Source: Mycobacteriales bacterium
GTDB taxonomy: Bacteria > Actinomycetota > Actinomycetes > Mycobacteriales > CADCTP01
Direction of reading: 5' to 3'
DNA length: 64,000 nucleotides
Assembly: GCA_035995165.1 (NCBI GenBank)
Contig: DASYKU010000124.1
Coordinates: forward strand, 1 to 64,000
In this document: positions 1-64,000 of the stretch, piece by piece
How the letters are laid out: each line of letters begins with the position of its first letter
Numbering within the stretch: position 1 is the first letter of the stretch
Position numbers and translations under genes: made by a program
The notes under the pieces: model-generated
Databases searched by the model: none
What the model saw: the letters and a program-made list of their open reading frames with translations, nothing else
What the model was told of the DNA's origin: nothing

Positions 1-62
1 GCCTACGACCGGCCCCGCGCGGTGAACGAGTAGCCGCCCTGCTGCTATCCTCTACGCGGCTT

Positions 63-138
<76 letters not shown>

Positions 139-213
139 CAGTCAGAGGCGGTGTCGGGTCTCCCGGCGCCGCCTCTTTGCTGCTCGTACAGCAGTCAAGT
201 ACAGCACTACCCA

Positions 214-522
214 TCAGCTGTCCAAGCTCTCGGACAGCCGCCTCAGCGCCTCGCGGGTCTGGTGGGCGGGAGCCTGGCTGTAGATCTCCATCGTGACCTT
301 GATCCGCGCGGGCCGGAGAATCTGCATGATCACCTGTGGGTGCACGTCGAGGTCGACGAGCAGGGTTGCGCACGTGCGGCGCGCGTCAGCACGCTGATGT
401 CCCGGGACATGGGTAGCGGCAGGGTCGGCTTCCGAGGCCTCGGTCTCCGGGTCCGGGTGGAGCAACTGGCCGGTACCGCAGCGCCACACCGCAGTCCGGT
501 GCAGCGTGGGCTCGCTTGACAT
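214..522 (-). pseudogene. Tyrosine-recombinase (phage/ICE integrase) C-terminal remnant
   Basis: The last ~65 residues match the C-terminal catalytic part of actinobacterial tyrosine integrases: a DARRTC segment, LLVDLDVHPQVIMQIL, the VTMEIYS box with the nucleophilic Tyr, and the TREALRRL tail. The His of the usual HDARRTC motif is Ala here and the His of the LRH motif is Pro, so two catalytic positions are lost. The N-terminal core-binding and SAM-like domains are absent; the upstream part of the frame is not recognisable. It is transcribed towards tRNA-Ala, the usual orientation for an integrase at its attL side. I infer a scar of a lost integrative element. Confidence 0.75.
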
Positions 523-755
523 GCCGTGGTGGCGGCGGGAGGTCTACTCAGAGCAGCCGAACGCGTGGAAGCTCTACCTGGTCCTCGCTGGCCTGTTTCC
601 CCGGAACTGCACTGTGGGATTTGGCCATCGGCCACCCGGTGCTCACGATCGGCGGTGCGGTGGTCGCCGCCGGGTGGGTGGGAGTCTCGGTCTATGCCTT
701 CCGTGTCGCCCGCCGAGGACGGTCCGGGCCGACCCGCGGGCACCTCGACAGCTAG
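521..755 (+). pseudogene. Possible small membrane protein, apparently frameshifted
   Basis: An ATG at 521 opens a frame beginning MPWWRREVYSEQ and reaching a hydrophobic stretch (LYLVLAGLF). Near position 600 the hydrophobic, protein-like character switches to the +1 frame, which continues with LWDLAIGHPVLTIGG and a clear transmembrane segment before a basic tail and a stop at 753-755. Joined, the two parts would form a two-helix membrane protein of about 78 residues, of the kind found as cargo in actinobacterial integrative elements. No family is recognised. Either the gene is broken or only one of the frames is real. Confidence 0.25.
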
Positions 756-861
756 AACGACCGACGCCGCGGCCGCTTGAATGGAGTCGGCGAGGTCGAC
801 GGCCGTTAGTGGCATCTCGGAGGTGGCACGGAGCCGTACGAGCCCGTGGGAGGCTGGCTGA

Positions 862-1887
862 GTGACTCGTCTTCTCGTCCTCGGCGGCACTGCTTTCGTG
901 GGTCGAGCGGTGGTCGAAGACGCCCTGTTACGCGGCTGGACGGTGACAACCTTCAACCGTGGGAGGACAGGACCCGATCTACCTGGTGTCATCACGGTCC
1001 GAGGAGACCGGACCTCTTCCGCCGACGTGGACCGGCTCAGCCGAGAAGGGCCATGGGACGCGGTCGTTGATACCTCTGGATACGTGCCCGTCAACGTGCT
1101 CGACGTCGCCCGCCGCCTCGCTCCGACGACCGATAGGTACGTTTTCCTGTCGACGGTCAGCGCCTATGCCGGCTGGCCCACCGTTCCACTGGATGAGTGC
1201 TCCCCGGCTTTGGTGTGCCCGCCCGACGCAGGGCCCGACTACGGCGAGGATCATGAGGACGGCCCCACTCGGTACGGCTACCAGAAGGCCGGGTGCGAAG
1301 CCGCGGTCCGCGAGGTTTTCGGGGATATCCGGACCACGGTTCTACGACCTGGAGTCATTCTCGGACCGCACGAGTACGTGGGCCGTCTACCGTGGTGGTT
1401 ACGGCGTATTGCCACTGGCGGTCGAGTCATCGCACCAGGTTCGCCAGATCGATCCATCCAGCCGATCGACGTACGCGACGTAGCGAACTTTGCGATTCGC
1501 TGCGTTATCGAGAACATCGGCGGCTTGTTCAACGTCACCGCACCAATCGGCCGGGACTCGTTCGGAGCGCTCCTGAGGTCCTGCCGGCAGATCGCGCAGT
1601 CGACAGCAGAACTTGTATGGGTACCCGACAGTGATCTGCTCGCGGCCGGCGTCCGCCAGTGGAGTGAGATGCCGTTGTGGCGTGTAGCTGCCGGTGTCTG
1701 GCAGGTCGATTCGTCGGCCGCAGTCCGTGTCGGGCTCGTAGCCCGCTCCCAGGCGGACACGGTCACCGACACGTGGACGTGGATGCGCACCACCGTTCCC
1801 AGCAAGGAGCCCGATCGGGCCGGCGAGACCGGCCTCGACGCCGCGGCCGAGCTGCGCTTGCTGGAGACGTTCACGCGGACGAGCTGA
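862..1887 (+). CDS. NAD-dependent epimerase/dehydratase-like protein (extended SDR)
   Basis: This 341-residue protein opens with a Rossmann dinucleotide-binding motif (LLVLGGTAFVGRAVV), contains the STVSAYAG strand typical of extended SDRs, a YGYQKAG segment carrying the catalytic Tyr-xxx-Lys, and TTVLRPGVILGPHEY as the substrate-side loop. It probably oxidises or epimerises a nucleotide sugar or a related small molecule in the cytoplasm; the substrate cannot be read from sequence. The GTG start is favoured by GGGAGG about eight bases upstream. The gene lies alone in an accessory stretch and its 3' end overlaps the convergent broken regulator by 17 bases. Codon use is less GC-biased than in the core region, consistent with acquisition. 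Confidence 0.8.
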   Translation: MTRLLVLGGTAFVGRAVVEDALLRGWTVTTFNRGRTGPDLPGVITVRGDRTSSADVDRLSREGPWDAVVDTSGYVPVNVLDVARRLAPTTDRYVFLSTVSAYAGWPTVPLDECSPALVCPPDAGPDYGEDHEDGPTRYGYQKAGCEAAVREVFGDIRTTVLRPGVILGPHEYVGRLPWWLRRIATGGRVIAPGSPDRSIQPIDVRDVANFAIRCVIENIGGLFNVTAPIGRDSFGALLRSCRQIAQSTAELVWVPDSDLLAAGVRQWSEMPLWRVAAGVWQVDSSAAVRVGLVARSQADTVTDTWTWMRTTVPSKEPDRAGETGLDAAAELRLLETFTRTS

Positions 1888-3168
1888 GCGCCGGCAGCGG
1901 TACGGCTCTGGCGAGCCAGTCGTTCGCCTCCTCGTGGAGTCGTCTCGCGGCTGGTTCGTTGCGCCAACGGGTCGTGGCGAGCTGATCCCGTGCGCGGGCG
2001 AGCCGACTCGATACGGCGACACTGGTTGGGCTGGCTCCCGGAGCCAGTACCGCTTCGAGCACAGCGCCGGCCGCGTCCAGATCACCTTTCAGGAGCAGGG
2101 CGGAGGTCAGGTCGAGACGGGCACCTGCCGCCAGCCCGGCTCCGGTCAGGCCGGACTCGTTGAGAGGTCGGCTGATGTACGCCTCCGCCCGGGTGCCGTC
2201 GCCGACCGTCAGCCATGCCGCGCCGGCGCAAGCCGCGGCCCGACCTTCGTCGAAGCGGAACTCGCCGCGGATCTCGTCGTGCAACTCGTCGTGACCGCCA
2301 ACGGTCGCAGCCAGTGTTTCGGCTGTCCGTAGGGATTCCGCGACTTCCTCGACGTTGCCGCCCACCGCATGTGTTCGTGCGGCGATGTAGTGGAGTCGCA
2401 TTTCCGGACTGCCGGCCGGGGCGACCGCCAGTCCGTGGCCGACTGCGTCGAGAGAGCACCGGCGACATCGCGGCTCCAGAAGGCCACCGTGGCGCGCAGG
2501 CCGTACGCCCAGGCGGTGAGAGAGGCGTGTCCGGCGAGGTCGGCGTACTCGGTCGAGCACCGAGCCAGGATCGCCGCTGCGTCCCACCGGCCGAGATCGA
2601 ATGCGGTTGATCCCATCAGAGCCGTTGCCTGGCCGAGCACGGTGTAGAGGTCGGCCAGGTGCCGTGGCCGATGAGTGGTCTGCACCAGGCGCAGCGTGAC
2701 GGCCCGCAGGTCGCGCGCGGTGGCGAACGCCTGGACGGAGGGCATGTCGTTGTACGAGCGGGCCAGCAGGACGATCCGTTCCTGCAGATGCGAGATTGCG
2801 CCTGTCCCGAGCTCGCCGCTCCTCGCCAGCACGTCCGTCGAGCATTCTTCCGCCGCAGCCAGCAGTCCGCTGACCGCCGCCAGCCCGATTGCGCCCTGCC
2901 GGTCAGCCGTGGAGGTCTCCGACAGGCCGATTTCTGAGAGCGTCACGGTTCGATCGAGCTTCGCGCTCAGCACCGCAGCAATGAACTGCGTTGTCCTCGC
3001 GCGCGGATGGGTGCCCTCGCACCAGCGGCTCACCGCGGTGTGATCGCATCTCACGGGGTGACTGGCGCGCACCGATTCCTCACGAACCGCCCGCGCGAGC
3101 GCCTTGTACGACAGCCCCGCACTTGTCATGACCTGCAAGAGCCGGTCGTTCGACCTCGTCTCCTTCAC
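1871..3168 (-). pseudogene. XRE-family regulator with C-terminal repeat domain, frameshifted
   Basis: The N-terminal ~85 residues form a helix-turn-helix of the actinomycete XRE type (AVSRWCEGTHPRARTT), followed by an alpha-helical TPR-like sensor region. The frame that starts at the GTG at 3166-3168 stays coherent down to about GALST (near 2450) and then becomes arginine-rich nonsense. Coherent sequence (AVGHGLAVAPAGSPEMRLHY and helical repeats to the stop at 1871) resumes in another frame at that point. One base appears to be missing around 2440-2460. It is a real frameshift or a sequencing error; the intact product would be about 430 residues. Start and stop of the preceding stub overlap as GTGA. 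Confidence 0.7.
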
Positions 3169-3272
3169 CGGTCGACCTTCCCCAGGCGGACGGCGCGGGC
3201 CGGCGCCCTCTTCGAGAGCCCGGCTCGCGTCATGGCCTCGTGGAGTCGGTCGCTGAACCGTCTCTCGGTCAC
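3165..3272 (-). CDS. 35-residue stub resembling the N-terminus of the adjacent XRE regulator
   Basis: The frame starts at GTG 3270-3272 with AGAGGG just upstream and ends in a TGA that overlaps the regulator start (GTGA). Its DRLHEAMTRAGLSKRAPARAV closely parallels DRLLQVMTSAGLSYKALARAV of the following gene, so it looks like a partial tandem duplication of the first helices of the HTH domain. It could be a translated leader coupling the regulator to upstream initiation, or debris. It is too short to fold as a full HTH. Confidence 0.35.
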   Translation of the reverse strand: MTERRFSDRLHEAMTRAGLSKRAPARAVRLGKVDR

Positions 3273-3374
3273 GGGACCCTCTTTCGCGCCAGCAGGGAGC
3301 GCATTCCGCATCCCTGGAGTGCTCAAGTGCGCCCCCGTTTGCGCCCTGCTCTGCATATCACTGTAGCGGCAAGA

Positions 3375-3387
3375 TACTTCGCAAGTA
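3375..3387. promoter_or_regulatory. Candidate operator between divergent XRE genes
   Basis: The 13-mer TACTTCGCAAGTA has perfect 5-bp inverted arms (TACTT/AAGTA) around CGC and sits in the 158-bp gap between the two divergent XRE-type genes. Such short palindromes are typical operators for dimeric HTH regulators. Binding is inferred only from position and symmetry. Confidence 0.3.
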
Positions 3388-3429
3388 GTGCTGATCGGTT
3401 ACGAAACGCCGCTCGTCGGAAGGAGTGTC

Positions 3430-3846
3430 GTGTCCACTCACACCGACCGGTTGCCTCGCATCCGCGGTCTCCGGATCGAACGCGGCTGGACCCAGCGGGA
3501 GCTGGCCGAGCGGATGATCTTGCGGTCGGACGATCCACAGGTCGCGGTCGTCGCCGACGTGATCTCCAAGTGGGAGCGCGGCGAGAAGGGGGTCAGCGCG
3601 CGCTATCGCGCCCTTCTCGCTGCCGTTCTCGGCGTCAGCACCGACGAGCTCGGGCTGCCCGGCCTGGCGCGCGGGCAGAAGAAGCCCGCCGTGCCGCCCG
3701 GGGAACCCGCCGCTGATCAGCTCCGCGCCGCGGCCAGCGCGCTCAGGGTGGCGCTCGATCATGTCGAGCGAGCGGCGGCCCTCCAGGACCGGGCGTCGGA
3801 AATCTGCAAGAGGGCGGACGGGGAGATCGATAGCGTCGGGGGGTGA
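3430..3846 (+). CDS. XRE-family transcriptional regulator
   Basis: The product of about 138 residues carries an N-terminal helix-turn-helix (IRGLRIERGWTQRELAERM, then DVISKWERG as the recognition part) in roughly residues 8-70. A Pro/Ala-rich linker follows, then a C-terminal amphipathic helix (ALRVALDHVERAAALQDRA) likely used for oligomerisation or partner binding. GTG 3430 is preferred over the upstream ATG at 3388 because AGGAG lies at 3421-3425. The stop overlaps the next gene as GTGA, so the two are probably translated together. It is divergent from the frameshifted XRE regulator, with a small palindrome between them that may be its operator. Confidence 0.8.
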   Translation: MSTHTDRLPRIRGLRIERGWTQRELAERMILRSDDPQVAVVADVISKWERGEKGVSARYRALLAAVLGVSTDELGLPGLARGQKKPAVPPGEPAADQLRAAASALRVALDHVERAAALQDRASEICKRADGEIDSVGG

Positions 3847-4241
3847 CGGAGACGATGACGAGTGGGACGGTCAACTTCGAGATTCTCGGGTGGGACGAGA
3901 CTTGGACCGGGGAGCTCGCCGAAGGTTGGGTGCTGGCGAGGGCGACCGTGCGGAAGCGGATGACCGGGGCGATCGAGGGGACCTCGGTGGCCGAGGTGAG
4001 TACGACCGGGCAGGGGACCGGCCGGGCGTACTCGGCGTTGGAGCGGGTCGAGGGGGCGGTCGGCGGGCCGACCGGATCGTTCCTGCTGCAGCACGGCGGG
4101 GCCGGGGACGAGACCGGGCAGGAGGCGTTCGGGCACATCGTGCCGGGGACCGGGACCGGTGAGCTGGTCGGCCTGCGCGGGACCGCCGTGTTCGCCCACG
4201 ACGACGAGGGCGCGCGGATCACGCTGAGCTGGATCCTCTAG
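3843..4241 (+). CDS. DUF3224 domain protein
   Basis: The whole 132-residue protein matches the DUF3224 pattern: an opening strand FEILGWDETW, the ARATVRKRMTGAIEG segment, GSFLLQHGG, then a closing GTGTGELVGLRG and a beta strand ending in LSWIL. These are small cytoplasmic beta-barrel proteins of the lipocalin-like/AOC-barrel type with no settled function. GTG 3843 overlaps the stop of the XRE gene by four bases, which suggests one operon; an internal ATG at 3855 is the alternative start. Its stop overlaps the convergent pmt stop. Confidence 0.8.
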   Translation: MTETMTSGTVNFEILGWDETWTGELAEGWVLARATVRKRMTGAIEGTSVAEVSTTGQGTGRAYSALERVEGAVGGPTGSFLLQHGGAGDETGQEAFGHIVPGTGTGELVGLRGTAVFAHDDEGARITLSWIL

Positions 4242-5734
4242 ATCCAGCTGGGGAACCAGATCCGGGAGCGCCATTCCTGGTAGGTGATGAGCTGCCCGGA
4301 CAGGATCGGCCACAGCCAGGCCGAGTTCACCACGACCAGCGCGACGTACGCGCAGACCGCGACCAGGCCGATCGTGCGCCGCTGCTCGCCGGCGCCGGCC
4401 GAGCCGAGCACGGCGCCGAGGATCAGCGTCACGCCGATGACCAGGAACGGCACCAGCGGGGTCATGTAGAACAGGAACATCGTCCGGCCCGGCACCGAGA
4501 ACCAGGTCACCCAGCCGGCGAAGAACGCCATCAGGATCGTCCAGCCGCGCCAGTCCCGGCGGACCAGCGCGATCCAGCCGGCCCAGAGCACCGCCGGCAC
4601 GAACATCCACCACAGCGCCGGCGTCCCGACATCGAGCACCGTCCGGACGCACTGGGACGCGCCGCAGCCGGTCGGGGCCGGGTTGCTCGGGTAGTAGAAG
4701 AGCACCGGCCGCCCGGTCACCAGCCAGCCCCAGGGCGAGGACTGGTACGTGTGCGGCGTGGACAGTCCCTCGTGGAAGTGCCACATCTCGGAGTGGTAGC
4801 GCAGCAGCGACCGCAGCGGTCCCGGCAGGAACGAGCCGTAGCCGGAGTTGTGGTCGGCCCAGTGCCGGTCGTACGAGTTCTCCCCGAGAAACCAGCCCGA
4901 CCAGGTCAGCAGGTACGCGATCGTCGGCGCCACGACGTACGAGCCGACGGCGCCGGGGAGGTCACGGGCGGCGGTGACGATCCAGGGCCGGGGTACGCCG
5001 GCCGCGCGCCGGGCGCCGAGGTCCCAGAGCACCGACAGGACCGCGAAACCGGCCAGGAAGTAGACGCCGCTCCACTTCACCCCGCAGGACAGCCCGAGCA
5101 GGACGCCGCCGGCCAGCCGCCACGGCCGGAAGCCGACCCGGGCGCCGACGGCGGAGAGAACCCGGTCCCGGTCCACGATCAGGCAGGCGAACCCGGCCAG
5201 CACGAACAACGCCAGGTAGATGTCCAGCAGCGCGAACCGGCTCTGGACGATCGAGAGCCCGTCGGCGGCCAGCAGGATGCCGGCGACGCTGCCGAGCAGC
5301 GTCGAGCGGGTCATCCGCCGTACGACCCGGACCAGGATCAGCACGCAGAGGGTGCCGGCGATCGCCGACGGCACCCGCCAGCCGACCGAGTTGTCCCCGA
5401 AGACCGAGATCCCGGCCGCCACCAGCCACTTCCCGAGCGGCGGGTGGACCACGAACATGTAGCCCGGGTTGTTCTCGAAGCCCCCGTTGCGCAGGATCTC
5501 GCCACCCTCGGTGGCGTAGTAGACCTCGTCGAACTGCTTCGCCTGCGGGAACCCGATCCCCCACAGCCGGACCAGCGCGGCGATCAGCGTGATCAGCCCG
5601 GTCGCGACCCAGGACAACGCCTCGTCGGCCGGCATCGGCCGGCGCTCCGTCGGGCGGACCCGGCCCCGGTGCCGTCGCGGCGGCTCGTCCGCGCCCGAGG
5701 CGTCCGGCGGGGCTGCCTCGAGCGTCAGAGCCAT
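4238..5734 (-). CDS. pmt: Polyprenyl-phosphate-mannose--protein mannosyltransferase (GT39)
   Basis: This 498-residue integral membrane protein transfers mannose from polyprenyl-phosphate-mannose to Ser/Thr of secreted proteins, the actinobacterial Pmt system. After a cytoplasmic tail a first membrane helix leads into GIGFPQAKQFDEVYYA, whose acidic pair in the first extracytoplasmic loop is the conserved catalytic feature of the family. VVHPPLGKWLVA, SRFALLDIYLALFVLAG, CGVKWSG and a late FSVPGRTMFLFYMTPLVPF are further family signatures. About eleven hydrophobic segments are visible. The ATG is six bases behind TACCAT, suggesting a leaderless transcript. The gene diverges from rsmI, a frequent neighbour in actinomycetes, and its stop overlaps the convergent DUF3224 gene. 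Confidence 0.93.
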   Translation of the reverse strand: MALTLEAAPPDASGADEPPRRHRGRVRPTERRPMPADEALSWVATGLITLIAALVRLWGIGFPQAKQFDEVYYATEGGEILRNGGFENNPGYMFVVHPPLGKWLVAAGISVFGDNSVGWRVPSAIAGTLCVLILVRVVRRMTRSTLLGSVAGILLAADGLSIVQSRFALLDIYLALFVLAGFACLIVDRDRVLSAVGARVGFRPWRLAGGVLLGLSCGVKWSGVYFLAGFAVLSVLWDLGARRAAGVPRPWIVTAARDLPGAVGSYVVAPTIAYLLTWSGWFLGENSYDRHWADHNSGYGSFLPGPLRSLLRYHSEMWHFHEGLSTPHTYQSSPWGWLVTGRPVLFYYPSNPAPTGCGASQCVRTVLDVGTPALWWMFVPAVLWAGWIALVRRDWRGWTILMAFFAGWVTWFSVPGRTMFLFYMTPLVPFLVIGVTLILGAVLGSAGAGEQRRTIGLVAVCAYVALVVVNSAWLWPILSGQLITYQEWRSRIWFPSWI

Positions 5735-5740
5735 GCTGGG

Positions 5741-5746
5741 ATGGTA
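5741..5746 (-). promoter_or_regulatory. -10 element of pmt (leaderless type)
   Basis: Read on the minus strand, TACCAT ends six bases before the pmt ATG. This places the transcription start at or next to the start codon, the same geometry as rsmI, metG, rsmA, ispE, tetR and trpS in this window. No Shine-Dalgarno sequence is present. Confidence 0.5.
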
Positions 5747-5777
5747 AGCGGCAGGAGTGCGCGCCGGGAGCGGAGGC

Positions 5778-5884
5778 CGGGCGCGGCGGCGTCTGGACCG
5801 GAGCGCCGCCGGCCGCGACTGCGTTCATGCGGGGGCGCGGAGGGAAGACGCCGCCCGAAGCGCTCGGCCGGGAGTGAACAAAGG
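5778..5884. repeat. Copy A of a ~107-bp inverted-repeat element
   Basis: This intergenic block is closely similar to 8588-8698, starting with gcgcggcggcgtctggac and ending near ggagtgaacaaagg. Arms GGCGGCGTCT (5785-5794) and AGACGCCGCC (5846-5855) are perfect inverted repeats of 10 bp, so RNA or single strands could form a long hairpin. It sits between the divergent pmt and rsmI genes. No ORF shared by both copies is seen, so it resembles a REP/MITE-like dispersed element rather than a gene. Confidence 0.75.
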
Positions 5885-5891
5885 TGCACAG

Positions 5892-5897
5892 TACTCT
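5892..5897 (+). promoter_or_regulatory. -10 element of rsmI (leaderless type)
   Basis: TACTCT ends six bases before the rsmI GTG at 5904. The identical hexamer and spacing recur at ispE. This supports GTG 5904 over starts further upstream, which would have to be encoded by the repeat element. Confidence 0.5.
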
Positions 5898-5903
5898 CGG
5901 CGC

Positions 5904-6740
5904 GTGGAAGGCGGGACGCTCGTGCTGGCCGGGGCCCCGTTGGGTGACCCGGCCGACGCCAGCCCGCGGCTGCGGGACGCCCTGGAGAAGGCGGACGTGA
6001 TCGCGGCCGAGGACACCCGGCGGCTCTTCCGGCTCGCCTCCGACCTGGGCCTTCGCGTTCCGGGGCGGGTGGTCCGGCACGACGACGCCACCGAGGAGGC
6101 CGGTACGCCCGGCCTGGTCGAGGAGCTCCGCGCCGGCCGTACGGTCCTGCTGGTCACCGACGGCGGCATGCCCAGCGTCTCCGACCCCGGCTACCGGCTG
6201 GTGTCCGCCGCCGTCGCCGCCGGGATCCCGGTCACCGCGGTGCCGGGGCCGTCCGCGGTCACCACCGCGCTGGCACTGTCCGGCCTGCCGAGCGACCGGT
6301 TCTGCTTCGAGGGCTTCCTGCCCCGCAAGCCCGGGGAGCGGCGCCGGGCGCTGACCGAGCTGCGGGACGAACGCCGGACGCTGGTCCTCTTCGAGGCCCC
6401 GCACCGGCTGGCCGCGACGCTGGCCGACGCCGCCGAGATCCTCGGCCCGGACCGGCCCGCGGCGGCCTGCCGGGAGATGACCAAGACGTACGAGGAAGTG
6501 CGCCGGGGGCCACTGCAGGAGCTCGCGAAGTGGGCCGGTGAGGGCGTACGGGGCGAGATCACGCTGGTGATCGGCGGTGCGCCGCGGGCGATCGTGGACG
6601 CCGACCCGCTCGTGTTGGCCGGTGCGGTCGCCGCCCGGGAGCAGGCCGGCACCGACCGCAAGGCCGCGATCGCCGAGGTCGCGAAGGAGACGGGCCTGCC
6701 CAAGCGGGTCGTGTACGCCGCAGTGGTGGCGGCGCGTTAA
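5904..6740 (+). CDS. rsmI: 16S rRNA (cytidine1402-2'-O)-methyltransferase RsmI
   Basis: RsmI uses S-adenosylmethionine to methylate the 2'-OH of C1402 in the decoding centre of 16S rRNA. The 278-residue product has the tetrapyrrole-methylase fold: [18 protein letters not shown] at the N-terminus, AAEDTRRL, the [13 protein letters not shown] cofactor loop, [16 protein letters not shown] and [14 protein letters not shown]. These are all in family order and the length is normal. GTG 5904 is chosen because the next upstream in-frame ATG (5757) would add about 49 arginine-rich residues translated from an intergenic repeat, and because of the -10 hexamer six bases upstream. It is divergent from pmt and precedes metG by 29 bases. 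Confidence 0.95.
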
Positions 6741-6757
6741 GGCGCGCACGGCTTCAC

Positions 6758-6763
6758 TACGCT
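6758..6763 (+). promoter_or_regulatory. -10 element of metG (leaderless type)
   Basis: TACGCT ends six bases before the metG ATG at 6770 and lies just past the rsmI stop, so metG probably has its own leaderless transcript in addition to read-through from rsmI. Confidence 0.45.
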
Positions 6764-6769
6764 GGGTCC

Positions 6770-8578
6770 ATGCCCGATCGACACATCCTCACCTCGGTGG
6801 CCTGGCCGTACGCCAGCGGTCCCCGGCACATCGGCCACGCCGCCGCGTACGTGCCCTCGGACGTCTTCAGCCGCTATCACCGGATGTCGGGCGACAAGGT
6901 CCTGATGGTCTCCGGGACCGACGAGCACGGCACCCCGATCCTGGTCGCGGCGGACAAGGAGGGCGCCTCCACCCGGGAGCTCGCCGACCGCTACAACCGG
7001 CTGATCTGCGAGGACTTCAGCTCGCTCGGCCTGTCCTACGACCTGTTCACCCGGACCACGACGCGCACCCACTACGAGGTGGTGCAGGAGCTCTTCACCG
7101 GCCTGCTCGCCAACGGCTACGTCTTCCCGCAGATCACGCTGGGCGCGATCTCGCCGTCCACCGGCCGGACCCTGCCCGACCGCTACATCGAGGGCACCTG
7201 CCCGATCTGCGGGTACGACGCCGCCCGCGGCGACCAGTGCGACAACTGCGGCAACCAGCTCGACGCGACCGACCTGATCAACCCGCACTCGCGGATCAAC
7301 GGGGAGACCCCGAAGTTCGTCGAGTCCGAGCACTACTTCCTGGATCTGCCGGCGTTCGCCGAGGTGCTCGGCACCTACCTGCAGTCCCGGGACAACTGGC
7401 GTCCGAACGTGGTGAAGTTCTCGCTCAACCTGCTCGACGACCTCAAGCCCCGAGCGATCACCCGCGACCTGGACTGGGGCGTCCCGGTGCCGCTGGACGG
7501 CTGGCGGGACCGGCCGGACAAGAAGCTCTACGTCTGGTTCGACGCGGTCGTCGGCTACCTGTCGGCGTCGATCGAGTGGGCGAAGCGCACCGGCGACCCG
7601 GACGCCTGGCGGCCGTTCTGGCAGGCCGACGAGCGCAGCTACTACTTCATGGGCAAGGACAACATCGTCTTCCACACCGAGATCTGGCCGGCGATGCTGT
7701 TCGGCTACTCCGGGATCGGCGCCCGCGGCGGGCAGCCGGGCTCGCTCGGCGCGCTGGACCGGCCGTACGAGGTGGTCTCCAGCGAGTTCCTGACCATGGA
7801 GGGCAAGCAGTTCTCGTCCTCCCGCGGCGTGATCATCGGGCTGCGCGACGTGCTGTCCCGGTACGACGCCGACGCGCTGCGCTACTACCTCTCGGTCGCC
7901 GGGCCGGAGACCCAGGACACCGACTTCACCTGGACCGAGTTCCGCCGCCGCAACAACGACGAGCTGGCCGACAGCTGGGGCAACCTGGTGAACCGGTCGA
8001 TCTCGCTGGCCGCCCGCAACTTCGGCGAGATCCCGGCCGCGGGCGCGCTGACCGACGCCGACGCGGCCATGCTGGCCTCGGCCAAGGACGCCTTCGGCAC
8101 GGTCGGCGACCTCATCGCGCGGTCCCGGCAGAAGGCGGCGATCGCCGACGCGATGCGCGTAGTCGGCGACGCCAACCGCTACATCTCCGACCAGGCGCCC
8201 TGGAAGCTGGCCAAGGGTGACGCGGCGGACAAGGAGCGGATGGGCACGATCCTCAACGTCGCGCTGCAGGTGGTGGACGACTGCAAGACGCTGCTCACGC
8301 CGTTCCTGCCGACGTCGTCGGACGCCGTGCACCGGGCGCTGGGGAACACCGCGGCGCCGGGGGAGTGGGCGCCGATGCCGGAGGTGGTCGAGGTCGACGA
8401 GCCGACCGCGATCGGCTCGCCGTCGTACCCGGTGATCACCGGGGACTACACCGGCGGCGGGCACTGGGAGTCCACGCCGCTGCCGGTCGGCCGGCCGCTG
8501 GCCCCGCCGACGCCGCTGTTCAAGAAGCTCGACGAGTCCATTGTGGACGAAGAGCTGGCTCGGCTCGCTCCCCCATGA
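6770..8578 (+). CDS. metG: Methionyl-tRNA synthetase
   Basis: This 602-residue class I synthetase charges tRNA-Met, including the initiator, with methionine. The HIGH-type motif appears as [13 protein letters not shown] near residues 16-28, and [10 protein letters not shown] lies in the active site. A zinc knuckle uses Cys144, Cys147, Cys157 and Cys160. The KMSKS-type loop reads GKQFSSSRG with Lys346. The remaining ~200 residues are the helical anticodon-binding domain ([34 protein letters not shown]). There is no C-terminal EMAP/Trbp-type dimerisation domain. Its TGA overlaps an in-frame ATG of tatD (ATGA at 8575-8578), which suggests translational coupling. Confidence 0.97.
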
Positions 8579-9495
8579 GCGGACGGTCGGGCGCGGCGGC
8601 GTCTGGACCGGAGCGCCCGCCGGCCCCGGGCGCACATTCGCCCCGGGGGCGCGGAGGGAAGACGCCGGCTGGGGCGCCCGACCGGGAGCGAGCTAAGGCG
8701 ACACAACCTCCACCGTTGCCGGAAGCGCTTCCGGCGACGGTGTTCGACAGTCATTGCCACCTCGACGCCATGGGTGTCGATGTCGGACGGTCGCTTGTGG
8801 ACGCTGCCGCGGTCGGGGTGACCCGGGTGGTGACGGTCGGGGACACGCTGGCCTCGTCGCAGTGGTGCGCGGACACCGCGGCCGCCCACCCGCAGGTGGT
8901 CGCCGCGGTGGCCGTGCACCCCAACGAGGTCGGCGACATCGACGAGTCCACGTGGGACGGTCTGGCCGAGCTCGCGACAAGGCCTGAGGTGCGGGCGATC
9001 GGCGAGACCGGGCTGGACTACTACTGGGGCCGGGTGCCGGAACCCGTGCAGCAGGAAGCGTTCCGGCGGCATATCGCGCTGGCCAAGGAGCACGACAAGG
9101 CGCTGGTGATCCATGACCGGGACGCGCACGCCGACGTGCTGCGGGTGCTGGCCGAGGAGGGCGCGCCCGAGCGCACGGTGTTCCACTGCTTCTCCGGCGA
9201 CGCGGAGATGGCCCGCGAGTGCGTCCGGGCCGGGTACGTGCTGTCGTTCGCCGGCACGGTGACGTTCAAGAACGCGCCCGCGCTGCGGGAGGCGGCCGCG
9301 GTGACCCCGCTGGAGCAGCTGCTGGTCGAGACGGACGCGCCGTTCCTGACCCCGGTGCCGTACCGGGGGCGGCCGAACGCGCCCTACCTGATTCCTCTCA
9401 CCGTACGCGTTCTCGCGGACGTGAAGAGTGTCCACATCGAACAGCTGTGCGAGAAAGTAACCCACACGGGCCAACGAATCTTCGGTATCTGGTAG
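8575..9495 (+). CDS. tatD: TatD-family metal-dependent deoxyribonuclease
   Basis: TatD proteins are TIM-barrel metallohydrolases with DNase activity, linked to DNA repair. The core begins [11 protein letters not shown] (HxH metal site) and continues with [12 protein letters not shown] (bridging Glu), [20 protein letters not shown] and [15 protein letters not shown] 8575 overlaps the metG stop and gives 306 residues. The first ~42 of these are translated from copy B of the intergenic repeat and are Gly/Pro/Arg-rich. A TTG at 8716 would give a family-like 259 residues but lacks a good Shine-Dalgarno and would cut off the PPPLPEAL segment that actinomycete TatD proteins usually have. The repeat insertion into the N-terminus is the odd feature. 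Confidence 0.9.
8588..8698. repeat. Copy B of the ~107-bp inverted-repeat element
   Basis: This is the second copy of the block at 5778-5884; both contain gcgcggcggcgtctggaccg and later ggggcgcggagggaagacg. The outer arms CGGCGTCT/AGACGCCG (right arm 8660-8667) are kept, and a further hairpin CCCCGGG/CCCGGGG has formed in the middle. Unlike copy A it lies within the probable tatD reading frame and is open in that frame throughout. Confidence 0.75.
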
Positions 9496-9522
9496 TCGAT
9501 GCGCTACAAAGCGTGATGCAAC

Positions 9523-9551
9523 TTGGCTCAACCGCCTACGCCGGTTACTGT
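9523..9551 (+). promoter_or_regulatory. Candidate promoter of the rpfB-like gene
   Basis: TTGGCT (9523-9528) and TACTGT (9546-9551) are separated by 17 bases and stand 11 bases before ATG 9563. There is no convincing Shine-Dalgarno, so a very short or absent leader is likely. Confidence 0.35.
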
Positions 9552-9562
9552 CCCGTCCTCAT

Positions 9563-11392
9563 ATGGACGGCAACAGTAGCGAGCGCGGCCGCCACCGGCA
9601 CCGCGCCCACACCGAGAAGCCGCCCACTGTGGAGAATCCACAGTGGACCGCCCCGTCGGCTGACCGTCCGCAGTGGACGCCGCCGCAGCAGGCCACCGAG
9701 TCCTGGTTCGAGAAGCGGGACGAGCCCGACGGTGACCGCTGGCGGCAGGCCGCCGCGGACAACGCCTCCCGCTGGCGTCCGGTCTCCGACCTGACCGACA
9801 CGGCCTGGGGCGTCGACGGGGCCTGGCACGACCCGGCCGCACAATGGAACGTCGCCGCCGGCGACGCCGGCCCGACGCCGACCCAGGCTGCGCCGCCCGC
9901 GGCGCCGCCGAGGCAGCCGAGCGCGCCGACCCGGTCGGCTTCGCCGACCCAGGCTGCGCCGCTCCCGGCCGCGCCGAGGCAGTCGGCTGCGCCGGCCCGG
10001 CCGGCAGCGCCGAGGCAGCCGGGCGCGCCGAGCACGAACGGTCCGGCCGCGCCCGAGCAGCGCGGCGCCCCGCTGGAGAGCCCGTTCGACACCGCCAACG
10101 GCTGGCGCGGCACGGACTGGGCCGGCTGGAACGGCGACACCTGGGCGTCCGGCGAGCCGACCGACGCGGCCTGGCGTGACTCGGTGGACGAGCCCGCGGC
10201 CGCGGTCGGCCTGCTGGAGCGCCCGCCGGCCGCGGACGCGCCCCCGGCCCGCACGCACGTCGTCCGGCACCCGCTGCGACTGGGCCTGTTCGCGTTGGTC
10301 CTGTTCGGGCTGGTGGCCGGCAGCGTCGCCTGGATGTCGATGGACAAGTCGGTCCAGCTGTCCGTGGACGGCCAGGCCCGCTCGATCAAGACGTACGCGT
10401 CGACGGTCGGCGGTGTGCTCGACGACCAGAAGATCACCGTCGGTCAGCACGACACGCTGGCCCCGAGCCGGGAGACCAAGGTCTCCGACGGCGCCGAGAT
10501 CGTGCTGCGCCGCGGCCGCCTGGTCACGCTGACCGTGGACGGCAAGCCGCGCGCGGTCTGGACGACCGCGACCACCGTGCAGGAGGCGCTGGAGCAGGTC
10601 GGCTATCGGCAGAACGGGCTGTTCGTCTCGGCCAACCGCTCGACCCGGCTGCCGCTGGAGGGCTACCAGCTCACCCTGCGTACGCCGAAGACCGTGACGT
10701 TCCTGGCCGACGGCAAGAAGTACACGGTCACCACGACCGTGCCGACCGTGGGCGAGGCGATGGACGCGGCCGGGGTCTCCGTCGACGGCGACGACCGGGT
10801 CTCCCAGCTCGCCGGCACCTCGATCGTGGCCGGCATGACGGTCACCGTGACCCGGGTGAAGACGACCTCGACGACGACCCAGACCGTCATCGAGTACAAG
10901 AGCGTGGAGAAGACCGACCCGAAGGCCGCACCGGGCTCCCGCACGGTGAAGACCAAGGGCGTCAACGGGCTGCAGCAGGTCACCCACGTCCTGACGTACG
11001 TCAACGGCAAGCTGACCAGCAACAAGGTCGCCAAGGTCACCGTGGTCAAGAAGCCGGTCGACGAGGTGGTCGTGGTCGGGCCGGAGCCGCCGGAGGGGGC
11101 GTCCCCGCCGCCGGGTGGCTCGACGCAGCCGGCCGAGTGCGCCGACTTCCCGACCAGCGGCGGGCTGAACTGGTGCGGGCTGGCCAAGTGCGAGTCGGGG
11201 CTGAACCCGTCGGCGTACAACCCGGCCGGGCCGTACTACGGGCTCTACCAGTTCGACCAGCAGACCTGGACGGCGAACGGCGGCTCGGGCTCGCCCAGCG
11301 GCAAGTCGATCGCCGAGCAGACCGCCGTGGCGTACTCGCTCTACCAAGCCAGAGGCGCGTCACCCTGGCCGGTCTGCGGGAAGAACCTCTAG
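9563..11392 (+). CDS. rpfB: Resuscitation-promoting factor, RpfB type
   Basis: Rpf proteins are secreted or surface lytic transglycosylase-like peptidoglycan hydrolases that promote exit from dormancy. This 609-residue protein has a cytoplasmic N-terminus of ~233 residues rich in Pro/Ala/Gln, one membrane helix (about 234-258, RLGLFALVLFGLVAG), three DUF348 repeats (about 260-432), a G5 domain (about 433-505) and a C-terminal Rpf catalytic domain (about 525-609). The catalytic Glu is in AKCESGLN (Glu544); NPAGPYYGLYQFDQQTW and the closing Cys in WPVCG also fit. The long disordered cytoplasmic tail is unusual, as most RpfB proteins have a short signal anchor. Position upstream of rsmA and ispE is the classical actinobacterial context. 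Confidence 0.95.
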   Translation: MDGNSSERGRHRHRAHTEKPPTVENPQWTAPSADRPQWTPPQQATESWFEKRDEPDGDRWRQAAADNASRWRPVSDLTDTAWGVDGAWHDPAAQWNVAAGDAGPTPTQAAPPAAPPRQPSAPTRSASPTQAAPLPAAPRQSAAPARPAAPRQPGAPSTNGPAAPEQRGAPLESPFDTANGWRGTDWAGWNGDTWASGEPTDAAWRDSVDEPAAAVGLLERPPAADAPPARTHVVRHPLRLGLFALVLFGLVAGSVAWMSMDKSVQLSVDGQARSIKTYASTVGGVLDDQKITVGQHDTLAPSRETKVSDGAEIVLRRGRLVTLTVDGKPRAVWTTATTVQEALEQVGYRQNGLFVSANRSTRLPLEGYQLTLRTPKTVTFLADGKKYTVTTTVPTVGEAMDAAGVSVDGDDRVSQLAGTSIVAGMTVTVTRVKTTSTTTQTVIEYKSVEKTDPKAAPGSRTVKTKGVNGLQQVTHVLTYVNGKLTSNKVAKVTVVKKPVDEVVVVGPEPPEGASPPPGGSTQPAECADFPTSGGLNWCGLAKCESGLNPSAYNPAGPYYGLYQFDQQTWTANGGSGSPSGKSIAEQTAVAYSLYQARGASPWPVCGKNL

Positions 11393-11398
11393 GCAGGG

Positions 11399-11404
11399 CA
11401 GGAT
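11399..11404 (+). promoter_or_regulatory. -10 element of rsmA (leaderless type)
   Basis: CAGGAT ends six bases before GTG 11411, matching the spacing seen at other leaderless starts here. It lies directly after the rpfB stop. Confidence 0.4.
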
Positions 11405-11410
11405 GGGCCG

Positions 11411-12301
11411 GTGGCCGGGGACCGAGCGGGTGATGGGCTGCTCGGTCCGGCCGAGGTCCGGGCGCTGGCGGCCGGGCTCGGCATCACGCCGACCAAGTCG
11501 CTCGGGCAGAACTTCCTGCACGACCCGAACACGATCCGCCGGATCGTCCGGACGGCCGAGCTGGGGCCGGACGACGTCGCGCTGGAGGTCGGGCCGGGGC
11601 TCGGTTCGCTGACCCTCGGGCTGCTCGGCGCGGCCGGGCACGTGATCGCGGTGGAGATCGACCCGGTGCTGGCCGCGGCGCTGCCGGGCACGGTCGCCCG
11701 GCGGCGGCCGGACCTGACCGACCGGCTGACCGTGCTGGCCGCGGACGCGCTCGCGCTCGGTCCGCTGGTGCCGGCGCCGACCGCGCTGGTGGCGAACCTG
11801 CCGTACAACGTCGCGGTGCCGGTGGTACTGCACCTGCTCGAGGTGCTGCCCTCGCTCCGGACCGGGCTGGTCATGGTGCAGGCCGAGGTCGCGGAGCGAC
11901 TGGCCGCGAAGCCCGGCTCCCGGATCTACGGCGTGCCGTCGGTCAAGGCGGCCTGGTACGCGGAGGTACGGAAAGCCGGGTCGATCCCGCGCTCGGTGTT
12001 CTGGCCGGTGCCGAACGTCGACTCCCTGCTGGTCGCGCTCACCCGCCGGGAGTCGCCGACCGGGGCGCGCCGGGAGGACACGTTCGCGGTCATCGACGCC
12101 GCGTTCGCGCAGCGGCGCAAGACGCTGCGGGCGGCGCTGGCGCGCTGGGCCGGGTCGGCGGCGGCCGCGGAGACTCTGCTGCGGGCGGCCGGGGTGGACC
12201 CGGGGCTGCGGGGCGAGGCGCTGGACGTCACCGCGTACGCGCGGATCGCGGCTGTCCGGGCGGCCGCCGGTCCCGCGTCGGTAGGGCGGGAGGAGGCGTG
12301 A
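11411..12301 (+). CDS. rsmA: 16S rRNA (adenine1518/1519-N6)-dimethyltransferase KsgA
   Basis: RsmA/KsgA dimethylates the two adjacent adenines in helix 45 of 16S rRNA late in 30S assembly. The 296-residue protein shows the family opening [16 protein letters not shown], the SAM-binding [15 protein letters not shown], the acidic strand AVEIDPVLA and the catalytic [11 protein letters not shown], followed by a C-terminal helical domain with [15 protein letters not shown] 11411 is supported by the -10 hexamer six bases upstream. The stop shares one base with the ATG of the following YCII gene. The rpfB-rsmA-ispE order is conserved in actinobacteria, here interrupted by a three-gene ECF sigma insertion. 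Confidence 0.96.
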
Positions 12302-12645
12302 TGGCCACGTACATGCTGTTGCTGTATTCCGAGGACGCCGGCGAGGAGGAACGGGCCCGGCGCTGGGCCGAGCTGCCGGAGTGGGACGCGCTGACCGAGG
12401 AGCTCCGGGCGACCGCGGTCTGGATCGCGAACGCCGCGCTGCACCCGATCGAGTCGGCCAGCACCGTCCGGGTCCGGGACGGGGAGGCGGCCGTGACCGA
12501 CGGGCCGTTCGCGGTGACCAAGGAGGTGCTGGCCGGGTATTACCTGGTCGAGTGCGCCGATCTGGACGAGGCGCTGGCGGTCGCGGCGCGGATGCCGATG
12601 GCGCGGTACGGGTCGGTCGAGGTCCGACCCGTCGTGGAGCTGTGA
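12301..12645 (+). CDS. YCII-related (DGPF) protein
   Basis: This 114-residue protein carries the DGPF signature (AVTDGPFAVTKEVLAGYYLVEC) and the small YCII ferredoxin-like fold: YMLLLYSED at the start, and LDEALAVAARMPMA with a VEVRPVVEL strand at the end. DGPF proteins are habitual partners of ECF42-group sigma factors and may modulate them or bind a small ligand; the reaction is unknown. ATG 12301 follows a good GGAGGAGG and shares its A with the rsmA stop. The gene overlaps the sigma factor by four bases (GTGA). Confidence 0.88.
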   Translation: MATYMLLLYSEDAGEEERARRWAELPEWDALTEELRATAVWIANAALHPIESASTVRVRDGEAAVTDGPFAVTKEVLAGYYLVECADLDEALAVAARMPMARYGSVEVRPVVEL

Positions 12646-13862
12646 CCGGGCCGGTCGAGCGGGCGTTCCGGGACGACTGGGCCACCGTCCTGGCCACGCT
12701 GATCGGCTGGACCGGCGACGTGCAGTTGGCCGAGGAGGCGACCCAGGACGCGTTCGTCGCCGCGGTCGCCGCCTGGCCCCGCGACGGCGTCCCGGACAAC
12801 CCGGCGGCGTGGCTCACGACCGCGGCCAAGCGGCGGGCCATCGACCGGCTGCGGCGCACCCGCTCGCAGGCCGATCGGGCCGAGCGGCTGGCCGCGCTGG
12901 CCCGCCTGGACGAGCAGGAGCACCCGGTGCCGCCGGCGGACACCTCGATCGGCGACGACCGGCTGCGGCTGGTCTTCACCTGCTGCCACCCGGCGCTCGA
13001 TCCGGCGGCCCGGGTCGCGCTGACCCTGCGCACGCTCGGCGGCCTGAGCACCGCCGAGATCGCCCGCGCGTTCCTGGTCACCGAGCCGGCCATGGCCAAG
13101 CGGCTCACCCGGGCCAAGCGGAAGATCGCGCTCGCCCGCATCCCGTACCGGGTGCCGCCGGACGCGGAACTGCCGGCCCGGCTGCGCGGCGTGCTGCAGG
13201 TCGTCTACGTGATCTTCACCGAGGGGTACGCCGCGGCGGCCGGCGAGCAGCTCGTCCGCGACCCGCTCTGCGACGAGGCGATCCGGCTCGGCCGGCTGCT
13301 GGCCGAGCTGATGCCGGACGAGTCCGAGGTGCACGCGCTGCTGGCGCTGATGCTGCTGCAGGACACCCGGCGGGCCGCCCGGCTCGACGCGGGCCGGTAC
13401 GTCCCGCTCGACGAGCAGGACCGGTCCCGCTGGGACCGCGCGAAGGCGGCCGCGGGACTGGCCGCGCTGCGCCGCGCCACCCGCACCGGGGCGTACCAGG
13501 TGCAGGTGGCGATCGCGGCGCTGGAGCTGCAGGACCCCGTCGAATGGGACCGGGTCGCCGACCTGTACGGGGCGCTGGCCCGGATCGCGTCGTCGCCGGT
13601 GGTCGAGGTGCAGCGGGCCGCCGCGACCGGCCTCGCGTACGGCCCGGAGCACGGGCTGGAGCTGCTCGCGCCGCTGCTGGCCGAGGAGGGACTGGCCCGC
13701 TACCAGCCGCTGCACGCCACCCACGCCGAGCTGCTGCGCCGGGCCGGTCGCCCGGCGGGTGCCGCGTACGAGACCGCGATCGCGCTGACGGCCAACGAGG
13801 TGGAGAAGGCGGAGCTGCGCCGGCGGGCTGTCCTGGCGGGCGGTCCGTCCGCGTCGTCCTGA
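12642..13862 (+). CDS. ECF RNA polymerase sigma factor, DGPF-linked (ECF42-like)
   Basis: The 406-residue protein has sigma region 2 in about residues 5-75 ([36 protein letters not shown]) and region 4 in about 120-180 ([33 protein letters not shown]). An extended C-terminal helical, TPR-like domain of about 200 residues contains [13 protein letters not shown] and [10 protein letters not shown]. This size and tail are characteristic of the sigma-70 group paired with DGPF/YCII proteins. No anti-sigma factor is adjacent, in line with that group. It is translationally coupled to the YCII gene and followed 29 bases later by a reductase-like gene, so the three probably form one unit. Confidence 0.9.
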
Positions 13863-13891
13863 CGAACGGTCTCCTACCGAGAGGACGGACG

Positions 13892-14383
13892 ATGGGTGTG
13901 ATCGTGAGCAGCCTGGCCACCGCGGACGGGCTGCGGGACGACCCGATGACGTGGATCGGCGACTTCTTCGACGCCGACGCGGTCGACGGGTCGGTCGCGC
14001 AGCTGAAGTCGGTGGACGCGTTCCTGATGGGCCGCGGCTCGTACGACTACTTCGCGCCGGCCTGGTCCGGCGGCGGCGACCCGTACACCGATGCGCTGGC
14101 CGCGCTGCCGAAGTACGTCTACTCCACGACGCTGGAGCACACCGACTGGCCGAACACGACGATCGTGTCCACCGACGCGGTCGAGCACGTCCGCTCGCTC
14201 GGCGGCTCCAGCATGCTCTACGGCTTCGGCCGGCTGGCGCAGTCGCTGCTCGCCGCCGGGCTGGTCGAGCGGGTCGAGTTCGGCGTGCACCCGGTCGTGC
14301 TGCGCCCGGCCCGCACGCTGCTGCGCCTCGGCGAGGTCGAGCGCCGCGACAACGGCGCCCTCGTCCTGCGCTACACGACCTGA
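13892..14383 (+). CDS. Dihydrofolate-reductase-fold (RibD C-terminal-like) protein
   Basis: This 163-residue protein looks like the RibD C-terminal/DHFR-like family: [10 protein letters not shown] at the N-terminus, [29 protein letters not shown] and a terminal [15 protein letters not shown]. Such proteins often bind NADPH, but most are uncharacterised. GAGAGGA stands seven bases before the ATG. The gene follows the ECF sigma factor and is probably its co-transcribed target or partner; YajQ-, YCII- and DHFR-like proteins recur in such operons. Confidence 0.8.
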
Positions 14384-14409
14384 CCCGGGTCGGCAGCCGG
14401 GCCGCGCAC

Positions 14410-14415
14410 TACTCT
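14410..14415 (+). promoter_or_regulatory. -10 element of ispE (leaderless type)
   Basis: TACTCT ends six bases before GTG 14422, the same hexamer and spacing as at rsmI. It implies that ispE does not depend on the sigma-factor operon upstream. Confidence 0.5.
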
Positions 14416-14421
14416 GCTGGC

Positions 14422-15362
14422 GTGTCCTCGACCCGTCTGCTCGGCGTCCCCGAGCCGGTCACCGTACGGGTCCCGGCGAAGGTCAACCTGCACCTGGCGG
14501 CAGGCCCGGCCCGCGACGACGGGTACCACGACCTGGTCACGGTCTTCCACGCCGTCTCGCTCTACGACGAGGTCACCGCGACCCCGGCCCGCGACCTCTC
14601 GATCGGGATCAGCGGCGAGGGCGCGGGCGACCTGCCGCTGAACGCGGACAACCTGGTGTGGCAGGCCGCGGTGCTGCTGGCCGAGCGGGCCGGGGTGCAG
14701 CCGGCCGTCCGGCTGGACGTGGCCAAGGGGATCCCGGTCGCGGGCGGGCTGGCCGGCGGCAGCGGCGACGCGGCCGGCACGCTGGTCGCCTGCGACGCGC
14801 TCTGGGGCACCGGCATGGAGCGGGCCGAGCTGCTGGAGCTGGCCGCCGACCTCGGCAGCGACGTCGCGTTCTCGCTGACCGGCGGCACCGCGCTCGGCAC
14901 CGGCCGGGGCGAGCGGCTCACCCCGGTGCTGGCCACCGGCCGCTGGCACTGGGTGCTCGCGGTCGCCGGCGACGGCCTGTCCACCCCGCGCGTCTACGGC
15001 GAGCTGGACCGGCTCCGTACGGAGACGGAGCAGCCGGCCGCGGGCGAGCCGGACCGGCTGATCAACGCTCTGCGTACGCACGACCCGACCGCGCTCGGCG
15101 GGCTGCTGGCCAACGACCTGCAGGCGCCGGCGCTGGCGCTGCGGCCGGAGCTGCGGCGCACGCTGCGGGTCGGGGTCGACCTCGGCGCGCTCGGCGGGAT
15201 CGTCTCCGGGTCCGGGCCGACCTGCGCGTTCCTGTCCCGGTCCCGGGAGGCCGCGGTCCGGCTGGCGGCGGCGCTGGCCGGGGCGGGCGTCTGCCGTACG
15301 GTCCGGGTCGCGTACGGCCCGGTCCCCGGCGCCCGGATCGTCGCGGACGAGGAGGGCACCCC

Positions 15363-15366
<4 letters not shown>
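14422..15366 (+). CDS. ispE: 4-diphosphocytidyl-2-C-methyl-D-erythritol kinase
   Basis: IspE phosphorylates the 2-hydroxyl of CDP-methylerythritol in the non-mevalonate isoprenoid pathway. The 314-residue protein is a GHMP kinase: [24 protein letters not shown] carries the substrate-binding Lys and His, the ATP loop is [18 protein letters not shown], and the C-terminal motif is [15 protein letters not shown]. The start is fixed by the promoter spacing. It overlaps the ABC-F gene by GTGA. It supplies precursors for the polyprenyl lipid carriers needed by the mannosyltransferase and polysaccharide genes in the window. Confidence 0.95.
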
Positions 15367-17129
<1,763 letters not shown>

Positions 17130-17165
17130 TCGCCGACCCGGTGACGCCTCCGCGTACGGACTGGG

Positions 17166-17171
17166 TACGGT
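17166..17171 (+). promoter_or_regulatory. -10 element upstream of the DUF4383 gene
   Basis: TACGGT lies 29 bases before ATG 17201, leaving a short leader that contains ATGGAGG as Shine-Dalgarno about eight bases before the start codon. Confidence 0.4.
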
Positions 17172-17200
17172 CTGTCCGGATCACGGATGGAGGCCCCGCG

Positions 17201-17614
17201 ATGGCGATGCTCGGTCTGAAGACCCTGCCGGTGAACCATCGCCTGCACCCGATCTACCGGATCCTCGGTGTGCTGGTCGGGTTGCTGCTGGTCGCTCTCG
17301 GTATCGTCGGGTTCCTCGTGTCCGGCAACTTCCTCGGCATCCCGACCAGCGCCGCGTTCTGCGGGATCTGCCTGGTGGCCGGGGCGATCTACATCGCCGC
17401 GGCGGGGCAGGGACGCAACGCGGCGGCCGAGGCCAATGCGTACACCGGGGCCGTGCTGATCCTGCTCGGCCTGGTCGGCATGCTGACCATGCACAACGCC
17501 GGCTCGAACTTCCTCGACGTCACGATGGCGGACCTGGTCGTCTGGTTCGTGGCCGGGATGACCGGCCTCGCCGCCGGCTTCTACGGCCGCGTCGGTCCGG
17601 TCCCGGCGCACTAA
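17201..17614 (+). CDS. DUF4383 four-helix membrane protein
   Basis: The 137-residue protein begins with HRLHPIYRILGVLVG and has four hydrophobic segments (about residues 20-42, 48-68, 78-98 and 106-126). This matches the DUF4383 family common in actinobacteria, whose role is unknown. GGAGG precedes the ATG. Its stop overlaps the convergent TetR gene by four bases, leaving no room for a terminator. Confidence 0.82.
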   Translation: MAMLGLKTLPVNHRLHPIYRILGVLVGLLLVALGIVGFLVSGNFLGIPTSAAFCGICLVAGAIYIAAAGQGRNAAAEANAYTGAVLILLGLVGMLTMHNAGSNFLDVTMADLVVWFVAGMTGLAAGFYGRVGPVPAH

Positions 17615-18246
17615 CGTTCGCGGGTCACGAGGGCCGGCTTGGTCTTGAGCTCGGACAACCCGTACCAGGCCAGGTTGACCAGGTGGGCGGCGACCTCGTC
17701 GCGCTTGGGCTTGCGGGCCTCCAGCCACCACTGGCCGGTCAGCGCGACCATGCCGACCAGGGCCTGCGAGTAGAGCCCGGCCAGCTTCGGGTCGAAGCCG
17801 CGGTCCTTGAACTCGCCGGCCAGCAGGTATTCGACCTGGCTGGCGATGTCGTTGAGCAGGCTGGAGAACGTGCCGCTGGTGCTGGCGACGGGGGAGTCCC
17901 GGACCATGATCCGGAACCCGTCGGTCTCCTTCTCGATGTACGTCAGCAGCGCCAGCGCCGCCTGCTCCAGCAGCTCGCGCGGGCTGCCGGCGGTCAGCGC
18001 GCCGGTGAAGACGCTGAGCATGCGCTCCATCTCGCGGTCGATGACGACCGCGTAGAGGCCTTCCTTGCCGCCGAAGTGCTCGTACACGATGGGCTTGCTG
18101 ACGCCGGCCCGGTTCGCGATCTCCTCGGTGGAGGTGCCGTCGAACCCCTTCTCGGCGAACAGGGAGCGGCCGACATCGAGGAGCTGCTCGCGGCGCTCCT
18201 TGCCGCTCATCCGGACCCTCGGCCGGCCCCTGTCCGGGTCAGTCAC
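17611..18246 (-). CDS. TetR-family transcriptional regulator
   Basis: The 211-residue protein has an N-terminal TetR helix-turn-helix in about residues 16-62 (LLDVGRSLFAEKGFDGTSTEEIANRAGVSKPIVYEHFGGKEGL in overlapping motifs) and a C-terminal ligand/dimer domain with GMVALTGQWWLEARKP. It is immediately upstream of the desaturase, on the same strand, with 57 bases between the desaturase start-side gene and this promoter region. Actinobacterial TetR regulators next to desaturases often control membrane lipid unsaturation, so that is the likely target. GTG 18246 has TAGGCT six bases upstream. Confidence 0.88.
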   Translation of the reverse strand: MTDPDRGRPRVRMSGKERREQLLDVGRSLFAEKGFDGTSTEEIANRAGVSKPIVYEHFGGKEGLYAVVIDREMERMLSVFTGALTAGSPRELLEQAALALLTYIEKETDGFRIMVRDSPVASTSGTFSSLLNDIASQVEYLLAGEFKDRGFDPKLAGLYSQALVGMVALTGQWWLEARKPKRDEVAAHLVNLAWYGLSELKTKPALVTRER

Positions 18247-18252
18247 CGGGCC

Positions 18253-18258
18253 AGCCTA
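18253..18258 (-). promoter_or_regulatory. -10 element of the TetR gene (leaderless type)
   Basis: On the minus strand TAGGCT ends six bases before GTG 18246, giving the same leaderless geometry as several other genes in the window. Confidence 0.5.
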
Positions 18259-18303
18259 GGGCGTGCCGCCGGCGCCCGGCGGCACGCCCCTGGCACCCGC
18301 GGA

Positions 18304-19272
18304 TCAGGCCGGGACGTTTTCGGGGGCCCGCTCGACCGCGGTGACCCGCCGGCTGGCGATCCGCTCGGGCGTCGGCCACTTCACGTCGCGCACCCAGCCG
18401 ACCTTCTCGAAGAACCAGATGAGCCGGGCGGAGATGTCGATCTGCCCGCGCAGCACGCCGTGCCGGGCCATCGACGGGTCGGCGTGGTGGGAGTTGTGCC
18501 AGGACTCGCCGAAGCTCAGGATCGCCAGCGGCCAGAAGTTCGCCGACTTGTCCCGGGCCACGAACGGCCGCTCGCCGATCGCGTGGCAGATCGAGTTGAT
18601 CGACCAGGTCACGTGGTGCAGCAGGCCGATGCGGACGAGCGAGGCCCAGAAGAACGCGGACAGCGCGCCGGACCAGGACATCGTGATCAGGCCGCCGAGC
18701 AGGGCCGGCAGGCCGAAGCTGATCAGCACCAGCACCGGGAAGAACTTCTCGATGCGGACGATCGCCTTGTCCGCCAGCAGGTCCGGGGTGAACCGCTCCT
18801 GGTTGGTGTGCTCGACGTCGAACAGCCAGCCGACGTGGGCGAACCAGAGGCCCTTCAGCAGCGCCGGCACGGTCTCGCCGTAGCGCCAGGGCGAGTGCGG
18901 GTCGCCCTCCTTGTCGCTGAACGCGTGGTGCCGGCGGTGGTCGGCGACCCAGCGGATCACGCCGCCCTCGACCGACAGCGACCCGGCCACCGCGAGGGTG
19001 AGCCGCAGCCAGCGCTGGGCCTTGAAGCCGCCGTGGGTGAAGTAGCGGTGGAAGCCGACCGTCACCCCCAGCCCGGAGACCAGGTAGAAGCCGACCGCGA
19101 GGCCGACGTCGAGCCAGCTGATGCCCCAGCCCCAGGCGACCGCGATCGCGCCCACCAGGGCCAGGAACGGGAGAGTCACGATGACGTAGAGCAGGGTCTG
19201 TTCGACCATGCCTTTGCTCTCGTCGGTCATCGGCTTGGGGCCACGGGGCGGGGCGCTGACGGCTGTCGGCAT
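18304..19272 (-). CDS. Acyl-CoA/acyl-lipid delta-9-type fatty acid desaturase
   Basis: This 322-residue membrane di-iron enzyme inserts a cis double bond into saturated acyl chains. The three histidine boxes are HRYFTH (about residue 73), DHRRHHAF (about 110) and [10 protein letters not shown] (about 250), with four hydrophobic segments in the SCD-like order. ATG 19272 is chosen because GGGAGGA stands six bases upstream; the frame could extend further but without support. A TetR regulator follows on the same strand. An electron donor (ferredoxin or rubredoxin-type reductase) is not encoded nearby. Confidence 0.92.
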
Positions 19273-19422
19273 GGGTCCTCCCGGTAAGGATGCGGGGGCG
19301 GGGCCGCTCGGTGCCTGGCTACGCCACCGTAACCTACGGATCCGTAACTTGCGACCGTGCATTGTGGTAGTTCCCGTTACGAGCGGGGCTCACTCGTCCT
19401 CTGGACTACTCTCGGCACACCG

Positions 19423-19495
19423 TGGGGGATGGGGTAATCGGCAGCCCGCCGGCCTTTGGAGCCGTGCAGTCTCGGTTCGAGTCCGAGTCCCCCAG
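19423..19495 (+). tRNA. tRNA-Gln (anticodon TTG)
   Basis: Acceptor arms TGGGGGA/TCCCCCA, T-arm CTCGG/CCGAG around TTCGAGT, and anticodon loop CTTTGGA give anticodon TTG, reading CAA. The discriminator is G19495. The weak first U-A acceptor pair is a Gln identity feature. The outermost anticodon-stem pair is a C-U mismatch. Location just upstream of glmU is conserved in many actinobacteria. Confidence 0.9.
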
Positions 19496-19554
19496 CTCCC
19501 TAGGCGACGCTTGCCCGTGGAAAGCGCGGGCCTTGGGGAGCTGTCCATGCTTGC

Positions 19555-19573
19555 CGCGGGGGCGACCCCCGCG
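19555..19573 (+). terminator. Probable terminator after tRNA-Gln
   Basis: CGCGGGGG and CCCCCGCG form a perfect 8-bp stem with the loop CGA, 59 bases past the tRNA. No U-tract follows, which is usual for actinomycete terminators. Confidence 0.5.
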
Positions 19574-19619
19574 AGCCCCGCGTTCCGGCGGCCGCCGGTC
19601 GGGCGGTGGTTCCGCCCGG

Positions 19620-19712
19620 CCTCGCCTGTCGGCCTCGCCTGTCGGCCTCGGTTGCTCGCCTGTCGGCCTCGCCTGTCGGTCTCGGTTGCTCGGCTGTCGG
19701 CCTTGCTGTCGG
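19620..19712 (+). repeat. Short tandem repeats between tRNA-Gln and glmU
   Basis: A 13-bp unit CCTCGCCTGTCGG is repeated at least three times, interspersed with a 21-bp variant TCTCGGTTGCTCG(C/G)CTGTCGG, giving a higher-order period of 34 bp. The rest of the 336-base gap (19496-19831) holds the tRNA terminator and G-rich sequence without a credible gene. Confidence 0.7.
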
Positions 19713-19831
19713 TCTCGGCGGCTGGCCCCGGTCGTGGGGGTGGGGAGCTGGGGTTGTCCCGGCGGGTGGGGGAGTGGGGGCACGGTTACGCTGGGGTGGC
19801 AACGGTGCCGTCGCATGCTGAGGAGCTTCTC

Positions 19832-21268
19832 TTGACGGACGCCCGCCCGGCCGCAGTTGTCGTGCTCGCCGCGGGAGAGGGCACCCGGATGCGGTCGGCG
19901 ACCCCGAAGGTTCTTCACGAATTGGCCGGGCGCACGCTCGTCGGGCACGCGCTGGCGGCCTGCGCGCCGCTCGGCGCGGACGCCACGGTCGTCGTCGTCG
20001 GGGCCGGGCGGGACGCGGTCTCCGCGCACCTGGCCGCGATCGCGCCCGCCGCGCTCCCGGTCGTGCAGGCCGAGCAGCGCGGGACCGGGCACGCCGCCCG
20101 GGTCGCGCTGGAGGCCGTGCCCGAGGTCGACGGCACCGTGCTGGTGCTGCCCGGTGACGCCCCGCTGCTGCGCGCGGAGACGCTGCGCCGCCTGGTCGAG
20201 GAGCACCAGAGCAGCGGCGCGGCCGCGACCCTGCTCACCGCCGTGCTGCCGGACCCGACCGGCTACGGCCGGGTGCTGCGCCGCCCCGGCGGCGAGGTCG
20301 AGGCGATCGTCGAGCACCGCGACGCCACCGACGAGCAGCGCGCCGTCGCCGAGATCAACACCAGCGTGTACGCGTTCGAGTCCGGCCCGCTGCGGGACGC
20401 GCTGGCCCGGCTCTCCTCGGACAACTCGCAGGGCGAGGAGTACCTGACCGACGTGGTCGGGCTGTTCGTCGCGGCCGGGCTCCCGGTGGGCGCGCTGCCG
20501 GCCGCCGCGCTGGAGACGGCCGGGGTGAACGACCGGGTGCAGCTGGCGGCGGCGCACCGCGCGTACAACGACCGGCTGCTGGCGGACTGGATGCGGGCCG
20601 GGGTGACCGTCGTCGACCCGGCGACCACCTGGGTCGACGCCGAGGTCGAGCTGGCCCCGGACGTGACCCTGGCCCCGGGCGTGCAGCTGAAAGGCCGGAC
20701 CCGGGTCGAGCGCGGCGCCGAGATCGGCCCGGACTGCACGCTGATCGACACCGCGGTCGGCGAAGGCGCCCGCGTGCTGCGGGCGCACTGCGTCGGCGCC
20801 GAGATCGGCCCGGACGCGGACGTCGGCCCGTTCGCCTACCTGCGGCCCGGGGCCCGGCTCGGCCCCGGCAGCAAGGTCGGGACGTACGTGGAGGTGAAGG
20901 GCAGCGAGATCGGCCCCGGCGCGAAGGTCCCGCACCTTTCCTATGTGGGGGACGCCACAGTCGGTGCCGGATCGAACCTCGGAGCGGGCACGATCACGGC
21001 GAACTACGACGGCGTGGCCAAGCACCGCACCACGATCGGCGAGCATGTCCGGATCGGCAGCGACACGGTGCTGGTCGCCCCCGTGACCGTGGGCGACGGC
21101 GCCTTCACCGCGGCCGGCTCGGTCATCGTCGGCGAGGTGCCGCCGGGTGAGCTCGGGGTCGGGCGAGCCCGGCAACGGAACATCCCGGGGTGGGTGGCGA
21201 AACGCCGCGGGGGTACCCCGTCGGCCGCCGCGGCCGAGCGGGCGCGGGGCGAGGAGGGCCAGCGGTGA
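19832..21268 (+). CDS. glmU: Bifunctional GlmU: GlcN-1-P acetyltransferase / GlcNAc-1-P uridylyltransferase
   Basis: GlmU makes UDP-GlcNAc for peptidoglycan and for the amino-sugar polysaccharides encoded further along. The 478-residue protein has an N-terminal nucleotidyltransferase domain ([12 protein letters not shown] near residue 10, [29 protein letters not shown]). A C-terminal left-handed beta-helix follows, with [20 protein letters not shown] and [10 protein letters not shown] at the acetyltransferase active site. TTG 19832 is chosen as start because AGGAG (19821-19825) is ideally placed and no ATG/GTG fits. It overlaps prs by GTGA. Confidence 0.96.
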
Positions 21269-22248
21269 ACCAGGCGATCCATGCGCAGAACCGCAAGAGC
21301 CTGATCCTGCTGTCCGGACGGGGCTACCCGGCGCTGGCCGAGGAGATCGCCGCGCACCTCGGGGTCGAGCTCACCAGCACCTCCGCGTACGACTTCGCCA
21401 ACGGCGAGATCTACATCCGGTACGAGGACTCCGTCCGCGGCAGCGACGCGTTCGTGATCCAGAGCCACACCGCGCCGATCAACACCTGGGTGATGGAGAC
21501 GCTGATCATGGTGGACGCGCTGAAGCGCGCGTCGGCCAAGCGGATCACCGTGGTGACGCCGTTCTATCCGTACTCGCGGCAGGACAAGAAGCACCGCGGC
21601 CGGGAGCCGATCTCGGCCCGGCTGATCTCTGACCTGTTCGAGCGGGCCGGGGCGGACCGGATCATGTCCGTGGACCTGCACACCGCGCAGATCCAGGGTT
21701 TCTTCGACGGCCCGGTGGACCACCTGTTCGCGCTGCCCCTGCTGGCCGACCACGTCGAGGAGAAGTACGCGGGGGCCAAGTTCACCGTGGTCTCCCCGGA
21801 CTCCGGCCGGCTGCGGGTGGCCGAGCGCTGGACCGACCGGCTCGGCGGCTGCCCGCTGGCCTTCATCCACAAGACCCGCGACCCGCTCAAGCCCAACGAG
21901 GTCGTCGCGCACCGGGTCGTCGGCGACGTCGCCGGCCGCAGCTGCATCCTCGTCGACGACATGATCGACACCGGTTCGACGATCGTCAGCGCGGCCCGCC
22001 AGCTCAAGGACGCCGGGGCCGCGGACGTGATCATCGTCGCGACCCACGGCATCCTGTCCGGACCGGCGATCGACCGGCTGAAGAACGCGCCGATCAACGA
22101 GATCGTGCTGACCAACACGCTGCCGATCCCGCCGGAGAAGCAGATCGACGGGATGACCGTGCTGTCGATCGCGCCGCTGATCGCCCGCGCGATCCGCGAG
22201 GTCTTCGAGGACGGCTCGGTCACCAGCCTCTTCGACGGCGCCTCCTGA
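21265..22248 (+). CDS. prs: Ribose-phosphate pyrophosphokinase
   Basis: Prs converts ribose 5-phosphate and ATP to PRPP for nucleotide, His and Trp synthesis and for decaprenyl-phosphate arabinose in actinobacteria. The 327-residue protein has [45 protein letters not shown] and the PRPP loop [13 protein letters not shown]. It is coupled to glmU through GTGA; glmU-prs is a conserved pair. Confidence 0.97.
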
Positions 22249-22289
22249 GCCGCCGGCCGGCCGGCCCGCGCTCGGGCTGACCAGCCGGA

Positions 22290-22320
22290 TTCGGGCCCGC
22301 ACCACCCCCGCTGCTAAACT
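22290..22320 (+). promoter_or_regulatory. Candidate promoter of the rplY-pth operon
   Basis: TTCGGG (22290-22295) and TAAACT (22315-22320) are 19 bases apart in the 174-base gap after prs. This would leave a leader of about 95 bases before the L25 start. The -10 is a good match; the -35 is weak. Confidence 0.35.
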
Positions 22321-22422
22321 CGCAGGGTTGCCCCGGCGAGGGCGTCCCAGTGGCCGCCGTCATCGACGCGGCGCGCCGTGCGCGTCTCTCGCCCCCTGCG
22401 CGCGTACGAGGAGAATTCCACC

Positions 22423-23088
22423 GTGGCCGACGAGGTCCGCATCCAGGCCGAGCCCCGCACCGAGTTCGGCAAGGGCGGTGCCCGCCGCACCCGCCGGGCC
22501 GGAAAGATTCCCGCCGTGCTCTACGGGCACGGCACCGAGCCGCGACACCTCTCGTTGCCGGCCCGCGAGTTCGGCCAGGCGATCAAGGGTGGCGGCAACA
22601 CGCTGCTGACCCTGCAGATCGACGGCGCCAGCGAGCTCGCGCTGCCCAAGGCGATCCAGCGCAACCCGATCCGCGGCGACTACGAACACGTCGACCTGCT
22701 GCTGGTCCGCCGCGGCGAGAAGGTCACCGTCGAGGTCCGGCTCTACCTCACCGGCGAGGCCGACCGTGACGGCCTGGTCGACCAGCAGCTGATGACGCTG
22801 ACGGTCGAGGCCGAGGCGACGAACATCCCGGACCACTTCGACGTGAGCATCGACGGCATGCGGATCGGCGACAACGTCACCGCCGGCGCGGTCGACCTGC
22901 CCTCCGGCACCACGCTGATCGGCGACGCGGACCAGGTCGTGGTCGCGGTGCTGGCCGCGCCTTCCGAGGCGCAGCTCGACGCCGAGCTCGCCGACGCGGA
23001 GTCCGAGGCCGGCATCGCGCGCGACGAGCCGACCGAGACGGGCGACGAGGCTCCGGCCGAGCAGCCCGCGGCGGCCCCCGCCGAGTAG
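22423..23088 (+). CDS. rplY: 50S ribosomal protein L25/general stress protein Ctc
   Basis: L25 binds 5S rRNA in the central protuberance. The 221-residue protein is the long Ctc (TL5) form: an N-terminal L25 domain ([43 protein letters not shown]) and a C-terminal beta domain ([12 protein letters not shown]). An acidic Ala/Glu-rich tail of about 40 residues ends in PAAAPAE. GTG 22423 has GAGGAG ten bases upstream. It precedes pth by two bases, a widely conserved bacterial pair. Confidence 0.95.
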
Positions 23089-23090
23089 TA

Positions 23091-23666
23091 GTGGATCCGT
23101 TCCTGGTCGTCGGGCTCGGGAATCCGGGCCCGGCGTACCGGGGCAACCGGCACAACGTCGGTTTCTTCGTGCTCGACCTGCTGGCCGGACGGGTCGGTGG
23201 CCGGTTCTCCAAGCACAAGGCCCGCGCCGACGTGCTGGAGGGCCGGCTCGGCCCGCCGCCGGCGCCGCGGGTGGTGCTGGGCGAGCCCCGGTCGTACATG
23301 AACGAGTCCGGCGGACCGGTGGCCGGGCTCTGCGGCTTCTACAAGATCCCGGTCGAGCAGCTGGTCGTCGTGCACGACGAGCTCGACCTGCCGTACGGGT
23401 CGCTGCGGCTCAAGCGCGGCGGCGGCGACAACGGGCACAACGGGCTGCGCTCGATCACCCGCTCGCTGGGCAGCAAGGAGTACCTGCGGGTGCGCTTCGG
23501 CATCGGCCGCCCGCCCGGCCGGATGGACCCGGCCGACTACGTGCTGCGGGACTTCTCCGCCACCGAGCGCAAGGACCTCGACTTCCACGTCGACCGCTGC
23601 GCCGACGCGGTCGAGGCTCTCGTCCGCGAGGGCCTCGAGGCCGCGCAGAACCGGTACAACGACTAG
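23091..23666 (+). CDS. pth: Peptidyl-tRNA hydrolase
   Basis: Pth recycles peptidyl-tRNA dropped from ribosomes. The 191-residue protein contains [20 protein letters not shown] with the catalytic His, [21 protein letters not shown] and [15 protein letters not shown], all in family order. It follows rplY by two bases and overlaps the convergent lipoprotein gene at its stop. Confidence 0.97.
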
Positions 23667-24535
23667 CTGAGCGACAGGGCCGCGGGGACCATCGCCAGGC
23701 TCTCCGAGAGCGTGGACAGGTGCGCCTGCATCTTCAGCTTGTCATCCGGCTTCAGCGCCGGGTAGAGCTTGTACCCGGCGCCGTCCTGGTACGCCGCCAG
23801 CGACTTCTCCACCTCGGTGAAGGCGTTGTCCACTGTGGACACCAGCTGGGGCGAGCGGGTCTGCAGCACCGACCGGAACGCGTCGTACGCGGCCTTGGCC
23901 CCCTCGACGTTGGCCGCGAAGTCGGACAGGTCGGTGTGCGAGTAGCGGTCCTCCTCGCCGGTGATCTTCCCGTCGGAGACCTCGGCGACCAGGTCGCTCG
24001 CACCCTTGATCACCGCGTCCGGGGTGATCTTCACGGTCGAGACCGCCTTGGTCAGCGTGGCCAGGTCGGTGTCCAGCTTGTCGGCCAGGGCACGGGTGCC
24101 GGCCGTGGTGTTCTTGGTCCACAGGATGTATTCGATCTTGTGCCAGCCGGTCCACTGCGGATCGTTGACGCTGGAGTGATCGTCGACCCGGGAGTCGAGC
24201 GCCACGTCGAAGCGGGAGACCAGCAGCGCGATCGGCTCGATCCCCTCCCACTTGTAGCGGCTCGGCGCGAACTGCTTCTTGGCCTCGGCCAGGTTCCCGG
24301 CCCGCAGCGCGTCGGTGAACTTCTTGCCGTCGGCCTGCAGCGCGACCGCTTGCTTCACCACGTACGCCTGGTAGGTGGCGATCTGGGCGGTCAGGTCCGG
24401 GGTCGCCGCGGTGGTGGCCGCGGCCGCCGGTGTGCTGGGGGCGGCCGCCGGAGCGGAGTCGCCGGAGCCGCCGGAGCCGCAGGCGGCCAGGGCCAGGACG
24501 GTGGCCGTCGCCACCAGGATTCGTACGCCACGCAT
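23663..24535 (-). CDS. EfeO/EfeM-like M75 (imelysin) lipoprotein
   Basis: This 290-residue protein starts with a lipoprotein signal peptide whose lipobox is LAAC, giving Cys19 as the acylated residue. It then has a Ser/Ala/Thr linker and a helical M75 domain holding the HxxE motif in [10 protein letters not shown]. EfeO-type proteins bind ferrous or ferric iron or copper outside the membrane and feed the EfeU permease. Neither EfeU nor the EfeB peroxidase is adjacent, so this is a solitary copy and could serve another metal-handling purpose. The gene is convergent with pth. Confidence 0.85.
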
Positions 24536-24809
24536 GTCAGAGTCCCCCGAGCCGGCGGCGGCACCGTACGGCGCCGACCTCGTTGCCGGCTGAACCCTAT
24601 GACGGCGCCCGCGACGCCTGGGCCGATTTGGTGAACCTTGCTAACCCCGGCACGGCCGGTCGACACGGCCCGTGACCACGGACGGGCTGTCCGCCCACGT
24701 CGACCTGTAATTCCTACTGAATTGGTCGATAACAGAGTCACGGAGAGTAGTTAAATTTTGGGCGACCTCTCGACACTCCCAGGCAAAATCTAAGTAATTC
24801 TCGATTTCG

Positions 24810-24858
24810 TTCACTGAGCGTCACAGCAGCGGCTAGGGTCGAGTTGCTCTTGGGGGGA
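24810..24858 (+). promoter_or_regulatory. Promoter and conserved 5' leader start of the giant secreted protein
   Basis: TTCACT (24810-24815), an 18-base spacer and TAGGGT (24834-24839) are followed seven bases later by GCTCTTGGGGGGA (24846-24858) at the expected transcript start. The same arrangement (TTCACA, 18, TATGTT, then the identical 13-mer) precedes the priming glycosyltransferase at 57431-57480. The rest of the 444-base gap 24536-24979 is locally AT-rich and holds no other gene. Confidence 0.55.
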
Positions 24859-24979
24859 ACTGTCCTCAGATCGTGCTGTCCGGACCGGATCGCAGGCATC
24901 AGTGGCACAGCCAAGAGCTCTGTCGGACACGGGTGGTCGGGGAGAGGCGCCGGAAGCGGCGCCCAGTGGGGGGTGGCTC

Positions 24980-27900
24980 ATGCGCGTGCGCGCGCACAGC
25001 CGTTGGGGTATCGCACTTGCTCTGGGTGCACTGGTGCTGGTCACCGTGCCGCAATCAGCGTCGGCGGCACCGCCGTCGGCGCCGAAGGCCACGGCATCAG
25101 CAGCACCGAAGGCCACGGCACCAGCAGCCCAGAAGGCGGCGACGCCGGCGGCCAAGACGCCGGCGAAGTCCACCGCGACGCCGGGCAAGGTCGACCCGAA
25201 GCAGAAGCAGCCGGGCACCGACGCCGACCCGCCGCGCGCCGGCATCGCCGGCGACCTCGACAACGAGAAGGGCTCGCCCGGCATCCACCTGCCCCGCTCC
25301 GGCGGCGGCTCGAAGGTCGCCGCGCCGGTCGTGGCGAAGAACTCCGCCGGCCAGTTGGCCGCCGGGCCCACCGCGGCCGCGGCCAAGGCGGCGGTCGCGA
25401 CGAACGCGGCCACCCCGGCCGCCACGGCCGCAGCCGACCCCTGCACGGGCACGACGATCAACGCGGTCGCCTGTGAGAACTCCAAGCCGGGCACGCCGGA
25501 CACGACCTGGGACGTCGTCGGTTCCGGCGACGACGGGCTGGCCGGCTTCGCCACCGACATCAGCGTGAACGTCGGCACCACCGTGCACTTCAAGGTCAAG
25601 GCGACCGGCGCGTACCGGGTCGACATCTACCGGGTCGGCTACTACGGCGGCGACGGCGCGCGGCTGATGAGCAGCTTCACCCCGCAGGTGCCGTACCCGC
25701 AGACCCAGCCGACCTGCCAGAAGTTCGCCGACACCGGGATGATGGACTGCGGCAACTGGGCCGAGTCGGCGTCCTGGGCGGTGCCGGGCACGGCCGTCTC
25801 CGGCGTCTACTTCGCCCGGCTCACCCGGCTGTCCAACGGCGCCGGCAGCCACATCCCGTTCATCGTGCGCAACGACGCCAGCCACTCGCAGGTGCTGTTC
25901 CAGACCTCCGACGAGACCTGGGAGGCGTACAACACCTGGGGCGACCAGAGCACCGCGGCCAAGCCGAACAACTGGGGTCCGGGCCTGGGTAACAGCCTCT
26001 ACCTCTGCAACGACGCCTGCCCGGCCGGCAGCCCGAAGCTCTACAAGGGCGCGTACGCGGTCTCGTACAACCGGCCCTTCGACACCCGGACCACGCCGGA
26101 CGGCCAGGACTGGATGTTCGCGGCCGAGTACCCGATGATCCGGTTCCTGGAGCGCAACGGCTACGACGTCAGCTACACCACCGACGTCGACAGCGACCGG
26201 AGCGGCGCGCTGATCAAGAACCACTCGATGTTCATGTCCAACGGCCACGACGAGTACTGGTCGGCCGGGCAGCGCGCGAACGTCGAGGCGGCCCGGGACG
26301 CGGGAGTCAACCTCGCGTTCTTCAGCGGCAACGAGGTCTTCTGGAAGACCCGCTTCGAGAACAGCAAGGCCGGGCCGGTCTCCTCGTACCGGACGCTGGT
26401 CACGTACAAGGACACGCACTTCGATGCCCAGACCGACCCGACCGGGGTCTGGACCGGCACCTGGCGGGACCCGCGGTTCAGTCCACCCGGTGACGGCGGG
26501 AAACCCGAGAACGGGCTGACCGGCGTCGCGTACATGGTCGACCCACCGACGGACTTCAACATGGTGGTCCCGGCCTCATTCGGGAAGCTCCGATTCTGGC
26601 GCAATACCGCGCTGGCGACGATGACGTCGGGTTCGCTGACCCTGGCCAACGCGACGCTCGGGTACGAGTTCGACGCCGATCTGGACAACGGGTTCAGACC
26701 CACGGGTCTGTTCCACGTCACCCAGCAGACCGAGAACGTGCAGAGCAAGCTGCAGGACTACGGCAACACGGTCGGGCCGGGCACGGTCACGCACAGCATG
26801 ACCGAATACCGGGCGGCCAGCGGGGCGCTGGTCTTCGGCGCCGGCACCGTGCAGTGGAGCTTCGGCCTGGACGGCGACCACGACGGCCCGGCCTCCACCG
26901 CGAACGCCACCCAGCAGCAGGCCACCATCAACCTGCTCGCCGACATGGGCGCGCAGCCGTCCACGCTGATGACCGGGATGGTTGCGGCGACCAAGTCGAC
27001 CGACACGACCAAGCCGACCTCGACGATCAGCAGCGCGGCCCACGCCGTGGTGGCGACGGCGTACTCGATCACCGGCACCGCGGCCGACACCGGCGGCGTG
27101 GTCGGCGGCATCGAGGTCTCCACCGACTCCGGCTCGACCTGGCACCCGGCGACCGGCACCACGAGCTGGACCTACAGCTACACCGCGACCTCGCCGGGCA
27201 CGGTGACGGTGCTGGTCCGCGCGACCGACGACAGCGGCAACATCCAGGGCACGCCGACGAGCAAGACGCTCACGGTCGACCCGCGGACCTGCCCCTGCAG
27301 CATCTTCGGCAGCGTCACGCCGGACACGCCGCAGGTCGCCGACGCCACCGCGTACGAGCTGGGGGTGCGGTTCCGGGCCACGGTGCCGGGCACGATCAGC
27401 GGGATCCGCTTCTACAAGGGCGCCAACAACACCGGCACGCACACCGGCACGCTGTGGAGCAACACCGGCCAGCAGCTGGCCACCGGCACGTTCTCCGCGG
27501 AGTCCGCGACCGGCTGGCAGACGCTGACGTTCAGCTCGCCGGTCACGGTCACGGCCAACACGACGTACGTGGCCAGCTACCACACGAACACCGGCTTCTA
27601 CGCCAACGATCCGACCGGCTTCACCGACAAGGCGGCCTACTCGGCGCCGCTGTTCGGGCTGCCGGACGGGCTCGACGGTCCCAACGGCGTGTTCCACACC
27701 GGGACCAGCGCGTTCCCGGCCAGCTCCGTCGGCGGCAACAACTACTTCGTCGACGTGGTGTTCAACGGCGACCCGAGCGCGGACACGGCGCCGCCGGCGG
27801 TGGCCAGCACGACGCCGCAGAACACCGCGACGTCGGTGCCGTCGAACACGACCGTGACCGTCGACTTCAACAAGCCGATCGCCCCGTCGTCGCTGTCCTT

Positions 27901-30184
27901 CCAGCTGCTCAACGGCGCCACGGTGGTCGCGTCCTCGGTCACGGTCGGGGAGGGCGGCCTGGCCGCGACCCTGACGCCGTCGGCGGCGCTGGCGGCCGGG
28001 GTGACGTACACGGTCAGGATCAGCGCGACCGACCTGGCCGGGCACGCGATGACCACGCCGTACACGGGGACGTTCCGGACCGGGGCGGCACAGCCACCGG
28101 CCGGCACCTGTCCGTGCTCGCTGTGGAGCGACCAGCAGCAGCCGCAGGTGCCCTCGGCGGCCGACCCGAACCCGGTCGAGCTGGGGGTGAAGGTGACGCC
28201 CAGCAGCAATGGCTGGATCACCGGCGTCCGGTTCTTCAAGGGACCGGAGAGCACCGGCGTGCACACCGGCACGCTCTGGGACGCGGCCGGGCAGGCCCTG
28301 TCGACGGCGACGTTCACCAGCGAGTCGGCCACCGGCTGGCAGCAGGTGAGCTTCGACCCGGCGGTCCAGGTGACGGCGGGCACGACGTACGTGGCCAGCT
28401 ACCACTCCAACGGCGACTACTCCTACACAGCGAACTACTTCGCCACGGCCGCGACGACGTACGGTCCGCTGACGTCGCCGGTGAACGCCACCGCGACCGC
28501 GCCCAACGGCGTGTTCGCGTACGGGCCGGCCGGCACGTACCCGCGGTTCGGCACCGACGCGGCCAACAACTACTGGGTCGACGTGACGTTCCAGACGACG
28601 GCGCCACCGCCGCAGCCTCCGGTCGTGTCCGGCACGACGCCGGCCGCGGGGGAGACCGGCTCGGCGCTGAGCTCGCCGGTGACGGTGACGTTCAACAAGT
28701 CCGTGCAGCCGAGCACGCTCGGGTTCACGCTGAGCAGCAACGGCACCGCGGTGACCGGCACGACGGCGTACGACGACACGTCGCACACCGCGACGTTCAC
28801 ACCGTCGGCGTCGCTGGTGGCGGCCCGGGCGTACTCGGCCTCGGTGACGGCGACGAGCACGCTCGGCATGACGATGACGGCGCCGTACACGTGGTCGTTC
28901 AACACCGGCACGCCGGCGACCTGTCCGTGCACGCTGTACGGCACGGCGACACCGACGAACACGACCACCGACGACGCCGGTGACTACGAGCTGGGCGTGC
29001 GGTTCCGGTCCGACCAGGACGGGTTCGTCAACGGGGTGCGCTTCTACAAGGGCGCCGGCAACACCGGCACGCACACCGGCACGCTGTGGAGCACCGACGG
29101 GCAGGAGCTGGCCACGGCCACGTTCAGCGGCGAGAGCGCGTCGGGCTGGCAGACGGTCACGTTCGACACCTCGGTGCCGGTACAAGCCGGGGTCGACTAC
29201 ATCGCCTCCTACCACACGACGACCGGGCACTACGCCTTCGACGGCGGCTACTTCGCGCAGCACAATGCGAACGCGTCGCCGCTGCACGCGCTGGCGTCGA
29301 CCGGGGCGGCACCCAACGGCGTCTTCGCCGCGGGCGGCCACCTGTTCCCGGACCGCACGTTCGGGGAGACGAACTACTGGGTGGACGTGACGTTCTCGAC
29401 GACCCGGATCGACACCGTGCCGCCGAAGGTGAGCTCGGTGACGCCGGCCAACGGCGACACGTTCCAGGCGGCGGCCGTGAAGCCGACGGCGACGTTCAGC
29501 GAGCCGGTGTCGGCGGGGACGGTCGTCATGACGCTGTCCTCCCCGGCCGGCGCGGTGACCGGGACCGTGGCGTACGACGCGACGTCGCAGACCGCGACGT
29601 TCACGCCGTCGGCCGCGCTGGCGGGCAACACGACGTACACGGCCACGGCGAAGGCCAGTGACACCGCGGGCAATGCGATGGCCGCGGCGTTCTCCTGGAG
29701 CTTCACCACCGCGCCGGCGTCCGGGTGCCCGTGCACGTTGTTCGGGTCCGACCCGCCGACCGGGGCGGCCACCGACGACGCCAGCGACGTCGAGCTCGGG
29801 GCGAAGTTCACCTCGGACACCGGCGGGCAGGTCCGCGGGGTGCGGTTCTACAAGGCGGCCGGCAACACCGGCACGCACACCGGCACCCTGTGGTCGGCGA
29901 CCGGGACAGTGCTCGGCTCCGGGACGTTCAGTGGTGAGACGGCGACCGGGTGGCAGACGCTGACGTTCGCCACCCCGGTGACGATCACGGCCGGCACGCA
30001 GTACGTGGTCTCCTACCATGCGGGCAACGGGCACTACGCCGGGACGCCGCACTACTACGACGCCGGCTACGACAAGGCGCCGCTGCACGTACCGGCGTCC
30101 GGGGGCGTCTACCACGTGGGCGCCGGGTTCCCCGACAGCTCCTTCGGCGCCGCGAACTACTGGGTCGACCTGATCTTCGGCTGA
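24980..30184 (+). CDS. Giant secreted protein: dimethylformamidase-beta-like domain plus four DUF4082/Ig-like modules
   Basis: The 1,734-residue protein has a Sec signal peptide (about residues 1-29, ending SASA). An Ala/Lys/Pro-rich spacer leads to a domain of about 510 residues resembling the C-terminal part of N,N-dimethylformamidase beta subunits (RVDIYRVGYYGGDGAR, HDEYWSAGQR, SGNEVFWKTRFE). Next comes an Ig-like domain (about 674-770), then four DUF4082 domains (about 771, 1043, 1314 and 1582) each opening with CPC and separated by SbsA-type Ig-like domains. DUF4082 and Ig modules point to binding of an extracellular polymer. ATG 24980 is preferred over GTG 24902 because the signal peptide starts there. 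The promoter matches that of the polysaccharide priming enzyme, so a role on the exopolysaccharide is inferred; the reaction is unknown. Confidence 0.85.
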   Translation: MRVRAHSRWGIALALGALVLVTVPQSASAAPPSAPKATASAAPKATAPAAQKAATPAAKTPAKSTATPGKVDPKQKQPGTDADPPRAGIAGDLDNEKGSPGIHLPRSGGGSKVAAPVVAKNSAGQLAAGPTAAAAKAAVATNAATPAATAAADPCTGTTINAVACENSKPGTPDTTWDVVGSGDDGLAGFATDISVNVGTTVHFKVKATGAYRVDIYRVGYYGGDGARLMSSFTPQVPYPQTQPTCQKFADTGMMDCGNWAESASWAVPGTAVSGVYFARLTRLSNGAGSHIPFIVRNDASHSQVLFQTSDETWEAYNTWGDQSTAAKPNNWGPGLGNSLYLCNDACPAGSPKLYKGAYAVSYNRPFDTRTTPDGQDWMFAAEYPMIRFLERNGYDVSYTTDVDSDRSGALIKNHSMFMSNGHDEYWSAGQRANVEAARDAGVNLAFFSGNEVFWKTRFENSKAGPVSSYRTLVTYKDTHFDAQTDPTGVWTGTWRDPRFSPPGDGGKPENGLTGVAYMVDPPTDFNMVVPASFGKLRFWRNTALATMTSGSLTLANATLGYEFDADLDNGFRPTGLFHVTQQTENVQSKLQDYGNTVGPGTVTHSMTEYRAASGALVFGAGTVQWSFGLDGDHDGPASTANATQQQATINLLADMGAQPSTLMTGMVAATKSTDTTKPTSTISSAAHAVVATAYSITGTAADTGGVVGGIEVSTDSGSTWHPATGTTSWTYSYTATSPGTVTVLVRATDDSGNIQGTPTSKTLTVDPRTCPCSIFGSVTPDTPQVADATAYELGVRFRATVPGTISGIRFYKGANNTGTHTGTLWSNTGQQLATGTFSAESATGWQTLTFSSPVTVTANTTYVASYHTNTGFYANDPTGFTDKAAYSAPLFGLPDGLDGPNGVFHTGTSAFPASSVGGNNYFVDVVFNGDPSADTAPPAVASTTPQNTATSVPSNTTVTVDFNKPIAPSSLSFQLLNGATVVASSVTVGEGGLAATLTPSAALAAGVTYTVRISATDLAGHAMTTPYTGTFRTGAAQPPAGTCPCSLWSDQQQPQVPSAADPNPVELGVKVTPSSNGWITGVRFFKGPESTGVHTGTLWDAAGQALSTATFTSESATGWQQVSFDPAVQVTAGTTYVASYHSNGDYSYTANYFATAATTYGPLTSPVNATATAPNGVFAYGPAGTYPRFGTDAANNYWVDVTFQTTAPPPQPPVVSGTTPAAGETGSALSSPVTVTFNKSVQPSTLGFTLSSNGTAVTGTTAYDDTSHTATFTPSASLVAARAYSASVTATSTLGMTMTAPYTWSFNTGTPATCPCTLYGTATPTNTTTDDAGDYELGVRFRSDQDGFVNGVRFYKGAGNTGTHTGTLWSTDGQELATATFSGESASGWQTVTFDTSVPVQAGVDYIASYHTTTGHYAFDGGYFAQHNANASPLHALASTGAAPNGVFAAGGHLFPDRTFGETNYWVDVTFSTTRIDTVPPKVSSVTPANGDTFQAAAVKPTATFSEPVSAGTVVMTLSSPAGAVTGTVAYDATSQTATFTPSAALAGNTTYTATAKASDTAGNAMAAAFSWSFTTAPASGCPCTLFGSDPPTGAATDDASDVELGAKFTSDTGGQVRGVRFYKAAGNTGTHTGTLWSATGTVLGSGTFSGETATGWQTLTFATPVTITAGTQYVVSYHAGNGHYAGTPHYYDAGYDKAPLHVPASGGVYHVGAGFPDSSFGAANYWVDLIFG

Positions 30185-30196
30185 CCCACATCCTCC

Positions 30197-30231
30197 GACG
30201 GCCCGCGACCCTTCCAGGGGCGCGGGCCGTC
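30197..30231 (+). terminator. Terminator of the giant secreted protein gene
   Basis: GACGGCCCGCG (30197-30207) and CGCGGGCCGTC (30221-30231) form a perfect 11-bp GC-rich stem around a 13-base loop, 13 bases after the stop codon. Confidence 0.85.
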
Positions 30232-30313
30232 GTCGTTCATTCGGCGCGTATCGCAGCATCTTTCATGGAATCCGGCCAACGCCGGTCGGCAGAATGCGGG
30301 AGCGGCGGACCGG

Positions 30314-30319
30314 TAGCCT
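30314..30319 (+). promoter_or_regulatory. -10 element of trpS (leaderless type)
   Basis: TAGCCT ends six bases before the trpS ATG at 30326, and a strong terminator lies upstream, so trpS is probably an independent leaderless transcript. Confidence 0.5.
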
Positions 30320-30325
30320 CGACCC

Positions 30326-31345
30326 ATGGGCGCGACGGCGCGCAAGGTCTCGTTGACGGGCATCAAGCCCACGGGTGAGCCGCATCTCGGCAACTACATC
30401 GGGGCCATTCTTCCGGCGCTCGATCTCGCGGACAGTTACCAGTCGGTCTACTTCATCGCCGATTACCACGCACTGACCACGGTCCGGGACCGGACGTTGC
30501 TGCGGCACTACACCCGGTCGGTGGCCGCGACCTGGCTCGCCGCGGGACTCGACCCCGATCGAACCATCCTCTATCGGCAGTCGGACATCCCGGAGACGTT
30601 CGAGCTGACCTGGGTGCTGTCCTGCCTGACGAGCAAGGGCCTGATGAACCGCGCGCACGCGTACAAGGCGGCGCGGGACCGCAACCGCGAGGCCGGCCGG
30701 GACGATCTCGACGCGGGCGTCAACATGGGCCTGTTCAACTATCCCGTGCTGATGGCGGTCGACATCCTCATCAACGAGGCCGACGTGGTGCCGGTCGGTC
30801 GTGACCAACTCCAGCACGTCGAGTACGCCGCGGACATCGCGGGCGCGTTCAACAGCGTCTACGGCGATCGGTACCGGTTCAAGATTCCGGCGCCGGTCGT
30901 CCCGCAGGAGAATTCGGCGCACACACTGATCGGCACCGACGGCCGGAAGATGAGCAAGTCCTACAACAACATCATTCCGTTGTTCGCTCCGGAAGCCGAG
31001 CTGCGGAAAGTGATTCGGCGCATCCCCACCGACAGCGTCCCGGTGGAATCACCCAAAGACCCGGATTCATCGGTTGTCTTCGGCCTGCTGGAGCGTTTCG
31101 GCGAACCGAAGATAGTGGCGGACACCAGAGCCCAGCTTCTGGCCGGCGGCATGGGATGGGGCACGGTGAAAGCCCAACTCGCCGAAGCGGTGAACAACCG
31201 GTTCGCACCGCTGCGCGACCACTACGAGTCCTTGATGGATTCGGGCAGCGAATTGGACGACCTTTTGGCGCACGGCGCGGACAAGGCCCGCAAGCAGACC
31301 AGCCCCGTTCTGGAGCGGGTCCGCGACGCCATCGGCGTCGGTTGA
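30326..31345 (+). CDS. trpS: Tryptophanyl-tRNA synthetase (possibly a second copy)
   Basis: This 339-residue class I synthetase has GIKPTGEPHLGNYIGA as its HIGH region, YFIADYHALTT, the GLMNRAHAYKA segment and a perfect GRKMSKSYNN. It attaches Trp to tRNA-Trp. Its setting is unusual: between a secreted-protein gene and a decayed oxidoreductase, at the edge of a polysaccharide locus, with more AT at third codon positions than its neighbours. Actinomycetes often carry auxiliary TrpRS genes, some giving resistance to tryptophan analogues such as indolmycin, so this may be one. Whether it is the sole TrpRS cannot be told from the window. Confidence 0.92.
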   Translation: MGATARKVSLTGIKPTGEPHLGNYIGAILPALDLADSYQSVYFIADYHALTTVRDRTLLRHYTRSVAATWLAAGLDPDRTILYRQSDIPETFELTWVLSCLTSKGLMNRAHAYKAARDRNREAGRDDLDAGVNMGLFNYPVLMAVDILINEADVVPVGRDQLQHVEYAADIAGAFNSVYGDRYRFKIPAPVVPQENSAHTLIGTDGRKMSKSYNNIIPLFAPEAELRKVIRRIPTDSVPVESPKDPDSSVVFGLLERFGEPKIVADTRAQLLAGGMGWGTVKAQLAEAVNNRFAPLRDHYESLMDSGSELDDLLAHGADKARKQTSPVLERVRDAIGVG

Positions 31346-31371
31346 TCGTCCGTCTTCTATCTACTGCACGG

Positions 31372-32005
31372 CAAGGAGCACTCGATCGGTGCAGTGCCAT
31401 GCCGTGGTGCTCGCTGCGCTGCTCACACACTGTGCCCCAATGCAGATTCAGGGCATGGTTGATCAGATCGAGATGTCGTCGGTCGAGGGCGGTTCTGAGC
31501 CGCTGGTTCTCGGTTTCGCTTGCCCCGTAGTGTCCGTTGATTCCGGGTAGGCCCACTCGGCCATCGTTCAGGTCGGGGCTGATGGCCAGCATATCGCCGT
31601 CGAGCCAGTAAGTCAGAGAGTGTGTCGCTGATCCAGTGTACCGACCCCAGGCGATCCGTCGCGTGTTCAAAGTGTGTTTGATTCCAATTCGGCAGTGTCG
31701 AATAGCGCGTAGCCGTGGGGTCGAGCGGCCAGCGCCGGTCGAGCCAGATCGCGCCAACGGTCCCGGTACTGCCAGCAGGCCGAAGCTACTTCGGGTAGAA
31801 CCGGCGCGTAGACAGCACCCGAGTGCAATTGCCCGAAGTTAGCCAGGGATGCACCCGGAAGACCGTTATCGACACACTGGACGCGGAGACCACTTCGGGC
31901 CGCCGTGATGGCGATGCTGAGGCCGCACAGCCCTGAGCCAACAATCAGAGGCCGCTCGCTTGTCAGCCATTGGTCGCGCCGACCCGGGTTGGCTGGCAGG
32001 GGCAT
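31372..32005 (-). pseudogene. FAD-dependent oxidoreductase remnant
   Basis: The 5' part (ATG at 32003-32005) encodes a dinucleotide-binding motif (PLIVGSGLCGLSIAITAARS) and the FAD-loop region GLPGASLANFGQLHSGAVYAP typical of the D-amino-acid-oxidase superfamily. It stops after 112 residues at 31667. Coherent, unrelated-frame sequence (SLTYWLDGDMLAISPD and onwards) continues for about 90 codons in the next frame. A full enzyme would be about 370-400 residues, so the gene is frameshifted and truncated near trpS. The stretch is lower in GC than the flanks, suggesting imported DNA. Confidence 0.6.
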
Positions 32006-32015
32006 GTGGGGCAGG

Positions 32016-32615
32016 TCAGGCGGGGTGCAGGGTGCCGTTCGACTCGAGGTAGTGGTCGCCGGTGTCGGGGCAGACGAAGGTGTTGTTGCCTGCGTCGGTG
32101 AGGCGCTTGCCGGCGCGGCCGACCCAGCCGATGCGGCGGGCCGGCACCCCGGCCACCAGCGCGTACGCCGGGACGTCGCGGGTCACCACCGCGCCCGCGG
32201 CGACCATCGCCCAGGTGCCGACCGTGATCCCGGGGACGACGACGCTGCGGGCGCCGAGGGAGCAGCCCTCCTCGAGGGTCACGCCCACGGCGTGCCAGTC
32301 GTCCGCGGTCTTCAGGGCCCCCTCGGGGGTGACGGCCCGCGGGTACAGGTCGTTGGTCAGCACGACCGCCGGCCCGATGAACACGCCGTCGCCGATGCGG
32401 GCGGGCTCGTACAGGAGGGCGAAGTTCTGCACCTTGACCCGGTCGCCGATGACGACGTCGCCGTCGACGTAGACGCCGCGGCCGAGGTTGCAGTCGGCGC
32501 CGACGACCGCGCCGGAGCGCAGGTGGGCCAGGTGCCAGACGCTCGTGCCCGCACCGACCACGGCGCCGGGCTCGACCTCGGCGCTGGGGTGGATGCGGGC
32601 GGCGGTGGTCGTCAT
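32016..32615 (-). CDS. Hexapeptide-repeat acetyltransferase, WbpD/WlbB-like
   Basis: The 199-residue protein is a left-handed beta-helix transferase. It has IHPSAEVEPGAVVGAGTSVW, LGRGVYVDGDVVIGDRVKVQNF, GVFIGPAVVLTND and GARSVVVPGITVGTWAMVAAG, then the usual closing AYALVAGVPARRIGWVGRAG. This closing segment with the following ICP-like CPDTGDHYLESNGTL matches the WbpD/WlbB group, which N-acetylates the 3-amino group of UDP-2-acetamido-3-amino-uronate. A Gfo/Idh dehydrogenase and a DegT aminotransferase of the same pathway are encoded nearby. The ATG overlaps the stop of the epimerase gene (TGATG). Confidence 0.85.
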   Translation of the reverse strand: MTTTAARIHPSAEVEPGAVVGAGTSVWHLAHLRSGAVVGADCNLGRGVYVDGDVVIGDRVKVQNFALLYEPARIGDGVFIGPAVVLTNDLYPRAVTPEGALKTADDWHAVGVTLEEGCSLGARSVVVPGITVGTWAMVAAGAVVTRDVPAYALVAGVPARRIGWVGRAGKRLTDAGNNTFVCPDTGDHYLESNGTLHPA

Positions 32616-33595
32616 CAGCCGGTGGTGGCGGCGTCGCGCTCGGCGCGCCACCACTCGACCAGCCGGCGCAGGCCCTCCTCGAGGTCCACCTCGGCGCGGA
32701 ACCCGAGCAGCGCCGCCGCCCGCGAGGTGTCGGCGAGCCGCCGGGTGACGCCGTTGACGCCCCGGGACGGCCCGAACTCGACCGAGAGGTCGGAACCCAT
32801 CACCCGCAGCAGCGCCTGGGCGAGCTCCAGCAGGCTGGTCTCGACGCCGGAGGCGATGTTGAACACGTCGTCGCTGACGTCGGCCCGCGCGGCCAGGATG
32901 TTGGACCGGGCGACGTCGTGCACGTGGATGAAGTCCATCGTCTGCTGGCCGTCGCCGAAGATGAGCGGCGGCTCGCCCTTCTCGATGCGCTCCATCCAGC
33001 GGATGAGCACCTCGGTGTAGAGCCCGTGGATGTCCATCCGGGGGCCGTACACGTTGAAGTAGCGCAGCGCGACGTAGTCCAGCCCGTACATGGCGGTGAA
33101 GCTGCGCAGCATGCCCTCGTTGAAGACCTTGGCCGCGCCGTAGAACGTGTCGTTCGCGTACGGGTGCTGGGTCTCCGGGGTCGGGAACTGCGTGGCCAGG
33201 CCGTACGCGGAGGCGGAGGACGAGGCGACGACCTTCCGCACCTTCGCGTCCACCGCGGCCTCCAGCACCGTGAAGGTGCCGTCGACCAGCACCTCCAGCG
33301 CCAGCCGGGGCTCCTCGGCGCACTGCGTGATCCGGATCGCGGCCAGGTGGAACAGCACGTCGACGCCGTCCATCAGCTCACGCACCAGCGCGGCGTCGCG
33401 GATGTCGCCGTCGACGACCCGGATCGGGGCCCGGTCGAGGGCGGCGGCCAGGTTGGCCCGGCGGCCGCGGACGAAGTTGTCCAGCACGGTGATCTCGGCG
33501 CCCGCGTCGACCAGCAGGTCGACCAGGTTCGAGCCGATCGTGCCGGCCCCGCCGGTCACGAGGACGCGCTGGCCGGTCAACGGCTGCCCGCTCAT
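32615..33595 (-). CDS. NAD-dependent sugar epimerase/dehydratase
   Basis: This 326-residue extended SDR begins VLVTGGAGTIGSNLVDLLV and has LDNFVRGRRANL, HLAAIRITQCAEEPRLA, a YGAAKVFNE catalytic Tyr-Lys pair and RYFNVYGPRMDIHGLYTEV. It is most like the GalE/WbpP branch that acts on UDP- or GDP-sugars. The substrate is not certain; with the neighbouring genes a UDP-GlcNAc- or uronate-type epimerisation is likely. Its ATG overlaps the Gfo/Idh stop by ATGA and its stop overlaps the acetyltransferase start, so the three are translationally coupled. Confidence 0.88.
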   Translation of the reverse strand: MSGQPLTGQRVLVTGGAGTIGSNLVDLLVDAGAEITVLDNFVRGRRANLAAALDRAPIRVVDGDIRDAALVRELMDGVDVLFHLAAIRITQCAEEPRLALEVLVDGTFTVLEAAVDAKVRKVVASSSASAYGLATQFPTPETQHPYANDTFYGAAKVFNEGMLRSFTAMYGLDYVALRYFNVYGPRMDIHGLYTEVLIRWMERIEKGEPPLIFGDGQQTMDFIHVHDVARSNILAARADVSDDVFNIASGVETSLLELAQALLRVMGSDLSVEFGPSRGVNGVTRRLADTSRAAALLGFRAEVDLEEGLRRLVEWWRAERDAATTG

Positions 33596-34668
33596 CGGGC
33601 GCTCCGCAGCGGCACGACCGAGCCGGCGAACTCCAGGCTGCGGGAGGCGGCCTCGAGGATGTCCAGCACCCGCAGGCCGGCGGCGCCGTCGGTGCGCGGG
33701 GCCCGGCCTTCTCGGACCGAGGCGGCCAGCTCCTCCACGACCTCGCGGAGCGCCTCCCGCTCCGGGAGCGCGGGGGCGACCATGTCGCCGCTGCGGTACT
33801 GCACCAGGGCCTCCCTGCGTTCGTCCGCGCCGAGCTGCTCGCGCGGGGTGAGATCGACACCCCGGTCGAAGACGCTGATCCGCTGGGTGGGGTGCAGGTC
33901 GTCCCACACCAGGGTCCGCTTGGACCCGCCCACCATCGTGGTGCGCACCTTCGTGGGGCTGAGCCAGTTCACGTGCACGTGCGCGATCGCGCCACCGGGC
34001 AGGGTCAGCGTCAGGTACGCCACGCAGGCGTGCCCGGCGCCGATCGGGTCGGCGCCGTGCGCGGCGACCGCCAGCGGGTGCACCCCGTCCGGCAGCACGA
34101 AGTCCAGAATGGACAGATCGTGCGGGGCGAGGTCCCAGAGCACGTCGACGTCCCGCTGGACCAGCCCGAGATTGATCCGGACCGAGTCGATGAAGTGCAC
34201 CTCGCCGAGCTCGCCGCTGTGCACCAGCTCGCGGATCTTCCCGACCGCGGGCGTGTAGCAGTACGTGTGGTCGCACATGAGGACCAGCCCGCGCTCGGCC
34301 GCCGCGGTGACCATCTCCTGGCCGGCCGCGAACGTGGTCGCCAGCGGCTTCTCCACCAGCACGTGCTTGCCGGCGGCCAGCGCCGCCAGCACGATCTCGT
34401 GGTGGGTGCCGGCCGGGGTGGCGACCGCGACGCAGTCGACCTCCTCGTCGGCGAGCACGTCGGCCAGCCGGGTCGTCGTCTCCACCGTGCTGTACGAGCC
34501 GAGCACCCGGCGGGATCGCTCCTCGTCCAGGTCGCACAGCCAGCGCAGCCGGAACGACGGCGATGCCTGGAAGTTGCGCAGCAGGTTCGGACCCCAGTAG
34601 CCGGCGCCGATCACAGCGACGCCCAGCGGCCGGGATGCGGGCACGGTCGAACGACTATTTCCCCCCAT
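33592..34668 (-). CDS. Gfo/Idh/MocA sugar dehydrogenase, WbpB/WlbA-like
   Basis: The 358-residue protein has an N-terminal Rossmann domain (VAVIGAGYWGPNLLRNF), AVATPAGTHHEIVLAALAAG, the signature VEKPLATT and a C-terminal alpha/beta domain with DLAPHDLSILDF. WbpB/WlbA enzymes oxidise C3 of UDP-GlcNAc-uronic acid, creating the ketone that a DegT enzyme aminates. With the WbpD-like acetyltransferase two genes downstream and a WbpE-like aminotransferase at 38650, this completes the core of the 2,3-diacetamido-uronate route. The start has CAGGAT six bases upstream, so it likely opens its own transcript. Confidence 0.88.
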   Translation of the reverse strand: MGGNSRSTVPASRPLGVAVIGAGYWGPNLLRNFQASPSFRLRWLCDLDEERSRRVLGSYSTVETTTRLADVLADEEVDCVAVATPAGTHHEIVLAALAAGKHVLVEKPLATTFAAGQEMVTAAAERGLVLMCDHTYCYTPAVGKIRELVHSGELGEVHFIDSVRINLGLVQRDVDVLWDLAPHDLSILDFVLPDGVHPLAVAAHGADPIGAGHACVAYLTLTLPGGAIAHVHVNWLSPTKVRTTMVGGSKRTLVWDDLHPTQRISVFDRGVDLTPREQLGADERREALVQYRSGDMVAPALPEREALREVVEELAASVREGRAPRTDGAAGLRVLDILEAASRSLEFAGSVVPLRSAR

Positions 34669-34674
34669 GCGGCA

Positions 34675-34680
34675 ATCCTG
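34675..34680 (-). promoter_or_regulatory. -10 element of the Gfo/Idh operon (leaderless type)
   Basis: On the minus strand CAGGAT ends six bases before ATG 34668, the same spacing and hexamer as rsmA. It would drive the dehydrogenase-epimerase-acetyltransferase unit. Confidence 0.4.
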
Positions 34681-34741
34681 CCCGAACCGGGGCCCCCGCG
34701 TCAGCGGAACGGCGAGGCCGCACCCGTCCGTGGCGTGGTGT

Positions 34742-35368
34742 TCATCTCAGCGGGCGGGCCGGGTTGCCCACCCAGACCGCACCGGCCGGCACGTCCCGGG
34801 TCACGACGGACCCCATCCCGATCAGCGCGCCGGCCCCGACGGTGACCCCTTCGCGGACCAGGGCGCCCGACCCGACGTACGCGCCGCGCTCCAGCCGGAC
34901 CCCGCCGCCGAGCCGGACGCCGGCCGCGATCGTGCAGAAGTCCTCGACCACGTCGTCGTGGGTGATCACCACCTGCGGCATCACCGCGACGTGGTCGCCG
35001 ACCGACGCGGCCGCGGTGACGACGACGCCGGCCAGCAGGACGGTGCCGCGGCCCACGGTCGCGGTGGACGCGACGACGGCGGACGGGTGCAGAACCTGTC
35101 CGTACCGGTCGCGGGGGAGGGCGAGCCGCCCGGTGATCCGCCGCCGGCTGTCGAAGTCGCGCGGGCTGCCGGTGCAGACCACGACCGCCGCGTCCGGGTA
35201 CGCCGCGACCTCGGCCGAGCCGCCGAGCACCGGGACCCCGTCGACGGCGGTGTTCCAGCGGTCCGGGTCGTCGTCGAGATGCCCGAGCAGCTCGAGGTGA
35301 GCGGCGCGGGCGGCCTCGGCGGTCTCCCGCGCGAAGCCGCCCGCCCCGATGAGCAGGAGCGCGGTCAC
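34742..35368 (-). CDS. PglD/NeuD-family sugar O/N-acetyltransferase
   Basis: This 208-residue protein has the N-terminal nucleotide-sugar-binding Rossmann-like domain of the PglD/NeuD group (LLLIGAGGFARETAEA, LGHLDDDPD). A left-handed beta-helix follows (VLHPSAVVASTATVGRGTVLL, HVAVMPQVVITHDDVVEDF) with the catalytic His in ITHDD, closing AVWVGNPARPLR. PglD acetylates the 4-amino group of UDP-4-amino-sugars; the DegT enzyme at 37490 is a plausible partner. The GTG start overlaps the stop of the upstream secreted-protein gene (GTGA), an unusual pairing of a cytosolic and an exported product. Confidence 0.85.
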   Translation of the reverse strand: MTALLLIGAGGFARETAEAARAAHLELLGHLDDDPDRWNTAVDGVPVLGGSAEVAAYPDAAVVVCTGSPRDFDSRRRITGRLALPRDRYGQVLHPSAVVASTATVGRGTVLLAGVVVTAAASVGDHVAVMPQVVITHDDVVEDFCTIAAGVRLGGGVRLERGAYVGSGALVREGVTVGAGALIGMGSVVTRDVPAGAVWVGNPARPLR

Positions 35369-37209
35369 CGCGCCTGGTACACCCGGTGCTGGTACGCCCC
35401 GAAGTGGTCGGTGATCGTGCCGCCCTTGACGGTGAGCGAGCGGCCCTCGCCGACCACGTCGATCACCGTGCCGTCCGGCACCGGGACCTTGACGGTCAGG
35501 TCGGTCGCACCGGACATCGTGTGCGACTCGTTGCCGTCGGCCTGGGCCAGCATCCAGAGCTTGCCGCCGACGTCCTTCGCCAGCACGGTGCCGGGCACCG
35601 CGGTCGAGGAGGTGACGGTGACCCCGGCGACGGTCGGCGCGTTCAGGGCCGGCGCGTTGGTCTTGATCCAGGAGTTCACCGAGGCCAGCCGGGTCTTCAC
35701 CGGCACGGCCGCCGCGTCGGTCAGCACCGCGTACTCACCGCCGCCGCCGTCGAAGTCGTGGATGAAGTACTCCACACCGCGGCCGCCGTGGACCAGCACG
35801 TTGAACACGGCCTGCTCGGCCTCGTCCGGGGTGATCCGGTCGTTGTTGCCGGAGAACGGGCGGGTCGTCTCGACGAAGCCCCACGCGGCCTTGCCCGGGC
35901 ACATCTGCTGCTGGCGGTCGATGCCGAGGCCGTAGACCCAGGCGCCGGAGTGCGGGCCGCCGGCCTCCCAGGGGTCGGTGTAGCCGTAGATGTCGGTCGA
36001 GGTGATGTCGATGTTGCGGCAGTAGAGCTGCAGGTCAGCGGTCTTGCCGGCGTACACCATGCCCTTGGTGAAGTTGCCGTACGTCGGCCGCTCCGGGTCC
36101 TGCTGCTTGGCCTGCTGCGCGTCCGCGTCGTAGGTCGAGGCGGCGACGTTCCCCTCGGGCTCGTCCGGCTGGATCATGTTGCCGCGGTTGGCCGAGCCGC
36201 CCGGGAAGCTGTCCGCGTCCGGGGTGGCGGCGCCGACGGTGTACATGCCCTGTGCCTTGGCGGCAGCCAGCGCCTGCGCGGTCCACGGCGAGTCGCCGTA
36301 GTTGTAGAGCCCGACGAACGTGTTCGCGCCCCAGGCCTGGTAGTCCGCCGCGGTCGCACCCTTGTCCGGCCGCTGCGGGGTCTGGTCGAACACGCTGACC
36401 GGGAAGAAGCCCGGGTCGGTCGGGAAGCTGGTCTTCCACTTCGCGTAGTAGTCCGGGCCGACGTACGCGGGGTCGTGCGGCAGCGCACCGGCCGGGGGAG
36501 CGCCGGTCGCGCTCCCGCTCGGCGTCGTCGGGGCCGGCGTGGTCGGCTTCGCGGTCGGCGACACCGGTGACATCGAGGGCGCACCCGGCGCGGTCGTCGT
36601 CGCGGACGGGGCGGGCGCGGGCGTCGTGGTCGGCGCCGGGGCCGTGTCGCCGGAGGCCGCGAACAGCGGGGAGACGAAGTACTCGGACGCGGCATACCGC
36701 TGCCGCGGGAAGGCCTCCGCCGCGCCGTACCGGTAGACGCCGGCCCGGGCCGGAACGGCCAGGTCACCGACCGTCCGGGCGGCGGCGAGGCTGGCGTCGT
36801 CGGAGTTGTAGCTGCCGCGGTCGGTGAAGTAGCTCGCGACGTACCGGGTGCCGGCGGTGACCGGGACCGGCGTGGCGAACGTGGTGCTCACCCAGCCCTG
36901 GCCGGCCGCGGCCCGCGTGGTGGCCAGCCGCTTGCCGCCGGTGGACCACAGGGTCACGGCCGAGGGGCGGCTCTGCGCGCTGCCGCGGAAGAACTGCACC
37001 CCGCGGACCGTGCCGTTCTTCGCGGTGCTGAAGACCACACCGACGGTCACCGCCTGCCGGTCGCCGTCCACCTGCCCGGACGGGCTGGCGCCGGTGTAGA
37101 GCGACTGGATCCTCGGCTGCTCGGCCCCGGGCAGGGCCACCGCGGCGGTGACGCCGGCAGTGGCACCGACCACCACCGCCGCCGTCGTCAGGGCTACGAC
37201 ACGCTTCAT
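35365..37209 (-). CDS. Secreted DUF4082 protein with TIM-barrel hydrolase-like domain
   Basis: The 614-residue product has an N-terminal signal peptide (VALTTAAVVVGATAGV), a DUF4082 domain at about residues 30-185 (VQFFRGSAQSR, GTRYVASYFTDRG), a Thr/Pro-rich linker of about 60 residues, and a C-terminal domain of about 370 residues. That domain looks like a TIM-barrel glycoside hydrolase (YQAWGANTFVGLYNYGDSP, MIQPDEPEGN, DITSTDIYGYTDPW, GRGVEYFIHDFDGGGGE), with acidic residues at strand ends as candidate catalysts. It may trim or depolymerise the polysaccharide made here. ATG 37209 fits the signal peptide, with AGAGGAG upstream. No GH family could be named from sequence alone. Confidence 0.8.
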   Translation of the reverse strand: MKRVVALTTAAVVVGATAGVTAAVALPGAEQPRIQSLYTGASPSGQVDGDRQAVTVGVVFSTAKNGTVRGVQFFRGSAQSRPSAVTLWSTGGKRLATTRAAAGQGWVSTTFATPVPVTAGTRYVASYFTDRGSYNSDDASLAAARTVGDLAVPARAGVYRYGAAEAFPRQRYAASEYFVSPLFAASGDTAPAPTTTPAPAPSATTTAPGAPSMSPVSPTAKPTTPAPTTPSGSATGAPPAGALPHDPAYVGPDYYAKWKTSFPTDPGFFPVSVFDQTPQRPDKGATAADYQAWGANTFVGLYNYGDSPWTAQALAAAKAQGMYTVGAATPDADSFPGGSANRGNMIQPDEPEGNVAASTYDADAQQAKQQDPERPTYGNFTKGMVYAGKTADLQLYCRNIDITSTDIYGYTDPWEAGGPHSGAWVYGLGIDRQQQMCPGKAAWGFVETTRPFSGNNDRITPDEAEQAVFNVLVHGGRGVEYFIHDFDGGGGEYAVLTDAAAVPVKTRLASVNSWIKTNAPALNAPTVAGVTVTSSTAVPGTVLAKDVGGKLWMLAQADGNESHTMSGATDLTVKVPVPDGTVIDVVGEGRSLTVKGGTITDHFGAYQHRVYQAR

Positions 37210-37404
37210 ATGGTGCAGGCTCCTCTGTCGTGGCCGGGGGTGGCCGCGAACCTTCGGGCTTGTCGGCGAAGTTTCTAGCAGGTCGTATGACGATCCGCGA
37301 CCGACGGTCACAATGGGTAAGTCGGACCGCACGGAGCGCTGTAAGGGGACATGTTTGTACGACCCGTACAGGACCGTCCATCGGTGAACTCCGCCGCAAT
37401 TTCT

Positions 37405-37437
37405 CCGGTTCGCACCCGATCACCAGGCGTGAACCGG
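37405..37437. promoter_or_regulatory. Inverted repeat in the divergent intergenic region
   Basis: CCGGTTC (37405-37411) and GAACCGG (37431-37437) are perfect 7-bp arms 19 bases apart in the 280-bp gap 37210-37489 between the divergent secreted-protein and aminotransferase genes. It may be an operator for both directions. The rest of the gap shows a G-run with AA just before the aminotransferase start and nothing gene-like. Confidence 0.35.
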
Positions 37438-37489
37438 GAGACTGGGGTACGCGGGCGGGGGGTCGTCCGTGGGTGTCCAAGGGGGAACC

Positions 37490-38653
37490 GTGTCTTTCAG
37501 TTCGATCCCGGTCATGCTGCCCTGCCTCGGTGAGGACGAAGCCGAGGCAGCCGCGGCGGCCGTCCGTTCCGGGTGGGTGGCGCAGGGGCCGCGGGTCGCG
37601 GCCTTCGAGCGCGCCTTCGCCGAGCGGGTCGGGGCCGCGCACGGCGTGGCCGTCTCGTCCTGCACCACCGGCCTGCACCTCGCTCTGCACGTGCTCGGCC
37701 TCGGGCCGGGCGACGAGGTGATCGTGCCATCGTTCTCGTTCATCGCGACGACGAACTGCGTGGTCTACACCGGTGCGACGCCGGTCTTCGCCGACGTCGA
37801 CCCGCTCACCGGAAACCTCACGCCGGAGACGGTGGAGGCTGTCCGGACACCCGCGACCCGGGCGGTCATCGCGGTGCACCAGGCCGGCGTGCCCGCCGAC
37901 GTCGACGCGCTGCGCGCGGTCCTCGACCCGTACGGGGTGACGGTGGTCGAGGACGCCGCCTGCGCGGCCGGCTCGACCTACCGCGGCCGTCCGGTCGGAG
38001 CCGGCGCCGGGCTGGCGGCCTGGTCGTTCCACCCGCGCAAGCTGCTCACCACGGGCGAGGGTGGGATGGTCACCACCGACGACGCCGAGCTCGCGGCCCG
38101 GCTGCGGCGGCTGCGCGAGCACGGCATGAACGTCAGCGCCGCGGACCGGCACACGGCCGGCAAGCCGGTGCTGGAGGCGTACCTGGAGGTCGGGTTCAAC
38201 TACCGGATGACCGACATCCAGGCCGCGGTCGGGCTGGTGCAGCTGTCCAAACTGGACGGTCTGGTGGCCGACCGGCGGGCCAGGGCGGCGCGCTACCAGG
38301 AGCTGCTGGCCGCGGTCCCGGGTGTGCGCGCGGTGACCGACCCGGCGTACGGCACCACGAACTACCAGTCGTTCTGGGTCGAGCTGGCCGCGGACTTCCC
38401 GGCCTCCCGCGACGACGTGCTGGCGGCGATGAACGCCGAGGGCATCTCGCCCCGGCGCGGGATCATGGCCGCGCACCTGGAGCCGGCGTATCAGGGGCAC
38501 CCGCACGGGCCTCTTCCGGTGACCGAGCGGCTCACCCGCACCTCGCTGGTGCTGCCGCTGCACCATCTGCTGACCGACGGGGACCAGGAGCGGATCGTGG
38601 GAGTGCTGCAGCGGCTCGGGGAAGCCCGCCTCGTCGCGGGAGGGGTCCGATGA
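37490..38653 (+). CDS. DegT/DnrJ/EryC1-family aminotransferase
   Basis: This 387-residue PLP enzyme aminates a keto-nucleotide sugar using glutamate. Key segments are GVAVSSCTTGLHLAL (phosphate binding), GDEVIVPSFSFIATTN, VVEDAACAAGST with the PLP-binding Asp, and FHPRKLLTTGEGGM with the Schiff-base Lys. NYRMTDIQAAVGLVQL follows. GTG 37490 has AAGGGGG seven bases upstream. It opens a chain of genes with four-base overlaps running to 45,835. The PglD-like acetyltransferase at 34742 could act on its product (4-amino sugar type). Confidence 0.92.
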   Translation: MSFSSIPVMLPCLGEDEAEAAAAAVRSGWVAQGPRVAAFERAFAERVGAAHGVAVSSCTTGLHLALHVLGLGPGDEVIVPSFSFIATTNCVVYTGATPVFADVDPLTGNLTPETVEAVRTPATRAVIAVHQAGVPADVDALRAVLDPYGVTVVEDAACAAGSTYRGRPVGAGAGLAAWSFHPRKLLTTGEGGMVTTDDAELAARLRRLREHGMNVSAADRHTAGKPVLEAYLEVGFNYRMTDIQAAVGLVQLSKLDGLVADRRARAARYQELLAAVPGVRAVTDPAYGTTNYQSFWVELAADFPASRDDVLAAMNAEGISPRRGIMAAHLEPAYQGHPHGPLPVTERLTRTSLVLPLHHLLTDGDQERIVGVLQRLGEARLVAGGVR

Positions 38654-39753
38654 GCACGTCGATCCCGCTGGTCGACCTCGGCTGGCAGCACGCGCAGGTC
38701 GCGGACGAGGTCCGGGCCGGGTTCGAGCGCGTGTTCGCGGCGACCTCGTTCGTGCTCGGCCCGGAGGCCGAGCGGTTCGAGCAGGAGTACGCGCGCTACA
38801 CCGGCGTCCGGCACTGCGTCGGCGTCGGCAACGGCACCGACGCGGTGGAGCTGGCGCTGCGCGCGGCCGGCATCGGGCGCGGCGACGAAGTGGTGATCCC
38901 GGCGAACACGTTCGTCGCGACCGCCGAGGCCGTGCTGCGCTCGGGTGCCGAGCTCGTGCTCGCGGACTGCGACGAGCACCACCTGCTCGACCCGGAGTCG
39001 GTCGCGCCGCGCGTCACCGCGCGCACCCGCGCCGTCGTCCCCGTCCACCTGTACGGACAGGTCGCCCCGATGAAGGCGGTCGCCGACGCGGCCGGCGACG
39101 GTGTCGTGGTCGTCGAGGACGCGGCCCAGTCGCAGGGCGCGACCCAGGACGGCCGGGCCTCCGGATCCTTCGGCGTGGCCGCGGCGACCAGCTTCTACCC
39201 GGGCAAGAACCTCGGTGCGTACGGGGACGCGGGCGCGGTCACCACCGACTCCGACGAGGTCGCCGGGCGGCTGCGGGCGCTGCGCAACCACGGCGGTGTA
39301 CGGCGGTACGAGCACGGCGAGTTCGGGGTCAACTCCCGCCTCGATGGGCTGCAGGGCGTGGTGCTCTCGGCCAAGCTGGCCCGCCTCGACGGCTGGAACG
39401 CGCTGCGCCGCGCCGCCGCCGCCCGCTACGAGGAACTGCTCGCCGACCTGCCCGAGGTCACGCTGCCCCGCACCGCACCCGGCAACGAGCACGTCTGGCA
39501 CCTGTACGTGGTGCGGGTCCCGCGCCGGGACGAGGTGCTGACGACGCTCAACGCGGCCGGGATCGGGGCCGGGATCCACTACCCCGCGCCGGTGCACCTG
39601 TTGCCGCCCTTCGCCCACCTCGGCCACGGCCCGGGCTCCTTCCCGCGCGCCGAGGCGTCCGCGGCGGAGATCCTGTCGCTGCCGCTGTTCCCGGGCATCA
39701 CCCCGGAACAGCAGCAGCGGGTGGCGGCCGAGTTGCGGTCCGCGCTGCGGTGA
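38650..39753 (+). CDS. DegT/DnrJ/EryC1-family aminotransferase, WbpE-like
   Basis: The 367-residue protein starts with IPLVDLGWQH as in the WbpE/WlbC and QdtB/FdtB group. It has GVGNGTDAVELALRAAGIG, GDEVVIPANTFVATAEA, HLYGQVAPM, VVEDAAQSQGA and SFYPGKNLGAYGDAGAV with the catalytic Lys. Enzymes of this subgroup put an amine on C3. With the WbpB-like dehydrogenase and WbpD-like acetyltransferase it probably makes UDP-2-acetamido-3-amino-uronate. It overlaps the preceding aminotransferase by ATGA, so two different amino sugars are made from one operon. Confidence 0.92.
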   Translation: MSTSIPLVDLGWQHAQVADEVRAGFERVFAATSFVLGPEAERFEQEYARYTGVRHCVGVGNGTDAVELALRAAGIGRGDEVVIPANTFVATAEAVLRSGAELVLADCDEHHLLDPESVAPRVTARTRAVVPVHLYGQVAPMKAVADAAGDGVVVVEDAAQSQGATQDGRASGSFGVAAATSFYPGKNLGAYGDAGAVTTDSDEVAGRLRALRNHGGVRRYEHGEFGVNSRLDGLQGVVLSAKLARLDGWNALRRAAAARYEELLADLPEVTLPRTAPGNEHVWHLYVVRVPRRDEVLTTLNAAGIGAGIHYPAPVHLLPPFAHLGHGPGSFPRAEASAAEILSLPLFPGITPEQQQRVAAELRSALR

Positions 39754-40808
39754 CCCGCGCCGAGCAGGTCCGGACCGGCATCCCTTCGGTCACGGTCGTC
39801 GTGCCCTGCTACAACTACGGACACCTGCTGCCCGGGTGCCTGGACAGCATCCTGCGCCAGCCCGGGGTCGACGTCGTCGCGCACGTCATCGACGACGCCT
39901 CGCCGGACGGGTCGGGGGCGGTCGCCGAGACGATCGCGGCGTCCGACCCGCGGATCCGGGTCACCGTGCACAAGCAGAACCAGGGCCACATCCGGACGTA
40001 CAACGAGGGCCTGACCGCGGCGGACACCGACTACGTGGTGCTGCTGTCGGCCGACGATCTGCTCGCCCCGGGCGCGCTCGGGCGGGCCACCCGGCTGATG
40101 GAGGCGCACCCGCGGGTCGGCTTCGTCTACGGCTTCTCCCGCTACTTCGACGGGCAGCCGCCCCGGCCGCGGCGGGCGCCGGCCCGGGCCCGGGTCGAGC
40201 CCGGCCCGCGCTGGATCGAACGCCGGCTGCGCAAGGCGACCAACACGATCTCCAGCCCGGAGGTCGTGGTGCGGACGTCCGTGCAGCACGCGGCCGGCGG
40301 CTACCGGACCGACCTGCCGCACGCGGGCGACCTGGAGATGTGGCTGCGGCTGGCCGCGCACGGCGACGTCGGCATCGTCACCGGGCCGGACCAGGCGTAC
40401 TACCGGGTGCACCAGGCCAGCATGTCCCGTACGTCGTTCGCGGCGGAGCTCTCGGACCTGCAGCAGCGGCACGCGGCGTTCGAGGTGTTCCTGGCCGAGC
40501 CCGGGGAGTCGGTCCCGGACAAGGATGCGGCCGCGCGGACGATGGCGCGGGTGCTGGCCCGGACCGCGCTGTGGCGGGCGGCCCGGCTGCGGATGGGCGG
40601 CGGCGACGCCGGGACGGCCGACGCGATGGCGGACTGGGCGCTGTCCGTCGCGCCGGAGGCGAAGGACAGCCCGGAGCACCGGGCGCTGGAGCAGGCTGCT
40701 CTTCGGGGGCGCGGCGCGCTGAAGGACCCGGCGGTCGCGGTGCTGGCCGTGCGCCGGCGGGCCGCCGTGCAGTGGTTCTGGTTCTCCCGGCGCTGGCGGG
40801 GCGTGTGA
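39750..40808 (+). CDS. Family 2 glycosyltransferase
   Basis: The 352-residue GT-A enzyme opens VTVVVPCYNYGHLLPGCLDS, then has VIDDASPDGS, NQGHIRTYNEGL and the metal-binding region LLSADDLLAPGAL. An acceptor-side motif GDLEMWLRLAAHGDVG follows. The C-terminal third is helical and Arg-rich and may lie on the membrane. It adds one sugar to the lipid-linked repeat unit on the cytoplasmic face. GTG overlaps the aminotransferase stop (GTGA) and its own stop overlaps the flippase start. Confidence 0.9.
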   Translation: MTRAEQVRTGIPSVTVVVPCYNYGHLLPGCLDSILRQPGVDVVAHVIDDASPDGSGAVAETIAASDPRIRVTVHKQNQGHIRTYNEGLTAADTDYVVLLSADDLLAPGALGRATRLMEAHPRVGFVYGFSRYFDGQPPRPRRAPARARVEPGPRWIERRLRKATNTISSPEVVVRTSVQHAAGGYRTDLPHAGDLEMWLRLAAHGDVGIVTGPDQAYYRVHQASMSRTSFAAELSDLQQRHAAFEVFLAEPGESVPDKDAAARTMARVLARTALWRAARLRMGGGDAGTADAMADWALSVAPEAKDSPEHRALEQAALRGRGALKDPAVAVLAVRRRAAVQWFWFSRRWRGV

Positions 40809-42466
40809 GCCGGCACGCCGCGCCGGGCACCGCGTTCGAGTCCGTCCGGGTCGGGCGGCACCGGGCGCCCGAGCCGGGACTGCCGTTCGGCATCGACGAG
40901 GTCACCCAGACGCTGGTCTACACCGACGACCCGACCCAGCCGATCGCGTCCCGGCCGGCGCTCGTCGCCGCGGCGGTGGACGTCGCGGTCGACGAGGAGC
41001 TCGGCCGGCAGGTCAAGCACGGTCTCAAGTGGAGCTTCGTCAACAACGTGGTCAGCCGGGCCGGCCAGGTCGTGGTCGGCATCGTGCTGGCCCGCCTGCT
41101 CACCCCGTACGACTACGGCGTCTTCGCCGCCGCGCTGATCGCGTACGCGGTGCTGATCAGCTGCAGCGAGCTCGGCGTCACCGTCGCGCTGGTCAGCCGG
41201 CGCGGCGACAGCCGGACGATCGGGCCGACGGTGACGTCGCTGTCCTGGGCGTCCGGCGCGGTGCTCACGATCGCGATCTGGCTGACCGCGCCGACGATCG
41301 CCGACCACCTGCACACGCCGGCCGCGGCGGGCGTGCTGCGGGTGCTGGGGCTGGCCATCTTCGTGGCCGGCCTGTCGGCGGCGCCGTCGGCGATCGTGCA
41401 GCGCGACTTCCAGCAACGGACCCGGTTCGCCGCCGACACCGCGAACTTCGTGGTGTCCACGGTGGTCGCGATCGTCGGTGTCGCGCTCGGCGGCGGCGCG
41501 CTCGCGCTGGCCTGGTCCCGGGTGGCCGGCAACGCGGTGGCCGCGGTGATCGTCGTGCTGGCCGCGCGCGAGCGGTACCGGCCGGGCTGGAACCGGGCCG
41601 TGGCGAAGGACCTGCTCGCCTTCGGCCTGCCGCTGACCGGCGCCAGCGCGCTCGCGTTCGCCGTGCTCAACGTCGACTACGTCGTCGTGGCCGGCGTGCT
41701 CGGGCCGGTCGCGCTGGGCTACTACCTGATCGCGTTCAACCTCTCCAGCTTCCCGGTGACCGCGTTCTCGACCGTGGTGCGCAGCGTCTCGCTGCCGGCG
41801 TTCGGGCGGTTGCGGGACCGGCCCGACCAGGCCGGCCCGGCCTTCGTCGACGCCACCCGGCTGCTGGTCCTGGTCTCGGCCCCGGTGGCCGTGCTGCTCG
41901 CGGTGCTCGGCCGCCCGCTGATCGACTTCCTGTACGGGTCGGTCTGGGTGCCGGCCGCGCTGCCGCTGGCCTTCCTGGCCGGGCTGGGCCTGTTCCGGGT
42001 CTTCCACGAGCTCGGCTACGACTACCTCACCGCGCGCGGCAAACCCCGGCTGGTGCTGCTGATCCAGCTCGGCTGGCTGGTCGCGCTGGGCGTGCTGCTA
42101 CCGGTGGGCGCGCACCTCCGGGCGCTGCCCGGCATCGGCATCGGCCACCTCATCGCCGCGTTCGGCCTGGTGCTGCCGGCGTACCTGCTCGTGCTGCGCC
42201 GGTACGACATCGCGCTCGGGCCGCTGCTGCGGGTGGTCCTCCGGCCGGTGCTGGGCGCCGCCGCGACCGCCGCGGTCGCGCTGGCCGCGCGGTTCGGGTT
42301 CACGCACCCGCTGCCCGAGCTGCTCGTCGGCGGGGCCGGCGGCGTGCTCGTCTACCTGGCCGTGGTCGGGCCGCAGCTGCCCGGCCGGTTCCAGGCGCTC
42401 TCGCCGTGGTCCTGGCTGCGGATGCCGCGCCCGGCCCGGATCACCCGAATCGAGGAGACCGGATGA
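40805..42466 (+). CDS. Polysaccharide flippase of the MOP superfamily (Wzx-like)
   Basis: This 553-residue protein has a cytoplasmic N-terminus of about 70 residues followed by about 13-14 membrane helices. It begins KHGLKWSFVNNVVSRAGQVVVG and includes LARLLTPYDYGVFAAALIAYA, VQRDFQQRTRF and LNVDYVVVAGVLGPVALGYYL, which are signatures of the RfbX/WzxC/TuaB branch. It would flip the undecaprenyl-linked repeat unit to the outer face. The long N-terminal extension is unusual. Overlaps of one to four bases tie it to genes on both sides. Confidence 0.92.
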   Translation: MSRHAAPGTAFESVRVGRHRAPEPGLPFGIDEVTQTLVYTDDPTQPIASRPALVAAAVDVAVDEELGRQVKHGLKWSFVNNVVSRAGQVVVGIVLARLLTPYDYGVFAAALIAYAVLISCSELGVTVALVSRRGDSRTIGPTVTSLSWASGAVLTIAIWLTAPTIADHLHTPAAAGVLRVLGLAIFVAGLSAAPSAIVQRDFQQRTRFAADTANFVVSTVVAIVGVALGGGALALAWSRVAGNAVAAVIVVLAARERYRPGWNRAVAKDLLAFGLPLTGASALAFAVLNVDYVVVAGVLGPVALGYYLIAFNLSSFPVTAFSTVVRSVSLPAFGRLRDRPDQAGPAFVDATRLLVLVSAPVAVLLAVLGRPLIDFLYGSVWVPAALPLAFLAGLGLFRVFHELGYDYLTARGKPRLVLLIQLGWLVALGVLLPVGAHLRALPGIGIGHLIAAFGLVLPAYLLVLRRYDIALGPLLRVVLRPVLGAAATAAVALAARFGFTHPLPELLVGGAGGVLVYLAVVGPQLPGRFQALSPWSWLRMPRPARITRIEETG

Positions 42467-43686
42467 CGGGGACGGCAGCCCGGGCGGCGGGCCGGGCCGC
42501 GCAGCTCTGGCGGGTCGCGCGGCAGGAGGGCGGGACGGCGGTCGCGGACCGGGTGCTGCGGGCCGCGCGGGCGCGGGTCGCCCGTACCGACGGGGACTTC
42601 CCGCTCCTGCCGGGGGACGTGGCCGACTCGACCGCGCCGGCGCCGCGGCCGGTCCGGCGCCCGGTGACCGGGCCGCTGCACCTGGCCTGGGTGACCACGC
42701 CGCCGGCGCCCGGCTCGGGCGGCCACACCACGATGTTCCGGATGGTGCGGGCGCTGGAGCAGGCCGGGCACCGCTGCACGCTCGTGCTCTACGACCGCTG
42801 GCTGGGGGACCCGGCCCGGCAGGCCGAGGTCATCCGGGCGCACTGGCCGTACCTGGCGGCGGAGATCGTCGGGATCGACGCGGGTGTGCCGGCCGACGCG
42901 GACGGCGTGGTCGCGACGTCCTGGCCGACCGCGCACGTGGTCGCCACCCGGGCCGCGGTGCACCCGGCCGAGCGGTTCTACCTCGTGCAGGACTACGAGC
43001 CGTACTTCTACCCGCACGGCACCGAGCGGGTGCTGGCCGAGGACACGTACCGGTTCGGGTTCCGGGGGATCACCGCCGGGCCGTGGCTGGCCGAGACACT
43101 GGCCTCCCGGTTCGGGATGGACTGCACGGCGTTCCCGTTCGGCACCGACCTGGACGTCTACCACTACGACAACACCGGGTCCCGGCCCGCGGTCGTCTTC
43201 TACGCCAGGCCGGGGACGCCGCGGCGCGCGTACGGGCTGGGGGTGCTGGCGTTGGAGCAGTTCGCGCGGCGGCATCCCTCGACCGAGATCCACCTGTTCG
43301 GCGACCGGGTCACCGGGCTGCCGTTCCCGGCCACGGTGCACGGCACGGTCAGCCCGGCCGAGCTCAACGCGCTCTACAACCGCTGTGTCGCCGGGTTGTC
43401 GCTGTCGCTGACGAACGTGTCGCTGATCCCGTGGGAGCTGCTGGCCGCGGGCGCGGTGCCGGTCGTCAACGACGCCCCGCACAACCGGCGGGTGCTGGAC
43501 AACCCGCACGTTCGCTGGGCCCCGCCGACGCCGCACGCGCTGGCGGACGCGCTGTCCTCGGTCGTCTCCCGCGGCGGGTCCGGCGCCGCCGAGGCCGCGG
43601 CGAGCGTCCGCGGCACCGACTGGGGCGAGCCCGGCCGCATCGTCGTCGAGGCGATCACCGGCACGCTGTCCGGAGTGCCGCGATGA
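42463..43686 (+). CDS. Glycosyltransferase (GT4-like, WsaF type)
   Basis: The 407-residue GT-B protein shows TTPPAPGSGGHTTMFRMVRALEQAGH as its acceptor-side loop, then the YLVQDYEPYFYPHGTER segment, FPFGTDLDVYHY, VVFYARPGTPRRAYGLGVLAL and ALYNRCVAGLSLSLTNVSLIPWELLAAG. These are typical of rhamnosyltransferase WsaF and related enzymes. It transfers one sugar during repeat-unit assembly; the donor is not certain. ATGA overlaps occur at both ends. Confidence 0.88.
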   Translation: MTGTAARAAGRAAQLWRVARQEGGTAVADRVLRAARARVARTDGDFPLLPGDVADSTAPAPRPVRRPVTGPLHLAWVTTPPAPGSGGHTTMFRMVRALEQAGHRCTLVLYDRWLGDPARQAEVIRAHWPYLAAEIVGIDAGVPADADGVVATSWPTAHVVATRAAVHPAERFYLVQDYEPYFYPHGTERVLAEDTYRFGFRGITAGPWLAETLASRFGMDCTAFPFGTDLDVYHYDNTGSRPAVVFYARPGTPRRAYGLGVLALEQFARRHPSTEIHLFGDRVTGLPFPATVHGTVSPAELNALYNRCVAGLSLSLTNVSLIPWELLAAGAVPVVNDAPHNRRVLDNPHVRWAPPTPHALADALSSVVSRGGSGAAEAAASVRGTDWGEPGRIVVEAITGTLSGVPR

Positions 43687-45173
43687 CCACCGAGCTGCCC
43701 CGCCCGCGCACCACCGCGCTCCCGCCGGTCGCGCTCCCGCCGGTCGCCCTCCGGGCGGCCGAGCCGCATCCCTCCGGTCCCGTCCCCGCCGTCCCGCCGA
43801 CCGCGTCGGGCGTGCGGGCCGGGGCGCACCGGGGTGGGGCGACCGAGGCGGAGCTGCCGGTGACGGTGGCGGCGGAGGCGTTGCCGGTGGCGGCGGAGCC
43901 GGCGCACCGTCCCAACCGGGTGCCCTGGATCGACGGCGTCCGCGGCGCCGCCGCCTGCTTCGTCGTGCTGCACCACATCTGGCTGGCGTCCTGGCCGTAC
44001 TTCCCGGAGAACCTCGGCCCGTGGTGGCTCGGCTGGGCCCTGTACGGACACCTCGCCGTCGCCGTGTTCATCGTCGTGTCCGGCTTCTCGCTCGGCCTCG
44101 CGCCGGCCCGGCACGACTGGGCCCTGCGCGGCGGCCTGCGGCAGTTCCTGCGGCGCCGGGTCTGGCGGATCCTCCCGCCGTACTGGGCCGCGCTGGTCTT
44201 CTCGATGCTCATGATCGCGCTGGTCAACGGACCGCGCAGCGGCGAAGTGGTGACGGCCAAGACCGCCGCGGTCTACGGCCTGCTGGTCCAGGACGTGATC
44301 GGCGCCCCGGTGCCGAACGGCACGTTCTGGTCGATCGCGCTGGAGTGGCAGATCTACTTCGTCTTCCCGCTGGTGCTGCTGGTGGCCCGCCGCTTCGGCC
44401 TGCGCTGGGCCGTGCTGCTGTCCGGTGTCGCCGTGCTGGTCGTGCACGTCGCGGCCAAGGAGGTCGGCGCGCTGGCCCGGCTGGACCAGCTGCTGCCGCA
44501 GTTCTTCGGGCTGTTCGTGCTCGGCGTGGCCGCGGCCCGGGTGACGGTCGTGCCGCCCTCGCCGCGGGTGACCCGGCTGATCGCGGCCGGCAGCGCGGGC
44601 GCGTTCGCCGCCTTCGTCGGGTACGCGGCCAAGGCCGGCTCGCCCACGGTCGTCGCGCACTACTTCTGGATCGACCTGCTGGTCGGCGCCGCCGCCGCCG
44701 GGATGCTGGCCACGATGGCGGCCGGGCTGGCCGCGCCGCTGCGCGCGTTCTTCGGCTCCCGCCCGCTGCTGCGGCTGGGACTGTTCTCCTACAGCATCTA
44801 CCTCGTGCACGCGCCGGTGCTGGAGGCACTGACGCTGTACGTGGCCCGCCCGCTCGAGCTGCCCGCGCTCGGCACGTACGGCGTGCTGCTGGCGTTCGTC
44901 CCGGTCGTGCTCGGGTTCTGCTACCTGTTCTTCCTCGTGTTCGAGCGGCCGTTCCTCACCGCCCGCTCGTTCGCCGACCTCCGTGGCCGGGAAAGCGGGC
45001 GGCGGCCGGGCAGGCACGCCCGCGGGCACGTGTCACGACCGCCACTAATACCGCCGAACCGGCCGGCCGCCGAGGTCGCGCCTGTAGGATCCGAGGTCAG
45101 GGGTCCGGTGCCATCGACCGTCCGGGGAGAAGCCTGGCCGGGTCGCACGTCGGGGTCCCCGGGGGGATATTGA
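43683..45173 (+). CDS. Acyltransferase family 3 membrane protein
   Basis: The 496-residue protein has a Pro/Ala-rich N-terminal segment of about 80 residues, including a doubled ALPPVALPPVALR. The Acyl_transf_3 core follows: WIDGVRGAAACFVVLHHIW with the conserved Arg and His, GHLAVAVFIVVSGFSL, FLRRRVWRILPPYWAAL and GTFWSIALEWQIYFVFPLVLL. About ten helices are visible. A basic tail of about 60 residues ends the protein. It probably O-acetylates the polymer or its lipid-linked unit. The stop (TGA) shares its last base with the next ATG. Confidence 0.9.
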   Translation: MTTELPRPRTTALPPVALPPVALRAAEPHPSGPVPAVPPTASGVRAGAHRGGATEAELPVTVAAEALPVAAEPAHRPNRVPWIDGVRGAAACFVVLHHIWLASWPYFPENLGPWWLGWALYGHLAVAVFIVVSGFSLGLAPARHDWALRGGLRQFLRRRVWRILPPYWAALVFSMLMIALVNGPRSGEVVTAKTAAVYGLLVQDVIGAPVPNGTFWSIALEWQIYFVFPLVLLVARRFGLRWAVLLSGVAVLVVHVAAKEVGALARLDQLLPQFFGLFVLGVAAARVTVVPPSPRVTRLIAAGSAGAFAAFVGYAAKAGSPTVVAHYFWIDLLVGAAAAGMLATMAAGLAAPLRAFFGSRPLLRLGLFSYSIYLVHAPVLEALTLYVARPLELPALGTYGVLLAFVPVVLGFCYLFFLVFERPFLTARSFADLRGRESGRRPGRHARGHVSRPPLIPPNRPAAEVAPVGSEVRGPVPSTVRGEAWPGRTSGSPGGY

Positions 45174-45835
45174 TGTATTGGGTGGACTCCGCCAGGGTGC
45201 TCATGCGCCGCTGGTACGTCGTGCTGCCGATGCTGGTGCTGACCGCGGTGGCACAGGTGCTGCTCGTCGTCGCGATCCCGGCCCAGTATCAGGTGAAGGC
45301 CAGCGTCGTGCTGGTCCAGAACGGCCCGGTGAATTCCGCGGCGAACCCGAACGCTCCGGTCAACCCGTACGTCGCGTCGTACTCGCTGCCGGCCCTGGGC
45401 TCCCTGCTGTCGCAGAAGCTGCTGGCGCCGGAGACGGTCCTGAAGGTCCAGGCGGCCGGGCTTCCCGGCAAGTACGAGGTGCTGCCGTCGATCGACCAGA
45501 CCGGCTCGATCGCGTTCTCCGCGGAGGACGTCTCGGCCGAGAACGCGCGCAAGCGCGTCGACCTGCTGATCTCGACGGCGTCGGCGCAGCTGGCGACCTG
45601 GCAGAGCGGCGTGCCCGAACGCGGCCAGGTCAGCGCGCGGGTGCTGAGCCCGCCGAGCCCGCCGATCCCGCAGAACGGCAGCCGGATCCGGGCGATGCTG
45701 GTGGTCCTCGTGCTCGGCGTCGGGGCCAGCATCTACCTGGCCTTCCTGGTCGAGGGCCTGGTCGACCGGCGCCGCGACGACGGGTACGACGACGCCCGCC
45801 GCCGGTCGGCGAGGGCCGACGCCTCCGCGGTCTGA
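45173..45835 (+). CDS. Wzz-like chain-length determinant without kinase domain
   Basis: The 220-residue protein has a first membrane helix (about residues 14-36, VVLPMLVLTAVAQVLLVVA), an extracytoplasmic region with QYQVKASVVLVQNGPVNSA, and a second helix (about 178-200, AMLVVLVLGVGASIYLAFL) followed by a short charged tail. This is the polysaccharide co-polymerase topology. No cytoplasmic BY-kinase domain or Tyr cluster is fused or encoded beside it. It would set chain length together with the Wzy-like protein that starts seven bases downstream. Confidence 0.82.
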   Translation: MYWVDSARVLMRRWYVVLPMLVLTAVAQVLLVVAIPAQYQVKASVVLVQNGPVNSAANPNAPVNPYVASYSLPALGSLLSQKLLAPETVLKVQAAGLPGKYEVLPSIDQTGSIAFSAEDVSAENARKRVDLLISTASAQLATWQSGVPERGQVSARVLSPPSPPIPQNGSRIRAMLVVLVLGVGASIYLAFLVEGLVDRRRDDGYDDARRRSARADASAV

Positions 45836-45842
45836 GCACCCC

Positions 45843-47777
45843 ATGGGCCCGCTCCTCCCGTCCTTCGGGCGTTCCCGCCCGGCGGGCCTGCCCGCCGGGC
45901 GCTCTCGGCCGGCCGTCGTGACCGGCCTGCGCGCCGGACGTTCCCGGCTGGGTGCCGTGGCCGGTCGGCTCGTCCTGCCGGGCGGGGCGGGCCGCCTCCG
46001 GCTGGCCGCGGCGACCGGGGTCGAGCTGCCGGTGCGGCCGGTTCGCCGGCCGGCCCCGCCGAGGCCGCCGGCCCGGGCCGCCGTCCCGCCCGCGCCCCCG
46101 GCCGTTCGCCCGCAGCCGCGCCGGGATCCGCCGCCGCGCCGGGCCGGCCGCGCCCGGCACGACGCGGTCACGTTCCTCACCATCCAGCTGGTGCTGCTCG
46201 TCGGCATCCCCGCGACGCTGGTGTTCGAGCCGCTCGGCGCGGCCGGCTCGCCCGCCAACGTCTTCGGCATGCTCGCGTTCGGCTGGTGGGCGCTGGCCCG
46301 GTTGGTGCCGCGGCTCGGGGTGGCCCGCGGCCTGCAGCCGATCCGGGTCGCGCTGGTCGTGTTCGCCGTCGGCATCCTGCTCAGCTACGCGCACGCCATG
46401 GTGCGCATCATCAGCAACCCGGAGATCTCCAGCGCCGACCGCTCGTTGCTGAGCCTGCTGTCCTGGGCCGGCGTCGCGCTGGTCGCCGCGGACGGCATCC
46501 GGACCCGCGAGCGGCTGGACACGCTGCTGCGCCGGCTCACCTGGGCCGCCGCCGCGCTCGCCGTGGTCGGGCTGCTGCAGTTCGCGATCGACCTGGACAT
46601 CGCCGCGTACATCCGGATCCCGGGGCTGTCGGTGAACTCGGCGGCCAGCTTCATCCAGGACCGGGCGTCGCTGCGCCGGGTCGCCGGCACCGCCAGCCAC
46701 CCGATCGAGTTCGGCGTGGTGCTCGCGGGCACGCTGCCGATCGCGCTGCACTACGCGCTGCACGACCGGCACCGGTCGATCACCGCCCGGTGGACGCCGG
46801 TCGGGCTGATCGCGGTCGCGATCATGCTGGCGATCTCCCGGTCCGCGGTGATCGCCACCGGCGCGGCGCTGCTGCTGATGGTCCCGGTCTGGCCGGGCCG
46901 GGTGCGCCGCCGGATGCTGCTGGCCGGCGGGGTCTTCCTGGCCGCGATGCGGGTGGCCGTGCCGGGGCTCGTCGGCACGATCGCCAACCTGTTCCTGCTG
47001 CTGAACAGCGACTCCAGCACGAAGGCGCGCACCGAGGACTACTCGGCCGTGTACGGCTACATCCACGACTCGCCGTGGGTCGGCATGGGCTTCCGCACCT
47101 TCCTGCCCAGCGTGTACGACCGGGTGCTGGACAACCAGTACCTCTCGATCGTCGTGGAGGCCGGCTACGTCGGGCTGGCCACGACGCTGATCACGCTGGC
47201 CATCGTGTTCTTCACCGCCCGCGGGATCCGGCGGCGCAGCACCGACCCGGCGACCCGGCACCTCGGGCAGGCGCTGGCCGGCGTGCTGCTCGGCATGACG
47301 CTGTCGTTCGCGACCTTCGACGCGCTGAGCTTCTCGATGTACGCGGACTTCATCTTCCTGATCTTCGGCGTGACCGGAGCGCTGTGGCGCTTCACCGTCG
47401 CCGAGGAGAAGGCCGGGCCCCCGGTCCCGGCCCGTGCTCCCGACGCGGTCCGGCTGCACCTGCCGGTGACCGTCCGCACGCGACCACCGGCGGGCGCCGA
47501 CGAGCCCACCGTCCACATCGGACGCCCCACCGGGTTCGATGTGGACGACAGGACCATCCGCCTGCGCCGGCCGGAACGGCCGCCCGCCGAGAAGACGGTC
47601 CGGCCGGCACCGGCGGCGGGAACGGCCCCGGGACGGCGGCCGGATCCGACCGGCGTTGCCGAGCCGACGATGCAGATCGGGCGGCCCCGGCTGGACGGGG
47701 GCCGCGACGAGGCGCTGGGCGTCCGCTGGCCGGAGCGCACCGCCTACCGGGACGTCCCGGACGACGAGCAGGCATGA
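45843..47777 (+). CDS. O-antigen ligase/Wzy-like polymerase with long disordered tails
   Basis: The 644-residue membrane protein has an Arg/Pro-rich N-terminus of about 105 residues, then about 11 helices. A large periplasmic loop (RVAGTASHPIEFGVVLAG, with Arg and His) and DSPWVGMGFRTFLP, VLDNQYLSIVVEAGYVGL mark the Wzy_C/O-antigen-ligase family. It would polymerise the flipped units. The C-terminal ~120 residues are cytoplasmic and disordered, with the repeated motifs EPTVHIGRP and EPTMQIGRP plus DRTIRLRRP, each fitting TxxI/L. The start is seven bases after the Wzz-like stop. Confidence 0.85.
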   Translation: MGPLLPSFGRSRPAGLPAGRSRPAVVTGLRAGRSRLGAVAGRLVLPGGAGRLRLAAATGVELPVRPVRRPAPPRPPARAAVPPAPPAVRPQPRRDPPPRRAGRARHDAVTFLTIQLVLLVGIPATLVFEPLGAAGSPANVFGMLAFGWWALARLVPRLGVARGLQPIRVALVVFAVGILLSYAHAMVRIISNPEISSADRSLLSLLSWAGVALVAADGIRTRERLDTLLRRLTWAAAALAVVGLLQFAIDLDIAAYIRIPGLSVNSAASFIQDRASLRRVAGTASHPIEFGVVLAGTLPIALHYALHDRHRSITARWTPVGLIAVAIMLAISRSAVIATGAALLLMVPVWPGRVRRRMLLAGGVFLAAMRVAVPGLVGTIANLFLLLNSDSSTKARTEDYSAVYGYIHDSPWVGMGFRTFLPSVYDRVLDNQYLSIVVEAGYVGLATTLITLAIVFFTARGIRRRSTDPATRHLGQALAGVLLGMTLSFATFDALSFSMYADFIFLIFGVTGALWRFTVAEEKAGPPVPARAPDAVRLHLPVTVRTRPPAGADEPTVHIGRPTGFDVDDRTIRLRRPERPPAEKTVRPAPAAGTAPGRRPDPTGVAEPTMQIGRPRLDGGRDEALGVRWPERTAYRDVPDDEQA

Positions 47778-47933
47778 GTAGCCCTGTGTCAAGCGGCCTG
47801 GTTCAGGACCGTGATGGCCCGGTGGGGACCAGGGGTGCACCGGCGACATCCACACCACCGGCACCAACACAGTGCCCCAGATGCCACCGACAACGAGAAG
47901 GTTGAACCAGTGAGCGAACGAGAGGAACCGCAC

Positions 47934-48785
47934 GTGTCCGTACAGGCGTCGGTGGTGATCCCGGCACACAACGAGGCGGGCGTGATCGGCCGCTGCCTGC
48001 GCACCCTGCTCGACGGGGCCCCGGCCGGCGGCCTGGAGGTCGTCGTCGCGGCCAACGGCTGCACGGACGACACCGCCGCCCTGGCCCGGGCCGTGCCCGG
48101 CACGACCGTGGTCGAGCTGGCCGAGGCGGGCAAGGCCGGCGCGCTCACCGCCGGGGACGCCGCCGCGACCGCCTTCCCGCGCTTCTTCCTCGACGCCGAC
48201 CTCGAGCTGACGTACCCGGCGCTGGTGGCCACGGCCCGCGCGCTCACCGACCGGGGCGCGCTGGCCGCCTCACCCCGGCTCACGATCGACGCGACCGGCT
48301 GCTCGCGGGCGGTCCGCGCGTACTACTCGATCTGGCAGCTGATGCCGTACGGGCGGGACTCCCTGGCCGGCGGCGTCTACGCGCTGACCGCCGCGGGCCG
48401 GGCCCGGTTCGGCGACTTCCCGGACGTGATCGCCGACGACCTGTTCGTCCGCAACCTGTTCGCCCCGGCCGAGCGGGTCCGGGCCGACGACGCGACCTGC
48501 GTGGTCCGCCCGCCGGCGACGCTGCGGGACCTGGTCCGGGTGCAGACCCGGGCCCGGGTCGGCAACGGCGAGCTGCGCGAGCAGGCGCCGGCCGCACCCG
48601 GTGCGGACAAGGGCGGCCTCGGCTGGATCGCCCGCCGGCTCGCGCTGCTGGCCCGCTCGCCCCGGGTGTGGCCCGCGGTGCCGGTGCACGCGGCCGTGTA
48701 CGTCCTGGTGCGGCTGCGCGGCCGGCGACTGCTGCGCGAGGGCGACCGGACCTGGTCCCGCGACGAGTCCTCCCGGGTCGCATGA
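47934..48785 (+). CDS. Family 2 glycosyltransferase
   Basis: The 283-residue protein has the GT2 opening ASVVIPAHNEAGVIGRCL, VVVAANGCTDDTA, AGKAGALTAGD and FFLDADLELTY, then PYGRDSLAGGVYALT and DVIADDLFVRNLF. The Mg-binding motif is DADLE rather than DxD with a third Asp. A C-terminal hydrophobic segment may anchor it. GTG 47934 is preferred because AGAGGA lies seven bases upstream; GTG 47910 is an alternative. The 156-base gap after the Wzy-like gene is the first break in the operon and may carry an internal promoter, though none is clear. Confidence 0.87.
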   Translation: MSVQASVVIPAHNEAGVIGRCLRTLLDGAPAGGLEVVVAANGCTDDTAALARAVPGTTVVELAEAGKAGALTAGDAAATAFPRFFLDADLELTYPALVATARALTDRGALAASPRLTIDATGCSRAVRAYYSIWQLMPYGRDSLAGGVYALTAAGRARFGDFPDVIADDLFVRNLFAPAERVRADDATCVVRPPATLRDLVRVQTRARVGNGELREQAPAAPGADKGGLGWIARRLALLARSPRVWPAVPVHAAVYVLVRLRGRRLLREGDRTWSRDESSRVA

Positions 48786-49753
48786 CCGCGGCGCAGGACG
48801 GGCCGGTCGTCTCGGTCGTCATCGTCACGTACAACAACGGCGCCGACATCGGCCGTGCGCTGCGGTCCGTGCACGCCGCGACCGCCCGGCATCCGCGCGA
48901 GGTGGTGGTGCTCGACAACGCCTCCGCCGACGACACGGTCGAGCGGGTCGCCGAGGCCGGCGGCTGCCGGGTGCTCGCCTCCCCGGTCAACCTCGGATTC
49001 GCCCGCGGCTGCAACGCCGCCGCGCACACCGCCCGTGGCCGGTACGTGCTGCTGGTCAACCCGGACGCCGTGCTGCACCCGGACGCGATCGACGCCGCGG
49101 TCGACTTCGCCGAGGCGCACCCGCAGGCCGGTCCCGTCGGCGGCCGGACGCTGCACCCGGACGGCTCGCTCGACCCGCGGTCCTGCTGGGGCCGGCAGAC
49201 GCTGTGGAGCACGGCCTGCTTCGCCACCGGCCTGAGCACGGCGTTGCGCGGCTCGCCGATCTTCGACCCGGAGGCGCTCGGCGGCTGGGAGCGCGACAGC
49301 GTGCGCGAGGTCGGCACGGTCACCGGCTACTTCCTGCTGCTGCGGCGGGCGGACTGGCTCCGGCTCGGCGGCCTCGACCCGACCTTCTTCATGTACGGCG
49401 ACGACGTCGACCTGTCCGAGCGCGCCCGGCGGATCGGGCTGCGCCCGACGGTGACCCCGGACGCGGTCAGCGAGCACGAGGCGGGGGCGTCCTCGACCAG
49501 CGAGGACCGTACGGTGATGCTGCTGCGGGGCCGGCGCACGCTGATGGTGACGAGCTGGGCCCGGCCCCGGGCCGCGGCCGGGCTGGCGCTGCTGCGGGCC
49601 GGTGTGCTGCTGCGCTCGGCCGCCGCGGGGGATCCGCGCTGGCGCGCGGCCTGGCGCCGCCGCGCCGAGTGGACCGCCCCCTACCCGCCCGTGCACGTCT
49701 CCGCCGCCGACGACGCGGCGACCCTCACCCCGATCCCCGACCCGGCCCAGTAG
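48782..49753 (+). CDS. Family 2 glycosyltransferase (rhamnosyltransferase-like)
   Basis: The 323-residue enzyme begins VSVVIVTYNNGADIGRALRS and contains LDNASADDT, NLGFARGCNAAAHTARG and LLVNPDAVLHPDAI. The second half has GYFLLLRRADWLRLGGLDPTFFMYGDDVDLSERA, as in the WbbL/RfbN rhamnosyltransferases. It therefore may transfer rhamnose or a similar deoxysugar, but the donor is inferred from likeness only. ATGA overlap with the previous GT. The gene ends before a bidirectional terminator. Confidence 0.9.
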   Translation: MTAAQDGPVVSVVIVTYNNGADIGRALRSVHAATARHPREVVVLDNASADDTVERVAEAGGCRVLASPVNLGFARGCNAAAHTARGRYVLLVNPDAVLHPDAIDAAVDFAEAHPQAGPVGGRTLHPDGSLDPRSCWGRQTLWSTACFATGLSTALRGSPIFDPEALGGWERDSVREVGTVTGYFLLLRRADWLRLGGLDPTFFMYGDDVDLSERARRIGLRPTVTPDAVSEHEAGASSTSEDRTVMLLRGRRTLMVTSWARPRAAAGLALLRAGVLLRSAAAGDPRWRAAWRRRAEWTAPYPPVHVSAADDAATLTPIPDPAQ

Positions 49754-49762
49754 GGACTGTCA

Positions 49763-49793
49763 CCGCCGGCGAGCGGTGGGCGCTCGCCGGCGG
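49763..49793. terminator. Bidirectional terminator between convergent GT2 and gmhB genes
   Basis: CCGCCGGCGAGCG (49763-49775) and CGCTCGCCGGCGG (49781-49793) form a perfect 13-bp stem with loop GTGGG. It is ten bases past the GT2 stop and about 80 bases beyond the gmhB stop on the opposite strand. Confidence 0.8.
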
Positions 49794-49920
49794 CTGCTGT
49801 GGGGCCGCCGGAGCGGGCCGCGATCAGCCACGCTCGCCGGCGGGTGCGGCCGCGCCAGCCGGAGCGGGCCGGGATCAGCGACGCTCGCCGGCGGGTGCCG
49901 CCGCACCAGCCGGAGCCGCG
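49782..49920. repeat. 51-bp tandem repeat at the gmhB 3' end
   Basis: Nearly three copies of a ~51-bp unit beginning gctcgccggcggg and ending gggatcagcgac lie at 49782-49831, 49832-49882 and 49883-about 49920. The first copy shares its start with the right arm of the terminator. The third copy encodes the C-terminal end of GmhB, where 51 bp equals 17 codons. Confidence 0.7.
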
Positions 49921-50498
49921 TGCGCGGCCGGAGCCGCGGGCGCCGCCGCAGCGGCCGGTGTCACGTGACCCGGCGGCAGCCCGCCGGCGAGCAGCTCGTC
50001 GACCGCACCGGCCAGATCGGCCCGGAGTAGGCCGGCCGCGGTCGCCGTCCCGGGCGGCCCGAGCCGCACCGTCCGTACCCCGGCCGCGATCCCGGCGGCG
50101 ACGTCGCTCTCGGCGTCGCCGACCAGCACCGCGCCGCCGGGCGAGATGCCCGGGTCGTCGGCCATCGCCCGCAGCAGCAGCCCCGGCCGCGGCTTGCGGC
50201 AGTCGCAGCCGGCCTCGTGCGGGCACATGTACGAAGCGTCCAGGCGGGCGCCGTCGGCGGCCAGCAGCGCCCGCAGCCGGTCCGCGACCGCCGCGTACCC
50301 GGCCGGGGTCAGCAGCCCACGGGCGAGGCCGCGCTGATTGGTCACCAGCACCACCCGGACGCCGGCCTCGTTCAGCCGCCGCACCGCCGAACCGGCGCCG
50401 GGCAGCAGCACCACGGCGTCCGGCGACGTGACGTAGGAACCCTCGGGCGCCTTGACGTTGAGCGTGCCGTCCCGGTCGAGGAACGCGGTCCGGATCAA
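49875..50498 (-). CDS. gmhB: D-glycero-D-manno-heptose 1,7-bisphosphate phosphatase
   Basis: GmhB removes the C7 phosphate of heptose bisphosphate. The 207-residue HAD enzyme has AFLDRDGTLN (nucleophile Asp), LVTNQRGLARG, the zinc-loop Cys/His set in MCPHEAGCDCRKPRPG and VLVGDAESDVAAG. The TTG start at 50498 overlaps the GmhA stop (TTGA). The C-terminal ~30 residues are almost pure Ala/Pro and arise from a tandem DNA repeat; they are not part of the HAD fold. Confidence 0.92.
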   Translation of the reverse strand: MIRTAFLDRDGTLNVKAPEGSYVTSPDAVVLLPGAGSAVRRLNEAGVRVVLVTNQRGLARGLLTPAGYAAVADRLRALLAADGARLDASYMCPHEAGCDCRKPRPGLLLRAMADDPGISPGGAVLVGDAESDVAAGIAAGVRTVRLGPPGTATAAGLLRADLAGAVDELLAGGLPPGHVTPAAAAAPAAPAAHAAPAGAAAPAGERR

Positions 50499-51088
50499 GA
50501 CCCGGCCAGGTCCCGCTCGACGATCTCGCAGAGGGTGTGGCCGAGCAGCATGCACAGCTCCTGCACCCGGGGCGTGTCGTCGGTCGGAACCCGGACGCAG
50601 ACGTCCACCAGTCCGGACAGCTTTCCGCCACCGGCCCCGGTGAACACCACCGTCGCCAGCCCGGCCGCGCCCGCCGCCTCCAGCCCGCGCACCACGTTGG
50701 GGGAGTTGCCGCTGGTGGACAGTCCGACCGCGACGTCCCCGGGCCGTCCCAGCGCCCGCACCTGCCGGGAGAACGTCTCCTCGTACGAGTAGTCGTTGCC
50801 GATCGCGGTCATCGCGGCGGTGTTGTCGGCCAGGCTCACCGCCGCCAGCGGCCGCCGCTCCAGGTAGAAGCGCCCGAGCAGCTCGGCCGCGAGGTGCCCG
50901 GCGTCCGTGGCGGAGCCGCCGTTGCCGAAGAACAGCACCTTGCCGCCGCCGCTCAGCGCGCGCACGACGAGCTCGGCCGCCTCCGCGGTGGCGCGCACCG
51001 CGTCGGACTCCAGCAGCCGCTGCTTGGCCTGCAGGCTGTCGGTCACCCGCTGCCGCAGCAGCGCCTCGCCCTCGGTCACGCCCGCCAT
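50495..51088 (-). CDS. gmhA: Sedoheptulose 7-phosphate isomerase
   Basis: GmhA converts sedoheptulose 7-phosphate to D-glycero-D-manno-heptose 7-phosphate. The 197-residue SIS-domain protein has KVLFFGNGGSATDAGHLAAELLGRF, ALTAIG-type segment AAMTAIGNDYSYEETFSRQ, the phosphate loop GLSTSGNSPNVV and DDTPRVQELCMLLGHTLCEIVE with the catalytic Glu and His. It overlaps the kinase gene by 13 bases at its start and gmhB by four at its end. Confidence 0.94.
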   Translation of the reverse strand: MAGVTEGEALLRQRVTDSLQAKQRLLESDAVRATAEAAELVVRALSGGGKVLFFGNGGSATDAGHLAAELLGRFYLERRPLAAVSLADNTAAMTAIGNDYSYEETFSRQVRALGRPGDVAVGLSTSGNSPNVVRGLEAAGAAGLATVVFTGAGGGKLSGLVDVCVRVPTDDTPRVQELCMLLGHTLCEIVERDLAGS

Positions 51089-52086
51089 GTCGTCAGCCCT
51101 CTCGGCTCGAACGCGAACGGTGTCACGACGCCGCCCATCCGGGTCAGCGCCTCGGCCAGCCGGTGCTGGCGGGTGAAGTCGCAGTAGAACAGGATGTAGC
51201 CACCGCCGCCCGCGCCGGTCACCTTTCCGCCCAGTGCGCCTTCCCGCATCGCGACGTCGTACGCCTCCTCGATGAACTCGGTGGCGATCAGCGGCGACAT
51301 CCGCTTCTTCTGCTTCCAGGCCTCGCCCAGCATCGAGCCGAACTCGGACAGCTCGCCGCGCAGCAGCGCCGACTTCATCGCGACCGCGAGCTCCTTCTGC
51401 GCCCGCAGGCCCTCCAGGGTCTCGGAGTCGCCGCCGGTGACGCGGGCGGTCTGGTCCTCGATGATGCGGGAGGACTGCCGGGTGGTGCCCGTGTAGCAGA
51501 GCATCAGGTTCAGCTGCAGCTCGTGCATCGTCGAGTCCTTGATCCGCAGCGGGTTGACGATCACGCGCTCGCCGAACTCGATGAAGTTGAAGCCGCCGAA
51601 CGTGGCCGCGTAGTGGTCCTGGTGCCCGCCGCGGATCTGCAGGTCCTCCCGCTCGGCCTGGTACGCCAGGTCCGCGATCTCGTACTCGGTCAGCGGCAGC
51701 CGGTGGTATTCGCGCAGCAGGCCGACCAGCGCCACCAGCATCGTCGAGGAGGATCCGAGACCCGACCCGGGCGGGGCGTTGGAGCGCAGCACCATGTCGA
51801 ATCCGGAGCTGTCCCCGCCGAGCCGCCGGACGGCCGCCTTGACCAGGTCCAGCTTCCCGTCGAAGTCGGGGATGTCGGAGAGGTCGTAGTCCAGCGACAT
51901 GTCCAGGTCGTGCGAGTGCACGCTGACCCGCGAGTCCGGCCGCGGCGTCAACGAGCCGTACGCGTACTTGTCGATCGTCGCGCTGAGCACGACGCCGCCC
52001 TCGTTCTCCGGGAACGGCGAGACGTCGGTGCCGCCGCCGGCGAAGCTCAGCCGCAGCGGCGCCCGGGACCGCACGACGCGGCTCAC
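51076..52086 (-). CDS. hddA: D-glycero-alpha-D-manno-heptose 7-phosphate kinase
   Basis: HddA phosphorylates heptose 7-phosphate at C1. The 336-residue GHMP kinase has RAPLRLSFAGGGTDVSPF at its N-terminus, the ATP loop SNAPPGSGLGSSSTMLVAL and REDLQIRGGHQDHYAATFGG. The C-terminal GHMP motif is GGKVTGAGGGGYILFYC. The alpha-anomer kinase implies a GDP-activated heptose, as in S-layer glycans and in the mycobacterial gmhA-gmhB-hddA cluster. The last enzyme, the guanylyltransferase HddC, is not in the window. ATGA overlap with the upstream WecG-like gene. Confidence 0.93.
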   Translation of the reverse strand: MSRVVRSRAPLRLSFAGGGTDVSPFPENEGGVVLSATIDKYAYGSLTPRPDSRVSVHSHDLDMSLDYDLSDIPDFDGKLDLVKAAVRRLGGDSSGFDMVLRSNAPPGSGLGSSSTMLVALVGLLREYHRLPLTEYEIADLAYQAEREDLQIRGGHQDHYAATFGGFNFIEFGERVIVNPLRIKDSTMHELQLNLMLCYTGTTRQSSRIIEDQTARVTGGDSETLEGLRAQKELAVAMKSALLRGELSEFGSMLGEAWKQKKRMSPLIATEFIEEAYDVAMREGALGGKVTGAGGGGYILFYCDFTRQHRLAEALTRMGGVVTPFAFEPRGLTTWRA

Positions 52087-52892
52087 GATGACCGCCGGGC
52101 GCGCCGCCCGGCCAGCGCGCTGCGGGCCAGCAGGCCCAGCGCGTACGGCGCGTCGTGCACCAGGTACCGCCGGGCCAGCCGGCGCGGCTCACTGACCAGC
52201 CGGAAGACCCACTCCGCGCCGATGCGGCGCAGCCACTGCGGGGCCCGGGCGACCTCGCCCGCGGCGAAGGCCAGGCTCGCCCCGGAGCCGATGAACCAGG
52301 TCCCGCTGAACTCGTCCACCAGCCAGGAGATCAGCTTCTCCTGCTTGGGGAAGCCGAGCCCGCAGAACACGATGTCCGGCTGAGCCGCGGCCAGCGCGGC
52401 CCGGATCGCGGCCAGCTCGGCCGGGTCGTTCTCGAAGCCCAGCGGCGGGCAGTGCGTCCCGGCCACCCGCAGCTCCGGCGCGCCGGCCGCGCGCACGTCC
52501 TCGGTCAGCGCGGCCACGGCCCGCTCGGCCACACCGGGCGCCCCGCCGAGCAGGAAAATCGATCTACCACTGCGGGCCGCCGCCTTGGACAGCGACCAGA
52601 TCAGGGTGGAACCGGGCACCCGCGGCGGCAGCGGCGTGCCGGCCAGCCGGGCCGCCCACTCCAGCGGCGCCCCGTCGGCGACGACGAGCGTGGCCTGCCC
52701 GACCAGTCGCCGGACCTGCGGGTCGCGCTCGATCTGGCGCAGCACGTCGACGTTGGGGTTGACCAGCCAGCCGCCCTTGCCGATCTCGAGGGCGGACATG
52801 ACGTGCGCGATGGTGCCGGCCTCGTCGAGGGCGTGCAGCTCGACGCCGGCGAGTTGGGTGGTGCGGAGCGCGGGCTCCACGGACATGGTCAC
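52083..52892 (-). CDS. WecG/TagA/CpsF-family (GT26) glycosyltransferase
   Basis: This 269-residue protein has GGWLVNPNVDVLRQIERD, the conserved VVADGAPLEWAARLAGTPLPPRVPGSTL stretch in overlapping motifs, FLLGGAPGVAERA and VFCGLGFPKQEKLI. GT26 enzymes transfer the second sugar (for example ManNAc or ManNAcA) onto a lipid-linked amino sugar at the membrane. It is the only second-step candidate of this type here. GTG 52892 is favoured over ATG 52886 because GGAGG lies six bases upstream. Confidence 0.9.
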   Translation of the reverse strand: MTMSVEPALRTTQLAGVELHALDEAGTIAHVMSALEIGKGGWLVNPNVDVLRQIERDPQVRRLVGQATLVVADGAPLEWAARLAGTPLPPRVPGSTLIWSLSKAAARSGRSIFLLGGAPGVAERAVAALTEDVRAAGAPELRVAGTHCPPLGFENDPAELAAIRAALAAAQPDIVFCGLGFPKQEKLISWLVDEFSGTWFIGSGASLAFAAGEVARAPQWLRRIGAEWVFRLVSEPRRLARRYLVHDAPYALGLLARSALAGRRARRSS

Positions 52893-52964
52893 TGTGTGCC
52901 TCCAGCACGTCGTGTCCTGACCGGACAGGGAGGACGGGCCCCGACGACCCGTCCCGGGCGGCTC

Positions 52965-54179
52965 TCAGCCGGAGCGGCCGGGAAGCGCGGTCGGAGCGGG
53001 CCGGCCGGTCCGCTGCGGTGTCAGCCAGCAGTCGAGCAACCAGCCCAGCGCCCACGGGCGGCACTCGCGATCGACGGTGGTGGGGGGCCAGATCCGGTCC
53101 AGGGTCCGCAACCGCAGCGTCGGCGAGACCGCGGAGCCGAGCGTCCGGGCGCCGCGGACGAGCTTGCCCGGGTCGCCCCGGTGGACCCCGTGGGCGATGA
53201 GGCCGGGACCGTCGAGCACCAGCGGCTCGTCGACCTCCGGCGCGGCGACGAGCCAGGACAGCCCGCGCCGGATCTCCTCCGGGTACGCCTCGCCGCCGGC
53301 GTCGGCGAGGTCGAGCAGGGCCATCGGCGCCAGCGCGTACTGGTGGGCGCTGTGCACCGGGTAGCCCTCGATCACCTCGCCGGTGCGCACGTCCCAGTGC
53401 CACCACCACTGCCCGGCCGGCCCCTGCCTCGCGCTGACCCGCCGCGCGCACCGGTCCGCGGCCGCCAGCGCGGTCGCGTCCCCACCGGAGGCGTGCAGCC
53501 GGGCCAGCGCCTGGATCGCGTATGCCTGGTCGGCGAAGGACGCGACGTGCCGGCGGTAGCGGGTCACCAGGTCCGGCCCGGCGACATGTCCGAACAGGTC
53601 GCCGGTGCCGGTCCGCGAGCCGAGCAGCCGGGTCCGGGCGTGGTCCAGCCGCCGCTCCACGTCCGCGACCTCCCGCGCCGCGACCAGCGCGCTGACCGTC
53701 CAGGCCAGGTCGACGACGAGGCGGCCGCCGAGGCCGGCGTCCAGCACGTCCAGGCGGCGCAGCGCCTCGCCCACGCCGTCATGCCCGCAGGCGGCCGCGG
53801 CCCAGACGGCCAGCGCGGCGTCTCCGGGCGAGTTCGTGCTCGGCAGGCGGTCGACCAGGATGCCGCAGACCTCGGCGACCGTGCGGCCGCCCAGCACCCG
53901 GCGCTGCCCGCCCTCGTCGAGGTGGCGCACGCCCAGCACCGTGATCGCGGTGCCGCGCAGGCTCCAGCCCTCGGGCTCCGCGACCACCCCGGCGGCCGAG
54001 AACCGCCGGGTCGTGCAGACCAGGCCGGCGGCCGTCTGCATCCCGGGCAGACCGGTGCCGGCGACCCGGACCAGCCGGTCCACCAGCTCGGCCGAGTCCG
54101 TGTCGAGCTCGCTCACCCGGTCCACGCGCGGCCCGGCCCGTTTCCGGGCAGGCTCGCGCAAGACTCCGTGCTCGCACAT
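52965..54179 (-). CDS. Uncharacterised alpha/alpha-barrel-like protein
   Basis: The 404-residue protein has no signal peptide and reads as repeating pairs of amphipathic helices (AEVCGILVDRLPSTNSPGD, GDAALAVWAAAACG, RLVVDLAWTVSALVAARE, ASFADQAYAIQALARLH). An aromatic run follows (GQWWWHWDVRTG, YPVHSAHQYALAPMALLDL). This layout resembles alpha/alpha toroids of terpene cyclases and uronate-processing glycosidases, but no catalytic signature is recognised. It lies at the head of the minus-strand heptose/GT26 genes and may be co-transcribed with them, so a role in polymer processing is inferred only from context. Confidence 0.6.
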   Translation of the reverse strand: MCEHGVLREPARKRAGPRVDRVSELDTDSAELVDRLVRVAGTGLPGMQTAAGLVCTTRRFSAAGVVAEPEGWSLRGTAITVLGVRHLDEGGQRRVLGGRTVAEVCGILVDRLPSTNSPGDAALAVWAAAACGHDGVGEALRRLDVLDAGLGGRLVVDLAWTVSALVAAREVADVERRLDHARTRLLGSRTGTGDLFGHVAGPDLVTRYRRHVASFADQAYAIQALARLHASGGDATALAAADRCARRVSARQGPAGQWWWHWDVRTGEVIEGYPVHSAHQYALAPMALLDLADAGGEAYPEEIRRGLSWLVAAPEVDEPLVLDGPGLIAHGVHRGDPGKLVRGARTLGSAVSPTLRLRTLDRIWPPTTVDRECRPWALGWLLDCWLTPQRTGRPAPTALPGRSG

Positions 54180-54307
54180 AATTCCCCCCGCACGGCGCAG
54201 GCGCCGGCGTGTGTCACTACCCCCGCGGCCGGACCCCTCCGGCCGGGCTGCAGACCCCCTACAGCCATCGCCAAGCTAGCCACATCGGGCGTCCCGTGGG
54301 TCCCGTT

Positions 54308-54336
54308 TACCTAATTCCTACTGAACTAGTAGTGAA
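54308..54336 (-). promoter_or_regulatory. Candidate promoter for the heptose/GT26 operon
   Basis: On the minus strand TTCACT (54336-54331), a 17-base spacer and TAGGTA (54313-54308) stand about 130 bases before the 52965-54179 gene. TTCACT also forms the -35 at 24810. The spacer contains TTCAGTAGGAATTA, which recurs at 24708-24721. Confidence 0.4.
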
Positions 54337-54361
54337 TAAAGGCCCGGATTGAGCCGAATGC

Positions 54362-57184
54362 TCAGCCGGTGTTACGCAGTCCGGCGGCAATTCCGTTGAC
54401 GGTGAGCAGCAGCGCACGGCGCAGCTGGGGAACCACGTCCTCGCCGGCCTCCCGGACCCGGGCCAGCAGCGCGACCTGAAGGTAGGAGATCGGGTCCAGG
54501 TAGGCGTCGCGCACCTGCAGCGTCCGCTTCAGCGTCGGCTGGGTGTCCAGCAGCTCGGCCTCGCCGGTCAGCCGCAGCACCTCGGTGACCGTCCGGTCGT
54601 GCTCGGCCCGGATCCGGTCGAAGACGTGCCGCAGCTCCTCCGGCACGAGCGAGGCGACGTAGTGCCCGGCGATGCCGAAGTCCGTCTTCGCCAGCGTCAT
54701 CTCCACGTTGGACACGAACGCCCGGAAGAAGTGCCACTCGGCGACCATCTCGTCGATGACGTCGCCGAGCCCGGCCCCGCGGGCGGCGGCCAGCCCGGCG
54801 CCGACCCCGAACCAGCCCGGCACGATCTGGCGCGACTGGGTCCAGCCGAACACCCACGGGATCGCCCGCAGCCCGCCGAGGCCGGCCCCGCTGTCCGGCC
54901 GCTTCGACGGCCGGGAGCCGATGTTCATCCCGCCGAGCTGCTCGACCGGCGTGGACGCGAGGAAGTATGCCGGCAGGTCCGGGTCGTCGACCAGCGACCG
55001 GTACGCCGCGTACGCCCCGGCCGAGACCACTTCCATGGCCGCGTCCCAGCGCTCCAGCACGTTCGGCGGCTGCCGGGATTCCCGGTGCAGCACCGAGGCC
55101 CGCAGCACCGCGGCCACGGTCAGCTCGAGGTTGTCCCGGGCCAGCACCGGCAGCGAGTACTTGTCCGAGATGACCTCACCCTGCTCGGTGAGCTTCATCT
55201 CGCCGTCCAGCGTCCCGTACGGCTGGGCCAGGATCGCCTCGTGCGTCGGCCCTCCGCCACGCCCGACCGTGCCGCCTCGGCCGTGGAAGAGCCGCAGCCG
55301 TACGCCGTAGTTCGCGGCCAGGTCCCGCAGCCGGCGCTGGGCTTTGTGGATCTCCCACTGCGAGGTGGCGATGCCGGCCTCCTTGTTGGAGTCCGAGTAG
55401 CCGAGCATGACCTCCTGCACGTCGCCCCGCAGCCGCACCAGCTCCCGGTACGTCGGGTCGTCCAGCAGCCCGCCCACCAGCGCGTCGGCCGAGCGCAGCT
55501 CGGCCACGGTCTCCAGCAGCGGGACGAACCCGAGCCGGGCCACCCCGGAGTGCACGTCGACCAGCCCGGCCTCGCGGGCCAGCACGACCGCGGCCAGCAC
55601 GTCGTCGGGGCCGCGGGTCATCGAGATCACGTACGACTCGATGACCTCGGGGCCGAAGCGGTCCAGCGCGTCCCGGATCGTGGTGAAGACCGCGAACGTC
55701 CGGGCCGCGGTCCCCTCCAGCGGCGGCGGGTACGGCGAGAGCGGCCGGCGCCCGGCCAGCTCCCGTGACAGCATCCGCTTGCGGTACTCCCGGGGCAGGT
55801 CGGAGTAGCGCCAGGACTCGACCCCGAGCCGGTCCACCAGCTGACCCACGGCCTCGTGGTGGGCATCGGCGTGCTCCCGTACGTCCATGGTCGCCAGGTG
55901 CAGCCCGAACGCGGCCACCGTCCGCTCCAGCGCCGCCAGCGGCCCGTCGGCCACCAGCGCGCCGCGGTGCGCCCGCAGCGAGTCGCCGATCAGCGCCAGC
56001 TCCTCCAGCAGCTCCGCGCTGCCCAGGTAGTCGACGCCGGGCTCGTGCCGGGTCCCGGCCGCCAGCCGCTCCCGGGTCGCGACCAGCTTGGCCCGGATGC
56101 AGCTGGCCTTCAGCCGGTACGGCTCCTCGGCGTTGAAGCGCAGGCTCCGCCCGTCCAGCCCCCGCACGGTCTCCAGGTCGCGGTCGATGGACTTGCGCAG
56201 CTCGGCGCTGATCCCGACGATCCGCGACGAGGACGACAGCTCGCGGGTGACCCGGTCCACGGCCCGGATGAGCACGTCGATGCCGTGCGCGTGCATGAGC
56301 CGCAGCACCTGGTCGGTGACCTCGGCCGTGACGTTCGGGTTGCCGTCCCGGTCGCCGCCGGTCCAGTTGCCGAACGTGAGCGGCCGGGCCTGGGCTGCCA
56401 GCGTGCCGCCGTGCGCGGCGGCTTCGTCGGCCAGGTCGGCCAGCAGCCCCGGCACGGTCCCGGCGGCCAGGTCGTCCAGGTAATAGGTGACGTTGCGGGC
56501 CTCCTCGACCGGGTCGGGCCGGTCCAGCCGCAGCTCGTCGGTCTGCCAGATCAGGTCGACCACGGTGGCCAGCCGCCGGTCGTGCCGGCGCCGCGCGGTC
56601 GCCGAGGCCGACCGCCCGGCCGGCTCGGCCAGCAGCACGTCCCCGACCGCACGCAGCTTGTCCAGGATCGTGCGCCGGCTGGCCTCGGTCGGGTGGGCGG
56701 TGAAGACCGGCCGTATCGCGAGCGCGGCCAGCGCCTCGGTCAGCCCCTCCGGCCCGACCTCGGCGGTGACCGCGGCGACCGCCTCGGCCAGCCAGCCCCG
56801 CTCCGGCGGCCGCTCGGCCAGCCCGCGCACCCGGTGCACCTGCTCGGCCAGGTTGGCCAGGTAGAAGTACGCCGAGAAGGCCCGGACCAGCGCGATCGCG
56901 GTCGGGAGCGGGGCGTCGCCGAGCAGCCGGCGCAGTTCCCGCAGCGCCGCACCGTCATCGTCCTGGGACGCCTTGGTCAGCCCGCGGACCTGCTCGACCA
57001 GGTCGAGCAGCTCCTGTCCCTCCTGCCGCACCAGCGACTCGCCCAGCAGCACGCCGACCCGGCGGACGTCAGCGCGCAGCGCAGCGTCGTCCGCGGTGCC
57101 GCTACCGGGATCCATGAAGTCCAGGTCGTCCTGCGCGACCGGAGCGCGAGCGGCCTCCGACGCGCGCTCGTCGTCGATCCGCAC
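54362..57184 (-). CDS. ppc: Phosphoenolpyruvate carboxylase
   Basis: Ppc carboxylates PEP to oxaloacetate to refill the TCA cycle. The 940-residue protein carries the catalytic [12 protein letters not shown] (His164), [35 protein letters not shown] and the C-terminal tail ending RNTG, the near-universal NTG terminus. GTG 57184 has GGGGAG nine bases upstream; ATG 57115 is the main alternative and is closer to the usual N-terminus. It is a housekeeping gene that splits the polysaccharide locus and diverges from the priming transferase. Confidence 0.96.
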
Positions 57185-57577
57185 CGGCACAGTCTCCCCG
57201 ACGCCACAAGGCGGCGCGAGCTGCCCCAACGGGTGGTCGGCGGTGTGGGTACCGGACCGCCTCGGTGGCTCTGAGTGGTTGTGTGTATTGTCCTTTCGGC
57301 CGCCCGGAGCAGCGACGTGGAGTTCCTGGGCGACCTCCGCTTGTTGCACCGAGTGGTGACTACATAGAGTAACCAAATTGCCCGGGTGGACAGTGTTCTC
57401 ACGCCGACATCAGAGTTTTTTATTGGACGCTTCACACTGCGTGACCTAAGCCGCTATGTTTGGGCTCGCTCTTGGGGGGACCCGACGTGCCGCTACCGCG
57501 GCCCGGCGGGCCGAGGGCGTCATGCGAAAGCGGTCCGGTGGTGCTCCGCGCACGGCCGGACGGGGGGTGGGGTGTAC
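57185..57577. other. 393-base divergent intergenic region between ppc and the priming transferase
   Basis: The segment holds an AT-rich island (about 57360-57430, with a run of six T) and the promoter described at 57431-57480. About 97 bases of G-rich leader precede ATG 57578. Frames crossing it upstream of both starts are low-complexity and have no start support, so no additional gene is called. Confidence 0.6.
57431..57480 (+). promoter_or_regulatory. Promoter and conserved 5' leader start of the priming glycosyltransferase
   Basis: TTCACA (57431-57436), an 18-base spacer and TATGTT (57455-57460) precede GCTCTTGGGGGGA (57468-57480) at the expected transcript start. The 13-mer is identical to the one at 24846-24858. 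The spacers share CACTG-n-CGT-s-AC (cactgcgtgac here, cactgagcgtcac there), possibly a regulator site. Confidence 0.55.
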
Positions 57578-59041
57578 ATGAGCGTCCTCGACCGGTCGGC
57601 CCGGTTCGTCGACGACGGCGTGGGCGTCGGCGTTGCCCGGCGCCGGGGTTGGGAGCGGCGCTACGCGCGCCTGCTGGTCGGCGTGGATGCGCTGGTCGGG
57701 ATCGCGGCTGCCGCGGCGGCCTACGAGGTCCGGTTCCAGGACTCGTTCTCCTGGGCGTACGCGTACGCGGCGGCCAGCCTGGCCGCGCCGGTCCTCTGGG
57801 TCTGCGCGATCGCCCTGGCCGGCGGGTACGAGGCCCGGATCCTCGGGCTCGGCTCCGAGGAGTTCCAGCGGATCTTCCGCGCGTTCGTCGGTCTGACCGC
57901 GACCGTCGGCTTCGTGTCGTACGCGTTGCACGCCGACGTGGCCCGCGGGTACATCGTGCTCGCGCTGCCGATGGCGATGGTGCTGTCCTTCTTCGGGCAC
58001 TACGCGCTGCGCAAGCGTCTGCACCACGGCCGCTCCAGCGGCCGGTACACGTACCGGGTGATCGCGGTCGGCGGCGAGGAGTCGGTCGCCGACCTCACCG
58101 CCCAGCTGCGCCAGGAGCGCTACTGCGGCATGCAGGTCGTCGGGGCCTGCCTGTCCGCCGGCGACGGCGCCCGGCTGGTCGGGCTCGGCGTCCCGCTGCT
58201 CGGCGGGCTGGACGACGTCGCCGACGCGGTGCGGGCCTCCGGGGCCGACACCGTCGCGGTGGCCGCCGGCGCCAGCGTCGGCCCGGCCCGGCTGCGCCGG
58301 CTGTCCTGGCAGCTGGAGGGCACCGACACCGACCTGGTGGTGGCGCCCGGCCTGATGGAGGTGGCCGGTCCCCGGCTGCACATCCGGCCGATGACCGGTC
58401 TGCCGCTGCTGCACGTCGAGGAGCCGGAGTTCGCCGGCGCCCGCCGGGTGGCCAAGGCGATCGTGGACCGCTCGCTGGCCGCGCTCTGCGTGCTGATGTT
58501 CCTGCCGCTGATGATCGGCCTCTGGCTGGCGGTGCGGCTGTCCAGCCCCGGCCCGGCGGTGTTCCGCCAGGTCCGGACGGGTCAGGACGGCCGCGAGTTC
58601 ACCCTGCTCAAGTTCCGCTCCATGTACCTGGACGCGGACAAGCGCAAGGCCGAGCTCGAGCACCGCAACGAGCGGGCCGAGGGGCTGCTGTTCAAGATCC
58701 GCGACGACCCCCGGGTCACCCCGGTGGGCCGGTTCCTGCGGCGTTACTCGCTGGACGAGCTGCCCCAGCTGATCAACGTCATGCAGGGCAGGATGTCGCT
58801 GGTCGGGCCCCGGCCGCCGCTGCCCGAAGAGGTCGCGCTCTACCAGGACGACGTGCGCCGCCGCCTGCTGGTCAAGCCCGGGCTCACCGGGCTCTGGCAG
58901 ATCAGCGGGCGCAGCGACCTCGACTGGGACGAGTCGGTCCGCCTCGACCTGCGGTACGTGGAGAACTGGTCGTTCACGCTCGACCTGATGATCCTGTGGA
59001 AGACGATGTCGACCGTGGTCCGGGGGCGCGGGGCGTACTGA
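57578..59041 (+). CDS. Polyprenyl-phosphate hexose-1-phosphate transferase (WbaP/WcaJ-like)
   Basis: This is the initiating enzyme: it transfers sugar-1-phosphate from a nucleotide sugar to undecaprenyl phosphate. The 487-residue protein has four N-terminal membrane helices, a Rossmann-like middle domain (YRVIAVGGEESVADLTAQL) and a C-terminal bacterial sugar transferase domain from about residue 290. That domain shows DRSLAALCVLMFLPLMIGLWLA, FRQVRTGQDGREFTLLKFRSM, RRYSLDELPQLINVMQGRMSLVGPRP and KPGLTGLWQISGRSDL. ATG 57578 is chosen because the first helix pair follows at normal distance. Promoter shared with the giant secreted protein. Confidence 0.94.
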   Translation: MSVLDRSARFVDDGVGVGVARRRGWERRYARLLVGVDALVGIAAAAAAYEVRFQDSFSWAYAYAAASLAAPVLWVCAIALAGGYEARILGLGSEEFQRIFRAFVGLTATVGFVSYALHADVARGYIVLALPMAMVLSFFGHYALRKRLHHGRSSGRYTYRVIAVGGEESVADLTAQLRQERYCGMQVVGACLSAGDGARLVGLGVPLLGGLDDVADAVRASGADTVAVAAGASVGPARLRRLSWQLEGTDTDLVVAPGLMEVAGPRLHIRPMTGLPLLHVEEPEFAGARRVAKAIVDRSLAALCVLMFLPLMIGLWLAVRLSSPGPAVFRQVRTGQDGREFTLLKFRSMYLDADKRKAELEHRNERAEGLLFKIRDDPRVTPVGRFLRRYSLDELPQLINVMQGRMSLVGPRPPLPEEVALYQDDVRRRLLVKPGLTGLWQISGRSDLDWDESVRLDLRYVENWSFTLDLMILWKTMSTVVRGRGAY

Positions 59042-59161
59042 CCCCGTCGTCCCGGCCGGGACGAGGATGTATGTGGTGCGCGAATGCCGGGCGTCCCCGT
59101 GGCCGCCCGGCATCGCTGTCGTCGGGGGAAGAAATCCGTACCGGGAGAGGTAGACGTTCAC

Positions 59162-59908
59162 GTGGATGATGCCCAGCTGGCCGAGGAACTGGCCGAGCGG
59201 GCCGGTGCCCTGCTGCTGGAACTGCGGGCAGGCGGTGCGGACGGCAAGACCGGGGACAAGGAGTCCGACCGGTTCCTGCTCGCCGAACTGGCCGCCCGCC
59301 GGCCCGGTGACGCCGTGCTCTCCGAGGAGAGCCCTGACCCCGCGGCCCGGCACACCGCCGAGCGGGTCTGGATCGTCGACCCGCTGGACGGCACCCGCGA
59401 GTTCGGCGAGGCCGGCCGGCCGGACTGGGCCGTGCACGTGGCGCTCTGGGTCTCGGGCGAGCTCGCCTGCGGTGCGGTCGCGCTGCCCGCGATCGGCGCG
59501 CTCCGCTCGTCCCGCACCCCGGTCGCCCCGCCCGCGCGCGACGCCGTCCGGCGGATCGCGGTGAGCCGGACCCGCCCGCCGGCCTGGGCGTACCCGGTGG
59601 CCGAGGAGCTCGGGGCCGAGCTGGTCGGGATGGGCTCGGCCGGGGCCAAGGTGGACGCCGTGCTGCGCGGCGAGGTCGACGCCTACTTCCACGACGGCGG
59701 CCAGTACGAGTGGGACTCGGCCGCGCCGGTCGCGGTCGCGCACGCGGCCGGGCTGCACGCCAGCCACGTCGACGGGTTGCCATTGCGTTATAACCAGCCC
59801 GATCCGTGGTCGCCCGATCTGCTCGTCTGCGACGCTGGGGTGGCCGGCCGGGTCATCGGGCTCATCGGGCGGCACCGGGAGACGACCGAGAGAGCAGGAA
59901 CGCGATGA
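59162..59908 (+). CDS. cysQ: 3'(2'),5'-bisphosphate nucleotidase CysQ
   Basis: CysQ hydrolyses PAP, the by-product of sulfotransferase and PAPS reductase reactions, to AMP. The 248-residue protein is of the inositol-monophosphatase fold: DKESDRFLLAEL, SEESPD (metal Glu), WIVDPLDGTREFGE and a C-terminal YEWDSAAPVAVAHAAG with the last metal Asp. GTG 59162 is the best start, though its Shine-Dalgarno (GAGAGG) is 13 bases away. ATGA overlap with cysD. Its presence beside a sulfotransferase fits removal of inhibitory PAP. Confidence 0.92.
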   Translation: MDDAQLAEELAERAGALLLELRAGGADGKTGDKESDRFLLAELAARRPGDAVLSEESPDPAARHTAERVWIVDPLDGTREFGEAGRPDWAVHVALWVSGELACGAVALPAIGALRSSRTPVAPPARDAVRRIAVSRTRPPAWAYPVAEELGAELVGMGSAGAKVDAVLRGEVDAYFHDGGQYEWDSAAPVAVAHAAGLHASHVDGLPLRYNQPDPWSPDLLVCDAGVAGRVIGLIGRHRETTERAGTR

Positions 59909-60816
59909 CGGACCCCCAGCGGTATCAGCTGAGCCAGCTGCAGACCCTGGAAGCGGAAGCGATCTTCATCATCCGCGAGGTGGTGGCCGAGTTCGAGCGG
60001 CCGGTCCTGCTGTTCTCCGGTGGCAAGGACTCGATCGTCATGCTCCGGCTGGCGGAGAAGGCCTTCTACCCGGCGCGCGTCCCGTTCCCGGTGATGCACG
60101 TGGACACCGGGCACAACTTCGACGAGGTGCTGGCGTTCCGGGACCGGCGGGCCGAGGAGCTCGGCGTGCAGCTGCTGGTGGCCAGCGTGCAGGAGGCCAT
60201 CGACAACGGCTCGGTGACCGAGCCGCCGGACGGCACCCGCAACCGGATCCAGACGCCGGTCCTGCTCGACGCGCTGGAGAAGCACCGCTTCACCGCGATC
60301 TTCGGCGGCGCCCGGCGGGACGAGGACAAGGCCCGGGCCAAGGAGCGGATCTTCTCCTTCCGCGACGACTTCGGCCAGTGGGACCCGAAGAACCAGCGCC
60401 CCGAGCTGTGGAGCCTCTACAACGGCCGCATCCACGAGGGCGAGAGCATCCGGGTCTTCCCGCTGTCGAACTGGACCGAGCTCGACATCTGGCAGTACGT
60501 CCAGCAGGAGAGCATCGAGCTGCCCTCCATCTACTACGCGCACGACCGCGAGGTCTTCGAGCGGCGCGGCATGCTCTTCGGCGTCCACCCGGTCTGCCAG
60601 CCCCGGGACGGCGAGGAGGTCGAGGTCCGGCGGGTGCGCTACCGCACCGTCGGCGACGCCAGCCTCACCGCGGCCGTGGAGTCCGACGCGGACACCGTGG
60701 AAAAGGTGATCGACGAGGTCGCCACCACCCGGATCACCGAGCGCGGCGCGACCCGGGGCGACGACAAGTTCAGCGAGGCCGCCATGGAAGACCGCAAGCG
60801 TGAGGGCTACTTCTAA
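59905..60816 (+). CDS. cysD: Sulfate adenylyltransferase subunit 2
   Basis: CysD is the ATP-sulfurylase subunit that forms APS from sulfate and ATP. The 303-residue protein has the PP-loop VLLFSGGKDSIVMLRLAEKAF, FGGARRDEDKARAKERIFSFRD, LSNWTELDIWQYVQQE and the terminal KREGYF. The ATG overlaps the cysQ stop; the cysN start follows immediately. Confidence 0.97.
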   Translation: MTDPQRYQLSQLQTLEAEAIFIIREVVAEFERPVLLFSGGKDSIVMLRLAEKAFYPARVPFPVMHVDTGHNFDEVLAFRDRRAEELGVQLLVASVQEAIDNGSVTEPPDGTRNRIQTPVLLDALEKHRFTAIFGGARRDEDKARAKERIFSFRDDFGQWDPKNQRPELWSLYNGRIHEGESIRVFPLSNWTELDIWQYVQQESIELPSIYYAHDREVFERRGMLFGVHPVCQPRDGEEVEVRRVRYRTVGDASLTAAVESDADTVEKVIDEVATTRITERGATRGDDKFSEAAMEDRKREGYF

Positions 60817-62064
60817 ATGGACATCCTGAGGTTCGCGACGGCGGGGTCCGTCGACGACGGCAAGAGCACGCTCATCGGGCGGCTCCTGTACGACACGAAG
60901 ACCGTCTTCGCCGACCAGATCGAGGCGGTCGAGCGCGTCTCCAAGGAGCGCGGCGAGGAGCACGTCAACCTGGCGCTGCTCACCGACGGCCTGCGGGCCG
61001 AGCGGGAGCAGGGCATCACGATCGACGTCGCGTACCGCTACTTCGCCACGCCCAAGCGCAAGTTCATCATCGCCGACACCCCGGGGCACATCCAGTACAC
61101 CCGCAACATGGTGACGGGGGCCTCGACCGCGGATCTGGCACTGGTGCTGGTCGACGCCCGCAACGGGATCGTCGAGCAGAGCCGGCGGCACGCGTTCCTG
61201 GCCACCCTGCTCGAGGTGCCGCACCTTGTCCTCTGCGTGAACAAGATGGACCTCGTCGGCTATGACCAGGCGGTCTACGACCGGATCCACGACGAGTTCA
61301 CCGCGTTCGCGACCAAGCTGCACGTGCCGGACCTGACCGTGATCCCGGTGTCCGCCCTCAACGGCGACAACGTGGTCACCCGTTCGGAGAACATGCCCTG
61401 GTACGACGGGCCGAGCCTGCTGCACCACCTGGAGAACCTGCACGTCGCCAGCGACCGCAACCTGATCGACGTCCGGTTCCCGGTGCAGTACGTGATCCGG
61501 CCGCAGTCCGACGCCTGGCACGACTACCGGGGCTACGCCGGCCAGGTCGCCAGCGGCGTGCTCAAGCCCGGCGACGACGTCATGGTGCTGCCCAGCGGGC
61601 TGCGCACCCGGATCGCCGCGATCGACACGATGGACGGCCCGGTCGAGGAGGCGTACGCGCCGATGTCGGTCACGGTGCGGCTGGAGGACAACCTCGACGT
61701 CTCCCGCGGCGACCTGATCTGCCGGCCGAACAACGCGCCGATGGTCACCCAGGACATCGAGGCGATGGTCTGCTGGATGACCGACAAGCCGCTGCGGCCG
61801 GGCGCCAAGCTGGCGATCAAGCACACCACCCGGTCGGCCCGGGCCGTCGTGCGGGACCTGCGCTACCGGCTGGACGTCAACACGCTGCACCGGGACGAGG
61901 ACGCGACCGAGCTCGGGCTCAACGACATCGGCCGGGTGCGGCTGCGCACGACCCAGCCGCTGTTCGCCGACGAATATCGCCGGAACCGGACCACGGGCGG
62001 GTTCATCCTCGTCGACGAGGCGACCAACGCCACGGCCGGCGCGGGCACCATCCTCGAGGGCTGA
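60817..62064 (+). CDS. cysN: Sulfate adenylyltransferase subunit 1 (GTPase)
   Basis: CysN hydrolyses GTP to drive APS formation by CysD. The 415-residue EF-Tu-like GTPase has AGSVDDGKSTLIGRLLYDTK, EREQGITIDVAYRYF, DTPGHIQYTRNM and NKMDLVGY, then beta-barrel domains. No APS-kinase (CysC) domain is fused, unlike mycobacterial CysNC. No separate cysC is in the window, so PAPS formation needs a kinase elsewhere. It begins on the base after the cysD stop. Confidence 0.97.
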   Translation: MDILRFATAGSVDDGKSTLIGRLLYDTKTVFADQIEAVERVSKERGEEHVNLALLTDGLRAEREQGITIDVAYRYFATPKRKFIIADTPGHIQYTRNMVTGASTADLALVLVDARNGIVEQSRRHAFLATLLEVPHLVLCVNKMDLVGYDQAVYDRIHDEFTAFATKLHVPDLTVIPVSALNGDNVVTRSENMPWYDGPSLLHHLENLHVASDRNLIDVRFPVQYVIRPQSDAWHDYRGYAGQVASGVLKPGDDVMVLPSGLRTRIAAIDTMDGPVEEAYAPMSVTVRLEDNLDVSRGDLICRPNNAPMVTQDIEAMVCWMTDKPLRPGAKLAIKHTTRSARAVVRDLRYRLDVNTLHRDEDATELGLNDIGRVRLRTTQPLFADEYRRNRTTGGFILVDEATNATAGAGTILEG

Positions 62065-62087
62065 CCTCCCGGCGCTGCCCGCCCGTC

Positions 62088-62123
62088 CCGACCCCGTTCC
62101 GGCTCACCGCCGGGCGGGGTCGG
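62088..62123. terminator. Terminator between convergent cysN and sulfotransferase genes
   Basis: CCGACCCCG (62088-62096) and CGGGGTCGG (62115-62123) form a 9-bp stem with an 18-base loop in the 73-base convergent gap. Confidence 0.6.
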
Positions 62124-62137
62124 TGCCGTCCAGGCCC

Positions 62138-62947
62138 TCAGCGGTGCTCGGGGACCGGGAACGGCTCGGCGAGCGAGAGGTCGCGCATGCTGTAGCCGTA
62201 GCGCCGGGCGCGTTCCTCGTAGGCGCGGACGAGCCGGTGGTAGCGCAGGAACGGCAGCGGGGCCCGGGACGAGGCCCACTGGCCCCATTGGGCCGCGTAC
62301 GAGCTGCTGCGGTGGCCCTGCAGGGTCTCCGGCGGGATCGGGCCGTCCAGGCCCAGGAACCGGCCGATGCCGTCCAGGGTCCGCTCCGGCTGCCCGACCA
62401 GGTCCTCGTACTTGACCACGTGCAGGCGCCGGATCGCCGGCGCGTCCGCGGCGAACAGGTCGTGGGCCCGGAACCAGTGCGCGGCCAGCCGCTTCATGGT
62501 CATCTTGCGGGCCCACTTGCGGGTGGACAGCGTGACGATCACCGGGTGCCGGACGACCATGACGAAATAGGCGTCCGGAAACAGCTCCTGCAGGAACCGG
62601 GTCATGATCAGGTTCGGCGGGCTCTTCTCCACCAGCACCGGCCGGCTCAGGTCCCAGTACGGCTTCCACTGCTCCAGCAGCGTCGCCGCCGACTCCTTGC
62701 CGACGTACGGCGAGGTCTCGGTCAGGTGCGCCGCGGGGCTGAAGGCGAAGTGGCCGGCGCCGCCGTAGTCGCGGACCCGGGGGTAGACGGTCTGCAGGTG
62801 CTGACCCTCGTCCTCCCGGGCGCCGGTCTCGACGAAGCCACTGACCTGGGGATGTGTCGCCAGGGTCCGCGCCAGCGGGGTCGTCCCGCTGCGGTGCAGC
62901 CCGCCCACGAACACGAGGCGGTGATCGTCCACGCCCAGTTCCCCCAC
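62138..62947 (-). CDS. PAPS-dependent sulfotransferase family protein
   Basis: The 269-residue protein begins with the 5'-phosphosulfate-binding loop in LVFVGGLHRSGTTPLARTL, has LVEKSPPNLIMTRFL and the 3'-phosphate-binding segment VMVVRHPVIVTLSTRKWA. Later VVKYEDLVGQPERTL matches the carbohydrate sulfotransferase family. It transfers sulfate from PAPS to a hydroxyl, here probably of the polysaccharide or its precursor. It is cytoplasmic, so sulfation would precede export. TACGTA lies seven bases upstream of GTG 62947, again a near-leaderless start. The convergent cysQDN operon supplies APS and removes PAP. Confidence 0.88.
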   Translation of the reverse strand: MGELGVDDHRLVFVGGLHRSGTTPLARTLATHPQVSGFVETGAREDEGQHLQTVYPRVRDYGGAGHFAFSPAAHLTETSPYVGKESAATLLEQWKPYWDLSRPVLVEKSPPNLIMTRFLQELFPDAYFVMVVRHPVIVTLSTRKWARKMTMKRLAAHWFRAHDLFAADAPAIRRLHVVKYEDLVGQPERTLDGIGRFLGLDGPIPPETLQGHRSSSYAAQWGQWASSRAPLPFLRYHRLVRAYEERARRYGYSMRDLSLAEPFPVPEHR

Positions 62948-62954
62948 CCCGCCG

Positions 62955-62960
62955 TACGTA
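62955..62960 (-). promoter_or_regulatory. -10 element of the sulfotransferase gene
   Basis: TACGTA ends seven bases before GTG 62947 on the minus strand, close to the leaderless pattern seen elsewhere; no Shine-Dalgarno is visible. Confidence 0.35.
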
Positions 62961-63354
62961 CTGACGGGCAGACTTTAGTGGACCCGACCGGTGACGGAAG
63001 GCGTCCGGGGATTCCCCTCGACCGGCGAGTCGATCACTGCGTGTGCGCCTCCGGTGGGGCCTGTGGTGAGTCCGAACGTTGTGTCTGTGCCGACTGTGCG
63101 CCATTAGCCCAGTCGTGTGTACCTGCCGTAACTCGTCCACCACTGAGGCGGGTGCGCCTTGTGACTGCCCGTGTAAGGAGCTATGGTCCCGCAAGCCCTT
63201 CGGGAGGAGATCCAACCGGGCGGCTGACCGCGGGTGATGTCCCGGGTTCGGTGCCCTGGCTCACCGGCGGTCCTGGAGCTAGCTGTCGCAAGGATGCGGC
63301 CTTGCTCGATCGAGGCTCACACCAGCAGGCGAAGGCACGCCGGGAGAGGACAGA
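62961..63354 (+). other. Long leader region upstream of the DNRLRE protein
   Basis: About 390 bases without a credible gene separate the divergent sulfotransferase and the DNRLRE protein. The part from about 63170 to 63340 contains several short complementary GC segments (for example ACCGGGCGG and the later CCCGGGTTCGGT) and a GTCGCAAGGATGCGGCC stem, so a folded 5' leader is possible. It does not match the c-di-AMP, c-di-GMP or cobalamin riboswitch consensus as I know them. CACTGCGTG near 63037 resembles the spacer motif of the 57431 promoter. Confidence 0.35.
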
Positions 63355-64000
63355 ATGGGTCACGGCTCGCGCCACAGACGTTCCGACGCAGGTCGGAACA
63401 GGCACGAACGTCGGCCGGGTGGTCAGCAGGTCGCGCTGACCACCGGCCCCCAGCGCAGGAACGGCTCACGGGCCGCGAAGATCATCGGTTCGGGCGTGGC
63501 GGTGTCCCTTGCCGTCGGCGTCACCGCTGTGATGGCCGGGGCGGCGGACAAGACCGCGGCCCCGAGCTCGCTCACGGTGGCCGCGAACGCGGACACTTAC
63601 GTGTACCAGGAGTACCCGAACGAGAACCGGGGTTCGTCCCCGAAGCTCACCGCGAGTAACCAGAAGAACCTGCACACACGGACGTACTTCAAGTTCTCCG
63701 TACAGGGAGTGCCCGCTGGCCTGACCCCCAAGGCGCACCTGCTGCTCTCCTCGGATCGCAACCAGCCCGGGACGGTCGAGCTCCACTCGGTCGGCTCGAC
63801 GAGCTGGAACGCGATGACGATGACGATGCGCAACGCCCCCGCGGTCGGCGCCGTGGTCGCCACGGTCCAGCCCGCCGCCCGGCAGAAGTCGCTCGACTTC
63901 GACCTCTCCGGCGTCGTGACCAAGGACGGGACCTACTCCTTCGCCCTCGTCTCCCCGCTCGCCGAATCCGTCTCCGCGGTGTTCGCCAGCGAGCACGGGT
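63355..64000 (+). CDS. Secreted DNRLRE-domain protein (5' part only)
   Basis: The open frame runs off the window after about 215 residues. It starts at ATG 63355 behind GGGAGAGGA and has an unusually long, Arg-rich n-region of about 45 residues. A signal-peptide core follows (IIGSGVAVSLAVGVTAVMAG), then a DNRLRE module: ANADTYVYQEYPNENRG, HTRTYFKFSVQGVPAG, AHLLLSSDRNQPGTVELH and GVVTKDGTYSFALVSP. DNRLRE domains are beta-sandwich modules of secreted carbohydrate-active or surface proteins. Further domains probably lie beyond the edge. Its place beside the sulfotransferase suggests a role on the extracellular polymer. Confidence 0.8.
   Translation, partial: MGHGSRHRRSDAGRNRHERRPGGQQVALTTGPQRRNGSRAAKIIGSGVAVSLAVGVTAVMAGAADKTAAPSSLTVAANADTYVYQEYPNENRGSSPKLTASNQKNLHTRTYFKFSVQGVPAGLTPKAHLLLSSDRNQPGTVELHSVGSTSWNAMTMTMRNAPAVGAVVATVQPAARQKSLDFDLSGVVTKDGTYSFALVSPLAESVSAVFASEHG

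Follow-up and report, generated by a model that had tools for sequence, protein, structure and literature searches.

The window analysed here, a stretch of 64,000 nt in which every position below is given, carries an exopolysaccharide locus (a Wzx/Wzy cluster) flanked by two genes on the + strand, one at each end. The gene at 24980-30184 encodes a giant, predicted secreted protein of 1734 aa with a DMFA2_C-like domain, DUF4082 and Big_5 repeats, and an N-terminus that resembles a signal peptide. The gene at 57578-59041 encodes a priming glycosyltransferase (Bac_transf, PF02397, with CoA_binding_3), for which a search for named relatives returned only distant matches of Firmicutes/Bacteroidetes type. 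The locus includes a Wzx-type flippase gene at 40805, the gene for a Wzy_C protein at 45957, several glycosyltransferase genes, and genes for DegT aminotransferases, SIS, GHMP-kinase and HAD proteins and a WecG-type transferase. The HAD, SIS and GHMP-kinase genes adjoin that of the WecG-type transferase (49875-52892), which suggests a heptose-type sugar. Downstream of the priming transferase are a PAPS-reductase-domain/GTPase pair resembling CysD/CysN and a sulfotransferase gene; together with an inositol-monophosphatase-family gene these occupy 59162-62932 and suggest sulfation, so that the polymer may be a sulfated exopolysaccharide.

The priming transferase and DUF4082 genes also occur as a pair in other genomes of the order. 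In genome G007 the orthologous genes are 17 bp apart on one strand behind a single copy of the promoter described below, forming one operon, and the DUF4082 protein is 50% identical over 1362 aligned positions. The pair also abuts in G056 and lies close together in G002, G029, G014 and G028. This adjacency makes the functional link between the two genes stronger than an initial sequence-only reading of the window had it. In our genome, G001 and G007 the transferase has a divergent neighbour, a phosphoenolpyruvate-carboxylase-like gene recognised by sequence inspection. In G002 (L088:4949) and G029 (L094:13453) a long gene divergent from the priming transferase occupies the position of this gene, with a TNAC-N5-GTNA sequence 93 bp upstream of it.

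Both genes in the window are preceded by a predicted core promoter on the + strand. That of the glycosyltransferase gene (57431-57460) consists of a -35 hexamer TTCACA (57431-57436), an 18-bp spacer and a -10 hexamer TATGTT (57455-57460), and that of the DUF4082 gene (24810-24839) of TTCACT (24810-24815), an 18-bp spacer and TAGGGT (24834-24839). The same 13-mer, GCTCTTGGGGGGA, follows at the predicted transcript start of each, at 57468-57480 and 24846-24858 on the + strand. The sequence-only reading had placed this arrangement at 57431-57480 and 24810-24858, and hexamers, spacers and 13-mer were all found as described. It had further described a shared spacer element, CACTG-n-CGT-s-AC; the sharing held, but the register did not, since alignment of the two promoters at TTCAC gives TTCAC-N5-GTSAC as their common part.

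A genome-wide motif search singled out the same two promoters. Scanning of the whole genome (5,368,498 bp in 162 contigs) with TTCACN3GCGTNACN3AGCNGCTANGNT yielded 2 matches at up to 3 mismatches, both of them these promoters, and 0 in the reversed control. The orthologous promoter of G007 served as an independent query against 144 kb of the contig, where it ranked the two sites first and second (24/30 and 23/30), with the next-best match at 19/30. Because the whole promoter aligns, as checked with this independent query, the pair is not a random coincidence. The claim that two functionally linked genes carry a related promoter is thus supported, and fits co-regulation. A large regulon with this exact promoter was rejected, since in 200 genomes of the order outside our own and G007 there were 5 matches at 2 mismatches against 6 in the reversed control, as rare as chance. 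Likewise, searching 399 genomes of the order with a profile of four aligned promoters (our two and those of G001 and G007) brought up nothing beyond these four.

We identified the most conserved part of these promoters as a candidate BldD-type operator, accompanied by a second box 72-73 bp upstream that the sequence-only reading had missed. The box nearer the start, box B, lies in the glycosyltransferase promoter at 57431-57445 (+ strand, TTCACACTGCGTGAC), over the -35 hexamer and the 5' spacer, and is a perfect TNAC-N5-GTNA with a CWG core, which we take to be an extension of the BldD box. Box B of the DUF4082 promoter (24810-24824, + strand, TTCACTGAGCGTCAC) also fits TNAC-N5-GTNA, with one mismatch in the extended core. 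Across the four aligned promoters, the columns of box B that never vary read T-C-A-C-N5-G-T-N-A and contain all the specified bases of the BldD box as published, 5'-TNAC(N)5GTNA-3' (PMC4151990). Box B fits in our two promoters, in G007 and in G001. It lies over the predicted -35, a position suited to act on transcription. In G001 the core promoter has strongly diverged and the -35/-10 spacer is 17 bp, yet both half-sites of box B are kept.

The upstream box, box A, agrees with 5 of the 6 specified positions at 57359-57373 (+ strand, ACTACATAGAGTAAC; 72 bp upstream of box B) in the glycosyltransferase promoter and at 24737-24751 (+ strand, GTCACGGAGAGTAGT; 73 bp upstream) in the DUF4082 promoter. 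A scan for weaker copies placed box A of G007 (ACTACGGAGAGTTAT, again 5 of 6) 73 bp from box B, and that of G001 (GTCACCCCCAGTGAT), the only full fit and an exact TNAC-N5-GTNA, 73 bp upstream of box B. The distance thus varies only from 72 to 73 bp, while identity between the boxes is only about 33-40%. The three weaker box As, in our two promoters and G007, are related by descent, so that the independent support comes mostly from G001: with a local box density of 8.7e-5 per bp, an exact second box would fall by chance within +/-1 bp of this distance with a probability of about 3e-4. TNAC-N5-GTNA is short enough to occur by chance, and in 144 kb of our contig 5 of its 10 occurrences fall in coding sequence; the 5 intergenic ones amount to a density 6 times that in coding sequence (p = 0.007).

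A BldD ortholog, 71% identical to S. coelicolor BldD, is present in the genome (G000:C76:16680-17156). The protein carries a BldD-like_C domain (PF21179) and the sequence RGD-X8-RGED, which fits RXD-X8-RXXD, the c-di-GMP signature of BldD (PMC4151990). There are 12 GGDEF matches in the same genome, so both a BldD with this signature and candidate diguanylate cyclases are present in the organism. BldD orthologs are also found in G001 and G007.

We then considered the box across the order, with several tests run on the same data, so that their p-values lend support but do not decide the matter. The regions upstream of 25 priming-transferase genes of other genomes (including the second such gene of G007) held TNAC-N5-GTNA 9 times against 1.9 expected, and 0 of 300 shuffles reached 9. 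With two more genes added, the N5 spacing occurred 10 times, compared with a mean of 3.1 for the other spacings from N1 to N11. A strict form of the box, TNACNCWGNGTNA, was enriched 3.8-fold over the reversed control (569/151) in 48 genomes with BldD and 1.7-fold (163/96) in 13 without it, a comparison confounded by the ancestry of the genomes. The enrichment was greater with BldD in a per-genome test (Mann-Whitney p = 0.006), which we prefer to the pooled Fisher value of 4e-7 because the latter treats sites as independent. The enrichment upstream of priming transferases in other families suggests a BldD link wider than one genome. We do not claim a regulon list from the strict box, because many of its 28 sites in three genomes fall inside genes. 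In G040, where BldD was not found, a perfect strict box is located 38 bp upstream of a 500-aa gene near a DUF4082 gene (L092:2916); it is either read by another regulator or due to chance.

The main rival for these boxes is the OmpR-type response regulator MtrA, whose half-site is related and which could read them in place of BldD. The S. coelicolor MtrA sequence K-T-R-A-C-C-N5-G-T-K-A-C-N resembles TTCAC-N5-GTSAC, and MtrA binds the bldD promoter, where one site has a spacing one nucleotide shorter (PMC5650626). GTNAC-like half-sites are thus common to MtrA sites and to our boxes. However, AC and GT are separated by six bases in MtrA repeats (PMC5650626) but by five, the BldD spacing, in all four promoters; MtrA sites are direct repeats where ours are inverted; and MtrA prefers G or A at the third base, where all four box Bs (TTCAC/CTCAC) have C. 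None of the four box Bs contains the MtrA direct repeats. Upstream of other priming transferases, occurrences peak at the inverted N5 arrangement (10), compared with 5 at N6 and 0 for GTNAC-N6-GTNAC. We therefore regard recognition by MtrA as unlikely. It is also rather improbable that only a core promoter is shared, read by a housekeeping or alternative sigma factor, with TTCAC...GTSAC reflecting sigma contacts and common descent and no repressor involved. The hexamers and 18-bp spacing are good promoter-like features and the promoters are clearly related. Against this, there are conserved bases inside the -35/-10 spacer, well beyond the -35 hexamer recognised by sigma; the -10 of G001 is shifted by one base without loss of the box; and each promoter has its second box 72-73 bp upstream, the sequence in between being little conserved. 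A recent chance duplication of a promoter fragment, devoid of functional meaning, might be suspected from two related copies inside one 33-kb cluster. This we consider highly improbable: identity between our two promoters is down to 21/57 in the spacer separating the boxes, but is 20/30 from box B to the -10 and 13/13 in the 13-mer, and the same operator and core-promoter parts are retained in the orthologous promoter from another family.

The sequence-only reading had interpreted the 13-mer as a leader element, with the transcript leader starting with GCTCTTGGGGGGA acting as the shared regulatory element. The 13-mer is identical and similarly placed at both sites and exact nowhere else in the genome, where the whole-genome scan found these two copies and one copy with 1 mismatch inside a histidine-kinase gene. 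The 13-mer starts 7 nt past one -10 and 8 nt past the other, so that it plausibly begins at the predicted +1. A repeated 13-mer is by itself weak evidence, since 1193 distinct 13-mers repeat on the + strand of the window; it is the aligned whole promoter that carries weight. In the DUF4082 leader, positions 24911-24918 form a perfect complement to the first 8 nt of the 13-mer (from 24846), 65 nt away (null about 7e-4), and pairing of the two could close a 5'-terminal stem spanning 24846-24918. The glycosyltransferase leader permits the equivalent stem only with two G-U pairs, as do 26% of shuffled leaders. G001 retains an altered variant of the 13-mer, GACTCCGGGGGGAGC, but the orthologous promoter of G007 does not have it. 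The full leaders fold no better than shuffled sequence (z of -0.65 and -1.06 for our two and +0.24 for G001), and no Rfam family matched. A riboswitch or other known leader was rejected on these grounds, and the combination of conserved sequence and better-than-shuffle fold expected of a structured cis-acting leader RNA was not found, which leaves the leader interpretation very unlikely. We also rejected an upstream ORF using the G-run as ribosome site, as the candidate starts sit in overlapping shadow frames and do not belong to conserved short peptides.

The reading that we favour, and consider reasonably probable, is that an operator-promoter for BldD-(c-di-GMP) has been duplicated and serves the exopolysaccharide locus. 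The two sites are related copies of one predicted operator-promoter of about 100 bp. Conserved in it are a core promoter of sigma-70 type, the BldD-type box that spans the -35 and a weaker box 72-73 bp upstream, a distance of about seven helical turns. BldD would bind here and would probably repress the locus. At high c-di-GMP, BldD dimerised by c-di-GMP would occupy box B and obstruct RNA polymerase at the -35. This block may be reinforced by a second dimer bound to box A, perhaps through contact on the same helix face. As c-di-GMP falls, both promoters would open together, so that the first sugar transferase and its partner, the secreted DUF4082 protein, would be made together. The ancestral state was probably one of neighbouring genes under one promoter, as in G007, the genes having come to lie at the ends of the cluster in our genome with one copy each. 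A more elaborate version is possible, though doubtful: the operator would be dedicated to exopolysaccharide and would hold two cooperating BldD dimers seven turns apart, with a c-di-GMP tetramer closing each dimer and possibly a small loop between them. The whole would have been copied to a second locus when the operon split, and c-di-GMP would repress polysaccharide synthesis in this lineage.

In other bacteria, c-di-GMP usually activates exopolysaccharide synthesis. The second messenger is tied to polysaccharide output in those systems as in our proposal, but the route proposed here would act on transcription through BldD-type operators, with repression expected at high c-di-GMP and thus the opposite of the usual sign. 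The sign is not certain, since some BldD targets are activated rather than repressed (PMC7026642). The predicted operators resemble those of Streptomyces, such as bldM and whiG (PMC4151990), in having a TNAC-N5-GTNA box in the promoter region, in a genome that has a BldD with the RXD-X8-RXXD signature and GGDEF proteins. Unlike the Streptomyces operators, their targets are a priming transferase and a giant DUF4082 protein instead of sporulation regulators, and they consist of two boxes at a fixed 72-73 bp, predicted from sequence. In the literature searched, which does not include the complete BldD target lists of Streptomyces and Actinoplanes, we found no statement of BldD control of exopolysaccharide genes. 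The protein is chiefly known as a c-di-GMP-controlled brake on sporulation and antibiotic genes. If the operators are real, the same brake would set when an actinomycete commits to exopolysaccharide, tying slime or capsule production to the c-di-GMP signal, and they would offer a testable handle on DUF4082 proteins, which are mentioned just once, in passing, in the literature searched.

Two further TNAC-N5-GTNA matches are present within the cluster, at 37307-37321 (GTCACAATGGGTAAG) and 37420-37432 (TCACCAGGCGTGA). Both are intergenic, between a second DUF4082 gene on the - strand (35365-37209) and a DegT aminotransferase gene that starts at 37577 on the + strand. This interval (37210-37576) is a third promoter region of the cluster, and may be under the same regulator as the promoter pair.
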